Below are positions 1-45,429 of a DNA stretch of 45,429 nucleotides, piece by piece. The stretch's first letter is position 1, and each line of letters begins with the position of its first letter. A program made the translations under genes and the position numbers. Source of the DNA: Saprospirales bacterium (GTDB taxonomy: Bacteria > Bacteroidota > Bacteroidia > Chitinophagales > Saprospiraceae); contig PAAY01000054.1 of the NCBI GenBank assembly GCA_002698985.1, positions 1 through 45,429 of the forward strand. Reading direction: 5' to 3'. The notes beneath the pieces are model-generated. The model ran no database searches and was not told where the DNA came from. It saw only the letters and a program-made list of their open reading frames with translations.

Positions 1-93
1 CAAAAAATTGGAAGAACCATGTCGCTGCTATACGATATTATTTTTGGCAATTTAATTTAGCGCAACAGCCTTACATTTGATGCACCGCCTAAT
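1..93. other. Foreign-looking AT-rich stretch interrupting nhaD
   Basis: This stretch is more AT-rich than the nhaD coding sequence it abuts. Reading nhaD on the minus strand, family-like sequence stops at about nt 93, and none of the three minus-strand frames beyond that point continues the antiporter: one hits a stop at once, one gives about a dozen unrelated residues. A simple frameshift therefore does not explain the break. The end of an inserted element or an assembly junction would. No transposase, terminal inverted repeat pair or target duplication can be recognised in the bases available, so the identity is open. Confidence 0.4.
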
Positions 94-645
94 AATGATG
101 TTCAAGGCCGTCACCTGACCGCCTATCCATAGCATGATTGTGGTGACATCACCAATCGGGCTCCAGGCGCCGCCGGCATTGGCTGCCACAACCACAACTC
201 CACCAAAAATCCAGATATCCTCTTTATCCCTCATCAATTTCCGGATCAGGGCAGCCATCACAATGGATGTGGTCAGGTTGTCCAACACGGCTGAAAAAAA
301 GAAAGAAATGATGCTGATGATCCAGAGCAGCTTGACCCTGTTGGTGGTATTGATCCTGTTGGTGACGACCTCAAATCCCTTGTGGGCATCCACTAATTCT
401 ACTATGGTCATGGCTCCCAACAGGAAGAAAAGAATTTCTGCAATCTCACCTACATGTTCCAATAGAGCAGCATCGATCTGCTCCATGTCCATACCAGCGA
501 GGATGGTATCTTTTCCAATTACCAGTAGTACCCAACAAATTACGCCTGTCAAAACAGCAGAGGCAGCTTTGTCGATTTTGAAAGGGTGCTCCATGGCGAT
601 GAAGAAATACCCGATTACAAAAGCGACGATCATTGCTATGTACAT
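52..645 (-). CDS. nhaD: NhaD-type Na+/H+ antiporter, N-terminal fragment
   Basis: NhaD proteins are inner-membrane antiporters exchanging cytoplasmic Na+ for protons. The 197 residues show the family's opening hydrophobic helix followed by EHPFKIDKAA (19-28), several membrane segments, LDNLTTSIV (121-129) and NAGGAWSPIGDVTT (156-169), all typical NhaD blocks. Full-length members are roughly 400-480 residues, so more than half is missing. Recognisable sequence ends near residue 184; the last dozen residues (Arg/Cys/Lys-rich) are read from the unrelated DNA at 1-93. The product would lack the C-terminal transport helices and is probably non-functional unless the break is an assembly artefact. 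A second in-frame ATG lies four codons in (nt 633). The gene is divergent from metK. Confidence 0.85.
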   Translation of the reverse strand: MYIAMIVAFVIGYFFIAMEHPFKIDKAASAVLTGVICWVLLVIGKDTILAGMDMEQIDAALLEHVGEIAEILFFLLGAMTIVELVDAHKGFEVVTNRINTTNRVKLLWIISIISFFFSAVLDNLTTSIVMAALIRKLMRDKEDIWIFGGVVVVAANAGGAWSPIGDVTTIMLWIGGQVTALNIIIRRCIKCKAVALN

Positions 646-973
646 GGCTTTTCAGTTTTGATACCCTTATCAGGTGTCCTGATGTCAAACCAGGTTGTGG
701 CAGCCATTCCCCTGAAGCGGGCTGTAGGTTAGAAACAACACCAAATCAATTTTCCGAATTATGTTTGGTGCAAGGTGACTTTTCCAGTGAAAAATCAAGG
801 CGCAATGTTAGCCAAGTGCTATTCATAATTCAAATGCAAGCGAAAAAAATCATTGCGAAGCGAAGGTGATTTTGGCCACCCGATGGACGTAATAATTCTC
901 ACTACCTGTAGAGGCCATTTTTCTATCTTTGCCCGTCAATTTCAACCCTTACAGTAAACCATTACGCACCAAG
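646..973. other. Divergent nhaD/metK intergenic region with hairpins
   Basis: This 328-base region separates the divergent nhaD and metK genes. It holds a perfect 7-bp inverted repeat (CACCAAA 739-745, TTTGGTG 764-770) that can be extended inward by AATT/AATT, plus short potential hairpins (CAGG/CCTG near 671-681, CAGCC/GGCTG near 701-724). A TAnnTTTG element lies at 924-931. I could not match the region to a known SAM or sodium riboswitch. The structures are visible; any regulatory role is speculation. Confidence 0.35.
924..931 (+). promoter_or_regulatory. Bacteroidota -7 promoter element of metK
   Basis: TATCTTTG matches the Bacteroidota -7 consensus TAnnTTTG exactly. No TTG is visible at the usual -33 distance. 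A transcript starting about 6 nt downstream would begin near 937, which rules out the in-frame TTG at 929 and supports the ATG at 974 as the metK start. Confidence 0.55.
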
Positions 974-2230
974 ATGCCTTACCTTTTCACTTCAGAAAGT
1001 GTGTCAGAAGGACACCCGGATAAAGTCGCCGACCAAATTTCCGATGCGCTGGTAGATCATTTCCTCGCATTTGACCCAGACTCCAAAGTAGCCTGTGAAA
1101 CCCTGGTGACAACCGGCCAGGTAGTTCTTGCCGGCGAGGTCAAAACAAAAACTTACCTCGATGTTCAGCAAATTGCCCGTGATGTAATTGGCAAGATAGG
1201 CTACACCCGCAGTGAGTACATGTTCGAAGCCCATTCTTGTGGTGTATTCTCTGCCATTCACGAACAATCGCCCGACATCAACCGGGGTGTTGAACGGAGT
1301 GCCCCCGAAGACCAGGGCGCCGGCGACCAGGGCATGATGTTCGGCTACGCAACAGCCGAAACCGAAAACTACATGCCGCTCGCCCTCGATCTGTCACACA
1401 AGATCCTTCAGGAACTTGCCGATATCCGCAAGAACTCCCCTGAACTCATGCCCTACCTCAGACCCGACAGCAAATCACAGGTCACCATTGAATACGATGA
1501 CGACAACACTCCGCTCCGCATCGATGCCATTGTGGTGTCCACACAGCACGACGAATTCGGCAGCGATGAAGAAATGCAAAAGAAAATCCGGGAAGATGTG
1601 ATCAACATCGTCATCCCCCGGGTCAAGGTAAAATACAACCCGAAAGTACAGGCACTTTTCGATGAGAACATTACCTACTATGTCAACCCCACCGGCAAGT
1701 TCGTGATCGGTGGCCCGCACGGAGATACCGGCCTGACCGGCCGTAAAATCATCGTTGACACTTACGGTGGCAAAGGTGCCCACGGCGGTGGTGCTTTCTC
1801 CGGCAAGGATCCTTCAAAAGTGGACCGTTCAGCAGCCTATGCAACCCGTCACATTGCCAAAAACCTGGTGGCTGCGGGTGTTTGCAACGAGGTATTGGTG
1901 CAGGTTTCTTACGCAATCGGTGTGGCCAAGCCCACCAACATCTACATCAATACTTTTGGTTCTGCCAGGGTGGACCTGAAAGACAGTGAGATTGCCAAAG
2001 TGGTCATGCAACTGTTTGACATGCGCCCCTACGCCATCGAAAAACGCCTCAAGCTGCGCAATCCCATCTATTTCGACACCGCCGCCTATGGCCACATGGG
2101 AAGAACGCCGGAGGTGAAAACCCTTGAGTTCACCGACGGATCCGGTAAGAAAGTGGTCAAAGAGGTGGAAACTTTCACCTGGGAAAAACTGGACATGGTG
2201 GATGAGGTGAAGAAGGCGTTTGGACTTTGA
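974..2230 (+). CDS. metK: S-adenosylmethionine synthetase
   Basis: MetK condenses ATP and methionine into S-adenosylmethionine, releasing phosphate and pyrophosphate, in the cytoplasm. The 418-residue product carries the N-terminal GHPDK ATP-binding block (residues 13-17), the GAGDQG hexapeptide (about 115-120) and the glycine-rich [16 protein letters not shown] phosphate-binding loop (about 271-287). Length is slightly above the typical 380-400 residues. The open frame can be extended upstream to a TTG at 929, but the -7 box at 924-931 lies on top of that codon and the family starts with a short Met-x-x-Leu-Phe-Thr-Ser-Glu segment, so the ATG at 974 is chosen. It is transcribed alone and closed by a strong terminator. 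Confidence 0.97.
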
Positions 2231-2240
2231 TGGGTTTGAG

Positions 2241-2256
2241 GAACTGAAGAACTGAA
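2241..2256 (+). repeat. 8-bp tandem duplication after metK
   Basis: GAACTGAA occurs twice head to tail (2241-2248, 2249-2256) directly after the metK stop and runs into the terminator stem. Similar short micro-repeats sit in other gaps of this window. Confidence 0.6.
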
Positions 2257-2294
2257 GCCCCTTTGCAAATACTTGCAGAGGGGCTTTCCTTTTT
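2255..2294 (+). terminator. Rho-independent terminator of metK
   Basis: AAGCCCCT (2255-2262) pairs with AGGGGCTT (2279-2286), followed by a T-rich tail (2285-2294). It lies about 25 nt past the metK stop codon. Confidence 0.85.
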
Positions 2295-2314
2295 AGGAAA
2301 CCAAACGAATCATT

Positions 2315-2350
2315 AACTTTTGACCGTCTGAAATGGTGAAACCAAAAGTT
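2315..2350 (+). promoter_or_regulatory. Inverted repeat upstream of the T9SS cargo gene
   Basis: AACTTTTG (2315-2322) and CAAAAGTT (2343-2350) form a perfect 8-bp inverted repeat 20 nt apart, ending ten bases before the ATG at 2361. The left arm overlaps a near-match to the Bacteroidota -7 element (TAACTTTTG, one base too long). It could be an operator or part of the promoter; nothing shows which. Confidence 0.35.
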
Positions 2351-2360
2351 TGCTTCGACT

Positions 2361-3272
2361 ATGAAGAAATTCCTCTTCTTTTTGCTCTTCGCCGCCTTCG
2401 GCGCAACGACATTAGCGGGTCAGAATGCCCCGGTTATCCCCGTCGAAAATGCACAGTGGAAAGAGCTGCACATCACAATTGCAGGCCCGCAAACCAGGTT
2501 TACCGTTATCTGTGGCGACACCCTCATCGGTCAGCAAACCTGGAGCAAGGTCCATCTTGTGAGTACCGATACCAACCTGCAAGTGGTATGGTCCATTTAC
2601 CAGGGTGCCTTGCGCAGCGATGATACAAAAGCATGGTTCATCCCCGCTGAAACCACCGATACCATTTTGCTCTACGATTTCACATTGGAGGCAGGAGACA
2701 CCTTTGAATTGGTGCAGCCATGGTCAACCTGGGTGGACAAAATAGTCGTCGATTTCACAGAAGAATTGCTCATTGGCGGAAAGCTGCGAAAGGTGATTCA
2801 CTTTGAACCCATCCCATGGGCCTATGAAGATGAATTTTGGATGGAAGGCATCGGTAGCAACCGGGGCCTCTTGAACAGGGGCACGGGCCAGGGACCGGAT
2901 TATGGCACTTACCTCTCCTGCTTTCGCCACAATGAAGAAATCATCAACTTTTCACAACAACCCTGTTTGTTTCCTGATATGCCTGAGTGCCCGTTTTCCG
3001 GAGTTGGCGAATCTGACAAACCAGCTGTCAGCATTTATGTGAACCCAAACCCCGCCAACACCGAAGCAGTAATCAGCGTGTCCGAATCCGGCGTTCCGGA
3101 CTGGGAAGTAAAAATCTTTAACGTGGACGGGAAGCTGATCCACCGGGAGGAAACAACTCTTCCGCTCAGCCTCAGGGTGGATGAATGGCCGGCGAGGGTT
3201 TATCTGCTTTCGGTCAAATCGACGGGTAACAATTCTATACAATCGAGCCGCCTATTTGTGGTTCAGCACTGA
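2361..3272 (+). CDS. Secreted protein with T9SS type-A sorting domain
   Basis: This 303-residue protein starts with a classic Sec signal peptide (Met-Lys-Lys, hydrophobic Phe/Leu core, cleavage near Ala-Gly-Gln at about 20). Its last ~75 residues form the Por secretion-tail type: a VNPNPA motif, beta-strands including VKIFNVDGKLI, and a terminal strand ending RLFVVQH. Such C-terminal domains direct cargo through the type IX secretion system to the cell surface. The central region (about 25-220) is rich in Trp, Thr and Asp and I recognise no enzyme motif in it, so the function is unknown. The ATG at 2361 is chosen because it directly precedes the signal peptide. It converges with the PfkB-family kinase with 5 nt between the stops. 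Confidence 0.85.
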   Translation: MKKFLFFLLFAAFGATTLAGQNAPVIPVENAQWKELHITIAGPQTRFTVICGDTLIGQQTWSKVHLVSTDTNLQVVWSIYQGALRSDDTKAWFIPAETTDTILLYDFTLEAGDTFELVQPWSTWVDKIVVDFTEELLIGGKLRKVIHFEPIPWAYEDEFWMEGIGSNRGLLNRGTGQGPDYGTYLSCFRHNEEIINFSQQPCLFPDMPECPFSGVGESDKPAVSIYVNPNPANTEAVISVSESGVPDWEVKIFNVDGKLIHREETTLPLSLRVDEWPARVYLLSVKSTGNNSIQSSRLFVVQH

Positions 3273-3277
3273 GCCAC

Positions 3278-4078
3278 TCAAACCACCTTTAATTCTTCAA
3301 GGCTGGCGAATTCAACGCTCTTTGCAGCAATTGTCAGGGCAAAATCCATGGCTTCCGCTTCGTCGCCGCATTGCCAAAGGCGAATGGCAAAGGCCGTGGC
3401 AAAGACATCTCCGGCGCCGGTGCTTTCAACCAGGCGGGCAGGTTTTGCCGCAAAGTGCCTGGTGTTTCCGTTCATGATGAGTTCTGCCCCGTCAGCACCA
3501 TGCGTGATGAGCAGTCGTTTGGCTCGCTGGCGCAATTCCGATTCAACAGCTTCTTTGCCGGCAAGGTCTTCATCACTGACAGACAGCACTTCGGCCTTTT
3601 CAGGCCAATTTTTCAGGCTGATCGATTTTGGCGACACCCTGCCCTGCTCATCCCATTGCCTGAACCAACCCTGGGGGCAAACACAAAGCAATGTCTCCTG
3701 AAAGCAATCCACGAATTTGAAATCAACTTCGTCGGCAATGGGGCCAATCACTACGATATCGGGCATGGGCCAGTGGCGGGGCAAGGCCTCAGCTTTCAGC
3801 GCTGCTGCTCTGCTTCGCAAAAACTGGACACGGCCCTCTTCGGTGTAAATGTTCTCGAAGCAGGTGGTTGCCGGCGCAGGAACGACCTGCACTTTGGCAA
3901 AAGAAAATAATCCGGAGAAGCGGAAGTCGGGCCCGTGGCTCGTCAGGATGTGCACCCTGCAACCAAGTTGGTGGGCAACCATGGCACCGTAAGCGGCAGC
4001 CCCTCCGGCCTTGTAGCCTCCAGGAATCACATCGTGGCAGAGGTGCCCGATCAGGAGCATGTTTGGCTTGTCTGGCAT
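3278..4078 (-). CDS. PfkB/ribokinase-family carbohydrate or nucleoside kinase
   Basis: PfkB-family kinases phosphorylate sugars or nucleosides with ATP. The 266-residue protein has the glycine-rich substrate segment GGAAAYGA (25-32) and, near the C terminus, STGAGDVFATAF (219-230), where D224 is the expected catalytic base and the Gly-rich turn is the anion hole. It is shorter than typical ribokinases (about 300), mainly because the N-terminal half is compact. Substrate cannot be told from sequence. A second possible start is the Met at residue 7. It is separated from ilvE upstream by a terminator and preceded by a near-consensus -7 element, so it is probably its own transcription unit. Confidence 0.85.
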   Translation of the reverse strand: MPDKPNMLLIGHLCHDVIPGGYKAGGAAAYGAMVAHQLGCRVHILTSHGPDFRFSGLFSFAKVQVVPAPATTCFENIYTEEGRVQFLRSRAAALKAEALPRHWPMPDIVVIGPIADEVDFKFVDCFQETLLCVCPQGWFRQWDEQGRVSPKSISLKNWPEKAEVLSVSDEDLAGKEAVESELRQRAKRLLITHGADGAELIMNGNTRHFAAKPARLVESTGAGDVFATAFAIRLWQCGDEAEAMDFALTIAAKSVEFASLEELKVV

Positions 4079-4082
4079 TTTG

Positions 4083-4090
4083 CGAAGCTA
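4083..4090 (-). promoter_or_regulatory. Candidate -7 element of the PfkB-family kinase gene
   Basis: On the minus strand this reads TAGCTTCG, a 7/8 match to TAnnTTTG, ending only four bases before the kinase ATG. If used, the transcript would be essentially leaderless. Confidence 0.4.
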
Positions 4091-4094
4091 AGAC

Positions 4095-4129
4095 GAAAAA
4101 AGCCACCCTGAATAAGAGCGGCTTTTTTC
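4095..4129 (-). terminator. Terminator of ilvE
   Basis: GAAAAAAGCC (4095-4104) pairs with GGCTTTTTTC (4120-4129), giving a stem flanked by A and T runs on both sides. It sits in the 74-nt gap downstream of the minus-strand ilvE stop and could act in both directions. Confidence 0.8.
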
Positions 4130-4152
4130 AAATCGCAGAAATCGTGATGGTA

Positions 4153-5238
4153 TCAAGCCACGGTGGCAGGTGACGGACTTTTTACCGGCACCATCCAGTC
4201 ATAAGGATCTTCAATTTTTCCGGCACGCATTCCGTCGATGGTTGCTTTGGCAAAGGGGCCAATCTTGCGTTCCTCAACGGGAGGCAGTACCATGTGGAAA
4301 TCCTTGTAGGTAATCTCGCTAACATGCGATACGACGGCCGCTGTTCCGGCTCCGAAAGATTCCTGTAGTTTACCGGCTTTGTAAGCTTCCACCAGCTCAT
4401 CGATGGTGATGGGATACTCCTCCACTTCGTGTCCGGCATCTCTGAGCAGGCGAATGATGGAATCCCGGGTCACCCCTTTGAGAATGGTTCCGTAAAGTGG
4501 CGGGGTGATGACCTTGTTGTCGATGACGAAAAAGATATTCATTGTGCCGCTTTCCTGGATGTATTTGAACTCACGGGCATCCAGCCAGAGCACCTGGTCA
4601 TAGCCTTTTTCCTGGGCCAGCTTGGCTGGCAGCAGGGCTCCTGCATAATTGCCGGCAGCTTTGGCCTCACCGGTTCCGCCCAAAACGGCACGGACGTATT
4701 TGGTCTCAGCCAGCAGTTTGACCGGCTTGGGATAATAAGGCCCTACCGGGCAGGTGAAGATGAAAAACAGGTAGGAGTCAGAAGGCTTAACCCCAATGAA
4801 CTCATCAGTGGCGATCATAGTTGGCCGGATGTAAAGGGCACTGCCTTCACGTGGCGGAATCCAGCCCTGATCCAAATCGATCAAGGTGTGCAGGGCTTTG
4901 AGGAACATGTCTTCAGGGAATTCCGGCATGCACATTCGAGCTGCTGATTTGTTGAGTCGCTTGGCGTGCATCTCTGGCCTGAAGAGGTAGGGTTTGCCAT
5001 CCAGCGTTTTGGTGGCTTTCATCCCTTCGAAGATCTCCTGACCGTAGTGGAGTGCCATGGTGGCAGGGTGCAGGCTAAAACTCTTGAAGGGTTCAATTCT
5101 GAAATTTTGCCATTGCCCATCTTTGTACTCGGCCATAAACATGTGGTCAGAGAAAAGGCGTCCAAAAGGGAGGTTGTCAAAGTCAACCCCGTCGATTCTT
5201 GAAGAATTGGTCTTCGTTATTCTGATGTCCATATCCAT
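4153..5238 (-). CDS. ilvE: Branched-chain amino acid aminotransferase
   Basis: This PLP-dependent class IV aminotransferase interconverts leucine, isoleucine and valine with their 2-oxo acids using glutamate/2-oxoglutarate. At 361 residues it belongs to the longer BCAT subgroup rather than the ~310-residue E. coli type. Visible blocks are HYGQEIFEGMKA (64-75) and EAKAAGNYAGALLPAKLA (191-208), in which K193 is the expected PLP Schiff-base lysine. The segment following it, with an ESGTMNIFFV block, and a later TRDSIIRLL block match the cofactor-phosphate region. Start is the Met at 5238 or, two codons in, 5232. It has its own -7 element upstream and a terminator downstream, and is divergent from the 5343 gene. 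Confidence 0.95.
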   Translation of the reverse strand: MDMDIRITKTNSSRIDGVDFDNLPFGRLFSDHMFMAEYKDGQWQNFRIEPFKSFSLHPATMALHYGQEIFEGMKATKTLDGKPYLFRPEMHAKRLNKSAARMCMPEFPEDMFLKALHTLIDLDQGWIPPREGSALYIRPTMIATDEFIGVKPSDSYLFFIFTCPVGPYYPKPVKLLAETKYVRAVLGGTGEAKAAGNYAGALLPAKLAQEKGYDQVLWLDAREFKYIQESGTMNIFFVIDNKVITPPLYGTILKGVTRDSIIRLLRDAGHEVEEYPITIDELVEAYKAGKLQESFGAGTAAVVSHVSEITYKDFHMVLPPVEERKIGPFAKATIDGMRAGKIEDPYDWMVPVKSPSPATVA

Positions 5239-5254
5239 TTCGTTTAATTTTGCC

Positions 5255-5262
5255 CAAAGTTA
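5255..5262 (-). promoter_or_regulatory. -7 promoter element of ilvE
   Basis: The minus strand reads TAACTTTG, an exact TAnnTTTG match 16 nt before the ilvE ATG. No clear -33 TTG is visible. It lies back to back with a plus-strand element at 5289-5296. Confidence 0.5.
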
Positions 5263-5288
5263 TCCATTTCAGGGAGCCGAAGATAGCA

Positions 5289-5296
5289 TAAATTTG
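5289..5296 (+). promoter_or_regulatory. -7 promoter element of the small gene-rdgB operon
   Basis: TAAATTTG is an exact TAnnTTTG match about 47 nt before the proposed TTG start at 5343. It is divergent from the ilvE element, with 26 nt between the two boxes. Confidence 0.5.
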
Positions 5297-5342
5297 CCTG
5301 AACCAGAAATCTACACACACACTCCAAACAAAAACTTGTCAA

Positions 5343-5807
5343 TTGCCAAAAACAGAAAATGATATTCCGACAAGTCAATTTTTTGACTTTGAAATTTTCC
5401 CTCTCGATGATGAGTTTACGGGGAAAATCACCGGCGGGAACAAACGCAATATACTCGTGCTTACCATCCCAGCGCCGGACCAAAGCGATCATCAGTTTCT
5501 TGGGAAAGTTCTCTCGGCAGTTCAGGTCGATATTGATGATGACATCGCTCTGGCAACTGCGGAAAAAGCCCACAATTTCAACCTGGTAGAACTGGTAGGG
5601 GTTACGGGGGCCGAAGTAGTGCTCATCTTTGGTGTCAAGCCTTTGTCGTGTGGGCTAAATATCAACATGAAACTGTACCAACCGGTTTTGCACAATGGCA
5701 CAAAGTATCTCCTGTGCAACCAACTCGGTGAAATTGCCCAAAACCAGCAACTAAAACGCCATCTCTGGTCAGCATTGCAACAGATTTTCCCGACCAAAGA
5801 CCGGTAA
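5343..5807 (+). CDS. Conserved hypothetical protein upstream of rdgB
   Basis: This 154-residue soluble protein has no signal peptide or membrane segment. It looks like a small alpha/beta protein with a central block of alternating hydrophobic strands and a C-terminal helix containing NQQLKRHLWSALQQIF (about 133-148). I recall similar ~150-residue proteins with an N-x-QLK-x-x-LW ending in other Bacteroidota, some likened to a uracil-glycosylase-like or DNA polymerase III psi-like fold, but this is a weak inference. No in-frame ATG exists before Met-108, so a non-ATG start is needed; TTG at 5343 is the best candidate, and the frame is open back to 5292. The stop lies 10 nt before rdgB, so they are probably co-transcribed. 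Confidence 0.7.
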   Translation: MPKTENDIPTSQFFDFEIFPLDDEFTGKITGGNKRNILVLTIPAPDQSDHQFLGKVLSAVQVDIDDDIALATAEKAHNFNLVELVGVTGAEVVLIFGVKPLSCGLNINMKLYQPVLHNGTKYLLCNQLGEIAQNQQLKRHLWSALQQIFPTKDR

Positions 5808-5817
5808 AAAACAACCG

Positions 5818-6402
5818 ATGAAACGACTCGTATTTGCCACAGGCAATCCCAACAAAGTGAAAGAGGTGAGCGAAATGCTCGATGACAGCTTCGAAGTGGT
5901 CAGCCTGAAAGACATTGGCTTTAAGGATGAGCTTCCCGAAACGCAAGCAACCATCCAAGGCAATGCCCTGCAAAAGGCCCGTACCCTGCACCAGGCTTTG
6001 GGCGTTGACTGTTTTTCAGAGGATACGGGCCTCGAAGTGGATGCCCTGAATGGTGAACCAGGTGTCAATTCCGCCAGGTACGCCGGTCCTTCAAAATCCT
6101 CGGAAGACAACATTGACCTGCTCCTCGAAAAACTGAAAGACGAGCGCAACCGCACAGCCAGATTCAGGACGGTGGTTGCATTGATCCTGGATGGACAGGA
6201 ACACCTGTTTGAAGGCATTGCCGAAGGAGAAATTCTTTTGGAACGACAGGGTGAAGGAGGCTTTGGCTACGATCCGGTCTTTTTACCGAAGGGCGCCTCA
6301 AAAACTTTTGCCCAGATGGATTCCGAAGAGAAAAACGCCATCAGCCACAGGGGCAAAGCCATCCGGAAACTGATTTCATTTCTGAAAAATCAAATTGGGT
6401 AA
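5818..6402 (+). CDS. rdgB: XTP/dITP diphosphatase (RdgB/Ham1 family)
   Basis: RdgB/Ham1 enzymes hydrolyse ITP, dITP and XTP to monophosphates, keeping deaminated purines out of nucleic acids. The 194-residue protein matches the family length and shows the N-terminal ATGNPNKVKE nucleotide-binding block (7-16), SEDTGLEVDALNGEPGV with the metal-binding acidic residues (about 64-80), FGYDPVFL (about 149-156) and SHRGKA near the C terminus. The ATG at 5818 follows the upstream stop by 10 nt, indicating translational coupling in a two-gene unit. Confidence 0.96.
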   Translation: MKRLVFATGNPNKVKEVSEMLDDSFEVVSLKDIGFKDELPETQATIQGNALQKARTLHQALGVDCFSEDTGLEVDALNGEPGVNSARYAGPSKSSEDNIDLLLEKLKDERNRTARFRTVVALILDGQEHLFEGIAEGEILLERQGEGGFGYDPVFLPKGASKTFAQMDSEEKNAISHRGKAIRKLISFLKNQIG

Positions 6403-6419
6403 ATAGCTTATTTTCATTG

Positions 6420-6439
6420 TTTTAGTGTTGCCACTAAAA
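6420..6439 (+). promoter_or_regulatory. Palindrome over the -33 region
   Basis: TTTTAGTG (6420-6427) and CACTAAAA (6432-6439) form a perfect 8-bp inverted repeat around the loop TTGC. The loop contains the TTG that is correctly spaced to act as -33 element for the next gene. It may be an operator or a weak terminator of rdgB; it lacks a T tract. Confidence 0.45.
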
Positions 6440-6458
6440 GGCTAAAGCCCTACTTTTA
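6428..6458 (+). promoter_or_regulatory. Bacteroidota promoter of the acidic TPR gene and secG
   Basis: TTG at 6428-6430 and TACTTTTA at 6451-6458 are separated by 20 nt, which fits the TTG-N19-21-TAnnTTTG promoter architecture with one mismatch in the -7 box. It is the best-spaced promoter I found in the window and lies about 20 nt before the ATG at 6478. Confidence 0.6.
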
Positions 6459-6477
6459 CCCGCCAATTTTCGAAGAA

Positions 6478-7782
6478 ATGAATGCTGAAAACTTCCACGA
6501 GTATTTAAAAAACCCTTCACTCCTGTACCAGGCCAACTACCAGGAGCTGAAAAGTCTCGTGGTGCAATACCCCTACTCTTCCAATCTTCGCCTGCTGCTG
6601 TTGCTGAAAAGTCTTATCGACAACCACAAGGATTTTGACCGCAACCTCGTGCTGGCTTCCATGTACGGCATCGACAGGGCCAAGCTGTTTGAGCAGGTAA
6701 GCAGGTATGAGCAAACCACTGCGGCCACTGAAAATGTGGTCATGAACGAAGAATACCTGGAACTGAAAGATCTTTCCGTGATCGAAGACCTGCCTGAAAC
6801 CACCGATGCCGGACTGCAAAAACCCCTGGAACATGCACTTGACATCGAGGAAATGTTCATACCGGAGGAGCCCGCTCCCCACAAAGCAGACCTCAGAGAC
6901 CTGGAAGACGAAGCCGATTTTCTCGAAGACATCCCCAATGTGGATTTGGGCTTAAAGAGAGATACGCCCGAGCCGCCTCCCCTCATGAGCCTGGAGGACT
7001 TGATGGCCGATGATTTTATGGAGGAAGAAGAAGAGGAAGAAAATACGGAGGAGGAAGAGGGGCATGAAGAGGAAGAGGATGAAGATGCCTTCTTCGGAAA
7101 TGATGAAGTGGATGAAGAGCTGAAAGACGAAATTGACCAGATCGTTGAGGAGGCCGTTCAAAATGCCAAAGAAAAGCTCATTGAAAAGGGTGCTTTCCTT
7201 CGGACAATTGACGACGCTGCCGCACTTGCCGGAATAGTGGGCCAAATCAACTTGCAGAAAGAGCAGCCAGTGCAAAACGAGGAAATTACAGCAGCGGAAT
7301 CGCCTGTTGAGGAAGCCGCTGAAAATCCTTCCGAAGCTGCGGAGGCAGGTGCCGGTTTGGCAGAAGCAACTGAAACCGATGGGGAGTTTCCAGCAGAAGC
7401 CACTCCACCATCTGATGAAGCCCCGGAAGAGGAGGAACCGCTCTCTCCTATCCCGACCACCAAATTCAGCAGTTGGCTGCAGCAGCTTCAACCGCCGCAG
7501 GTAAGCCATGAGCCTCCCATTATTGTCAATCAGGACCAGGCCGAGAAAGCGGACGAAGAAGAAGAGGAAGAAGAGGAAAGGACTGTTGTTGACGAAGCAA
7601 AAGAACTTGCCGCCAGAAGCGTGGTTGAAAACCTGGACATAGCAACGGAAACGCTGGCCGCCGTTCTGGAATCGCAGGGCCACTATCAGAAGGCCATTGC
7701 AATGTATGAGCGGCTCATGTTGAAATATCCCGAAAAAAGCACTTTCTTTGCGGCCAAAATCAAAGAACTCAAATCTAAATAA
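6478..7782 (+). CDS. Highly acidic TPR-tail cytoplasmic protein
   Basis: This 434-residue protein has no signal peptide. An N-terminal helical region (about 1-85) is followed by a long low-complexity acidic linker with Glu runs around residues 181-207 and again near 359-367, broken by Ala/Pro-rich stretches. The C terminus (about 380-434) has one recognisable tetratricopeptide-like helix pair (ATETLAAVLESQGHYQKAIA), usually a protein-protein contact surface. I know of no assigned function; similar acidic TPR-ended proteins upstream of secG occur in related Bacteroidota, as far as I recall. The gene has a well-spaced promoter and its stop is 20 nt before secG, suggesting co-transcription and possibly a link to secretion, which is inference. 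Confidence 0.85.
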   Translation: MNAENFHEYLKNPSLLYQANYQELKSLVVQYPYSSNLRLLLLLKSLIDNHKDFDRNLVLASMYGIDRAKLFEQVSRYEQTTAATENVVMNEEYLELKDLSVIEDLPETTDAGLQKPLEHALDIEEMFIPEEPAPHKADLRDLEDEADFLEDIPNVDLGLKRDTPEPPPLMSLEDLMADDFMEEEEEEENTEEEEGHEEEEDEDAFFGNDEVDEELKDEIDQIVEEAVQNAKEKLIEKGAFLRTIDDAAALAGIVGQINLQKEQPVQNEEITAAESPVEEAAENPSEAAEAGAGLAEATETDGEFPAEATPPSDEAPEEEEPLSPIPTTKFSSWLQQLQPPQVSHEPPIIVNQDQAEKADEEEEEEEERTVVDEAKELAARSVVENLDIATETLAAVLESQGHYQKAIAMYERLMLKYPEKSTFFAAKIKELKSK

Positions 7783-7802
7783 TCACCATACATTTTGATA
7801 CC

Positions 7803-8060
7803 ATGGTTTTCATAACTATCCTCATTGCAGCCGTAGCCTTCCTCCTGATTGCAGCGGTACTTATCCAAAACCCGAAAGGTGGAGGAATTGACTCAACTTT
7901 TGGTGGATCTGCTGCCAATCAGATGTTCGGAGCAGCCCGCTCAGCCGACCTCATCGAGAAAATCACCTGGGGACTGGCCATTGCGCTCTTCGTGCTTTGC
8001 ATCGTAGCCACATTCATGGTTGGAGCCGGCGGAGAAGGCGTGCAGTTGCAATCACAATAA
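7803..8060 (+). CDS. secG: Preprotein translocase subunit SecG
   Basis: SecG is the small inner-membrane partner of SecYE that assists SecA-driven protein export. The 85-residue product has two transmembrane helices (about 2-21 and 54-74) separated by the characteristic cytoplasmic loop LIQNPKGGGIDSTFGGS (20-36), which matches bacterial SecG. The usual C-terminal low-complexity extension is short here. The gene follows the acidic TPR gene by 20 nt and is closed by a strong terminator. Confidence 0.93.
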   Translation: MVFITILIAAVAFLLIAAVLIQNPKGGGIDSTFGGSAANQMFGAARSADLIEKITWGLAIALFVLCIVATFMVGAGGEGVQLQSQ

Positions 8061-8088
8061 TTTGGCGAGCAACCATTTTATGGTCCGC

Positions 8089-8134
8089 AAAATAGCTTCG
8101 AAGCGCCTTTTGGTCTTCGAGGCTATTTTTATTT
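8089..8134 (+). terminator. Terminator of the TPR-secG unit
   Basis: AAAATAGCTTCGAAG pairs with CTTCGAGGCTATTTTT around a CGCCTTTTGGT loop, with one bulged base, then a T-rich tail. It begins 29 nt after the secG stop. Confidence 0.85.
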
Positions 8135-8161
8135 GCCCGAGCTAATAAAACGATTCCGACA

Positions 8162-8833
8162 ATGAAGATAGCAGCCATCGTTCCCATGCGCCACAGCAGC
8201 GAGCGGGTACCCGGAAAAAATTACCGTGATTTTGCAGGGAAGCCTTTGTACCACAGGGTTGTGGAAGCACTGTTGGCCTGTGACAAGATCAGCCAGGTTG
8301 TCATTGACACCGACAGTCCCGTCATTCTCGAAGATGCAGCCAAAGCTTTTCCTTCGGTAAAATTGCTGGAACGCCCGGAGCATCTTCGTGCAGGAGAAAT
8401 ACCGATGAACGACGTGCTGCTGAATACCATCAGCCAGGTGGATGCCGACTTTTACCTGCAGACCCACAGCACCAATCCGCTGCTCTCAGCTGCCTCAGTG
8501 AAGAAAGGGGTGGAAATGTTCCTGGAAAACTATCCCATCCACGACTCGCTTTTCAGCGTCACCAGACTGCAAACCAGGTTGTGGGATCAACTGGCCCGTG
8601 CCATCAATCACAACCCAAACATCCTGTTAAGGACCCAGGATCTGCCTCCGGTTTACGAAGAAAACTCCTGCCTGTATATTTTCTCTAAGGAAATTCTGGA
8701 ACGGAAACACAACCGCATCGGCGACCGGCCGCTCATGCTGGAAATACCCCGGGAAGAAGCCCAGGACATCGATGAAGAAATAGATTTTCAGATAGCGGAA
8801 TACCTGTTCAAAGCCAGAGAAGGCATGCTGTAA
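8162..8833 (+). CDS. Acylneuraminate cytidylyltransferase-family (CMP-sugar synthetase) protein
   Basis: Members transfer CMP from CTP to a nonulosonic or related acidic sugar, preparing it for polysaccharide or glycoprotein decoration. The 223-residue protein has the signature N-terminal nucleotide loop in the form VPMRHSSERVPGKNYR (7-22), a VIDTDSP block (47-53), the QTHSTNPLL motif and a C-terminal IDEEIDFQIAEYLF block typical of the family. The exact sugar (neuraminate, pseudaminate, legionaminate, KDO-like) cannot be told; no nonulosonate biosynthesis genes lie nearby. ATG at 8162 follows the secG terminator. It converges with the next gene at 6 nt. Confidence 0.88.
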   Translation: MKIAAIVPMRHSSERVPGKNYRDFAGKPLYHRVVEALLACDKISQVVIDTDSPVILEDAAKAFPSVKLLERPEHLRAGEIPMNDVLLNTISQVDADFYLQTHSTNPLLSAASVKKGVEMFLENYPIHDSLFSVTRLQTRLWDQLARAINHNPNILLRTQDLPPVYEENSCLYIFSKEILERKHNRIGDRPLMLEIPREEAQDIDEEIDFQIAEYLFKAREGML

Positions 8834-8839
8834 CTCTCA

Positions 8840-9787
8840 CTACACAGAAGCCTTCAAAATTTTCCACGCCCACTCGACCATTTCCGCATCGTCGTAAAAG
8901 ACGGGGGCAATTACACGGATGCAGGCCAGCGCTTCGGCCTTGCTGCCTACCTTGAACACCATTTCCGGTGCGGCGGCAGAGTCTTGTTCTTCCAACTTTC
9001 TGGTGTCCATCAATCCAAACAGAAAGATGGGCACCCAAAGATTGCGCTGAAAGGCCCGGATCAGTGATTTCCGGGAGGCTGTGTTGTCGCCCATCAGCTT
9101 GTACCGGTGGAAGGCTTTGCAGAAGTACCATGCTGCTGACCAGTCACCTTTGAACTCCCGCAACAGATTGGCGGAATCTTTCAAACGGTTCTGTGTAAGA
9201 TAGGCAGCCAGCAACATCTGTCTCACCTCCATGTCGTCGCCGGGGTTCCATTGCAACAACTCGCGGAAATGGAGAATGGCAACGTCAAAATAGCCTGAGA
9301 GGAAAAGCCGCTCAGCCAGACAGGCCTTTGCTTTGAGGTAGGTGTACAATTCCACTTGTTTCCAGGGGGTTTTGCGGAATTCCACCAGCAGTTCCTGCAG
9401 CCTTTCACTGCCGATATGGGCTTCAGTGTATTTCATGGCACGCTGATACCACATCATGGCTTTTTCAGGCAGCTCACTCAGGTTGCCCATTTCCAGACAG
9501 GCCTCGGGGCAAGTGGGATCCAGCTCCAGCGCCTGGTTCAACATCCTGATGGCTTCTTCCTGTTGGCCTTTTTGCTTCTTGGCTTCCAGCACGTGTTCTC
9601 TGGCCATCAGTTGCCGAAGCAAACCGGGCTCCTTCTCTCTCAGCGCTTTGTAATACTTAAGGTTCTGATTGGACTTGATGAATGCCAGCATTTCGTTGAA
9701 TGAGCCTCCGTCTAACTGGATGTGGAACAGCAAGTTCCTGAAATGCTCTACTGCCAGCTGTTGGCCGGCCAGAGGGGTAATGTTCAT
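8840..9787 (-). CDS. ST7-like TPR protein
   Basis: This 315-residue cytoplasmic protein contains tetratricopeptide-type helix pairs, clearest at about 75-110 (EEAIRMLNQALELDPTCPEA) and 165-205. The C-terminal part, with a VPIFLFGLMD block and a later segment on paired acidic/aromatic residues, resembles the bacterial relatives of the eukaryotic ST7 family; that assignment is from memory and moderate. Such proteins are thought to be scaffolds, with no known enzyme activity. The Met at 9787 begins a plausible soluble N terminus. It is convergent with the CMP-sugar synthetase gene. Confidence 0.8.
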   Translation of the reverse strand: MNITPLAGQQLAVEHFRNLLFHIQLDGGSFNEMLAFIKSNQNLKYYKALREKEPGLLRQLMAREHVLEAKKQKGQQEEAIRMLNQALELDPTCPEACLEMGNLSELPEKAMMWYQRAMKYTEAHIGSERLQELLVEFRKTPWKQVELYTYLKAKACLAERLFLSGYFDVAILHFRELLQWNPGDDMEVRQMLLAAYLTQNRLKDSANLLREFKGDWSAAWYFCKAFHRYKLMGDNTASRKSLIRAFQRNLWVPIFLFGLMDTRKLEEQDSAAAPEMVFKVGSKAEALACIRVIAPVFYDDAEMVEWAWKILKASV

Positions 9788-10047
9788 GGGTAACGGTAGT
9801 TTTTCCGGTTTGGGTTTCAGGCTAATCAGCCATGTTCGTCAAAGGGATATGTTTGTTCCGGATAGGAAAAGGAAGGCAGATATAATGCCAAACATAAATT
9901 TTTTCTTAATAAATAACTCGCTGCGCAATAACCTGCTAATGCTGATTTCTGATTGTCAGCCACTTGCCATTATGATGCCGGTTAAAAATCAAAAGGCGCC
10001 GGCATTGTCATCAACACCGGCGCCTTTGGCTCTAAATGAAAATCTGA
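9788..10047. other. Intergenic region with two mirror-image TATGTTTG boxes and a terminator
   Basis: TATGTTTG occurs on the plus strand at 9848-9855 and on the minus strand at 9889-9896. Both are exact -7 consensus matches and together they form an inverted repeat. The minus-strand copy, about 100 nt before the 9787 start, may be the promoter of the ST7-like gene. The plus-strand copy faces no gene. The rest is AT-rich with a terminator at its right end. Confidence 0.45.
9981..10028 (-). terminator. Terminator of the trk-coaX operon
   Basis: AAAGGCGCCGG (about 9992-10002) pairs perfectly with CCGGCGCCTTT (10017-10027). Read on the minus strand it is followed by a T-rich tract. It lies about 20 nt after the stop of the minus-strand TPR gene. 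Confidence 0.88.
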
Positions 10048-11427
10048 TCAGTTCGCAAATCGAACCTTAACGGTTTCACCAATCCAACATGGAACTTTTT
10101 TCGAATCACCCTCACTGATTCCCATCATGAAGGCTTCGTCTTTATCCGGGAGGAAACTGAGGTATCGTCCAATTTTTTTATTGGCCTCTGCCGCCACACT
10201 GCTGTCAATGGACTTTGCATAAGCGTATTTGTCTATAGCAGCGATAACAGCCAACCCTTTTTCAAAGGCGTTAGAACCACATGAGTTGCTGGAGGATGCG
10301 TACATATCTCCAATGAGCATGTAAGGCTGTCCCCACCCTGGACGCAGCCTTGCAGCTTTAAGTGCATGGTCACGGGCAGAAGAATACCTGTTGAGTTGGC
10401 GGAATTCAATGGAAGCCTTGTAGAAATAAAAATCTGCGAGTTTGTCCTGATTTCCTTCTTCTTTCAGCTGCTCGATGGCTTCGTCAAACTTGGCGAGTGC
10501 TTCGGTGTATTTGCCTTCCTTGAACAAAGCGATACCATGATCGCCGGGGTTTTCGGCATAGTAAGCAGCCAGCCTTGCGGCATTTTCAGCAGCAACAACC
10601 TCTTCGTATTTCGCTTTCACCTCTGCAACAAAGGGATCTGACTCGTCACAGCCCTGGGCAACCAGCTTGTTGAAAATGTATTTCAGCAGGTCGATGCTGT
10701 CAGTGTTGGCCCTGAATTCGGGTTCAAACTTGTTTTTGAAATACTCACAATCGAAGATATCGTTCTCGATCTGGGCGAAGATGATGTTCATTGCATCTTT
10801 GCCCTGCTGGTAATAAGCGCCGTAATTTTTGTTGTTGGCAATGTTGTAATCTGCAATCTCATTGAGTTTGAGGTAAACATTGCGGGCCTCTTCAGCGGTC
10901 ATCAAACCATTCTGGTAGTTGTAAACCACGATGGTTGCATAAGGCTGGAACACGGTGTAGCTGGTGTTGTTGCCACCTGCTTCCACGGCATTCTTACAGG
11001 CCTCTCCCGTCAGGGAATACGGACTATTCAGGAAATAGAACATATCGTAAACCATCAGGCCATAGGCCAGTGCTTTGTCCTTGGGGTAGCACTCTATGTA
11101 CTGATTGTAAAGTTTGAGGATGATATCCGAGTATTCCTTCTTTTTCTCAGGATCGGTTTCTTTCTTGAACTTCTCCATGTACAACTTGATGCCATCCGTG
11201 TAGTGGTATGGGCGCTGACCATCGGCAGCGGGGGCACCCTTGTAAGCCTTCTCCCAATAAGGAAAAGCCTGGTCGTACTCCTGGGTTTTCATGAACTGCC
11301 GGTAGAGTACGTGGGCTTCCTCGATGGCATCTTTGTCGGGTGAGTTGATCCAGGTTTCACATTGGCTGAAAGCCGATGCTGAAACTACCAGAAGGAATGC
11401 GGAAACTGCAAAAATCCTTTTCATCAT
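10048..11427 (-). CDS. Exported TPR-containing protein (end of trk-coaX operon)
   Basis: A 459-residue protein with a Sec signal peptide (Met-Met-Lys-Arg then a hydrophobic core ending at SASAFSQ, about residue 22) and repeated helix-turn-helix TPR-like units, clearest at about 300-390 (GKYTEALAKFDEAIEQL and the following YFYKASIEFRQL block). The C terminus ends with PCWIGETVKVRFAN, a block I recall from related Bacteroidota envelope TPR proteins. It is probably periplasmic. The function is unknown. It is last in a minus-strand series with trkA, trkH, coaX and an outer-membrane protein (97-nt gap to the barrel gene) and is followed by a strong terminator. Confidence 0.83.
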   Translation of the reverse strand: MMKRIFAVSAFLLVVSASAFSQCETWINSPDKDAIEEAHVLYRQFMKTQEYDQAFPYWEKAYKGAPAADGQRPYHYTDGIKLYMEKFKKETDPEKKKEYSDIILKLYNQYIECYPKDKALAYGLMVYDMFYFLNSPYSLTGEACKNAVEAGGNNTSYTVFQPYATIVVYNYQNGLMTAEEARNVYLKLNEIADYNIANNKNYGAYYQQGKDAMNIIFAQIENDIFDCEYFKNKFEPEFRANTDSIDLLKYIFNKLVAQGCDESDPFVAEVKAKYEEVVAAENAARLAAYYAENPGDHGIALFKEGKYTEALAKFDEAIEQLKEEGNQDKLADFYFYKASIEFRQLNRYSSARDHALKAARLRPGWGQPYMLIGDMYASSSNSCGSNAFEKGLAVIAAIDKYAYAKSIDSSVAAEANKKIGRYLSFLPDKDEAFMMGISEGDSKKVPCWIGETVKVRFAN

Positions 11428-11523
11428 TGCGTTAATCTTTGTGTTTGAGTTGAAGACGCTATGGCAACAGGCCTGGTCACTTACGGGTTTGTTAAGACCC
11501 GACCGGGGTAGTTGCCATCTTGA

Positions 11524-12882
11524 TCATCCAAATTTGCGTTTGAAGAACCACGAAGTGTCATTGAGAGTAAACCCAAGAGCTATTTTCACAAAGTTCTCCT
11601 TTATCCCATTGTCCGTATTCAGACGGCCTATTTCTACACCGATGTTCACAAATGAGGTCTGCTGGCGAGGCAAAATCACGGGCAAACCGAGGCCCAGCGT
11701 CAGAGCAGATCTTTTGAGGTCTTCCAGTCTGGGATCCTTACCAAAATAGAAACCGGCACGGTAACGAACCCTTTGCCAGTAGTTGTTGTAAGAGGATGCA
11801 TTAGGTGAATACTGCGCACCTACCGCCACCCGGTAGGAATTGTAAAGCGTTTCCGGTTTGGCTTCGTTTTCATACTGGCTCCAATTGCCGTAACTGTATT
11901 CTAGCCCAAGCTTCAGCTTCTGGGCATCTTCATACATCACACCGAGGGTGAATTCCGCCGGAAGGTTGCCTTTTTGTTTCACACCATCGGCGGCCAGCAA
12001 GGTGTCGGTTTGTGGCGGTGAATACGTAAAGTTTTCCCGAAGGCGGAGAATTTCATTCTTGGTGGTAAAGCCGGAGGAAGGATTGCCATAAAGGCCAATT
12101 ACAAGGGTCTTTACATCCCTCGCATTTTCCGGATTTTGCCAAAGCGTATGGCGGTATTGTGCACCCAGGGACCATTGAAAGGCTCTCACGGATATGTTGT
12201 CGTAAAAAACATCATCGTAGGAAGCCTCCAGGCTGTTGAACTGAACACGGCGCTCACTATCGAGCGTTCCGAAGAGGTACATCAGGTTTACGCCAAATGA
12301 AAAGTTTTTATAGCGCCAACTATTGCCCCAGATGAATTTATTGGTGCCCCCCGTTCCCTGAAAGATGTTCAGCACGGTATCAACTTCCGGCAACACATTC
12401 TCAGTCCGGATATCGTAACCCACGGAGGTGTTGGGGATCAGTGCCACGCCCATGCCCCAGAACCATTTGCGCTCTTTCTTTTCGAGCACATCGTTCAAGG
12501 GGTTGCACATGGGGAAAGCCAGCGCCAGGTGGGTGAGGTTGCCAGATAAAACCTTGGTGGTCTGGCCGTCGAACTCCAGTTTTGAACGGTCGTAGTAGGC
12601 CCCTGCTTCAAAGGCTGTGGCGCTGAGCCAGGAATGGCTGGCAGGGTTCAGGTAATTGATGTGCAGTGGATCAACGAAAGCTGCTGTCAAGCCTCCGTAG
12701 CCCATGGTACTCAGGCTGTGGTTGACAGGTTCTCCCAAACCGATCCTGGAGTATGGGGCGTTGTCTTTTGGCTGGGCAAGGGCTGTTGCAACCACCACGA
12801 CACACATTGCAAGCGTCAGCAATGTTTTGCTCCAAACCGCCTCGTATTTCATTCCCTTGCTAAGCACTTTTTCTTTGGACAT
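11524..12882 (-). CDS. FadL-like outer-membrane beta-barrel protein
   Basis: The protein (452 residues from the upstream Met) has a signal peptide ending near VVATALAQ and then alternating aromatic/polar strands throughout, ending with a C-terminal strand and Phe-rich tail (WFFKRKFG). The early NAPYSRIGLGEP block and HINYLNPASHSWL (about 75-87) are typical of Bacteroidota FadL/OmpP1-like barrels that may pass hydrophobic compounds. Two starts are possible: 12882, overlapping the end of coaX by 23 nt, or the internal Met at 12852, which sits right at the signal peptide and leaves a 7-nt gap. I report the longer frame but find the shorter equally likely. Confidence 0.82.
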   Translation of the reverse strand: MSKEKVLSKGMKYEAVWSKTLLTLAMCVVVVATALAQPKDNAPYSRIGLGEPVNHSLSTMGYGGLTAAFVDPLHINYLNPASHSWLSATAFEAGAYYDRSKLEFDGQTTKVLSGNLTHLALAFPMCNPLNDVLEKKERKWFWGMGVALIPNTSVGYDIRTENVLPEVDTVLNIFQGTGGTNKFIWGNSWRYKNFSFGVNLMYLFGTLDSERRVQFNSLEASYDDVFYDNISVRAFQWSLGAQYRHTLWQNPENARDVKTLVIGLYGNPSSGFTTKNEILRLRENFTYSPPQTDTLLAADGVKQKGNLPAEFTLGVMYEDAQKLKLGLEYSYGNWSQYENEAKPETLYNSYRVAVGAQYSPNASSYNNYWQRVRYRAGFYFGKDPRLEDLKRSALTLGLGLPVILPRQQTSFVNIGVEIGRLNTDNGIKENFVKIALGFTLNDTSWFFKRKFG

Positions 12883-13600
12883 TGTAATTCAAAATTTTAT
12901 TCAGCCCGAACAGGACCAAATTTGGGTGCGCAAATATCTTGGTTTTAGTGTTTTTGACAAAAAAAGAGGCGTCCCCTCCTGTTATTACCACTTTTAAGTT
13001 TTGGTACAGGCCGGAAAAGTGAGCAATCATACCCTCCAGTTCCAGCAAGGCACCCCAAAGTGCGCCCTGCTGCATGGCATTGGCAGTGCTGTCACCCGGC
13101 AGGCCGGGAACCAGTTCCAATGCCGGCATGAGGTCAGGCAAGCGGGCGGTGAACTGATTCATCGCCTTGAGGCGCATGCGCAGGCCGGGGGCAATGCTCC
13201 CGCCCAGGTACACCCCCGATTCCATCACTACATCTGTGGTAATGCAGGTGCCTGCATCAACCACCAGGAGGTTGGTTTCGGGAAAAAGTTCCTGTGCTCC
13301 TGCAGCAGCAGCAATGCGGTCTTTGCCCAGGGTTTGCGGTGTTTTGTATTCCAACTTAAAAGGCAATGGAGTTGAACTTGACAAAATCAGGAGGTTCTCC
13401 AATTGGGCCGAAGGCCCTACCAAAGACTCCTCTTCTTCAGAAACACTGGAAAGGATGAGGTTTCGGACATTTTGGTTGTATAGCACAGCCTGAATGTTAC
13501 CGGAATAGTCTTCATTCCAGGTATACACTTCTTTCAATTCCCGTCCGTCAAAAAGGCCTGCTTTGGCCCTTGTGTTTCCGATGTCAATGGCCAGATTCAT
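12860..13600 (-). CDS. coaX: Type III pantothenate kinase
   Basis: CoaX phosphorylates pantothenate with ATP, the first step of coenzyme A synthesis, and unlike CoaA is not feedback-inhibited by CoA. The 246-residue protein fits the family and has DIGNTRAKAG (6-15), TLGKDRIAAAAGA, VVDAGTCITTDVV and GGSIAPGLRMR, covering phosphate loops, the pantothenate site and the catalytic Asp region. The frame is open upstream to 13726 inside trkH, but family alignment puts the start at the ATG at 13600 (MNLAIDIGNT). It follows trkH by 35 nt and overlaps or abuts the barrel gene. Confidence 0.95.
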   Translation of the reverse strand: MNLAIDIGNTRAKAGLFDGRELKEVYTWNEDYSGNIQAVLYNQNVRNLILSSVSEEEESLVGPSAQLENLLILSSSTPLPFKLEYKTPQTLGKDRIAAAAGAQELFPETNLLVVDAGTCITTDVVMESGVYLGGSIAPGLRMRLKAMNQFTARLPDLMPALELVPGLPGDSTANAMQQGALWGALLELEGMIAHFSGLYQNLKVVITGGDASFFVKNTKTKIFAHPNLVLFGLNKILNYNVQRKSA

Positions 13601-13635
13601 GTTGCAGGTTTGGATTAAAGAATATTCAGCCCAGA

Positions 13636-15099
13636 TCAATTGGACCGCCAAAAGTACGGTGTTAGGAGCACCAGGATGGTAAACAATTCCAATCGGCCGA
13701 GCAACATCAGGAACGAAAGGCCCCATTTTGCCGAAGGAGAGAGCCAGGCAAAGTTGTCAACCGGGCCTACCTTACCGATGCCCGGCCCCACGTTGCCCAG
13801 AGAAGTGGCTACAGCCCCCACCGATGTTTCAAAATCGTAGCCCAACAGGCTCATGAAAACGGAACCGGCCAAAAAGATCATCATGTACAGCAGCAAAAAG
13901 ATGATTACGTGGGTAATGATTTTGCCGGCCACCATCTCGCCGTTGATCTTGAGCGGAACGATGGCACGAGGGTGTACGAGGCGCTTGAATTCCAGAATGG
14001 AGTTTTTGAAGAAAACCAGGTGCCTGATGAATTTGATGCCACCGGCCGTTGAACCTGCACTGGCACCCAAAAACAGCAAGATAAAACACAACATGGTCAG
14101 TGCCGGTGACCAGGCCGTGTAATCAGCCGACACATAGCCTGTAGTGGTGATCAGCGATATGATCTGGAAGGCACTGTCACGGAATGCCTGCTCGAAACTT
14201 GCGCCTTCCTGCCCCTGCTGTATGTAAAAGACCGACACGGTGAAGATGGCGATAAAACCGAGCACCGTGGCGGCATAAGCCCTGAATTCGTCATTGTGCC
14301 ACACCTTCCGGAACTTTCTTTTCAAAGCCATGTAGGTGATGCTGTAGTTCACCCCGGCCAGGAACATAAAAACGATGATGATGTATTGGATTACCGGAGA
14401 TTCAAAAGCGGCAATGCTGGCGTTGCGTGTTGAAAAACCGCCGGTGGCCATGGTAGTCAGGGCATGGTTGATGGCTTCATAAAAGCTCATGCCGGCCAGC
14501 TTGAGCAGCAATGCCTGCAAAGCTGTCAAACCCACATAAATCAACCAGAGCCGTTTGGCCGTCTCCTGGATTCTCGGGTGAATTTTATCTGAGGTTGGCC
14601 CAGGTGCTTCGGCGGTGAACAACTCCACACCACCTATGCCCAACAATGGGAAGATGGCCACGGTAAGCACGATGATGCCCATTCCACCGATCCATTGCGT
14701 CAGGCTGCGCCAAAACAAGATTCCCTCTGGTTGCGCCTCGATGTCGGTCAGAATGGAAGCGCCGGTGGTGGTCATTCCCGACATGGTTTCAAAAAAGGCA
14801 TCCGTGAAGGAAGGGATGGCACCACTGAGCAGATAAGGCAGGGTGCCGAATGACACCATGGCCAGCCAACCGCTTGCTACGATTAGAAAGCCATCCCGGC
14901 GGGCAATTTTTTTCTCTGCATTTCTGACGGAAAAAAAGATAAGCGCCCCCAATGCAATGCAAATCAAAGCGGATCCCAGTATGGGCCAATGATCTCCGGA
15001 ACCGAAATAAAAAGAGAATGGCAAAGGGAGCAGCATCATGCCGCCAAGCAGTGCCAGCAGGACTCCGTGTATGCGCAGAATTTGTTTGGTGTTGATCAT
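13636..15099 (-). CDS. trkH: TrkH-family potassium uptake protein
   Basis: TrkH is the membrane-embedded, ion-conducting subunit of the Trk/Ktr potassium uptake system. The 487-residue protein shows the fourfold pore-loop design: MSGMTTTGAS (about 106-115), LTTMATGGFST (about 215-225), ISLITTTGYVS (about 316-326) and ATSLGNVGPGIG (about 431-442), each with the selectivity-filter glycine, plus about ten hydrophobic helices. The GASAGSTAGGIK segment in the third repeat is also typical. It begins 27 nt after the trkA stop, so the channel and its regulatory subunit are translated from one message. Confidence 0.96.
   Translation of the reverse strand: MINTKQILRIHGVLLALLGGMMLLPLPFSFYFGSGDHWPILGSALICIALGALIFFSVRNAEKKIARRDGFLIVASGWLAMVSFGTLPYLLSGAIPSFTDAFFETMSGMTTTGASILTDIEAQPEGILFWRSLTQWIGGMGIIVLTVAIFPLLGIGGVELFTAEAPGPTSDKIHPRIQETAKRLWLIYVGLTALQALLLKLAGMSFYEAINHALTTMATGGFSTRNASIAAFESPVIQYIIIVFMFLAGVNYSITYMALKRKFRKVWHNDEFRAYAATVLGFIAIFTVSVFYIQQGQEGASFEQAFRDSAFQIISLITTTGYVSADYTAWSPALTMLCFILLFLGASAGSTAGGIKFIRHLVFFKNSILEFKRLVHPRAIVPLKINGEMVAGKIITHVIIFLLLYMMIFLAGSVFMSLLGYDFETSVGAVATSLGNVGPGIGKVGPVDNFAWLSPSAKWGLSFLMLLGRLELFTILVLLTPYFWRSN
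13649..13656 (-). promoter_or_regulatory. -7-like element ahead of coaX
   Basis: The minus strand reads TACTTTTG, an exact TAnnTTTG match, inside the last codons of trkH and about 49 nt before the coaX ATG. With no -33 partner it may only be a secondary promoter or chance. Confidence 0.3.
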
Positions 15100-15126
15100 T
15101 CTTTCGTCTCAATAATAAGCAGGCGC

Positions 15127-16464
15127 TTAATTAAAAAGCTGCTCCACCTTCTCGATGGCATCCGGCAAGGCAAAAACGATGGCCTTGTCATTCAGTTGAA
15201 AAATGAAATCCCCGTTCGGAATGATGCCCTGCTCTCCTCTAACCACAGCCGCCACAGTGGCGGTTTTCGGGAAATGCAGGTTTTTGAGTGCTTTTTTGGT
15301 CAGCCTGTTTTCTTTCGTCACAACGAATTCGATGACCTCGGCATCCACCCCATGCATGGCTGTGATGGCTTCCACTTTTCCTTTTCTGACGTAGCGGAAA
15401 ATGTTGTTGGCCGCAACGAGCTTTTTGTTGATCAGGGTGTCCACACCAATGTCCTGTGAAATGCGGATGTATTCCTTGTTCTCAACTTGGGCAATGGTTT
15501 TGAACACGCCGTTGTGTTTGGCGGTGAGGCTGGCAATGATATTCGTCTCGGAGTTGGGAGTCAGGGCGATGAAGGCGTCCATTTGGCTGAGCCCTTCCTG
15601 CTGGAGCAGGTCAATGTTGTCCGGCTTTCCGTGAATGATCAAAGAATTGCTCAACTCTGCAGCCAGTTCCTTGCACCGGTCTTTGTTCTGCTCTACAACG
15701 GTTACATGGTAGTCCTCTTCGAGCAAGCGAGCTGTCTCCAGTGCAAGTATGGAGCCACCGATGATCATCACCCTCTTGATGTCCCGCTTTTTGGCACCCG
15801 TCACCTGCTCCACCCTGCTTACATGACCGGGGAGGGAAACGATGTACACGTGATCATTTGGACGCAAGAGCAAATCACCGTGAGGGATAAGCGTTTGGCT
15901 GCCCCGCTGAACCGCTATCACACGGAGGTTCTGATAAGTCTCACCACCGAGTTCTTTCAGTTTGTGAAAGGCCAGGGGAGAATCGTCACCAATCGTCACG
16001 CCCGTCAAGATGATCTTACCGCCTTCAAATTCAAACAAATCGGTAAAGGAGCAGCGTCGGACAAGCCGGTGTATCTCTTTGGCTGCCAGCAGATTGGGGC
16101 TAAAGATGTTTTCGATGCCCAATTCGCTGAAAATTTCTCGGCTGTATTCCGAGACAAATTCAGTGTTGCTGACACGGGCAAGGGTATTCTTTGCCCCCAT
16201 CTTCCGGCCCAGCACGGCCGTTACGAGGTTGGTGGTTTCGTTTGCAGTGACCGCCAGCAGCAGGCGTGCTTTGCTGACTTCGGCTTCTTTCAGAATGGAA
16301 ATGGAAGATGCGTCACCCAGAATGGTGAGAACGTCCAAATGCTGAGCTGCATGCTCCAGAATGTCCGGATTGTTGTCAATCAGGGTGATGTCCTGGTTGT
16401 TGTAGCTCAAAAGTTCGGCAAGGTGAAAACCAAGATCACCTGCCCCTGCGATGATTATTTTCAT
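15127..16464 (-). CDS. trkA: Trk system potassium uptake protein TrkA
   Basis: TrkA is the peripheral cytoplasmic gating subunit that binds NAD(H) or ATP/ADP and controls TrkH. The 445-residue protein has the full double arrangement: a first Rossmann domain beginning IIAGAGDLGFHLAELL (3-18), a first TrkA-C domain (about 140-225), a second Rossmann domain starting at about 231 and a second TrkA-C domain ending the protein. The second nucleotide loop reads GGSILALETA rather than GxGxxG, suggesting weaker or altered binding in that half. The ATG at 16464 follows a -7 element and heads the operon. Confidence 0.96.
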   Translation of the reverse strand: MKIIIAGAGDLGFHLAELLSYNNQDITLIDNNPDILEHAAQHLDVLTILGDASSISILKEAEVSKARLLLAVTANETTNLVTAVLGRKMGAKNTLARVSNTEFVSEYSREIFSELGIENIFSPNLLAAKEIHRLVRRCSFTDLFEFEGGKIILTGVTIGDDSPLAFHKLKELGGETYQNLRVIAVQRGSQTLIPHGDLLLRPNDHVYIVSLPGHVSRVEQVTGAKKRDIKRVMIIGGSILALETARLLEEDYHVTVVEQNKDRCKELAAELSNSLIIHGKPDNIDLLQQEGLSQMDAFIALTPNSETNIIASLTAKHNGVFKTIAQVENKEYIRISQDIGVDTLINKKLVAANNIFRYVRKGKVEAITAMHGVDAEVIEFVVTKENRLTKKALKNLHFPKTATVAAVVRGEQGIIPNGDFIFQLNDKAIVFALPDAIEKVEQLFN

Positions 16465-16487
16465 TTTTCAATGGATTGAAAAGCGCG

Positions 16488-16495
16488 CAAAGGTA
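16488..16495 (-). promoter_or_regulatory. -7 promoter element of the trkA operon
   Basis: TACCTTTG on the minus strand matches TAnnTTTG exactly, 23 nt before the trkA ATG. A TTG lies 23 nt further upstream (16519-16521), slightly beyond the usual 19-21 spacing. Confidence 0.55.
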
Positions 16496-16517
16496 CTTTT
16501 CAAGCGCTTACAGCCCA

Positions 16518-17243
16518 TCAATTTCTGAAGAATTTCATGCGCTCGTGGCAGGAAGTTTTGGCCCAGTGACCGATGCCGAAGTTGAATTCCAGCAGTAATT
16601 GCGCCACCAGAGGATTGTTGGAGGCCTGGGAATCATATACATTTTCCCTGATGGGATTGGGATAGCCCTCTGCGTGACCTTCATCACTCACCAGGTCAGT
16701 GAATCCATAATGCACACGCAGGCCCAAACCAACTGAAAAAGTTTCGCTACCTCCCAAGTAGCCACCAAATCCAAAGACCCCGGCGAGGTAGTTGTCTTCG
16801 TAAAACGGATCGGGATCCTGCAATTGCACTTCGTTGTCGGTCTGCTCCACTGAGCGGATCAGGCTGTACATGGGTCCCACTTCGATGTAGGTGCGATTGC
16901 GTATGTACCGGTACAACAGGTACAGTTCCAGGCTGTTCCACTTCACTTCATTCTGCAGATCACCGGTGACATTGGGCAGGCTGTAATCCCATTTTTGCGA
17001 AGAAGAATTGAATAGCCCTTCCAGGGCAATGCCGTGCCAGGCTCCGAAATTGACGGCTACTTTGGCCCCAAAACCATACATGGGCGAAAGGGTATTGCGG
17101 TAAGTGTTGTCGTTCAGAATGTTTTTGTTCATCAGAAAAGACATTCCTCCGCCGCCTTTGAGCGCCGTTTCAAGCCAGATTTCCTGGGCGTTCAGTACAA
17201 GTACAAACAACAGTGCAGAGAGTGTAAGGGTGAGTTTCTTCAT
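16518..17243 (-). CDS. PorT-like outer-membrane beta-barrel protein
   Basis: A 241-residue protein with a signal peptide (Met-Lys-Lys-Leu-Thr-Leu..., cleavage after VLNAQ at about 19) and a barrel-like pattern of short amphipathic strands rich in Tyr, Gly and Phe, resembling the small Bacteroidota outer-membrane beta-barrel (PorT-like) group. The C-terminal LLLEFNFGIG strand is typical, but it is followed by a basic tail of some 15 residues, which is unusual for a barrel. The open frame extends upstream to 17294, but the -7 box at 17272-17279 lies inside that extension and the signal peptide begins at 17243. Function unknown. Confidence 0.8.
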   Translation of the reverse strand: MKKLTLTLSALLFVLVLNAQEIWLETALKGGGGMSFLMNKNILNDNTYRNTLSPMYGFGAKVAVNFGAWHGIALEGLFNSSSQKWDYSLPNVTGDLQNEVKWNSLELYLLYRYIRNRTYIEVGPMYSLIRSVEQTDNEVQLQDPDPFYEDNYLAGVFGFGGYLGGSETFSVGLGLRVHYGFTDLVSDEGHAEGYPNPIRENVYDSQASNNPLVAQLLLEFNFGIGHWAKTSCHERMKFFRN

Positions 17244-17271
17244 GAATCTTGCTATTTGGTTTACAGATGCA

Positions 17272-17279
17272 CAAACATA
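17272..17279 (-). promoter_or_regulatory. -7 promoter element of the PorT-like gene
   Basis: TATGTTTG on the minus strand is an exact consensus match 28 nt before the ATG at 17243. It supports the shorter start and shows the gene need not depend on the upstream receptor gene. Confidence 0.55.
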
Positions 17280-17352
17280 CGGCAAAACCCTCATGAAAAG
17301 CGAGTGCTGCCAGCCATTGATTCAGCCGGCAGCACCCTGCAAATTACTTCGA

Positions 17353-19569
17353 TCATTCGATCCACCAGCGCAGCCCGACATAGGCTCTGGCGCCCACCAG
17401 CGGCGCCCAAACCTGCATGGCATCGAAGTGTTCGCCGAAGGGGTTGTCGAAATCGATGATGGCGTGCTCCTGCCGGTAATCGGTCAGATTCTCCCCGCCC
17501 GCGTACAATTCCAGGTTTTTGAAGCGACGGGTCACCTGTGCATTGAAAATGGTGTAAACGGGTGTGTTTCCGCTGAATTGGTCTTTGAATTCAGCGGGCA
17601 CCTGATGGTCGTCGGCAAAGCGCTGGCTGCCAACGATCTGAGCGTTCAGATTGAACATCCAGTTTTCTGACGGGGTCTCGTAGTCAACGGTAAGCAATGC
17701 CCGGTGCGGAGCATGCAGGGGTTTCTGCCGGAAGCCATCTTTGTAGTCGATTCTCACGTCGTTGTACTTCCAGATGGCCTTTACATCCAGGCCTTCCAGC
17801 AGTTCGTAATTCAGGGATACCAAAAGGCTGTTGGAACGGCTGCGACCGTCGAGGTTGTAGAACAGCACGGCGCCATGCTCGTATTCCATGTCCATCACTA
17901 CCTGCTGCTCAAAGCGGGTGTGGTAGGCGTCAATGACCAGTTGGAGGTGTTTGTGGCCAATGTCAAAGTTCTTCGTGAAATTCAGGCCCACATTGGTGGC
18001 CTCTTCGATATCCAGCTCTGTTTCGAAGATGAGGTGGCGGGAACTGGCCAGCACACTCAGGTTTTCTGACAGCACCTGCGCCGTGCGCCAGGCCTTGCCT
18101 GCACTGAAACGCAGGATTGTTTCTTCATCAAAGTTGTACTTGATGTTCAATCTCGGGGTGAACAGCAGCCCGTACCGGTTGTGGTGATCGAGGCGGGCTC
18201 CGGCGATGACACCGATTTTGTTCCAAAACCCTTCGCCAACGTGCGGTTGATACAAATACTCGGCAAAAACGCCGGGCAATTTCTCCCTACGGCTCAGGTC
18301 CTCTTCATCGAGCATTTCTTTGTAATCGTCGTACTGGTAACTGGCCCCGAGGTTCCATTTGTGGTCCTCATTGGCGAAAGCCGAAGAAAAGACAAGGTTG
18401 GCATAGGCCGAATTCTGCGTGCCGGTGTACTCAGAGAGTCCGAATCGGTTGGCGGTTTTGTGACGGGACAGGCTGTAAATGAACCCGATGGAACTATGAT
18501 CATTCGCCAGGCCCAGGTAGCCAATCTTGCCGAAGAGCTCGGCCCTGTCATTCTGTTGCTGAATGGTGTAAGGCAGTGTGCCGTCGGGTAACAGTGCTGC
18601 TATCTGCCCGCTGCTCCTTTCGTCGGAAACGACATGCAGGTTGAGTTGCGAACGCAGGAACTCTCCACGGTAAAAAGTGCGGAACAAACCAATCAGAGAG
18701 GTTTTCTTCGGAAGATCGGTAAAGGTATCGCCGTTTTTATCGAATTCACCACGAACTGTGCTGCCGTGCAACAGCACCCCGCTGGACCACTCATCGTTCC
18801 ATTTGTGGTTCAGGTGGACGTTGAGCTCTCCCCGCTCCGTTGTGGAACCAAAGGCATTGATGAACAGCGGCTTGTCCTGCCAGGGCTTGGCCAGCTCAAC
18901 ATTGATCTGGCCGGCAGCACCTCCATAGCCGCTCTGCACCGTGCTGGAACCCTTGGAAATCTGAATGCCCTGAATCCAGGTGCCAGGAATGAAATCCAGC
19001 CCAAGCGGGGTGGCCAGCCCGTAGAGCGTAGGCCGTTTTTCGAGCAGCATCTGGGTGTAAACGCCCCGAAGGCCGAGCATCTGCACCTCTTTGGCGCTGG
19101 TTACGGCATCCTGGATGGCAACATCAACGGCACCCGTGGTTTCAAAACTTTCGGCCAGGCTGCAACAGGGTGCCTTCCGCAATTCCTTGCTCGAAACATA
19201 CTCCAGGTTGCCGGTCTTCAGGGTGGAAGTGTATTGATCTTTGGCTCCGGCAGTCACCTCCACGGTGTTCAACTCCACCACTTCCTCCACCAGGATGAAC
19301 AGTGAGTCTTCTTCCGGCCAGACCTCTACGAGAGACGGCTCGATGCCCACATACTGGACCAGCAGCCAGGCAGTGTCCGGGCGCCTGGCCAGCCAGAATT
19401 CGCCGTTTTCGTCGGAAACGGTGCCCTCGCCGCTATCTTCCCATTGCACGGTGGCACCGATCAGGTTCTCGCCGTTTTGGTTAAAGATATTTCCATAAAG
19501 GAGCTGGTTTTGCCCCATCAAACTGATAGCCGATACAAGTCCGGCCATTATTAGAAGTGCCTTTTTCAT
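17353..19569 (-). CDS. TonB-dependent receptor with Cys-Cys plug motif
   Basis: TonB-dependent receptors import scarce nutrients across the outer membrane using energy from TonB/ExbBD. The 738-residue protein has a signal peptide (about 1-19), a carboxypeptidase-regulatory-like beta-sandwich (about 20-100), a plug domain (about 115-230, including VQMLGLRGVYTQMLL and ISKGSSTVQSGYGGAAGQI) and a 22-strand-type barrel ending in Trp-Trp-Ile-Glu. The plug contains RKAPCCSLAESFET with adjacent C135 and C136, a motif I associate with a receptor subgroup found with metal-handling genes. The ligand is not known; copper or another soft metal is an inference. It follows the cysteine-rich gene by 89 nt. 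Confidence 0.92.
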   Translation of the reverse strand: MKKALLIMAGLVSAISLMGQNQLLYGNIFNQNGENLIGATVQWEDSGEGTVSDENGEFWLARRPDTAWLLVQYVGIEPSLVEVWPEEDSLFILVEEVVELNTVEVTAGAKDQYTSTLKTGNLEYVSSKELRKAPCCSLAESFETTGAVDVAIQDAVTSAKEVQMLGLRGVYTQMLLEKRPTLYGLATPLGLDFIPGTWIQGIQISKGSSTVQSGYGGAAGQINVELAKPWQDKPLFINAFGSTTERGELNVHLNHKWNDEWSSGVLLHGSTVRGEFDKNGDTFTDLPKKTSLIGLFRTFYRGEFLRSQLNLHVVSDERSSGQIAALLPDGTLPYTIQQQNDRAELFGKIGYLGLANDHSSIGFIYSLSRHKTANRFGLSEYTGTQNSAYANLVFSSAFANEDHKWNLGASYQYDDYKEMLDEEDLSRREKLPGVFAEYLYQPHVGEGFWNKIGVIAGARLDHHNRYGLLFTPRLNIKYNFDEETILRFSAGKAWRTAQVLSENLSVLASSRHLIFETELDIEEATNVGLNFTKNFDIGHKHLQLVIDAYHTRFEQQVVMDMEYEHGAVLFYNLDGRSRSNSLLVSLNYELLEGLDVKAIWKYNDVRIDYKDGFRQKPLHAPHRALLTVDYETPSENWMFNLNAQIVGSQRFADDHQVPAEFKDQFSGNTPVYTIFNAQVTRRFKNLELYAGGENLTDYRQEHAIIDFDNPFGEHFDAMQVWAPLVGARAYVGLRWWIE

Positions 19570-19658
19570 AAGGTATATTGATTGGTTATCGTCTAAATGC
19601 AGAAAAGCGCCAAACCGGTGGTCAGGCTCAAAAATTTTTCAGCTTGCGAAACCAATCT

Positions 19659-20063
19659 CTAACAAAGGAAGACCTGGATGACCGACAGGAGATCGTTGCC
19701 CGAAGGGCGATGGAGAGAAAGAAAATTATCCGGAAGGGTTTGAGAAGAAGTGGATTCGACCTTTGGTAATGGAGGAAAAGAAAGGATCGGAATCAGTGCC
19801 TTGGTTGTTATCAGGCTCTTTTCCTTCGTCAAAACAAGGCTCAAATCTGCCTTGAGGTAAATGATTTTGCAATCCGCACAATCAGTTGCCCCGGAGGCAT
19901 CCAGGCAACCACCGCTTTGACATGGATCGTCAGGACAAGCCAGTGAGGCAACGAGCTGATCCTTGCAATGGCAGTAAACCTGGTGAATGGGCACCCCCAC
20001 TCCACCGATGGTGAAGAGCAGCAGGAGGCCAATGGCCAGGATATTTTTCCGGTGCTTTTTCAT
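19659..20063 (-). CDS. HYC_CC_PP-like cysteine-rich small exported protein
   Basis: The 134-residue protein has an N-terminal hydrophobic segment (about 8-26) with a basic start, so it is exported or membrane-anchored. Eight cysteines follow (31, 33, 43, 48, 53, 62, 65 and the last residue, 134), with HQVYCHC at 27-33 and FPPLP at 96-100. The layout resembles the HYC_CC_PP family, although the Cys-Cys pair is absent and the match is loose. Such proteins sit next to TonB-dependent receptors in Bacteroidota and are suspected metal handlers; function is unproven. The frame extends to 20210, but the basic-hydrophobic signal starts at 20063. It directly precedes the receptor gene on the same strand. 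Confidence 0.75.
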   Translation of the reverse strand: MKKHRKNILAIGLLLLFTIGGVGVPIHQVYCHCKDQLVASLACPDDPCQSGGCLDASGATDCADCKIIYLKADLSLVLTKEKSLITTKALIPILSFPPLPKVESTSSQTLPDNFLSLHRPSGNDLLSVIQVFLC

Positions 20064-20071
20064 TTGAGTCA

Positions 20072-20079
20072 CAAAGGTA
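20072..20079 (-). promoter_or_regulatory. -7 promoter element of the cysteine-rich gene and receptor
   Basis: TACCTTTG on the minus strand is an exact TAnnTTTG match only 8 nt before the ATG at 20063. If active it gives an almost leaderless message. Confidence 0.5.
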
Positions 20080-20157
20080 ATCATGCAAGAATGATTCCCG
20101 ATTGTCGATCGAAGTTTTGTCGGCTCAACGCAACGGAAAAACCCTTCAAAAACGCAA

Positions 20158-20190
20158 ACAGCTGACAGCACTCGGAGTGCTGTCAGCTGT
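20158..20190 (-). terminator. Perfect 16-bp palindrome, terminator of the fusion gene
   Basis: ACAGCTGACAGCACTC (20158-20173) and GAGTGCTGTCAGCTGT (20175-20190) are perfect inverted copies with one central base. On the minus strand it lies 35 nt after the stop of the fusion gene and is followed by TTTGCGTTTTTG. A run of eight A flanks it on the other side. The very small loop is unusual for a terminator; the central pairs would have to open. Confidence 0.7.
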
Positions 20191-20225
20191 AAAAAAAACT
20201 TTAAAAACAACTAGCAAAAACCTCT

Positions 20226-22616
20226 TTACGACGACGTTCGACTGAAAGCAAAGCGGCGGACCATGGTCACTGCCAGGTGCATGCCGATGCCGAACAGCGC
20301 CCAGAAGATCATCCGGGCACGGCGGATGAGGCCAAAGGTGAGTCCGAGTGAAGTGCTGTAACCGAGAAAATCCAATGCGGTGGAAATACCTGCCTCATTG
20401 ACACCTATTCCCTGCGGGATGATGACGAACAAGGTGGCACTGGCAGCAATCAGACCCGCCACAGCTACCAGCTCGATGACCGACGGTTCAAAGCCAAGCA
20501 GGTAGAAAATGGCGTAGATCTCCAGCAGGTTGAACACCCTGCCGGTAAACTTGAACAAAAAAGCGAGGAAAAACCTGCCCGGAGGGGTGGGCTCATTCCG
20601 GAAGTCCTCAACTATTTGGAGCTTCTTCAGGAAAAAGCCTGCAATTTTCGATGGTGCAGATGTGAGCGCCAGCGCGATGATGCCAATGGCTGCCACACCA
20701 AACACGATGGCAAGCACGGTCAATGGCACACGGTAAACCGCATCCACCGGAACAAAAATGAGGGTCAGGCTCACCATTACCGAAGAAAACAACATACCGG
20801 TGATGGCGTGGATGAAGCGGTCGGTCACTACTGCCCGGCTGGCCGTTTGCCAGTCCAGCCAATTGGTCAGGTGTTTGATTTTGAAGGGCTCACCACCCAG
20901 ACCGGCAGCAGGAATGATATTGCCATAAGCATCACCGACCATCTGGTTGTACAAGAGGTCGTGGAAAGGCACTTTGCCCCGCACCAAAGTGCGGATGCAC
21001 ATGGTGTTGGCCAAAATCCACAGAATGGCAATGCTGAATACGAGGAATACCTGATTGCCCACCGCAGACAGCGACTGTGTCACCACCCCAACATCCATCT
21101 TCATGATGAGGAGGGTCAGGATGACCACCCCCAGCAAGTAAAAAACGATGGGGTCGATTCTGGCAAAAAGGCTTGCTCCTTTCTCTGCAAGGGTGGCTGC
21201 ACGGATGGAACGGGAAACCCAAATGGCGTTGAACGTGATGCCGATCAACGCTACCCAAAACATGGCTTCACTCAGGAATGCCGCCGTAAGTATGAAAGCC
21301 ACAAAGGCCAGCACATCCCGCTTGCTCAGCTGCTGCACCAAACCGAAAGCCCAGCGCGGCACCCTGTTGCGCAAAGGCATTTTCCGACGGGAAGTCAGGT
21401 CATTGGCCGTGCGCTCCCTGGCCATGCCGAAGGCCATCATCTGACCCAGCATGTAAATACCCAGCGCAGCAAGTATGATCAAAGCAAAAAGGTAAACTTT
21501 TGAACCCGTGGCTTTCCAGGCGCTCACGCCCAGGGCCCCGAAAAAGAAGAAATAACGGAAATGCCCCGCCAGCTCTGCATACCACTCGCCAAAGCGGGAA
21601 GTGCGCAGGGTAAGCCTTGCCAGCTCGCCGTCGCTGCCATCCAGGATGCTGGCAACCTGAAACAAAAAGGCACCCAGCACGATGAGCGGATAATTCGCAG
21701 TGCCTGCAAACCAGGCTCCTACCAACGACAAGATCAGGGTAATGGTAGTCAGCCAGTTGGGGTGAAGGCCCCAGTTGGCCAGCAACATGCTCAGGCGGGT
21801 GGAGAAAAAACGGTTGAAATTGCGGCTAACCCAGCCATCGCCCGGACGGCAGAGGGTTTGCATCAAGCGGCGCTCGGCCTCGGCTTTCATGTCCGGATTG
21901 TCAACGTCTTGCCAAAAGGGCTTCTGAAGCCGGATGGCCCTGACGCCACTGTCATCGATGAAATGCTGTACGATGTGCGAAACGGAGGTGGCACCTTCGG
22001 CAACTTTATCAGCCACACGCTTGCCATAGCCTTCGGGGAAATAAAACAGACCAATATCCACCAGGTCGTAGTCGTCGATCTCTTTCCCGATGTTGCCGAT
22101 GAAACCCTTTTGGGATTTCACCTTGGTGGCGTCATCCATGTCGAAAACATCGTTCAGGTTGGGATCGCAGGCCAGTGCCGGGAGCTCAGGCGTCTGCAAT
22201 GCCTTGCTGACGAAATTCTCTATGGTATCAACGGAAAAGATGTGATCGGACATGGCCAGCAGGAATGGCCCCTCGAAACCAGCGGCCGCAGCGCCAAAAG
22301 AAACGCCATTGCCTTTCTCGTAATCTTCGCAAACGACGTATTCGATGTCCAGCCCTTTCAGCCGGGGCAGCGCCTCCATTTTCGGAACGATCTGATCCCG
22401 GTACGCACCCACACTGATGCGAAAATGTTCAACGCCGGCCTTGTTCAGGGTAAGAATGGCTCTTTCCAACAGGCGCAGCCCACCAACTTTCATGAGGACC
22501 TTCGGCAATTGCTCACCGTTTTCACGGAATCGCTGGCTTTTGCCGGCGGCCAGGATCACCGCATTGCGGACAGGAGAAAAACGCTGAGAAGTTGTTATCT
22601 GTGTAGCTGCGTTCAT
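20226..22616 (-). CDS. Three-domain fusion: nucleotidyltransferase + CDP-alcohol phosphotransferase + LPG-synthase-type flippase
   Basis: The 796-residue protein joins three modules. Residues ~17-245 are a sugar/polyol-phosphate nucleotidyltransferase (LAAGKSQRF 22-30, PKVL 38-41, MSDHIF 122-127, FWQDVD 234-239) close to archaeal inositol-1-phosphate cytidylyltransferases. Residues ~265-480 are a membrane CDP-alcohol phosphotransferase with DGSDGELAR (326-334) and G343, but the canonical late Asps are replaced by Ala347 and Gly351. Residues ~485-790 are an AglD/MprF-like transmembrane domain (GNIIPAAGLGGEPFK 565-579, IIPQGIGVNEAG 732-743). Domains 1-2 resemble the archaeal bifunctional di-myo-inositol-phosphate enzyme; domain 3 suggests product translocation. 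A headgroup-lipid or polyol-phosphodiester role is inferred. Start at 22616 fits the N-terminal domain. No partner enzyme is adjacent. Confidence 0.9.
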   Translation of the reverse strand: MNAATQITTSQRFSPVRNAVILAAGKSQRFRENGEQLPKVLMKVGGLRLLERAILTLNKAGVEHFRISVGAYRDQIVPKMEALPRLKGLDIEYVVCEDYEKGNGVSFGAAAAGFEGPFLLAMSDHIFSVDTIENFVSKALQTPELPALACDPNLNDVFDMDDATKVKSQKGFIGNIGKEIDDYDLVDIGLFYFPEGYGKRVADKVAEGATSVSHIVQHFIDDSGVRAIRLQKPFWQDVDNPDMKAEAERRLMQTLCRPGDGWVSRNFNRFFSTRLSMLLANWGLHPNWLTTITLILSLVGAWFAGTANYPLIVLGAFLFQVASILDGSDGELARLTLRTSRFGEWYAELAGHFRYFFFFGALGVSAWKATGSKVYLFALIILAALGIYMLGQMMAFGMARERTANDLTSRRKMPLRNRVPRWAFGLVQQLSKRDVLAFVAFILTAAFLSEAMFWVALIGITFNAIWVSRSIRAATLAEKGASLFARIDPIVFYLLGVVILTLLIMKMDVGVVTQSLSAVGNQVFLVFSIAILWILANTMCIRTLVRGKVPFHDLLYNQMVGDAYGNIIPAAGLGGEPFKIKHLTNWLDWQTASRAVVTDRFIHAITGMLFSSVMVSLTLIFVPVDAVYRVPLTVLAIVFGVAAIGIIALALTSAPSKIAGFFLKKLQIVEDFRNEPTPPGRFFLAFLFKFTGRVFNLLEIYAIFYLLGFEPSVIELVAVAGLIAASATLFVIIPQGIGVNEAGISTALDFLGYSTSLGLTFGLIRRARMIFWALFGIGMHLAVTMVRRFAFSRTSS

Positions 22617-22730
22617 GCTGGTTGTGGTTGTCGGTTACCGTTTTGTTAACGCCCCAGGCTTCAAACGGTTAAAAAATGCCCAACGCTGCTGAAAGTTCAC
22701 TGTAGCAGTGATAAGTTTCATCAATGTCCT

Positions 22731-22764
22731 GGAAAAAACAAAGGCCACCCCTGCTTGGGATGGC
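22731..22764 (-). terminator. Terminator of tRNA-Ser
   Basis: On the minus strand GGCCATCCC pairs with GGGGTGGCC (one mismatch), followed by TTTGTTTTTT, about 6 nt after the tRNA 3' end. Confidence 0.8.
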
Positions 22765-22769
22765 CATGG

Positions 22770-22856
22770 GCGGAGGGGGAGGGATTCGAACCCCCGGTAC
22801 CTTGCGGTACGCCGGTTTTCAAGACCGGTGCAATAAACCAGGCTCTGCCACCCCTC
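22770..22856 (-). tRNA. tRNA-Ser (anticodon TGA)
   Basis: The 87-nt gene has acceptor arms GGAGGGG/CCCCTCC with discriminator G, the anticodon loop CTTGAAA giving anticodon TGA (plus-strand 22818-22820) within a CCGGT/ACCGG stem, a long class II variable arm (GTACCGCAAGGTAC) as expected for serine, and a T-arm with GGTTCGAATCC. CCA is not encoded. It reads UCN serine codons. Confidence 0.95.
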
Positions 22857-22994
22857 CTCTTTGTCTTTACCTTCGGAAAACAGTTTTTCAACTGCCACCA
22901 AAAGTTCTCGCTTCGTTAAGCGGGCGCAAAGGTAAAAGGTTTGATGAAAAATCAAATTCGGGTGGCAGGAATTATTTTTTGGTGAGGAATCGAG

Positions 22995-23026
22995 GAATGA
23001 GCGCACTGCAAAAAGTGCGCTCATTC
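22995..23026. repeat. Perfect 13-bp inverted repeat
   Basis: GAATGAGCGCACT (22995-23007) and AGTGCGCTCATTC (23014-23026) flank a GCAAAA loop. The T tract is weak on either strand, so it is not a classic terminator, although it lies downstream of the minus-strand gene at 23249. Confidence 0.7.
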
Positions 23027-23029
23027 GTT

Positions 23030-23070
23030 TAGAGGGGTTAAGAGAGGTTTAGAGAAGTTGAGAGGGGTTG
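23030..23070. repeat. Degenerate 9-10 nt direct repeats (AGAGGGGTT type)
   Basis: Four consecutive units (AGAGGGGTTA, AGAGAGGTTT, AGAGAAGTTG, AGAGGGGTTG) follow each other head to tail. A 14-nt segment (23052-23065) recurs exactly, inverted, after smc at 41568-41581. Confidence 0.65.
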
Positions 23071-23248
23071 CGCCTGGTCGCCTATATACCCCTCTAAACC
23101 AAGACTTTAGGACAAACTCATCTTCTGTTGACTTACGGAACTAGCGCCAAATTCAATAGAAAATGACTTTTTGCCCCGTTGGCTATCGGGGGACTCAGGA
23201 ACTCAGGGATGAAAGAGCTAGCCCTCCCTAATCCCTACTCTCTACTCC

Positions 23249-23767
23249 CTATTCAACCAACGCCTCAAACCACTTCAGTGCCCGCTTGAGCGTGTATTCC
23301 TGGAGCGGTTCCCACCAGCCCAGGCGGATTTCGGTGATCGGCTGGTCCGGGTCGTTTGAATAGGGATGGAAGGTGAACGATGCCCCCTTCTTGGCTTTCA
23401 GAACGATTGACAAATTGCCGCTTTCGGAATCTTTTTCCAGGCTGATGGAGCTTGGATCCAGGTTGCTGAATGGAATGAAGTATTTGCCTCCGCCATAGAT
23501 TTCCATGGTTTCCAGATCGTGGTATTTCTCCGGAATTTCCCAGACCAGTGAGTCGGCTTTGGCGAAGTCGAAAGAATAGGATTTGCCGGTGGGTTTGCCA
23601 TTTCTGTCCTCCGTAATGGTGAGTGGAAGTTGCATCCGCAAAACGTCCCTGAGTTGCCACTGGAGCTCTCTCAGGTATTCCATGGATTTGGCTTGCTTCT
23701 GTTCTTGCTGTGCCTGGCATTGCGCCAGCGAGAGGATCAGGCAGATACCGATGAATAGCATTCGCAT
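23249..23767 (-). CDS. Small exported protein of unknown function
   Basis: This 172-residue protein begins with a clear signal peptide (Met-Arg-Met-Leu-Phe..., hydrophobic to about 15, then LAQCQAQ). The Cys could suggest a lipoprotein, but Gln precedes it, which is not a good lipobox. The mature part has mixed strands and helices, with a conserved-looking GWWEPLQEYTLKRALKWFEAL at the C terminus. I recognise no family. An overlapping 193-residue frame on the same strand lacks a signal peptide and is rejected. It lies downstream of the giant gene but beyond its terminator, so it is probably transcribed separately; a 7/8 -7-like box (AATCTTTG on minus) is just ahead of the ATG. Confidence 0.75.
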   Translation of the reverse strand: MRMLFIGICLILSLAQCQAQQEQKQAKSMEYLRELQWQLRDVLRMQLPLTITEDRNGKPTGKSYSFDFAKADSLVWEIPEKYHDLETMEIYGGGKYFIPFSNLDPSSISLEKDSESGNLSIVLKAKKGASFTFHPYSNDPDQPITEIRLGWWEPLQEYTLKRALKWFEALVE

Positions 23768-23824
23768 GTTTCAAAGATTTTGCGCAAGCGAAGGAACGAA
23801 ATATGTGCCACGAAACAATAAAAC

Positions 23825-23863
23825 CCCAAAAAATAAACCGGACCAACTTACATCGGCCCGGTT
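23825..23863 (-). terminator. Terminator of the giant surface-protein gene
   Basis: On the minus strand AACCGGGCC pairs with GGTCCGGTT (one mismatch), followed by TATTTTTT, 23 nt past the stop of the giant gene. Confidence 0.8.
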
Positions 23864-23885
23864 CATTTCATTCAGGGTATCAGCA

Positions 23886-26800
23886 TCAGGGCAGTCCGTG
23901 GTAAAGCACGTAATTGGCCAGGTGCTGGGCATTTTCAGGATTGGCCAGAATGGCATAGACCAGGATTCTGGAGCGATCGTTACCGGGGCCCTGGTAGATG
24001 CACTTGCCATCCAGGTTGAAGTCTTGAGCCAGGTAGCCGGGCAAAATGAAATTGGCCAGGAACTGAACATTGGATGGGGCGAGCAATACTTTTTGGAACA
24101 GCGCATTCACATCGTTGTCAGGTCCCTGGAAAATCACCTTCGTGTCGCCGTTGAGGTCGCCGGGCCACATCACGGTTTTTCCTTTGTACAGTGATTGCGA
24201 ATGGCTACCAGTCGTCGGCGTGTTCGGGTCGGTAAAGTCGATGCTCGTCACGTCCGGCGTCAGCAAGTAGGGATTGGCGGTCATCACGCCGAGGTGGTTG
24301 CGGTGGCGTACGGCCACGTAGTAGTTTCCACCCCTTACTTTTCGGAACTTCACATAGCTGATGCCATCCAGATCCCGCACGTCGCCGTCGCGCTGGAGCA
24401 GGGCGGCTTTGGTTGCGACGATGGAATCCGGCACATCTGCCGGGCGCAGTTCTATCAGCACCCAGTCAACCGGCGCATCCTGGCCGGTAAAAAAGGCCAG
24501 CCCCGGATCCACCAGTTCCTGATCCGTCAGCGAGGGCGGCGGTGTCTGCCCGGTTGGCACATCGCCGATGTGGTGCAGGAAGGTGAGCTTGGAATAAGGC
24601 TCTATGACCGGCAGCCTGTTCTGGAACCGCAATTCATCGTGCATGAAGCCGGTGGTATCTACTTCCACCAGCGCCCCCAGCAGCATCACCTTGATGTCGA
24701 GCGTCACCCCGACGCAGGCGTCGCTGATGTAGGGATCGCAAGGATCCCGGGGGTCGGATTCACCCGGATCCACCAGACCGTTCAGGTTGGGGTCTTCCTC
24801 CCCGTCGTCCAGCGGGTCACCGTCGGTGTTGGGGTTCAGCGGATCGGTCTCACCGGGGTTGACGATGCCGTTCTGGTTGGCGTCTTCGATGCCGTCCAGG
24901 ATGCCGTCGCCGTCGGTGTCGGGATTGAAGACGTTGGTCTCCGTTCCGGAAGTGACCAGGTTGTGGTCTTTGGCCTCGGTGATGTCCGGCAGGTTGTCAT
25001 TGTCGCTGTCGGTATCCAGGAAGTTGGGGATGCCGTCGCCGTCGTCGTCGATGTCCGGATTGCCGTTGGGCATGGCAAAGCTGCCGTCCGTTGCGGAACC
25101 GAGGTAAGCCGTAGAATCCGCATCCGTGCCGTCTTCCGGCCGGCCGTCATTGATAGCTCCGTCGTCTTCGGTAATGATGAAGCTGGAGCTGCCCGGCAGG
25201 TCGTGCCAGCCATCGCCGTTGGCATCGGTCCAGTTGTCGATTTTGCCGTCGCCATTGGAGTCGTAGCCTCCCAGTCCGGCTTCCATGATGTCTTTCAGCA
25301 AATCGCCGTCACTGTCCAGGTCCACGAAGTTGGGCCGGGCATCGCCATCGGCATTGGCACCGATGTAGGCAGAGCCATCGCCGTTTATGTCGTTGGGTCT
25401 TCCATCTAATGGTGGCAAGTCTCCTTCTGTGACGATGAGCGGGTAATTGTTGTAATCGTCGTGAATGCCGTCGCCGTTGGCATCGGTCCACTCACCCGGG
25501 TTATCTATTTTGCCGTCGCCATCGGTGTCCACCCCACCCGATTCGATGAGGTCGGCGATGCCGTCGTTGTCGCTGTCGGTATCGAAGAAGTTGGGCACCG
25601 CATCACCGTCGTAGTCCGGTTTGTCCGAAGGCTTGCCACCGCTGTATTCCGAACCATCGTATTTGACGATTGGATTGGTATTGTCCTCAGCCCCTGGGAG
25701 TAGGTCGTCGTCGGAATCGTAGATGTTCACGAAACCATCTCCGTCGGAATCCGGCATGGAGGCAGGGTTGCCCGGAACGGGATAGTCAATCAAACCGTCG
25801 CCATTGGTATCGATGCCACCGGCTTCGATGATGTCGGGCAGTCCATCGTTGTCGCTGTCCAGGTCACGGTAATTGGGGATGCCATCCTGATCCCGGTCGT
25901 TGATGAAGGAGCCGGGATCGTGGGCAGCAGATGCCTGTTCGGAAGGATCGCCGTCGTTGCCGTCGTAACCGTAGGCCATACCGTCGCCATCGTGGTCCCA
26001 GCCCGGCGTTCCGACGATGTCAATCACTCCGTCCCCGTCTTTGTCGGTGTAACCGGCTTCTATCAGGTCCGGAATACCGTCGTTGTCGGAATCACGATCC
26101 TGGTAATCGGGCACGCCGTCGCCATCCGTATCGCCAGTGCCTTCCACCAGATCCGGAATGCCGTCGTTGTCGTCGTCGTGGTCGAAGTAATCCACCACCC
26201 CATCGTTGTCGAAGTCATCGGTGGGTGCCACGAAGATGTTCTGCACTTTGGTGGTGGTATTGCCACAGAGGTCGGTCAGGGTCCATGTTCTGACGATGAA
26301 GCCCTGGCAGTTTACGAAGGCTGACAGGTCGTCGGAATAAGTGGCTTCAAGACCACTGGCGCAGTTGTCCGTTTCGTCGGTTACATCGCCCATGAGTGTC
26401 AGGTCGGCAATGTTTGCGTCGCAAAGGATGGTCTTGTCGGCCGGCACGGTGAACTGTGGCGGCGTAGTATCTCGCAGGATGAAAGTCCGTGTCAGGTTGG
26501 TGGTATTGCCGCAATCATCCACGATGGAATAGGTGCGGGTATAAATCGTGTCGCTGGCGCAATTGAAATCCGGAGCGTCATCCACGATGACCAGTTCCAC
26601 GGTCTGGTCGCAGTTGTCCACGGCCACAATTTCGTAGCCCTGGCTCAGCGCCGGTGGCACGGCGTCGCACTCCAGCGTCTGATCGAAAGGCAGGCTGCCT
26701 TCCACCACCAGCCAGTTCACCTGCTCGGCCGGGTGGGCGCCGTCCTGGTATTCCCATTCCTCCAGCCAGATGTCGAAGCTGTTGGCGGTGACGTTGCTGA

Positions 26801-29800
26801 CCCGCACGTTGACGGGTTCGCCGTTGTTTTCGCTGATGCCGCCGCTGATCACCACGGGGTTGTGGTAAGTGTGCTGCAGGGTAACGGTGACTTTTCCAGT
26901 GCCCAGACTCAGGCTGCCGGATTCGCCAATCACCTCACCGGTGTTGTTGACGAAATTACCGGCCTGTGCCAGGGCCAGGTATGACAGCACCTCCTCGTCG
27001 TGGGTATTTTCCACATCGTAAGAGAGCTCTTCCTGCAGGAAGATGTCCGCATCCGTGCCGGTCAGGTTGCTGTAGCGCACCGTGATCGGGTCCGGTTCAT
27101 TGCTGGTGGAGACAGCAGCGATGAACAGCGGTTGCGAAGCGAAGGGAACAGTGAATGACTGGTTGGAGACAATGCTCGTCAGCAACCAACTGCTGGCTTC
27201 GAAGCCCTCTGCCCCGTTCAGCGCTCCCGGTTCGATGGCCACCCAGGCCACCGATTCCACGCCGTGCAAACCGTCCTGCCCCTCCTCCTCTGCAATGCGC
27301 ATCTGGAACTGGGTAGTCGAAACGTTTCGGACCTTGACATTGGCGGCAATGGTGTCGTTGGCGCTCACCAGTTGGGTGAGCAGTATGGGCTGTACGCTGA
27401 ACTGGATGGGCATCTTCACCGTCTTCCAGAGCTGCGAGACGTTTTCCATTACCCCTGCCACCATCTTTTTGCCATTGGGCAGGGTGTAGATCCGAAACAG
27501 GTCCGGCGCCGTGTTGTCCTGGATGGTGATGACCTGTTGGTCGGTCGCAGCGTTGCTGCAATAGTCACTCGAACTCCATACCCTCAGCATGGTATATGAA
27601 TGCAAGGAACAAGAATCCAGCCCCTGGGTAGAGATTTCCTCAAGCCCCAGCGATACGGTCTGGCAGTTTTCGAAGACCTCCACGGCCTCTGCCAGCGGGG
27701 TCTGGTCGTCGCAACTGATGGTGATGTCCGCCGGCACGTTCTGGATGACCGGCAGCTCGTTGTCCGAAAGATCGATGACCACCTGGGCCGTGTCGCAGCA
27801 GCCGGTCTGTTCATTGCAAACCACATAGGTAAACTCATCGGTTCCGCAATAGGTGGTGTTTGGCTGATAGATGAACTCTCCGTCCGGCTCGAAGTCCAGC
27901 GTACCGTTCACCGGCGGCACCAGCAGGCTGAACACCGGATCCACCAGGTTCAGGTCGTTGGCACCGACGTTGGCGGTGTACGGGAAGCCCGGGCAGGCCG
28001 CATCGTAGAAGTCATCCTGCAGGTCAGGCTTCTGGATGAGGCGCATCTGCACCGTGTTGGAGTACAGCCAGTTGCTGCACGGCGCCCGCCGCACTTTCCG
28101 GCGGTATTCTGTCATCGTCGCAATGGCCGGCGGGTCGTAAGTCTCCGAAGTGGCTCCGGCAATTTCCGACCAGGCAGACCAGACGCCCATGTTGTCTTTT
28201 TCCCGTTTTTCCCACTGCCAGGTGATCGTGCCTCCTACCCCGCCAGACGGGCTGCTGCCGGATACCAGCGGCGCCGGATCGTAAACGGAGCAAAGCTCCT
28301 GATCGGCCAGAATGGTTCCGCCGGAAGTGAAGTTTGAGACGATGTAAATGGTCGTGTCCAGGAAGCCCGTGCAGGCTCCCTCGGTAATGGTCAGCGCAAT
28401 GGTGGCCGGGCCGCCGTTGGCAAAGGTCACGTCATGCGGACCGGCACCGGTGGCCGAGTTGGGCGTGGCCCCGTTGCCGAAGGTCCAGGAAAAGCTGGGC
28501 GAGCCGCTGCCCGGCGTGGCCTGGAAGGTCACCACCGTACCCGTGCAGGTTTCCGAAGTGGAAACACTCAAGGTGGCCGATGGCGGCGGATCGGAAAGCG
28601 GGAAGGCTCCCAGGTTTTCCGAACAAAGGGCACCGCTGTAGCGCACAGCCACTTCGTAAATGCCGGCACCCAATCCTGTAAAGGTACTGTCGGTTTGCCA
28701 GGTCAGGCCACCGTCGATGCTGTAATCAGCCGTGCCACCGGGTGGCAAATCGGCGTGGATGACGAGCTGGCCGTCGGTCGCTCCGCAAACGGAAGGATCG
28801 GTTTGGTCCACACCCACGAGAGTAATCTCTGGCCGGATGGTCAGCTGCACCGTATCGCTGCTGCCACAGCCGAGTTTGGTTACATTCAGGATGACGGACT
28901 GGCCGTTGTTGAGTACGTTGTCAGGCACGTCATAGCTCACGCTGTGCGGGCCGGCACCCACTGCCGTCAAAGGTGTGGCGTAGGTGTCAAAGCTCCAGGT
29001 GTAGGCCACTCCCGCTCCTGCATCGGCAGCTTCAAAGCTGTAGGCTTCGCCTTCGCAAAGGGTGCCGGAAGGATAGGTCTGTATGCTTGCCGCCGGAATG
29101 GTCTTCACTGTTTTCGTCACAACGTTGGAATTAACCCAGCTTGCACAGGGGCTGCGCCGGGCTTTCCGCCGGTATTGGGTGGTCTGGATGATGAACACCG
29201 GATCGTGGGTCAGCCCGGTGGCCCCAGGGATGTCCGTCCAGGTGAGCCCGCCGTCGGTACTCAGTTCCCACTGGTATTGCGGCCAGCCCTCAAGGCCTCC
29301 GCTGGCCGCACTCACGGAGCTGATCAGTCCCGGGTCGTAAGGGCCGCAAACCGACTCGTCACCGGCGACGCTGCCGGCATCGGTGAAGTTGACCACCACC
29401 ATTTTCGTCACGGTGTTGGACCACAGCCAGGGCAGGCAAGGCGACTTGCGGGCGCCCCTGCGGTACATGGTCGTCTGGTTGATGACGCCGGGGTCGTAGG
29501 TATCGCTGTTGGAGTTCAGGATGTTCGTCCAGGTGGCACCGCCGTCGGTGCTCTTCTGCCAGACGTATTCCTCCGTTCCGACGCCTACCCCACCCGAGGG
29601 CTCCAGCGCACTGGCTATGATGCCGGGGTCGTAAATGCCGCAGTTCTCCTCATTGCCGACGATGATGCCGGCATCGGTGTAATTGGTAACCACCTCTTTG
29701 ATGACGGCCATGGAGTTGGTGAAAGCTGAACACCTTGAACGCCGCACGCAACGGCGGTAGTGAGTGGTCTGGGTGATGGCGGGCGGATCGTAGGTGGCTT

Positions 29801-32800
29801 GCTCGGCTCCCGGGATGATGTTCCAGGTGATGCCACCGTTGGTACTCTGCTCCCAGCGGTACTCCAGTGTGCCACCCCCGCCTGAGGGCGGAGCCGATTC
29901 ACTGATGAGACCTGGATCGTAGCCGTTGCAGCCAATCTCATTGCCGGTGATGGCACCGGCCGAAGTGATGTTCTTACAAACGGAAACCCGGTAGTCTTCC
30001 ACCTCGCCGTTCACGGCAACCCCTCTGAATGCAAAAGTGGGCGCCATGGGCTGGTCGGGCAGCAGGCGGAAGCGGAAGTAGTAATCCTCCCCGCCCTCCA
30101 GACTGGTTCCGAAAGGTATGTCGAAATTGAGTGTGAATGTGCCGGAAGACACGGCCTGGTTGGCCACCAGTTCTCCGGCGTCGCCAAAATCGCCGTCGTT
30201 GTTGAAATCGGCAAAGCCAACCAGCCAGCCGCTGCCCGTGACGGTGATGTTGGCAGAGCCGCCATTGCCGGAGGCGACGGAACCCACCGTCCAGGTGGCC
30301 GGATCGGAAAAGACCACGCCATCCTCATCGGCACCCGCACTGTCGTCACCAAGCGCATCGGCCTGAAGTACCGGAACATTCTCTGCATCCACGCCTGCAC
30401 CGAGGTACAGGGTCTGTGGTGTCGGAATGCGGTGTACCGGCCCGCTCGCCGAGCCTGCAATCTGCGTAGGATAGGGTGCCGGCAGGTCGCCCAGGTCGAA
30501 GGGTTCGCTAAAGCTGAAGCCGAAATCAACGTCGGTCACTTGCGCAGCGACACTGAGCTTCTGGTAAGCATTGCTGGCCGCCTCTCCCACCTCGAAGGCC
30601 GGGGTGTCACCCAATGAGGTCGTCATGGACGTGAGCGACAAGGGTGGCCCCGATTTGCCGACGGAAACCGTGAAAGTGTCAGGCGGCAGCGAAAGGAATT
30701 CGTAATAGCCGTTGCTGACGGGCGTCACCTGCCCGAAGAAGGTACCGTGCTGGTCGTAGAGGTAAACAGACACTCCTTCGGGGAAACTCTCGCCGCCGGT
30801 GTTGCAACGGCCGTCTTCATCGAGGTCGAAACAGATGGTTCCGGAAATGGAGTGGGTGTAGTTTGGCCGCAGGCCGAAGTCCACATCCAGGTCGCAATCG
30901 TTGCCGGCGGGGCACCATGCGTTGCCGTTGCTGGTGGTGCTGCCCTGGAATATGACCACATCCATGCTGAAGTCGTTGCTTCCGTCCGGCTCATAGGTGG
31001 ATACGTGGTTGGCAGGGGCCAGCAGTTTTACCTGCCAGGTGCCGTCGGGCAAATTGCCGAAGGTGTAAAAGCCGTCGGCATCGGTGTAAGTGGTGTCGTG
31101 GTAGGTATTGGGGCCGTAGTTCTGCCCACCGATGGTAACCCCAGTGAGGTTGGTCAGAGCCACACTCATGTTGGGATAGCCATTCTCCGTGGGGTCTTTG
31201 GTACCATTGCCATTGACATCCAGCCAGACGAGGTCGCCGATGACGCCCAGCGGCCGGTAACCGAAATTCACCCCGGCGTACATGGCCCCCATGCCGAGCC
31301 AGAAATCCTCCGCCCGGTTGTCACAACCGGCGTTCAATATGTCGTAGTTCGGGTCGTTGGGGTCCAGCGGAGAATAGCATGGAATGCCGTCGGTGCTGGG
31401 ATCGGCTGTCAGTACCATTCCCGAAGGCAAGGTACTGGTGACCACGGCCACGTCGTAATAGCCGGGACGCAGCCCCGTAAAGCGGAACATGCCGATGGGA
31501 TCGGTTCCGGTGCCGTCGGCAACGGTGACCGTATCGATGGCATTGGCCAGGGTGCAGGGTTGGTTGCTCTGCTCGCACAGGCAAACCTGTACGCCTGCAA
31601 TGCCGGTCTCGTTGAGGTCCATGGTGCCGTTGGCATTGTCATCCCGGAAAATGTAGCTCTCTACTGTGCCGGCCATTGTGAAGCCAAAAGCAATGGAAGA
31701 GAGCGGACAAGAGCCACAGCTCACGCCGTTGACGGCGGTCAGTTTGCCGTTGTCCAGGGTGGCCAGCACTTCCGTTGAGGTGGAGGGGATGGCCCGCTCA
31801 CCGAATCCGTCCAGCGGCAGGTCTTCGTCGTATTGGTTCACCCGGATGCGGTAGGTGCCATCGGGCAGGCCGCTGAAGGTGAAAGTGCCGAGGCCGCCGG
31901 AGACGCCGTTAAAAATGAGGACATAGGCGGTGTCGAGGTTGAGGTTGGCCTCTATCTGCACCTCGATGCCGGCCAATGGCGGTTCGCCCGCTCCGGGGTA
32001 GCCGTTGGCATTTTCGTCGAAAAAGACATAGCCCCGCACGGTTCCTTCCCCGGTCACCTTGTACCCAAAATCAAAACCCGGGTAATTGCTGCTGCCGTCT
32101 ATGGAGGCTGCCGTGGCTCTGCCGTCGCAAATGACGCAGATGGCAAACTCGTCGGGGTCTTCGGTCTGTGCCGGGAAGATGGGCAGGGAGCCCTCATCCA
32201 CCACGATGACGTAGTTGCCTGCACGCACACCCGAAAACTGGTATAGGCCGCTGCTGTCGGTCTGGATCATTTCGTTCAGGGGCTCACCCCGCTGCACGAT
32301 GCCGTCGGCATTGAGGTCGGAGTAGAGGCGCACATAGACATTGGGGATTCCCTCATCACCGGCGTTGGGGAAGGCATTGCCGAGCCAGTCGTAATAAACC
32401 AGGCCGCTGATGGTGGCATTGCCCGCAGGGTGAAGGGCAAAATTGTTGTTGTTGCTCTGCTCACCGGGGCCCACGATGAGGCTGATGTTGTTGTCGTTGC
32501 TGCCATCGCTCTCTGATGGGATGGTCCAGGTTAGCCCTCCGGGCAATGAACCCATATCAACGGAAATGTTGCATTGCTGGCCGGGTGGCACACCAGTGAA
32601 CTCGTACTGTCCATCCGGTCCGGTAACTGCCGTCGGGCAATCCACACCCGGTGTGCAAGTGCCGTCCTGGCAAATGACGGTGACGCCTGGCAGGGGCACT
32701 TCGCCCTCGTCCCAGACGCCGTCGCCGTCCAGGTCTTCCCAGATGAAACCGGAAATGATTTCGTCCACGGTGTAGCCGAAGTTGATCTCGTAGTGGTCGT

Positions 32801-35800
32801 TGCCAATGCCGACGATGGCGAGGTTTTTCATTTTATCATTGTCAGATTTCCATTCGCTGTCGCAAGTGGAGCACTGACCGTTGGTCTGGTCAGGGTCCGC
32901 AGTCTGACCGTTCAAGCCAGGAACGGTGGAGGTGAGCACTTTTGCATAGTAGTAGCCATCGGGCAATCCTCTCAGCTCATAGGCTCCGTTGGCATCGGTG
33001 GTGTCGGTGGCCATGAGGTCCCAGGTACCGCCATTCTGGTTGTGGGTGCAGGGTTTGTTGCTGTTGCCGGGGCTTGTGATGAGGTCGCCGTTTGATTTTT
33101 TACATCCGTAAATTTCGACGACAACTCCCTCCAGGAAGTAGTCCGTGTTGCTTTCATAACCGTATTCGCCTTGCCAGCCGTCGCCGTCCTTGTCGGCAAA
33201 AACGTAGCCCCTGACAGCGCCTTTGTTCAGGATCTCCACGCATTCAGGGTCTTCGTCAACATTGACGAGAAGCCCGTCGCCGTTGAGGGCCTGGTCGCTG
33301 CGGGCGGTGGTGGTGGTGCCGTCCACACAGATCTGCTCCTGCAAAGGCACGCACTGGCAATCGCTGAAGTTGTTGAGGATGGAGCTCTCCGGCTCGTTGG
33401 GTGGCATGTTCGGTATATCGCCAAAGAGGGCACCTCTCCGGCTGAAGATGTTGGCCGTCCAGGTTCCAGCCAATTGCTGAATCTGGTGCGCATCGTCCAC
33501 CCAGATGGTGTTGTTGCAGCCGTCCAGGTAACCGCTGTTCTGGAAGTCCCCGTTCATCGTTTTGATATCCGTTCCGCAAAGCAGCAAGGTGCCCGTCGGG
33601 TCGTTGATGACGCCTGTAGAAGCGACGATCTCGCTGTTGTACACCTCCATGTTGCGGGCACAACGGAAAACCCCCGTTTCGCCGGCATCCAGGATTCCGG
33701 TTATGTGGTGGTTTTCGCCCATATCGCCGATTTCCGCACAGACATTGATGAGGATGTTCTCCCCGTTGTTTCCGCTTTCCAGGCGGAAATCACCGGTCAC
33801 GTTCATGCAGACGTTGTTGAGGTAGAGCTGGCCCTGGTTGTTGGTGAAATTGGAGAGGGTGGCGACACCCGTTGGGTTGAAAAAGCCGTTGGCAGCCTCA
33901 TCGCCGCACTCGATGGTGCAGTCGTGGAAACACAGCAGGGTATTTCCGGTCATGGTGATGTTGCCTTTGGTGCGCAGAATGGCATCGCTGAAAATGGCGC
34001 AGCCGCCCTCCTCGATGAGGAAATCACCATCGAGCACTACCAGTTCCGGGCCATCCACCACCAGCAGGGAGTTGTAGTTGAGTACCCGGAGGTTGCCCGA
34101 AGGAAGAGTGACCTTTCCGGAACCCCGTATCCGTACGAATTTATTGACATAGGTGGGGTCCACATCGGGCAGGATATCTGCCCAATTGACATCGCCGTTG
34201 ATGGTGACATCCCGGTAATAACCGTTGTTGGGAATGCCGCAGTAGTTGTAGGCATTGGGCACAGAGTTGCACTGCGGGGCGGTGGTGTTGCAAGTGGCAG
34301 TGGTTGCCTTCACCGTCTGAAAATCAATGGTCAGGCTTTTGGTTTGTGCCGGGTAAAGCGGCCCCAGGTCGTTGAAATAGAGCTTGTTGGCCACCACGCT
34401 GTCGGGCAGTTGCGAAGCAGAGACAAATTTGAGTTTTGAATTGTCGAATTCGTATTCCAGGGGCAGTCGTTCGATCACCTTGCCACGGCTGGCAGGTTCA
34501 CCTTCCGTTCCGTTGGGGTCGGGGCAGCAAACGGTGGTCACCCGCACACCCACAGCATCGATGTAAACGTGGGCTCCGTCACTGCCTCCCACTTTGATAC
34601 CCTCGATGGTCAGTTTCCATTCCGGATCAAAAAAGCTCCAGTCCCAGTTTTGGTACTGGGTGATATCCACTACGATGAACCCGAGGTAAGGCACCCCGAC
34701 GTAGTCGTTCAGGCTTGGGGAAGTGCTCTTGCCCCAGGCCGGATCCGGAAAAACCACCGTCTGGCCGTTTTCGAGTTGGATACTGGCCTGCAAGCGGTCG
34801 TTGTTAACGGGGTAATCGGTGCAAAGCGAGAAGAGGATCTCCACCTTCTCGATGGTTCCGTTTTGCGGACCAAAATCAAAGTTTTTGAGGACGGCCTTTT
34901 TGTCCCAGGAACCGGTGTGGTAACCCAGTTGGTCATCGGGTGGGCCGGTCATGTTCTGGGTGTTCACATTGTAAGTGGTGGAAGGATCCACCGCCCCTGC
35001 CCAGGCGATAACGGTGCTGGAGTTGTCGCTGTCTTCGGCCTGACTCCGGTTCTTCAGGTCCACGGTGAAGCTGACCTGCTCGTTTTCGAAGACAGAAGCC
35101 GGGCCTTGCAGGGTATTGGTAAGTTCCAGCAATGGTGCAAAGCCGAAATCAGCGTTGAGCGTTCCGCCGCCATTGCTGGTGAAAGGAACAGTGAGCGGTG
35201 TGGTATTGGTCCAACGCTCCGGCAGGTCCGGATCTTCGGTGTCAACAGTAATAATGTATTTCCCGTCGGGTAAATTGGCGAAACTGAACTCCCCGTTCGC
35301 ATCCGTCAGGACGGTATCGGCCAGCACGTCGGCCTCGCTGATGACGGAGTTGGAATCAACATCCAGGAAGATTTCCACCTTTACCCCGGGTATGCCCTCC
35401 TCGCTGCCATTCTGAATGCCGTCGGCAAAAACGCCGGTTGGAATGACCACGGCATCCAGCTCGAAATCATCACCGGAGCCGGTCAGTTCTTCGAGGATGA
35501 TGAAGCGGGTGTCGGTATTGGCCACCACATTGGTGGTGACGAAATCGGTTTTTGATGTGGTACTGGGGCGGAATGGGTTCTCGATGTGATTGCCACAGGT
35601 CACTCCCTCGTAAATTCTGATCTCTGCTGAGCCATTGTCGGAATAGCTCGGCTTCCTTCGCCAAACGAGTTGGTACACCTGCCCGGCCGGGATGGTCTGA
35701 CCCAGATCGAGGATGATGTAATCATAGGAATCGTATAGCTGGACATATTGCCCGTCAGGTGCGCCCAAGGCCCGCCAGGTGTTGCTAACACCATACGAGC

Positions 35801-37421
35801 CCAGCACCTGCGTTGCATAGTAATCGCCGTTGCCTTGCAAGCCGCCGCCATCGTCTTTGAAAACGGTACTGGTGAGGTTGAAAGAACCATTGATCACGGT
35901 GTTAGAGCTGGCCGTCAGAAATGCAGCGCCCCCCCTGATGGAAACGCCTGCGGTATTGGTCAGCAGGTTACCGAGATAATTGGGCGCAACCGTCACGGTG
36001 TAGTCCACCGATGCAGTCTGATTGCCGGGCAAGGGGTTGGTAAAAACCCATTGCAGCTTGTTCACCGAGGAGGCCGGGTTGGGCTCGGTGGCATCCCAGC
36101 TGGTACCGTTGTCGGTGCTGTACAGCACTTCCACACTGACACCCGGTGGCAGGTTGAGGTTGGCGGTAGCCGAACCTGCAACATATACGGTGTTGGCCGG
36201 CACATCGTCCTCGATGACCAGCGGGCTGCCGTATTGCGGAAGACCCAACGGCAGTGTGTCGGTGTTTTCGAAGGAAAGGGTGAAGGTCAGGTTGCTGCCT
36301 TTTGAAACGGTGGCCGGGGCTGTCTTCGTAAAATTCCCCTGCGGCCCGTTGGAGTTGATGGTTCCGCCGGGAAGTCCATAATCGCCGTTGTACTTTTCGT
36401 TCATTCCGGAGGCCACCTCCTGGTAGGGTGTCAGTTGAGAGGAGCAAGGACCGTTGAGCACGGCAAACTCGTAATAGATCATCCCCACCCCGCCGTTGAC
36501 GGTCTCGGGGTTGTTGGCGAAGTGCATCTGGTCTTCAAACTCGATGATGATGGGATCGCCGTCGTTGCGTTTGAGTGCCACCAAACCCCAGACTTTCACC
36601 AGCCTGAAGCAATTGGCATCGAAAACGCCCGGATTGCCGACGGGTTGCAGCAGGAAATTTCTGTCGGGAACGAAATCCCCGTCGTTGTCGAAACCCTGCC
36701 CCACGTTGCCGAGGTCAAACCAGATGCCTTCCAGAACGACGGAAGCACCCGGATGGGTGGTGTTGCTGGTTTGGCGCCAGCCGAGTTCTTTGTCAGGATA
36801 GGCGGCCAGCAGTTCGTTGGGAACTTTTGAAGTGGTATTGGGCCAGATCTTGTTGGCATTGGCGGCAATGACTGCCCGCAGTTGCAAGGTTTTGGAGTCG
36901 TCGGCTGCCAGCGGGGTGCCGTTGTCTTTGGCGGTAGCCCACACATCGTAGCGCAGGCGCAGGTCGTCAGAGGGGTCGGGTTTCGAACCCGTCACCCGGT
37001 TGTTGTTGGCATCCAAAAGCGGGTAGCTCAGCAACCAGTACTGCACCACGCATTCGCCCGGTGCCAGGGTGCCGATGTAGCGGGTGGCATCGGCAGTGCC
37101 GCCTTCATGGGTGAAAGAGAAGCTTCCGGTGTAAGGCCCGGAGCTGACGGTTTCAACAGGATAGATGCCCGGCGTACCGGCGGTAAAATCGCCGATGTGG
37201 GCATAGACGTCTTCGAGCGGATTGGCTCCGTCGTTGCAAAACCTGACGCCGATGTAAACGGCCCGTGGACTGGCACCCGTTGGTGAGTGGATGTTGTGGT
37301 CAACTACGAGGTTGTAATAGTCGAGCATCTCTATCCTCAAATCACCATCGGGATTGGTCGCCTCCAATGTGGATAACAGGCAAAGGATACACAAGGCAAG
37401 GGTGAGTAATCCTTCCTTCAT
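23886..37421 (-). CDS. Giant multidomain surface protein (4511 residues)
   Basis: After a signal peptide (1-21) and a unique region come: a DUF11-type repeat domain (~360-510); an SdrD_B/Cna-B-like domain (~660-740); a second DUF11-like segment (~770 on); a region of short beta rungs suggestive of a right-handed helix (~1050-1370); seven more SdrD_B-like domains (~1403, 1553, 1668, 1792, 1918, 2058, 2188); a GEVED domain ending GEVEDYRV (~2305-2480); three tandem ~95-residue repeats with YRR...C motifs (~2488-2775) and a fourth at ~3028-3134, split by PKD-like domains; an Ig/cadherin-like domain (~3136-3220); HYR-like domains; three H-type lectin-like units (~3340-3580); about 500 residues of calcium-binding thrombospondin type-3 repeats (~3736-4234); and two tandem 45-residue dockerin-like repeats (4422-4466, 4467-4511). 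No T9SS type-A or type-B tail is visible. It is probably a cell-surface adhesin or matrix protein; the frame is intact throughout. Confidence 0.92.
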   Translation of the reverse strand: MKEGLLTLALCILCLLSTLEATNPDGDLRIEMLDYYNLVVDHNIHSPTGASPRAVYIGVRFCNDGANPLEDVYAHIGDFTAGTPGIYPVETVSSGPYTGSFSFTHEGGTADATRYIGTLAPGECVVQYWLLSYPLLDANNNRVTGSKPDPSDDLRLRYDVWATAKDNGTPLAADDSKTLQLRAVIAANANKIWPNTTSKVPNELLAAYPDKELGWRQTSNTTHPGASVVLEGIWFDLGNVGQGFDNDGDFVPDRNFLLQPVGNPGVFDANCFRLVKVWGLVALKRNDGDPIIIEFEDQMHFANNPETVNGGVGMIYYEFAVLNGPCSSQLTPYQEVASGMNEKYNGDYGLPGGTINSNGPQGNFTKTAPATVSKGSNLTFTLSFENTDTLPLGLPQYGSPLVIEDDVPANTVYVAGSATANLNLPPGVSVEVLYSTDNGTSWDATEPNPASSVNKLQWVFTNPLPGNQTASVDYTVTVAPNYLGNLLTNTAGVSIRGGAAFLTASSNTVINGSFNLTSTVFKDDGGGLQGNGDYYATQVLGSYGVSNTWRALGAPDGQYVQLYDSYDYIILDLGQTIPAGQVYQLVWRRKPSYSDNGSAEIRIYEGVTCGNHIENPFRPSTTSKTDFVTTNVVANTDTRFIILEELTGSGDDFELDAVVIPTGVFADGIQNGSEEGIPGVKVEIFLDVDSNSVISEADVLADTVLTDANGEFSFANLPDGKYIITVDTEDPDLPERWTNTTPLTVPFTSNGGGTLNADFGFAPLLELTNTLQGPASVFENEQVSFTVDLKNRSQAEDSDNSSTVIAWAGAVDPSTTYNVNTQNMTGPPDDQLGYHTGSWDKKAVLKNFDFGPQNGTIEKVEILFSLCTDYPVNNDRLQASIQLENGQTVVFPDPAWGKSTSPSLNDYVGVPYLGFIVVDITQYQNWDWSFFDPEWKLTIEGIKVGGSDGAHVYIDAVGVRVTTVCCPDPNGTEGEPASRGKVIERLPLEYEFDNSKLKFVSASQLPDSVVANKLYFNDLGPLYPAQTKSLTIDFQTVKATTATCNTTAPQCNSVPNAYNYCGIPNNGYYRDVTINGDVNWADILPDVDPTYVNKFVRIRGSGKVTLPSGNLRVLNYNSLLVVDGPELVVLDGDFLIEEGGCAIFSDAILRTKGNITMTGNTLLCFHDCTIECGDEAANGFFNPTGVATLSNFTNNQGQLYLNNVCMNVTGDFRLESGNNGENILINVCAEIGDMGENHHITGILDAGETGVFRCARNMEVYNSEIVASTGVINDPTGTLLLCGTDIKTMNGDFQNSGYLDGCNNTIWVDDAHQIQQLAGTWTANIFSRRGALFGDIPNMPPNEPESSILNNFSDCQCVPLQEQICVDGTTTTARSDQALNGDGLLVNVDEDPECVEILNKGAVRGYVFADKDGDGWQGEYGYESNTDYFLEGVVVEIYGCKKSNGDLITSPGNSNKPCTHNQNGGTWDLMATDTTDANGAYELRGLPDGYYYAKVLTSTVPGLNGQTADPDQTNGQCSTCDSEWKSDNDKMKNLAIVGIGNDHYEINFGYTVDEIISGFIWEDLDGDGVWDEGEVPLPGVTVICQDGTCTPGVDCPTAVTGPDGQYEFTGVPPGQQCNISVDMGSLPGGLTWTIPSESDGSNDNNISLIVGPGEQSNNNNFALHPAGNATISGLVYYDWLGNAFPNAGDEGIPNVYVRLYSDLNADGIVQRGEPLNEMIQTDSSGLYQFSGVRAGNYVIVVDEGSLPIFPAQTEDPDEFAICVICDGRATAASIDGSSNYPGFDFGYKVTGEGTVRGYVFFDENANGYPGAGEPPLAGIEVQIEANLNLDTAYVLIFNGVSGGLGTFTFSGLPDGTYRIRVNQYDEDLPLDGFGERAIPSTSTEVLATLDNGKLTAVNGVSCGSCPLSSIAFGFTMAGTVESYIFRDDNANGTMDLNETGIAGVQVCLCEQSNQPCTLANAIDTVTVADGTGTDPIGMFRFTGLRPGYYDVAVVTSTLPSGMVLTADPSTDGIPCYSPLDPNDPNYDILNAGCDNRAEDFWLGMGAMYAGVNFGYRPLGVIGDLVWLDVNGNGTKDPTENGYPNMSVALTNLTGVTIGGQNYGPNTYHDTTYTDADGFYTFGNLPDGTWQVKLLAPANHVSTYEPDGSNDFSMDVVIFQGSTTSNGNAWCPAGNDCDLDVDFGLRPNYTHSISGTICFDLDEDGRCNTGGESFPEGVSVYLYDQHGTFFGQVTPVSNGYYEFLSLPPDTFTVSVGKSGPPLSLTSMTTSLGDTPAFEVGEAASNAYQKLSVAAQVTDVDFGFSFSEPFDLGDLPAPYPTQIAGSASGPVHRIPTPQTLYLGAGVDAENVPVLQADALGDDSAGADEDGVVFSDPATWTVGSVASGNGGSANITVTGSGWLVGFADFNNDGDFGDAGELVANQAVSSGTFTLNFDIPFGTSLEGGEDYYFRFRLLPDQPMAPTFAFRGVAVNGEVEDYRVSVCKNITSAGAITGNEIGCNGYDPGLISESAPPSGGGGTLEYRWEQSTNGGITWNIIPGAEQATYDPPAITQTTHYRRCVRRSRCSAFTNSMAVIKEVVTNYTDAGIIVGNEENCGIYDPGIIASALEPSGGVGVGTEEYVWQKSTDGGATWTNILNSNSDTYDPGVINQTTMYRRGARKSPCLPWLWSNTVTKMVVVNFTDAGSVAGDESVCGPYDPGLISSVSAASGGLEGWPQYQWELSTDGGLTWTDIPGATGLTHDPVFIIQTTQYRRKARRSPCASWVNSNVVTKTVKTIPAASIQTYPSGTLCEGEAYSFEAADAGAGVAYTWSFDTYATPLTAVGAGPHSVSYDVPDNVLNNGQSVILNVTKLGCGSSDTVQLTIRPEITLVGVDQTDPSVCGATDGQLVIHADLPPGGTADYSIDGGLTWQTDSTFTGLGAGIYEVAVRYSGALCSENLGAFPLSDPPPSATLSVSTSETCTGTVVTFQATPGSGSPSFSWTFGNGATPNSATGAGPHDVTFANGGPATIALTITEGACTGFLDTTIYIVSNFTSGGTILADQELCSVYDPAPLVSGSSPSGGVGGTITWQWEKREKDNMGVWSAWSEIAGATSETYDPPAIATMTEYRRKVRRAPCSNWLYSNTVQMRLIQKPDLQDDFYDAACPGFPYTANVGANDLNLVDPVFSLLVPPVNGTLDFEPDGEFIYQPNTTYCGTDEFTYVVCNEQTGCCDTAQVVIDLSDNELPVIQNVPADITISCDDQTPLAEAVEVFENCQTVSLGLEEISTQGLDSCSLHSYTMLRVWSSSDYCSNAATDQQVITIQDNTAPDLFRIYTLPNGKKMVAGVMENVSQLWKTVKMPIQFSVQPILLTQLVSANDTIAANVKVRNVSTTQFQMRIAEEEGQDGLHGVESVAWVAIEPGALNGAEGFEASSWLLTSIVSNQSFTVPFASQPLFIAAVSTSNEPDPITVRYSNLTGTDADIFLQEELSYDVENTHDEEVLSYLALAQAGNFVNNTGEVIGESGSLSLGTGKVTVTLQHTYHNPVVISGGISENNGEPVNVRVSNVTANSFDIWLEEWEYQDGAHPAEQVNWLVVEGSLPFDQTLECDAVPPALSQGYEIVAVDNCDQTVELVIVDDAPDFNCASDTIYTRTYSIVDDCGNTTNLTRTFILRDTTPPQFTVPADKTILCDANIADLTLMGDVTDETDNCASGLEATYSDDLSAFVNCQGFIVRTWTLTDLCGNTTTKVQNIFVAPTDDFDNDGVVDYFDHDDDNDGIPDLVEGTGDTDGDGVPDYQDRDSDNDGIPDLIEAGYTDKDGDGVIDIVGTPGWDHDGDGMAYGYDGNDGDPSEQASAAHDPGSFINDRDQDGIPNYRDLDSDNDGLPDIIEAGGIDTNGDGLIDYPVPGNPASMPDSDGDGFVNIYDSDDDLLPGAEDNTNPIVKYDGSEYSGGKPSDKPDYDGDAVPNFFDTDSDNDGIADLIESGGVDTDGDGKIDNPGEWTDANGDGIHDDYNNYPLIVTEGDLPPLDGRPNDINGDGSAYIGANADGDARPNFVDLDSDGDLLKDIMEAGLGGYDSNGDGKIDNWTDANGDGWHDLPGSSSFIITEDDGAINDGRPEDGTDADSTAYLGSATDGSFAMPNGNPDIDDDGDGIPNFLDTDSDNDNLPDITEAKDHNLVTSGTETNVFNPDTDGDGILDGIEDANQNGIVNPGETDPLNPNTDGDPLDDGEEDPNLNGLVDPGESDPRDPCDPYISDACVGVTLDIKVMLLGALVEVDTTGFMHDELRFQNRLPVIEPYSKLTFLHHIGDVPTGQTPPPSLTDQELVDPGLAFFTGQDAPVDWVLIELRPADVPDSIVATKAALLQRDGDVRDLDGISYVKFRKVRGGNYYVAVRHRNHLGVMTANPYLLTPDVTSIDFTDPNTPTTGSHSQSLYKGKTVMWPGDLNGDTKVIFQGPDNDVNALFQKVLLAPSNVQFLANFILPGYLAQDFNLDGKCIYQGPGNDRSRILVYAILANPENAQHLANYVLYHGLP

Positions 37422-37977
37422 AGTTTTTATTTTAAGTGAGTGAGGCGCTGAGGGCTTACAGTGATCAGTTCATTTTGGCGGCCGGAAAAGCCACCATTTT
37501 TCAGCCATTTGTGACTTGCTAAAATGAATGAAACCAACAGCCACCTGTCTTTCTTCGCAAAGGCTTCAGGAAACAGGTGATGTTTGTTCACAGCAACCCA
37601 AATTGTCTGGTTTTTGTATTTCATCCAGTTTGGCATTGCCGACAAATAAGCTGTAATTACCAATGGGTGTCAGGTGTAAACTTTACATCCACAGAGAGTT
37701 AGAAGATTATACAATGAGGGGGGAGTTTTTCCGGGAGGATTTCCTACTGTGGGAATGCTTGAGGGAGACAGTTCAGAATTGGCAAACTCTGTGCCACCGA
37801 AGGGCTTTCGTCAGTGAATTGTTGACATCTGAAAGGGCCTTGTTTTCAGTATATTTACACATCATTAAAACAGATCATTTCTGGCGCCGGCTTCATTTAG
37901 GGCGGCGAACTTTATCAACAGGGTGAATGGGGAAAACCGGTGGAAAAATTCCTTAGCACTTGCAGGTCGTGGTTCCT
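37422..37977. other. Divergent intergenic region between the giant gene and smc
   Basis: About 550 bases lie between the giant-protein start and the smc promoter. Two short frames (78 and 87 residues) show no family features and unfavourable composition, so I do not call them. I see no exact TAnnTTTG on the minus strand ahead of the giant gene; TATATTTA (a 7/8 match) occurs on the plus strand near 37850. No RNA gene is recognisable. Confidence 0.5.
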
Positions 37978-37985
37978 TATCTTTG
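37978..37985 (+). promoter_or_regulatory. -7 promoter element of smc
   Basis: TATCTTTG is an exact match to TAnnTTTG and the same octamer as at metK. It ends 8 nt before the smc ATG at 37994, implying a nearly leaderless message, and excludes the open-frame extension to 37940. Confidence 0.55.
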
Positions 37986-37993
37986 CCGGCCTT

Positions 37994-40900
37994 ATGCGTT
38001 TACAAAGTCTCGAGATAAAGGGTTTTAAGTCGTTTGCCGACCATACCGTCATCAACTTCGATGCGGATGTCATCGGCATTGTGGGCCCCAATGGCTCGGG
38101 AAAGAGCAATGTGGTGGACGCCATCCGCTGGGTGCTGGGTGAGCAGAGCAGCAAAGAGCTGCGCCTCGACCAGATGTCCAGCGTGATCTTCAACGGCACC
38201 AAAAAGCGCAAGCAGGGCACCGTGGCCCAGGTGACCCTCACCTTCTCCAACACCAAAAACCTGCTCCCCACTGAATACCAGACCGTTTCCATCAGCCGCC
38301 TGCTGTACCGCAGCGGTGATTCGGAGTATCGTCTCAATGGGGTGACCTGCCGCTTGAAAGACATCACCAACCTCTTCATGGACACGGGCATCGGCTCCAA
38401 CTCTTACGCCATCATTGCCCTGAACATGGTTGACGACATCCTTTCTGATAAGGACAACGCCCGCCGGAAGATGTTCGAGCAGGCAGCGGGCATCAGCAAA
38501 TACAAGGTTCGCAAGAAGGAGACCCTCTCCAAGCTCAAGAGCACCACAGAAGACCTGGAACGGGTGGAAGACCTGCTCTTCGAGATCAACAACAACCTCA
38601 AGTCGCTGGAGCAACAGGCCCGCCGGGCCAAGCGGTTTTTTGACCTCAAAGAAAAATACAAAGACCTCAGCCTCAAGCTGGCAGCTTTGAAAAGCGACGG
38701 GCTGAAAGCCACCTTTAAAGACCTCAAATCACAACTGGAACGGGAAGAGGATGCCTACCGGCAACTGGAAGTGGAACAGCACCAACTGGAAGCCCAACTG
38801 GAGGCCCTTCGCAAAGCCAATCTCGACCAGGAAAAAGCCCTCAGCGCCAAACAGCGGGAAGTCAATGAACTGGCAGGCCAGATTCGCGACAAAGAGAGCG
38901 AGCGGAAAGTGCTGGAACAGCGGATGCTGTTTGCGGAGCAGAACAAACAAAAAGCCACTGAGCAAATAGGCTTCACGGAACAGCGCATCCACAGCCTGGA
39001 AGCTGAAATTGCCGAGTACCGGGAAACCCTTGCCGAAGAAAAAAGGCAAGAGCTGGAACTGGAAGACGCCCTGGTGGCCGCCGAAAAACACCTGTCGCAA
39101 ATCCGTGAAAGCCACAGCCAACTGAAGGCCGGCCTCGACGAAGTGATGCAGGAACAGCAAAAGGCAGAGCGCCGGCTGTTCGAACTGGAAAAGGACAAGG
39201 CCGTCAACAACAACCAGATCGACTCGCTGAAAAACGACCTTCAGCGCCTTGCAGAGGAAGAAAAGAACCGCATTGCCGAAGGTGAAAACCTCAACGTCCG
39301 CATTGCGGAACTGGAAAAACGGGAAAAAGAAGAGAAAGCGGCGGTTTCGGCCCTGGAAATTGCCGAAGAAAAACGGCAGGAGGAAGTGGCCCGGGTGGAA
39401 GCCGAAATCGAGGAACTGAACAAAAAGGTACAGGCCATCCACCGTGAGCTGGATGCCAAACGCAACGAATACAAGCTCACCAAAAGCATGGTGGAAAGCC
39501 TCGAGGGTTTTCCCGAGAGTATCCGCTTTTTGAGCAGCGCCAAAGAATGGAACAAAGGCGCCCAGCTGCTTTCTGACATTATATATGTGGAAGCCGATTA
39601 CCGGGTGGCCATCGAGAACTACCTGGAACCTTACCTCAATTACTACGTCGTAAAAGACCTCGATGAGGCACAGGCCGCCATAGGCTTGCTGAACAAGGCC
39701 CAAAAAGGCAAAGCCAACTTCTTCATCCTCGATGCCTTCAAGGATTTTCAGCCGCCGGCCACACTGACACCCTCGGAAGCAAAACCGGCCGTTGATCTCA
39801 TCCAGTGCGACCCGGCCCACCGCAACCTGATCAACTTCCTGCTGCACCATGTGGTGGTGACCGAAACAGACGAACTGGCCAAAGAAATTTCCGACGAAAA
39901 GCTGACCGTGCTGGCCAAGAGCGGCCGCTACATTCAGCGCAAATACACCATCAGCGGCGGCAGTGTCGGTTTGTTCGAAGGGAAAAAAATCGGGCGGAAA
40001 AAGAACCTGGAAGTGCTGGAAAAAACCATCCAGCGCAGCCAGCAGGAGGAGGACAAGCTGAGCTCCCGGCTCCACCAGTTGCGCGACCAACTCAGCCAGC
40101 TGAAAATGGCCAAAGATGCCGGCTCCATCCAACAGGCACAGGCCCGCCTCAATCAAACCATTCAGGAAATTGCCACTCTCAGGGCAAAGCGGGAGAGCTT
40201 CGAAAACTACCTGGCGGAGAATTCTTTTCGTCGCAAGGAAATCGAGGAGCGCATCGAACAGCTGAGTGCAAAAAACAAAGAAATTGAAAGCGCCCTGGGC
40301 AGCATGAGCAAAGAGGTGGAAAAGGCCCGGGAGCAGATCTCCAACACCGACGGCAGCTTCCGCAAGGTGGCCGAAGAACTCAGCCAGGCCAGCGCTGCTT
40401 ACAACGAAAAAAACATCGCTTTCATCCGGCAACAGAACAAGGTCAGCTCCATCCAGCGGGAATTGTCATTCCGGGAAAAGAACCTCGACGAAGCCCGGGC
40501 AACGCTGGCAAACGCACAGCGCCTACTGCAACAGTCAACCGATGAGATTGCCAGCCTGAACGATCAGATAGAACAGCTCCAGAAAGACCTCCTGGAAATG
40601 TACGACCTCCGCAAAAGCAAGGAAGGCTCATTGAGCGAAGCGGAACAGGAATTCTTCAAAGCCAGGGGTGGGGTTAACGAAATAGAGGACAAGCTGCGGC
40701 AGTCCAACAAAAAGTCACATGACTTACAGATCCTCATCAACCGGCTCAAAGACAAACTCAACGATACCCGCTTCCAGCTCAGCAGCCTGGCAGAGCGCCT
40801 CCGCATCGAGTTCAACATGAGCATCAACGATGCCGAGAACCTTAGCATTTCCGAAGAAGAGAAAGCCACCCTGGATGAGACCGAGCTCCAGATGAAAGTG

Positions 40901-41563
40901 GAGCGCATGAAAAACCGGCTGGACAACTACGGCGAGATCAACCCGATGGCTGTGGAGGCCTACGATGAGATGAAGGCGCGCTACGAGACCATTACGGAAC
41001 AAAGGGAAGACATTCTGAAGGCCAAAGACGACCTGCTGGAAACCATCAAAGAAATCGAGGACACGGCCACCAAACAGTTCCTGGATGCCTTCGGAAAAGT
41101 GCGTTTGTACTTCATCGATGTGTTCCGAAGCCTCTTTACCAAAGAGGACGCAGCGGACCTGATTCTGGAAAATGCCGAAGATCCATTGGAGAGCAAAATC
41201 GAAATCGTGGCCAAACCGAAGGGCAAAAGGCCGCAAACCATCAGCCAGCTTTCCGGTGGTGAAAAAACACTGACCGCCACCGCTTTGCTCTTTGCGCTGT
41301 ACCTACTCAAGCCGGCCCCCTTCTGCATTTTTGACGAAGTGGACGCCCCGCTGGACGACGCCAACATCGAGAAATTCAACCACATCATCAAGGACTTCTC
41401 AAAGGACAGCCAGTTCATCATCGTCACGCACAACAAACAGACCATGGCCGCTGTGGACACCATCTACGGCGTGTTCATGCAGGAGCAAGGCGTATCAGCT
41501 GTAACACAAGTGGACTTCAGGGAACTGTCTCACGACCTGAATCTGGAAACGGTGGCAGGTTGA
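37994..41563 (+). CDS. smc: Chromosome segregation protein SMC
   Basis: SMC dimerises into a ring that, with ScpAB, compacts and separates chromosomes. The 1189-residue protein has the expected order: N-terminal ABC half-domain with Walker A GPNGSGKSN (31-39) and the RWVLGEQS block, a first long coiled coil (~165-500, Glu/Lys/Gln-rich), a hinge (~510-670, including IIYVEADYRVAIENYLEPY), a second coiled coil (~675-1010), and the C-terminal half-domain with signature LSGGEKTLTATAL and Walker B/D-loop block CIFDEVDAPLDDANIEKF. Length is as usual for bacterial SMC. The ATG at 37994 gives the standard MRLQSLEIKGFKSF start; the frame runs 18 codons further upstream but across the -7 box. Confidence 0.97.
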   Translation: MRLQSLEIKGFKSFADHTVINFDADVIGIVGPNGSGKSNVVDAIRWVLGEQSSKELRLDQMSSVIFNGTKKRKQGTVAQVTLTFSNTKNLLPTEYQTVSISRLLYRSGDSEYRLNGVTCRLKDITNLFMDTGIGSNSYAIIALNMVDDILSDKDNARRKMFEQAAGISKYKVRKKETLSKLKSTTEDLERVEDLLFEINNNLKSLEQQARRAKRFFDLKEKYKDLSLKLAALKSDGLKATFKDLKSQLEREEDAYRQLEVEQHQLEAQLEALRKANLDQEKALSAKQREVNELAGQIRDKESERKVLEQRMLFAEQNKQKATEQIGFTEQRIHSLEAEIAEYRETLAEEKRQELELEDALVAAEKHLSQIRESHSQLKAGLDEVMQEQQKAERRLFELEKDKAVNNNQIDSLKNDLQRLAEEEKNRIAEGENLNVRIAELEKREKEEKAAVSALEIAEEKRQEEVARVEAEIEELNKKVQAIHRELDAKRNEYKLTKSMVESLEGFPESIRFLSSAKEWNKGAQLLSDIIYVEADYRVAIENYLEPYLNYYVVKDLDEAQAAIGLLNKAQKGKANFFILDAFKDFQPPATLTPSEAKPAVDLIQCDPAHRNLINFLLHHVVVTETDELAKEISDEKLTVLAKSGRYIQRKYTISGGSVGLFEGKKIGRKKNLEVLEKTIQRSQQEEDKLSSRLHQLRDQLSQLKMAKDAGSIQQAQARLNQTIQEIATLRAKRESFENYLAENSFRRKEIEERIEQLSAKNKEIESALGSMSKEVEKAREQISNTDGSFRKVAEELSQASAAYNEKNIAFIRQQNKVSSIQRELSFREKNLDEARATLANAQRLLQQSTDEIASLNDQIEQLQKDLLEMYDLRKSKEGSLSEAEQEFFKARGGVNEIEDKLRQSNKKSHDLQILINRLKDKLNDTRFQLSSLAERLRIEFNMSINDAENLSISEEEKATLDETELQMKVERMKNRLDNYGEINPMAVEAYDEMKARYETITEQREDILKAKDDLLETIKEIEDTATKQFLDAFGKVRLYFIDVFRSLFTKEDAADLILENAEDPLESKIEIVAKPKGKRPQTISQLSGGEKTLTATALLFALYLLKPAPFCIFDEVDAPLDDANIEKFNHIIKDFSKDSQFIIVTHNKQTMAAVDTIYGVFMQEQGVSAVTQVDFRELSHDLNLETVAG

Positions 41564-41567
41564 ACCT

Positions 41568-41633
41568 CCTCTCAACTTCTCAAAACCTCCCGACGAATGT
41601 CGGGATCAACCTCTCTCAACCCATTGAGATTCC
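41568..41633. repeat. Dispersed intergenic repeat after smc with hairpin
   Basis: Between the convergent smc and yqgE genes lie AACCTC/TCTCAAC-type degenerate repeats and a perfect hairpin (TCCCGAC 41588-41594, loop GAAT, GTCGGGA 41599-41605). The 14-mer at 41568-41581 is the exact reverse complement of 23052-23065. The hairpin may terminate transcription from either side, though it has no T tract. Confidence 0.6.
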
Positions 41634-42203
41634 TCAATTCCAATTAGGCGTATCCGGAATGGTGGCGATCACGCTGTAACGATCACCTTTGTGGTTGAGC
41701 ACCTGGTTCCACAATTTTGAAGGTTTGGATTTGAAAATGTAATTCGGGTCCATGTCGGCAACCACCCAGGAGCCAATCTTCAGTTCTTCTTCCAACTGGC
41801 CTTCGCTCCAACCGGAGTACCCCAGGTAGAATCGGATGTTTTCGGGTTTGATGACTTCGTTGGAAATGAGAAACTTGAGCTTCTCGAAATTACCGCCCCA
41901 AAAAACCCCGCGGGCCACTTCCCGGCTGTCTTCCAAAAGATCGCCAACATTGTGGAGGTAGTGAATGGTATCGGTTTGCACAGGGCCGCCGAAATAGACT
42001 TTGGCGGGAAAATCCGGAAACTCATCGATCAGTTCGTCCACATAGACATCCAGCTTGCGGTTGATGATGAACCCCAGGCTGCCCTCCTCGCTGTGCTCGC
42101 ACATGAGCACTACTGCGCGTTTGAAATTGGGGTCGAGCATGAAGGGTTCGGCCACCAATAGGTTTCCGGAATGTACCTGTATTTTTTCCATGTGCTTTTT
42201 CAA
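41634..42203 (-). CDS. yqgE: YqgE/AlgH (UPF0301) family protein
   Basis: The 189-residue cytoplasmic protein matches the UPF0301 family: a GNLLVAEPFMLDPNFKRAVVLMCEH-type start (blocks GNLLVAEP 13-20 and FKRAVVLMCEH about 27-37), GSLGFIINRKL (about 42-52), VYFGGPVQ (about 69-76) and FYLGYSGWSEGQLEEEL (about 124-140). Its biochemical role is not established; a transcriptional-regulator role was proposed for AlgH in Pseudomonas, but the fold has no DNA-binding motif. Start is 42203 or the Met four codons later (42191). It is downstream of fabD on the same strand, separated by 75 nt with a possible hairpin. Confidence 0.93.
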   Translation of the reverse strand: MKKHMEKIQVHSGNLLVAEPFMLDPNFKRAVVLMCEHSEEGSLGFIINRKLDVYVDELIDEFPDFPAKVYFGGPVQTDTIHYLHNVGDLLEDSREVARGVFWGGNFEKLKFLISNEVIKPENIRFYLGYSGWSEGQLEEELKIGSWVVADMDPNYIFKSKPSKLWNQVLNHKGDRYSVIATIPDTPNWN

Positions 42204-42220
42204 GGCCGGATGGTGTTTGG

Positions 42221-42256
42221 AGTGTTGAGTTAATCTGTAATCATAGGTTCAACACT
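42221..42256 (-). terminator. Possible hairpin after fabD
   Basis: AGTGTTGA (42221-42228) and TCAACACT (42249-42256) form a perfect 8-bp stem with a 20-nt loop, downstream of the minus-strand fabD stop. No T tract follows, so termination is uncertain. Confidence 0.35.
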
Positions 42257-42278
42257 TCACAGTCCATTCGGTTTTGCG

Positions 42279-43157
42279 TCAAATCGCCGAGCTGGGAAAG
42301 CGGCGGTCTATTCTTGCGAAGAACCCTCTCAAAACCTTGCCAGTACCACCCACTTCAACAACTTCTGTGATTCCGTTGGCAATCATGTTTTTCATCGTCT
42401 GGGTCCAGCGCACCGGGGCGGTCAGTTGTGTCACCAGGTTCTTGCGGATCGTTTCCGGATCGGTTTCCGGCTGAGCGCTCACGTTTTGGTAAACCGGGCA
42501 CACCGGTGCTTTGATCTCCGTCGCTTCGATGGCCGCACTCAGGGCATCCTGTGCCGGCTGCATCAGAGGCGAGTGAAATGCTCCTCCTACCTGAAGAATG
42601 ATGGCCCTTCTGGCTCCGGCTTCCTGGCATTTTTCAACAGCAGCTTCAACTCCCGGTACTGATCCTGAAATCACCAGCTGGCCGGGGCAGTTGTAGTTGG
42701 CAGGCACCACCACATCGTCAATGGAAGCGCAAATCTCTTCCACTTTTTCATCTTCCAGGCCAAGAATGGCGGCCATGGTGCTTTCCACGGCTTCGCAGGC
42801 TTCCTGCATGGCCAGGGCACGTTGCTGCACCAGTTTGAGTCCATCTTCAAAACTCATGCTGCCGGCAGCTACCAGGGCAGAGAACTCACCAAGTGAGTGA
42901 CCGGCAACGGCATCGGGCTTGAAATCATCACCGGCCATCTTTGCACGGATAACGGCATGCAGAAAAACTGCCGGCTGGGTGATTTTGGTCTGCTTCAAGT
43001 CCTCGGCGCTGCCCTCGAACATTACATCCGTGATGCGATAGCCAAGTACTTCGTTGGCTTTTTCAAAGAGCTCGCGGGCAAGTTCGCTTTGCTCGTACAT
43101 GTCTTTGCCCATTCCTTCAAACTGGGATCCCTGTCCGGGAAAAACGTAAGCTTTCAT
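42279..43157 (-). CDS. fabD: Malonyl-CoA:ACP transacylase
   Basis: FabD moves malonyl groups from CoA to acyl carrier protein, feeding fatty-acid elongation. The 292-residue protein starts with MKAYVFPGQGSQ (GQGSQ at 8-12 forms the oxyanion region), has the nucleophile elbow GHSLGEFSAL with S88, and the downstream GGAFHSPLMQPA block carrying the catalytic His. All key residues are present and length is as usual. It lies 55 nt downstream of folE on the same strand and may be read through from it; the ATG at 43157 gives the family N terminus. Confidence 0.97.
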   Translation of the reverse strand: MKAYVFPGQGSQFEGMGKDMYEQSELARELFEKANEVLGYRITDVMFEGSAEDLKQTKITQPAVFLHAVIRAKMAGDDFKPDAVAGHSLGEFSALVAAGSMSFEDGLKLVQQRALAMQEACEAVESTMAAILGLEDEKVEEICASIDDVVVPANYNCPGQLVISGSVPGVEAAVEKCQEAGARRAIILQVGGAFHSPLMQPAQDALSAAIEATEIKAPVCPVYQNVSAQPETDPETIRKNLVTQLTAPVRWTQTMKNMIANGITEVVEVGGTGKVLRGFFARIDRRFPSSAI

Positions 43158-43212
43158 AGTTGTTGTCGGTTATTCGTGTTTGCTGAAGGAGAGCAATTCA
43201 AATCTCCTTCGG

Positions 43213-43824
43213 TCAATGTAGTTTTTTGCCAATCAGGTTCATGAATTCTGTCCGGGTCGGCTGTTTTTGGAACTCGCCGGTAAAGGCACTCGTGGTGGTG
43301 ACGGAATTCTGCTTTTGCACACCCCGCATCATCATGCACATGTGCATGGCCTCTATGACCACTGCCACACCGAGTGGTTCCAGGGTGTCCTGAATGCAGT
43401 TGAGGATGTCGATGGTAAGTCGTTCCTGCACTTGCAGCCGGCGTGCAAACACATCCACCACCCGCGGCAGCTTGCTCAATCCGACGATCTTGCCATTGGG
43501 GATGTAGGCGATATGGGCTTTTCCGAGAAAAGGCAGCATGTGGTGCTCACACAGCGAGTACAGTTCGATGTCCTTCACCAGCACCATCTCGTTGTATTCC
43601 TGGTCGAACATTGCGGAGCGAAGGATGGCTGCGGGGTCTTGGTCGTAGCCCTTCGTCAAAAACTGAATGGCTTTGGCAGCTCTTTCCGGTGTCTTCTGCA
43701 AACCGTCACGGCCGGGGTCTTCCCCGATCGACTCGATGATCTGCTGGTAATGTGCTGCGATATCCCTGGTCAGTTTTGACGACATATCGTTTGGATTTAC
43801 TTCGGTAAAAACTGATGAATCCAT
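43213..43824 (-). CDS. folE: GTP cyclohydrolase I
   Basis: FolE converts GTP to 7,8-dihydroneopterin triphosphate, the entry step for folate, biopterin and queuosine. The 203-residue protein has the zinc ligands C92 and H95 in LCEHHMLPF and C163 in HMCMMMRG, together with [23 protein letters not shown] (about 115-137) for substrate binding and oligomer contacts. Two starts are possible: 43824 or the Met at residue 14 (43785); the N-terminal extension is variable in the family. It lies 111 nt downstream of the PTPS gene and upstream of fabD, so the two pterin genes are probably co-transcribed. Confidence 0.96.
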
Positions 43825-43935
43825 GATTCAGGGTTTTGTGGTTAGAAAAACAGGGGGGAAACACCGATGGCCTGTTTATGTTTTGTACATGTTCCACAAA
43901 ACCCCGTAAGCGTTCGCCACGGAACACCCCTGCGA

Positions 43936-44346
43936 TCATTCACCGAAGTATTCAACAAAAATATTTTCCGTTTCGCAAAGCTTGATACAGTGGAGCCGGC
44001 AGCCTTCGATGTGCGGTTCCAGCTCTTTCCAGAACAGGATGGCCAGGTTCTCGGTAGTGGGCTGCATACCCTTTGGGATGAAAGGCACGTCGAGGTTGAG
44101 GTTGCAGTGATCCACCTTGTCAACGATGGTCTCCCGGATGATCCTGCTCAGCTTTTTCACATCCATCACAAAACCGGTGACGGGATCGGGTTGGCCTTTC
44201 ACCGTCACGAACAGCTCGTAATTGTGGCCGTGCCAGTTGGTGTTGGCACACTTGCCGAACACCTCCCGGTTTTTCTCGGAAGACCACTCCTCCACCCACA
44301 GTTTGTGGGCTGCATTGAATCGTTCTCTTCGGGTCAGGTAAACCAT
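43936..44346 (-). CDS. 6-pyruvoyl-tetrahydropterin synthase / QueD family, C-x5-HGH type
   Basis: Family members act on dihydroneopterin triphosphate, giving 6-pyruvoyltetrahydropterin (biopterin route) or 6-carboxytetrahydropterin (queuosine route). The 136-residue protein has zinc ligands H14 (FNAAHKL), H39 and H41, and catalytic C33 in GKCANTNWHGHNYEL. The C-x5-HGH spacing is that of eukaryote-like PTPS enzymes, whereas typical QueD has C-x3-HGH. PTTENLA and the final CETENIFVEYFGE are conserved. The frame is open upstream to 44427, but the -7 box at 44398-44405 and family alignment put the start at 44346. It is upstream of folE on the same strand. Confidence 0.92.
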   Translation of the reverse strand: MVYLTRRERFNAAHKLWVEEWSSEKNREVFGKCANTNWHGHNYELFVTVKGQPDPVTGFVMDVKKLSRIIRETIVDKVDHCNLNLDVPFIPKGMQPTTENLAILFWKELEPHIEGCRLHCIKLCETENIFVEYFGE

Positions 44347-44397
44347 TGTAAAAGCATTGTCGACCGGACAAAACACCCACCCGGCCAATTTGGGGCG

Positions 44398-44405
44398 CAA
44401 AGCTA
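44398..44405 (-). promoter_or_regulatory. -7 promoter element of the PTPS-folE unit
   Basis: TAGCTTTG on the minus strand is an exact TAnnTTTG match 51 nt before the ATG at 44346. It lies in the gap divergent to the glycosyltransferase gene. Confidence 0.5.
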
Positions 44406-44484
44406 CAAAAAAGGGATGTACGCCCACTGTGGCTTTTTTCTCATCTTAGCCGCTTCACCGGCTGCCGCTGGCAACATCAAACCT

Positions 44485-45183
44485 ATGCCAAAGCCACGTA
44501 TTTTCGTCATCATTCCAGCTTACAACGAGGAAGAGTCCATCGCCAGGGTCCTCAACGACATTCCCGAAGGACTGGTGGAAGAAGTGGTGGTTTGCGACAA
44601 CAACAGCACCGACAACACCGCCGAGGAGGCCCACCGCGCCGGTGCCACCGTAGTCTTTCAACCCGAGCCGGGCTACGGCGCCGCCTGCCTCAAAGGAATG
44701 GAATACATCCGTTCAAAACCGGCAGAGAAGCAGCCAGACATCATCGTATTTCTCGACGGTGACTACTCCGACCACCCGGAGCAAATGCCGGAAGTGCTAA
44801 AGCCCATCCTGGAAGAGGATTACGACATGGTCATTGGTTCCAGGGCTCTCGGCAACATGGAGCCCGGCGCCATGCAACCCCAGCAGATCTTCGGCAATTG
44901 GCTGGCAACCAACCTCATCCGCCTCTTTTTCAAATACCGCTTTACCGACCTGGGCCCCTTCCGGGCCATCAAATGGGACAAACTGCTGGCCCTGAACATG
45001 CAGGACCGCAACTATGGCTGGACTGTAGAAATGCAGGTAAAAGCCGCCAAAGCAGGCCTCCGCTGCACCGAAGTGCCGGTGGATTACCGCTGCCGCATCG
45101 GCGTCTCCAAAGTTTCCGGAACCATCAAAGGGAGCATCCTCGCCGGCCATAAGATTTTGTGGACGATCTTTAAGAGCATCTGA
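44485..45183 (+). CDS. Family 2 glycosyltransferase (DPM1-like)
   Basis: GT2 enzymes transfer sugars from nucleotide donors; this subgroup resembles dolichyl/polyprenyl-phosphate mannose or glucose synthases. The 232-residue protein has IIPAYNEEESIARVL (9-23), CDNNSTDNT (37-45), the metal-binding DGDYSD (D91, D93), GSRALG and a DLGPFRAIKWD acceptor-site block, ending without the C-terminal membrane helices of some relatives, so it is a soluble or peripheral enzyme. The frame is open upstream to 43867 across the PTPS gene, but ATG 44485 begins the family N terminus. Donor and acceptor are unknown. It is the last gene of the window and divergent from PTPS. Confidence 0.92.
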   Translation: MPKPRIFVIIPAYNEEESIARVLNDIPEGLVEEVVVCDNNSTDNTAEEAHRAGATVVFQPEPGYGAACLKGMEYIRSKPAEKQPDIIVFLDGDYSDHPEQMPEVLKPILEEDYDMVIGSRALGNMEPGAMQPQQIFGNWLATNLIRLFFKYRFTDLGPFRAIKWDKLLALNMQDRNYGWTVEMQVKAAKAGLRCTEVPVDYRCRIGVSKVSGTIKGSILAGHKILWTIFKSI

Positions 45184-45194
45184 AGGTTGGGTAA

Positions 45195-45227
45195 CGTGAC
45201 GCGTAACACGTGACGCGTAACACGTGG
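45195..45227 (+). repeat. 14-bp tandem repeat after the glycosyltransferase gene
   Basis: CGTGACGCGTAACA occurs twice exactly (45195-45208, 45209-45222) plus a partial third copy (CGTG). Each unit contains the palindrome ACGCGT. Confidence 0.75.
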
Positions 45228-45229
45228 CT

Positions 45230-45245
45230 CCCCGAGTACTCGGGG
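45230..45245. repeat. Perfect 16-bp palindrome
   Basis: CCCCGAGTACTCGGGG is fully self-complementary and follows the 14-bp tandem repeat directly. It resembles the hairpin after smc (TCCCGAC-GTCGGGA) in position and composition, and may act as a terminator or be part of a dispersed repeat. Confidence 0.6.
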
Positions 45246-45429
45246 CAGGCTGTGGCTCGCTGCAAGCTCTGCTAAAAATCCTCAATTAACCACAGAGGAC
45301 CAGGAGTTAAAGACAGAGTTGAACAGAGTGATCCTGCGTGGGATAGTTCAATTAAGTGTGTCTAAGGTTAAAAAATTAATTTCAAAATCATCGCTCGCTT
45401 CGCTCCGCTTGGAGGCCGTAGGCCGGAAA
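45246..45429. other. Non-coding tail of the window
   Basis: No gene is supportable here. The stretch includes CACAGAGGACCAGGAGTTAA-like and GACAGAG/AACAGAG degenerate short repeats (about 45290-45330), an AT-rich run, and a terminal CGCTCGCTTCGCTCCGC / GGCCGTAGGCC segment that is repetitive in appearance. Confidence 0.45.

Follow-up and report, generated by a model that had tools for sequence, protein, structure and literature searches.

The closest described relatives of the protein reported here are the archaeal bifunctional IPCT/DIPPS enzymes, represented by the A. fulgidus enzyme 4mnd and by the model NF041135, with which it shares the order and homology of its first two modules and the intact nucleotidyltransferase (NTP) motifs. 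It differs from them in lacking D3 and D4, the last two aspartates of the CDP-alcohol motif, in carrying a fused third membrane module and in scoring far below the NF041135 cut-off. In the AF2299 type (4o6m) a cytidylyltransferase-like N-terminal domain is combined with a complete CDP-alcohol motif, and our protein is the opposite case, with an LPG_TM module in addition. According to the available excerpt of PMC4634129, D1-D3 of the motif hold metal and D4 is the likely base, a D-to-N change at D4 nearly abolished the activity of a mycobacterial CDP-alcohol enzyme, and the solved enzymes named there are homodimers.

A putative alternative inositol-lipid cluster of Bacteroidetes, as outlined in the excerpt of PMC9246714, comprises NTP, CDP-OH, HAD and MIPS genes with an LPG synthase nearby. 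Our protein draws on the same families, but these are separate genes in the cluster and one chain here; HAD and MIPS are absent beside it, and its genome additionally has a BT_1523-like PIP synthase. The flippase-like LPG_synthase_TM/HpnL-like proteins (PF03706, TIGR03476) resemble the third module, which however scores below the HpnL cut-off (66.5 vs 195.65 bits for TIGR03476). Three modules of the same pathway families are also fused in genome G179 (L080:886-2982, 699 aa, NTP+CDP-OH+HAD beside MIPS), but that protein has a HAD phosphatase as its third module and keeps a complete CDP-alcohol motif. Neither the present fusion nor a D4-lacking CDP-alcohol family is described in the titles and abstract openings surveyed.

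Domain architecture of protein A

The window, i.e., the whole 45,429-nucleotide stretch of Saprospirales DNA that was analysed, contains gene A (positions 20226..22616, minus strand; genome G000), recognized from its ORF translation, Pfam matches and homologues as encoding a three-module membrane protein of 796 aa. Module 1 is cytidylyltransferase-like (NTP_transf_3; residues 17-256, positions 21849..22568, minus strand) and was delineated by Pfam, motifs and the solved relatives 4mnd and 2xme. Module 2 is a degenerate CDP-alcohol phosphotransferase (residues 257-475, positions 21192..21848, minus strand; Pfam and motifs), and module 3 is a flippase-like LPG_synthase_TM domain (residues 485-796, positions 20229..21164, minus strand; Pfam and the context of relatives). 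A first-pass annotation had proposed these three modules and named the failure to detect one of them as grounds for rejection; the domain search recovered all three above the Pfam gathering scores (NTP_transf_3 at 18-143, 50.6 bits; CDP-OH_P_transf at 284-394, 35.4 bits; LPG_synthase_TM, PF03706, at 493-769, 90.7 bits vs a cut-off of 33.4). Structure prediction from an alignment of six sequences gave a poor model (pLDDT 43.8).

The proposed kinship to archaeal di-myo-inositol-phosphate enzymes was confirmed as well. NF041135, the NCBIfam model of the Thermococcales bifunctional IPCT/DIPPS, matches residues 18-454 (1.5e-61), and in PDB the A. fulgidus bifunctional enzyme 4mnd ranks first (residues 17-379, 1.3e-37). 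The NF041135 score of 208.7 bits stays below the equivalog cut-off of 580 bits, which is also missed by the intact bifunctional enzyme adjoining MIPS in G029 (296.6 bits). Module 1 shows the homology and motifs of the 2xme/4mnd N-terminal domain: LAAGKSxR, PK, MSDH, D187xG and WQDVD are intact, and 13/13 tested nucleotidyltransferase positions are invariant in every A sequence covering them.

Beside A, positions 17353-19569 of the window encode a CarbopepD_reg/TonB-type outer-membrane protein with counterparts near A in 5/10 other loci of the genus (55-56% identity), and a small weakly similar gene (19659-20210) lies between the two. A TM2-domain gene is found near A in several loci of the genus. 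Further along, the minus strand carries an ORF of 4511 aa (23886-37421), of which 504 residues were tested with no Pfam match.

Distribution and selection

Five relatives of the fusion were found in named genome contigs of MAGs labelled Saprospiraceae, Bacteroidota or Bacteroidetes; they are 91%, 62%, 62%, 62% and 65% identical, the last one being cut by a contig end. Within the GTDB genus of the window, gene A is present in all 14 genomes, own included. Seven of them have the three-module form (cut by contig ends in G002 and G012), and the other seven have modules 1 and 3 only, in frames of 596-642 aa, with the G008 copy split over two contigs. No match spanning modules 1 and 3 was obtained from 26 other genomes of the family and order, nor from 394 other Bacteroidota genomes in a search limited to two scored candidates per genome at E 1e-15, which could miss a distant fusion. 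Phyla beyond Bacteroidota were covered for A by a pattern scan of named contigs.

Between G000 and G003 the dN/dS values are low in all modules (module 1 0.053, module 2 0.060, module 3 0.042; dS near 1). The purifying selection on module 2 implies that it does something, at least structurally, while the two-module forms show it to be dispensable. A whole-gene dead copy is ruled out by these low values and by the conservation of modules 1 and 3. Compared with G009, G007, G010 and G002, module 2 of G000 is the least conserved part (52-53% identity vs 70-75% for module 1 and 62-71% for module 3), and the same applies to G012 (36% vs 65% and 55%). Between G009 and G010 module 2 is intermediate (80%; module 1 85%, module 3 78%).

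The degenerate CDP-alcohol motif

The altered motif of module 2 (residues 326-351, positions 21564..21641, minus strand; motif alignment) reads D326..D329G330..A333R334 x8 G343...A347...G351. Thus Ala347 and Gly351 stand in place of D3 and D4, just as the first-pass annotation had described, and module 2 does not pass the eight-residue CDP-alcohol motif test. In the seven three-module forms, own included (order: G000, G003, G009, G007, G010, G002, G012), the D3 position is occupied by A,A,E,E,E,G,Q and the D4 position by G,G,S,G,S,G,G, i.e., Asp is found at neither site in any of them. Homologues mostly keeping both late aspartates would have contradicted the annotation; none keeps either. D1, D2, A, R and G are retained in 7/7 forms and the Gly after D2 in 6/7. 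Since the 91% identical homologue has the same residues, sequencing error or frameshift is ruled out as the origin of Ala347 and Gly351. Glu348, once suggested as a compensating base, is likewise ruled out, because its position reads E,E,Q,R,Q,K,R and is not conserved.

The case for inactivity of module 2 builds on the fact that D3 and D4 are both lost and that half of the genus is without the domain, from which we infer that it no longer transfers phosphate. Of the roles considered at the outset, one polypeptide activating, attaching and translocating a product does not agree with an attaching module that is without D3 and D4 in all seven forms and missing altogether from seven genomes, and the alternative of a structural relic is favoured by the same observations.

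Companion protein B and a proposed complementary domain loss

No biosynthetic partner adjoins gene A, as had been noted earlier. A candidate partner was however located elsewhere in the same genome, on another contig (C43:87860-89104). This companion protein, B (398-433 aa), occurs in 13/14 genomes of the genus in 18 copies; it was not found in G005, a genome 80% complete. The CDP-alcohol motif is complete in 18/18 copies (17 aligned and that of G013). In the N-terminal domain, the LAAG, MSDH and WQDVD positions are lost and the NTP catalytic positions are not conserved. The N-terminal domain was nevertheless matched to the NTP profile by hhalign (96.4%, E 1.1e-9, 156 columns), with none of eight control families exceeding 1.0%, and subsets of the NTP set gave 93.9, 78.2 and 87.2%. 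The profile of this domain found no convincing match in PDB. Judged by the profile comparisons, the N-terminal domain of B is a remnant NTP domain.

The divergence rates of the two proteins mirror each other: in B the N-terminal domain varies most, and in A module 2 is usually the least conserved. The B proteins of G000 and G003 are 69% identical in the N-terminal and 91% in the CDP-alcohol domain, and the dN/dS values of the two domains in two other pairs are 0.281 vs 0.033 and 0.226 vs 0.045.

In the tree of CDP-alcohol domains (all trees were midpoint-rooted) the three-module forms of A, here A3, and B join (86/83) apart from the intact bifunctional enzymes and two archaeal enzymes, which themselves remain unresolved; in the first tree the divergent B copies G009b and G010b took other positions. 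When modules 1 and 3 were analysed together (13 sequences, the split G008 copy left out), the two-module forms made up one clade (100/99), with G012, whose motif is the most decayed of all three-module forms, as its neighbour (100/100). The tree of the LPG_TM module agrees with this, and in the tree of the NTP module the two-module clade is recovered (75/78) with G012 unplaced. The best reading of these patterns is that A and B would have arisen by opposite losses from two copies of a bifunctional enzyme and that in A motif decay would have been followed by a single deletion of module 2. B may have been inherited already in its AF2299-like state rather than having degenerated within the genus, as AF2299 itself already has a cytidylyltransferase-like N-terminal domain. 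Given that the solved enzymes are homodimers, module 2 of A may have been retained as the half to which B docks.

In none of the loci examined do A and B adjoin; in G009 they share a contig and are approximately 22 kb apart. The surroundings of B differ from those of A and in several genomes include GMC and Gfo/Idh oxidoreductases, glycosyltransferases or a phosphodiesterase. Loci L052 (5976-14905) and L053 contain B together with GMC and Gfo/Idh genes, a free-standing LPG_TM gene and a second, divergent B-like protein, and L052 additionally has a radical SAM gene. The best PDB match of B is AF2299 (88.9 bits vs 56.8 bits for the inositol enzyme). Both the company that B keeps and its best solved relative are points for B serving some other polyol, e.g., with CDP-glycerol, the AF2299 donor, rather than being the partner of A. 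The inositol lipid would then be made from CDP-DAG by a PIP-synthase-like enzyme.

Gly-at-D4 enzymes and the LPG_TM module

Loss of D4 is not confined to A. Among alternative-type clusters, the CDP-OH enzymes examined first have Gly at D4 in 7/7 cases (L123:9942-10889, L134, L135, L137-L140). In a wider search, in which 36/365 genomes matched, Gly was found at D4 in 14 of the 30 loci fetched (L160-L169, L172-L175), with D1-D3 kept. These 14 enzymes form one group in the tree (85/88). An LPG_TM gene lies within approximately 1.5 kb in 12/14 of the Gly-at-D4 loci vs 0/16 of those with Asp. If the Gly-at-D4 enzymes are active, D4 is not indispensable, and since a related family conserves Gly here, the loss of D4 alone does not prove inactivity of module 2.

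It is in this light that a different chemistry, an option already raised by the first-pass annotation, has to be weighed: module 2 might still be catalytic, with the base contributed by another residue or by the fused LPG_TM module. The existence of a conserved Gly-at-D4 family, mostly with LPG_TM nearby, speaks for this part of the earlier proposal, as do the retained motif residues of module 2 and the purifying selection acting on it. D3, however, is kept in 14/14 members of that family and is replaced by four different residues in the seven A sequences; Glu348 is not conserved, and the domain is missing in 7/14 genomes. We regard a catalytic module 2 as quite unlikely. A broader version, in which the D4 base can be lost from CDP-alcohol enzymes that are fused to LPG_TM or encoded next to it because LPG_TM takes over part of the chemistry, fits the Gly-at-D4 family and also A, half of the genus pairing NTP with LPG_TM and no CDP-alcohol domain. 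Counter-examples are an intact-D4 enzyme near LPG_TM in G268 (L136) and LPG_TM beside the intact-D4 B in G009 and G010 (L052, L053), and this version is considered very unlikely.

Inositol context

MIPS is found within the flank of approximately 1.5 kb at 27/29 loci of NTP relatives, from which 5/8 of the sequences behind the MIPS models themselves come; Pfam confirms MIPS in 6/6 other MIPS genes of the set. The 29 loci were fetched from the 33 genomes that had an NTP match, besides the own, in the Bacteroidota search. Intact bifunctional genes are accompanied by MIPS in 3/4 cases (G029, G394 and G179, not G191). Among the 394 other Bacteroidota genomes, eight relatives of the LPG_TM module outside the genus were found at E 1e-9 or better. 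Their clusters contain CDP-OH (8/8), MIPS (7/8), HAD (7/8), NTP (6/8) and Gfo/Idh (5/8) genes, G171, one of the eight, having also supplied sequences for the models. Seven of the clusters look like the putative alternative set of inositol-lipid genes in the excerpt of PMC9246714; one of these (G228) has no MIPS in the stretch fetched. In the eighth (G268) the neighbours of the LPG_TM relative are MIPS, PgpA and a PIP synthase that scores above the cut-off for BT_1523. Beside A itself there was no model match to MIPS or HAD in the window, and the alternative gene set is thus not assembled there.

MIPS is present in 10/14 genomes of the genus, so inositol phosphate is probably available. The search of G000 itself gave no hit to MIPS or to PgpA. 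The two genes adjoin each other in 3/3 sister loci tested (L112-L114), two of which also supplied sequences for the PgpA model, and one assembly gap likely explains the absence of both. When G000 DNA was compared with the MIPS region of G003, repeat-like matches alone were found (40/570 candidates scored). Interspersed repeat-like stretches of approximately 35-290 bases are abundant in the genome (94 matches), occurring at many places in G000 and in L114 of G003 at about 6560-6850 and 14940-15580.

The missing MIPS of G000 is one reason to suppose that the substrate of module 1 is not inositol-1-phosphate but some other sugar or alcohol phosphate; another is position 27, where the intact bifunctional and MIPS-linked relatives have Gly and A has Ser. 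Against it are set the MIPS genes at nearly all loci of NTP relatives, the best solved matches of module 1, which are inositol cytidylyltransferases, and the contexts of the LPG_TM relatives, which suggest inositol independently. We hold a non-inositol substrate to be unlikely.

G000 has two further CDP-OH genes. That at L002:1312-2073 (C68) is close to a BT_1523-type PIP synthase (334.8 vs a cut-off of 350 bits), and the other is PssA-like (99.5 vs 107 bits). The first, together with the MIPS and PgpA pair, means that an inositol lipid could arise from CDP-DAG with neither A nor B, and the MIPS/PgpA arrangement of the genus and the grouping in G268 look like such a route. The PIP-synthase-like gene makes the partnership of A and B less likely and a separate function of B more so. 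If B is set apart, on the other hand, G000 would be left with a producer of CDP-inositol and no user, as both other CDP-OH genes look like users of CDP-DAG. On the whole, B not being the partner of A appears somewhat unlikely.

Proposed division of labour

The reading that we favour, as only just the probable one, is a joint one drawn from sequence comparisons: A would make a CDP-activated headgroup, most likely CDP-inositol, module 2 would be dead, B would carry out the transfer and module 3 would handle the product. The ancestor may have been a bifunctional inositol-1-phosphate cytidylyltransferase/CDP-alcohol phosphotransferase that later became fused to an LPG_TM protein of an inositol cluster. 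Module 1 is predicted to be an active cytidylyltransferase, by its context most likely converting CTP and inositol-1-phosphate to CDP-inositol. Module 2, having lost the third metal ligand and the catalytic base, would persist as a membrane scaffold in half of the genus. The transfer step would be provided by B through its complete CDP-alcohol motif, in a putative partnership with A, and module 3, judging from its family and cluster context, may act on the product or lipid carrier or move it across the membrane.

The complementary split is a more interesting reading than a three-in-one enzyme. Two proteins of one genus share a pair of enzyme domains, of which each has lost the one that the other keeps, and the series from decay to absence is still visible among the genomes of the genus. 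With the Gly-at-D4 family, a standing assumption about CDP-alcohol phosphotransferases becomes directly testable. The joining of a cytidylyltransferase to a flippase-like protein within a single chain suggests that headgroup activation may be coupled to handling at the membrane in the inositol-lipid pathways of Bacteroidota, which are themselves poorly tested.
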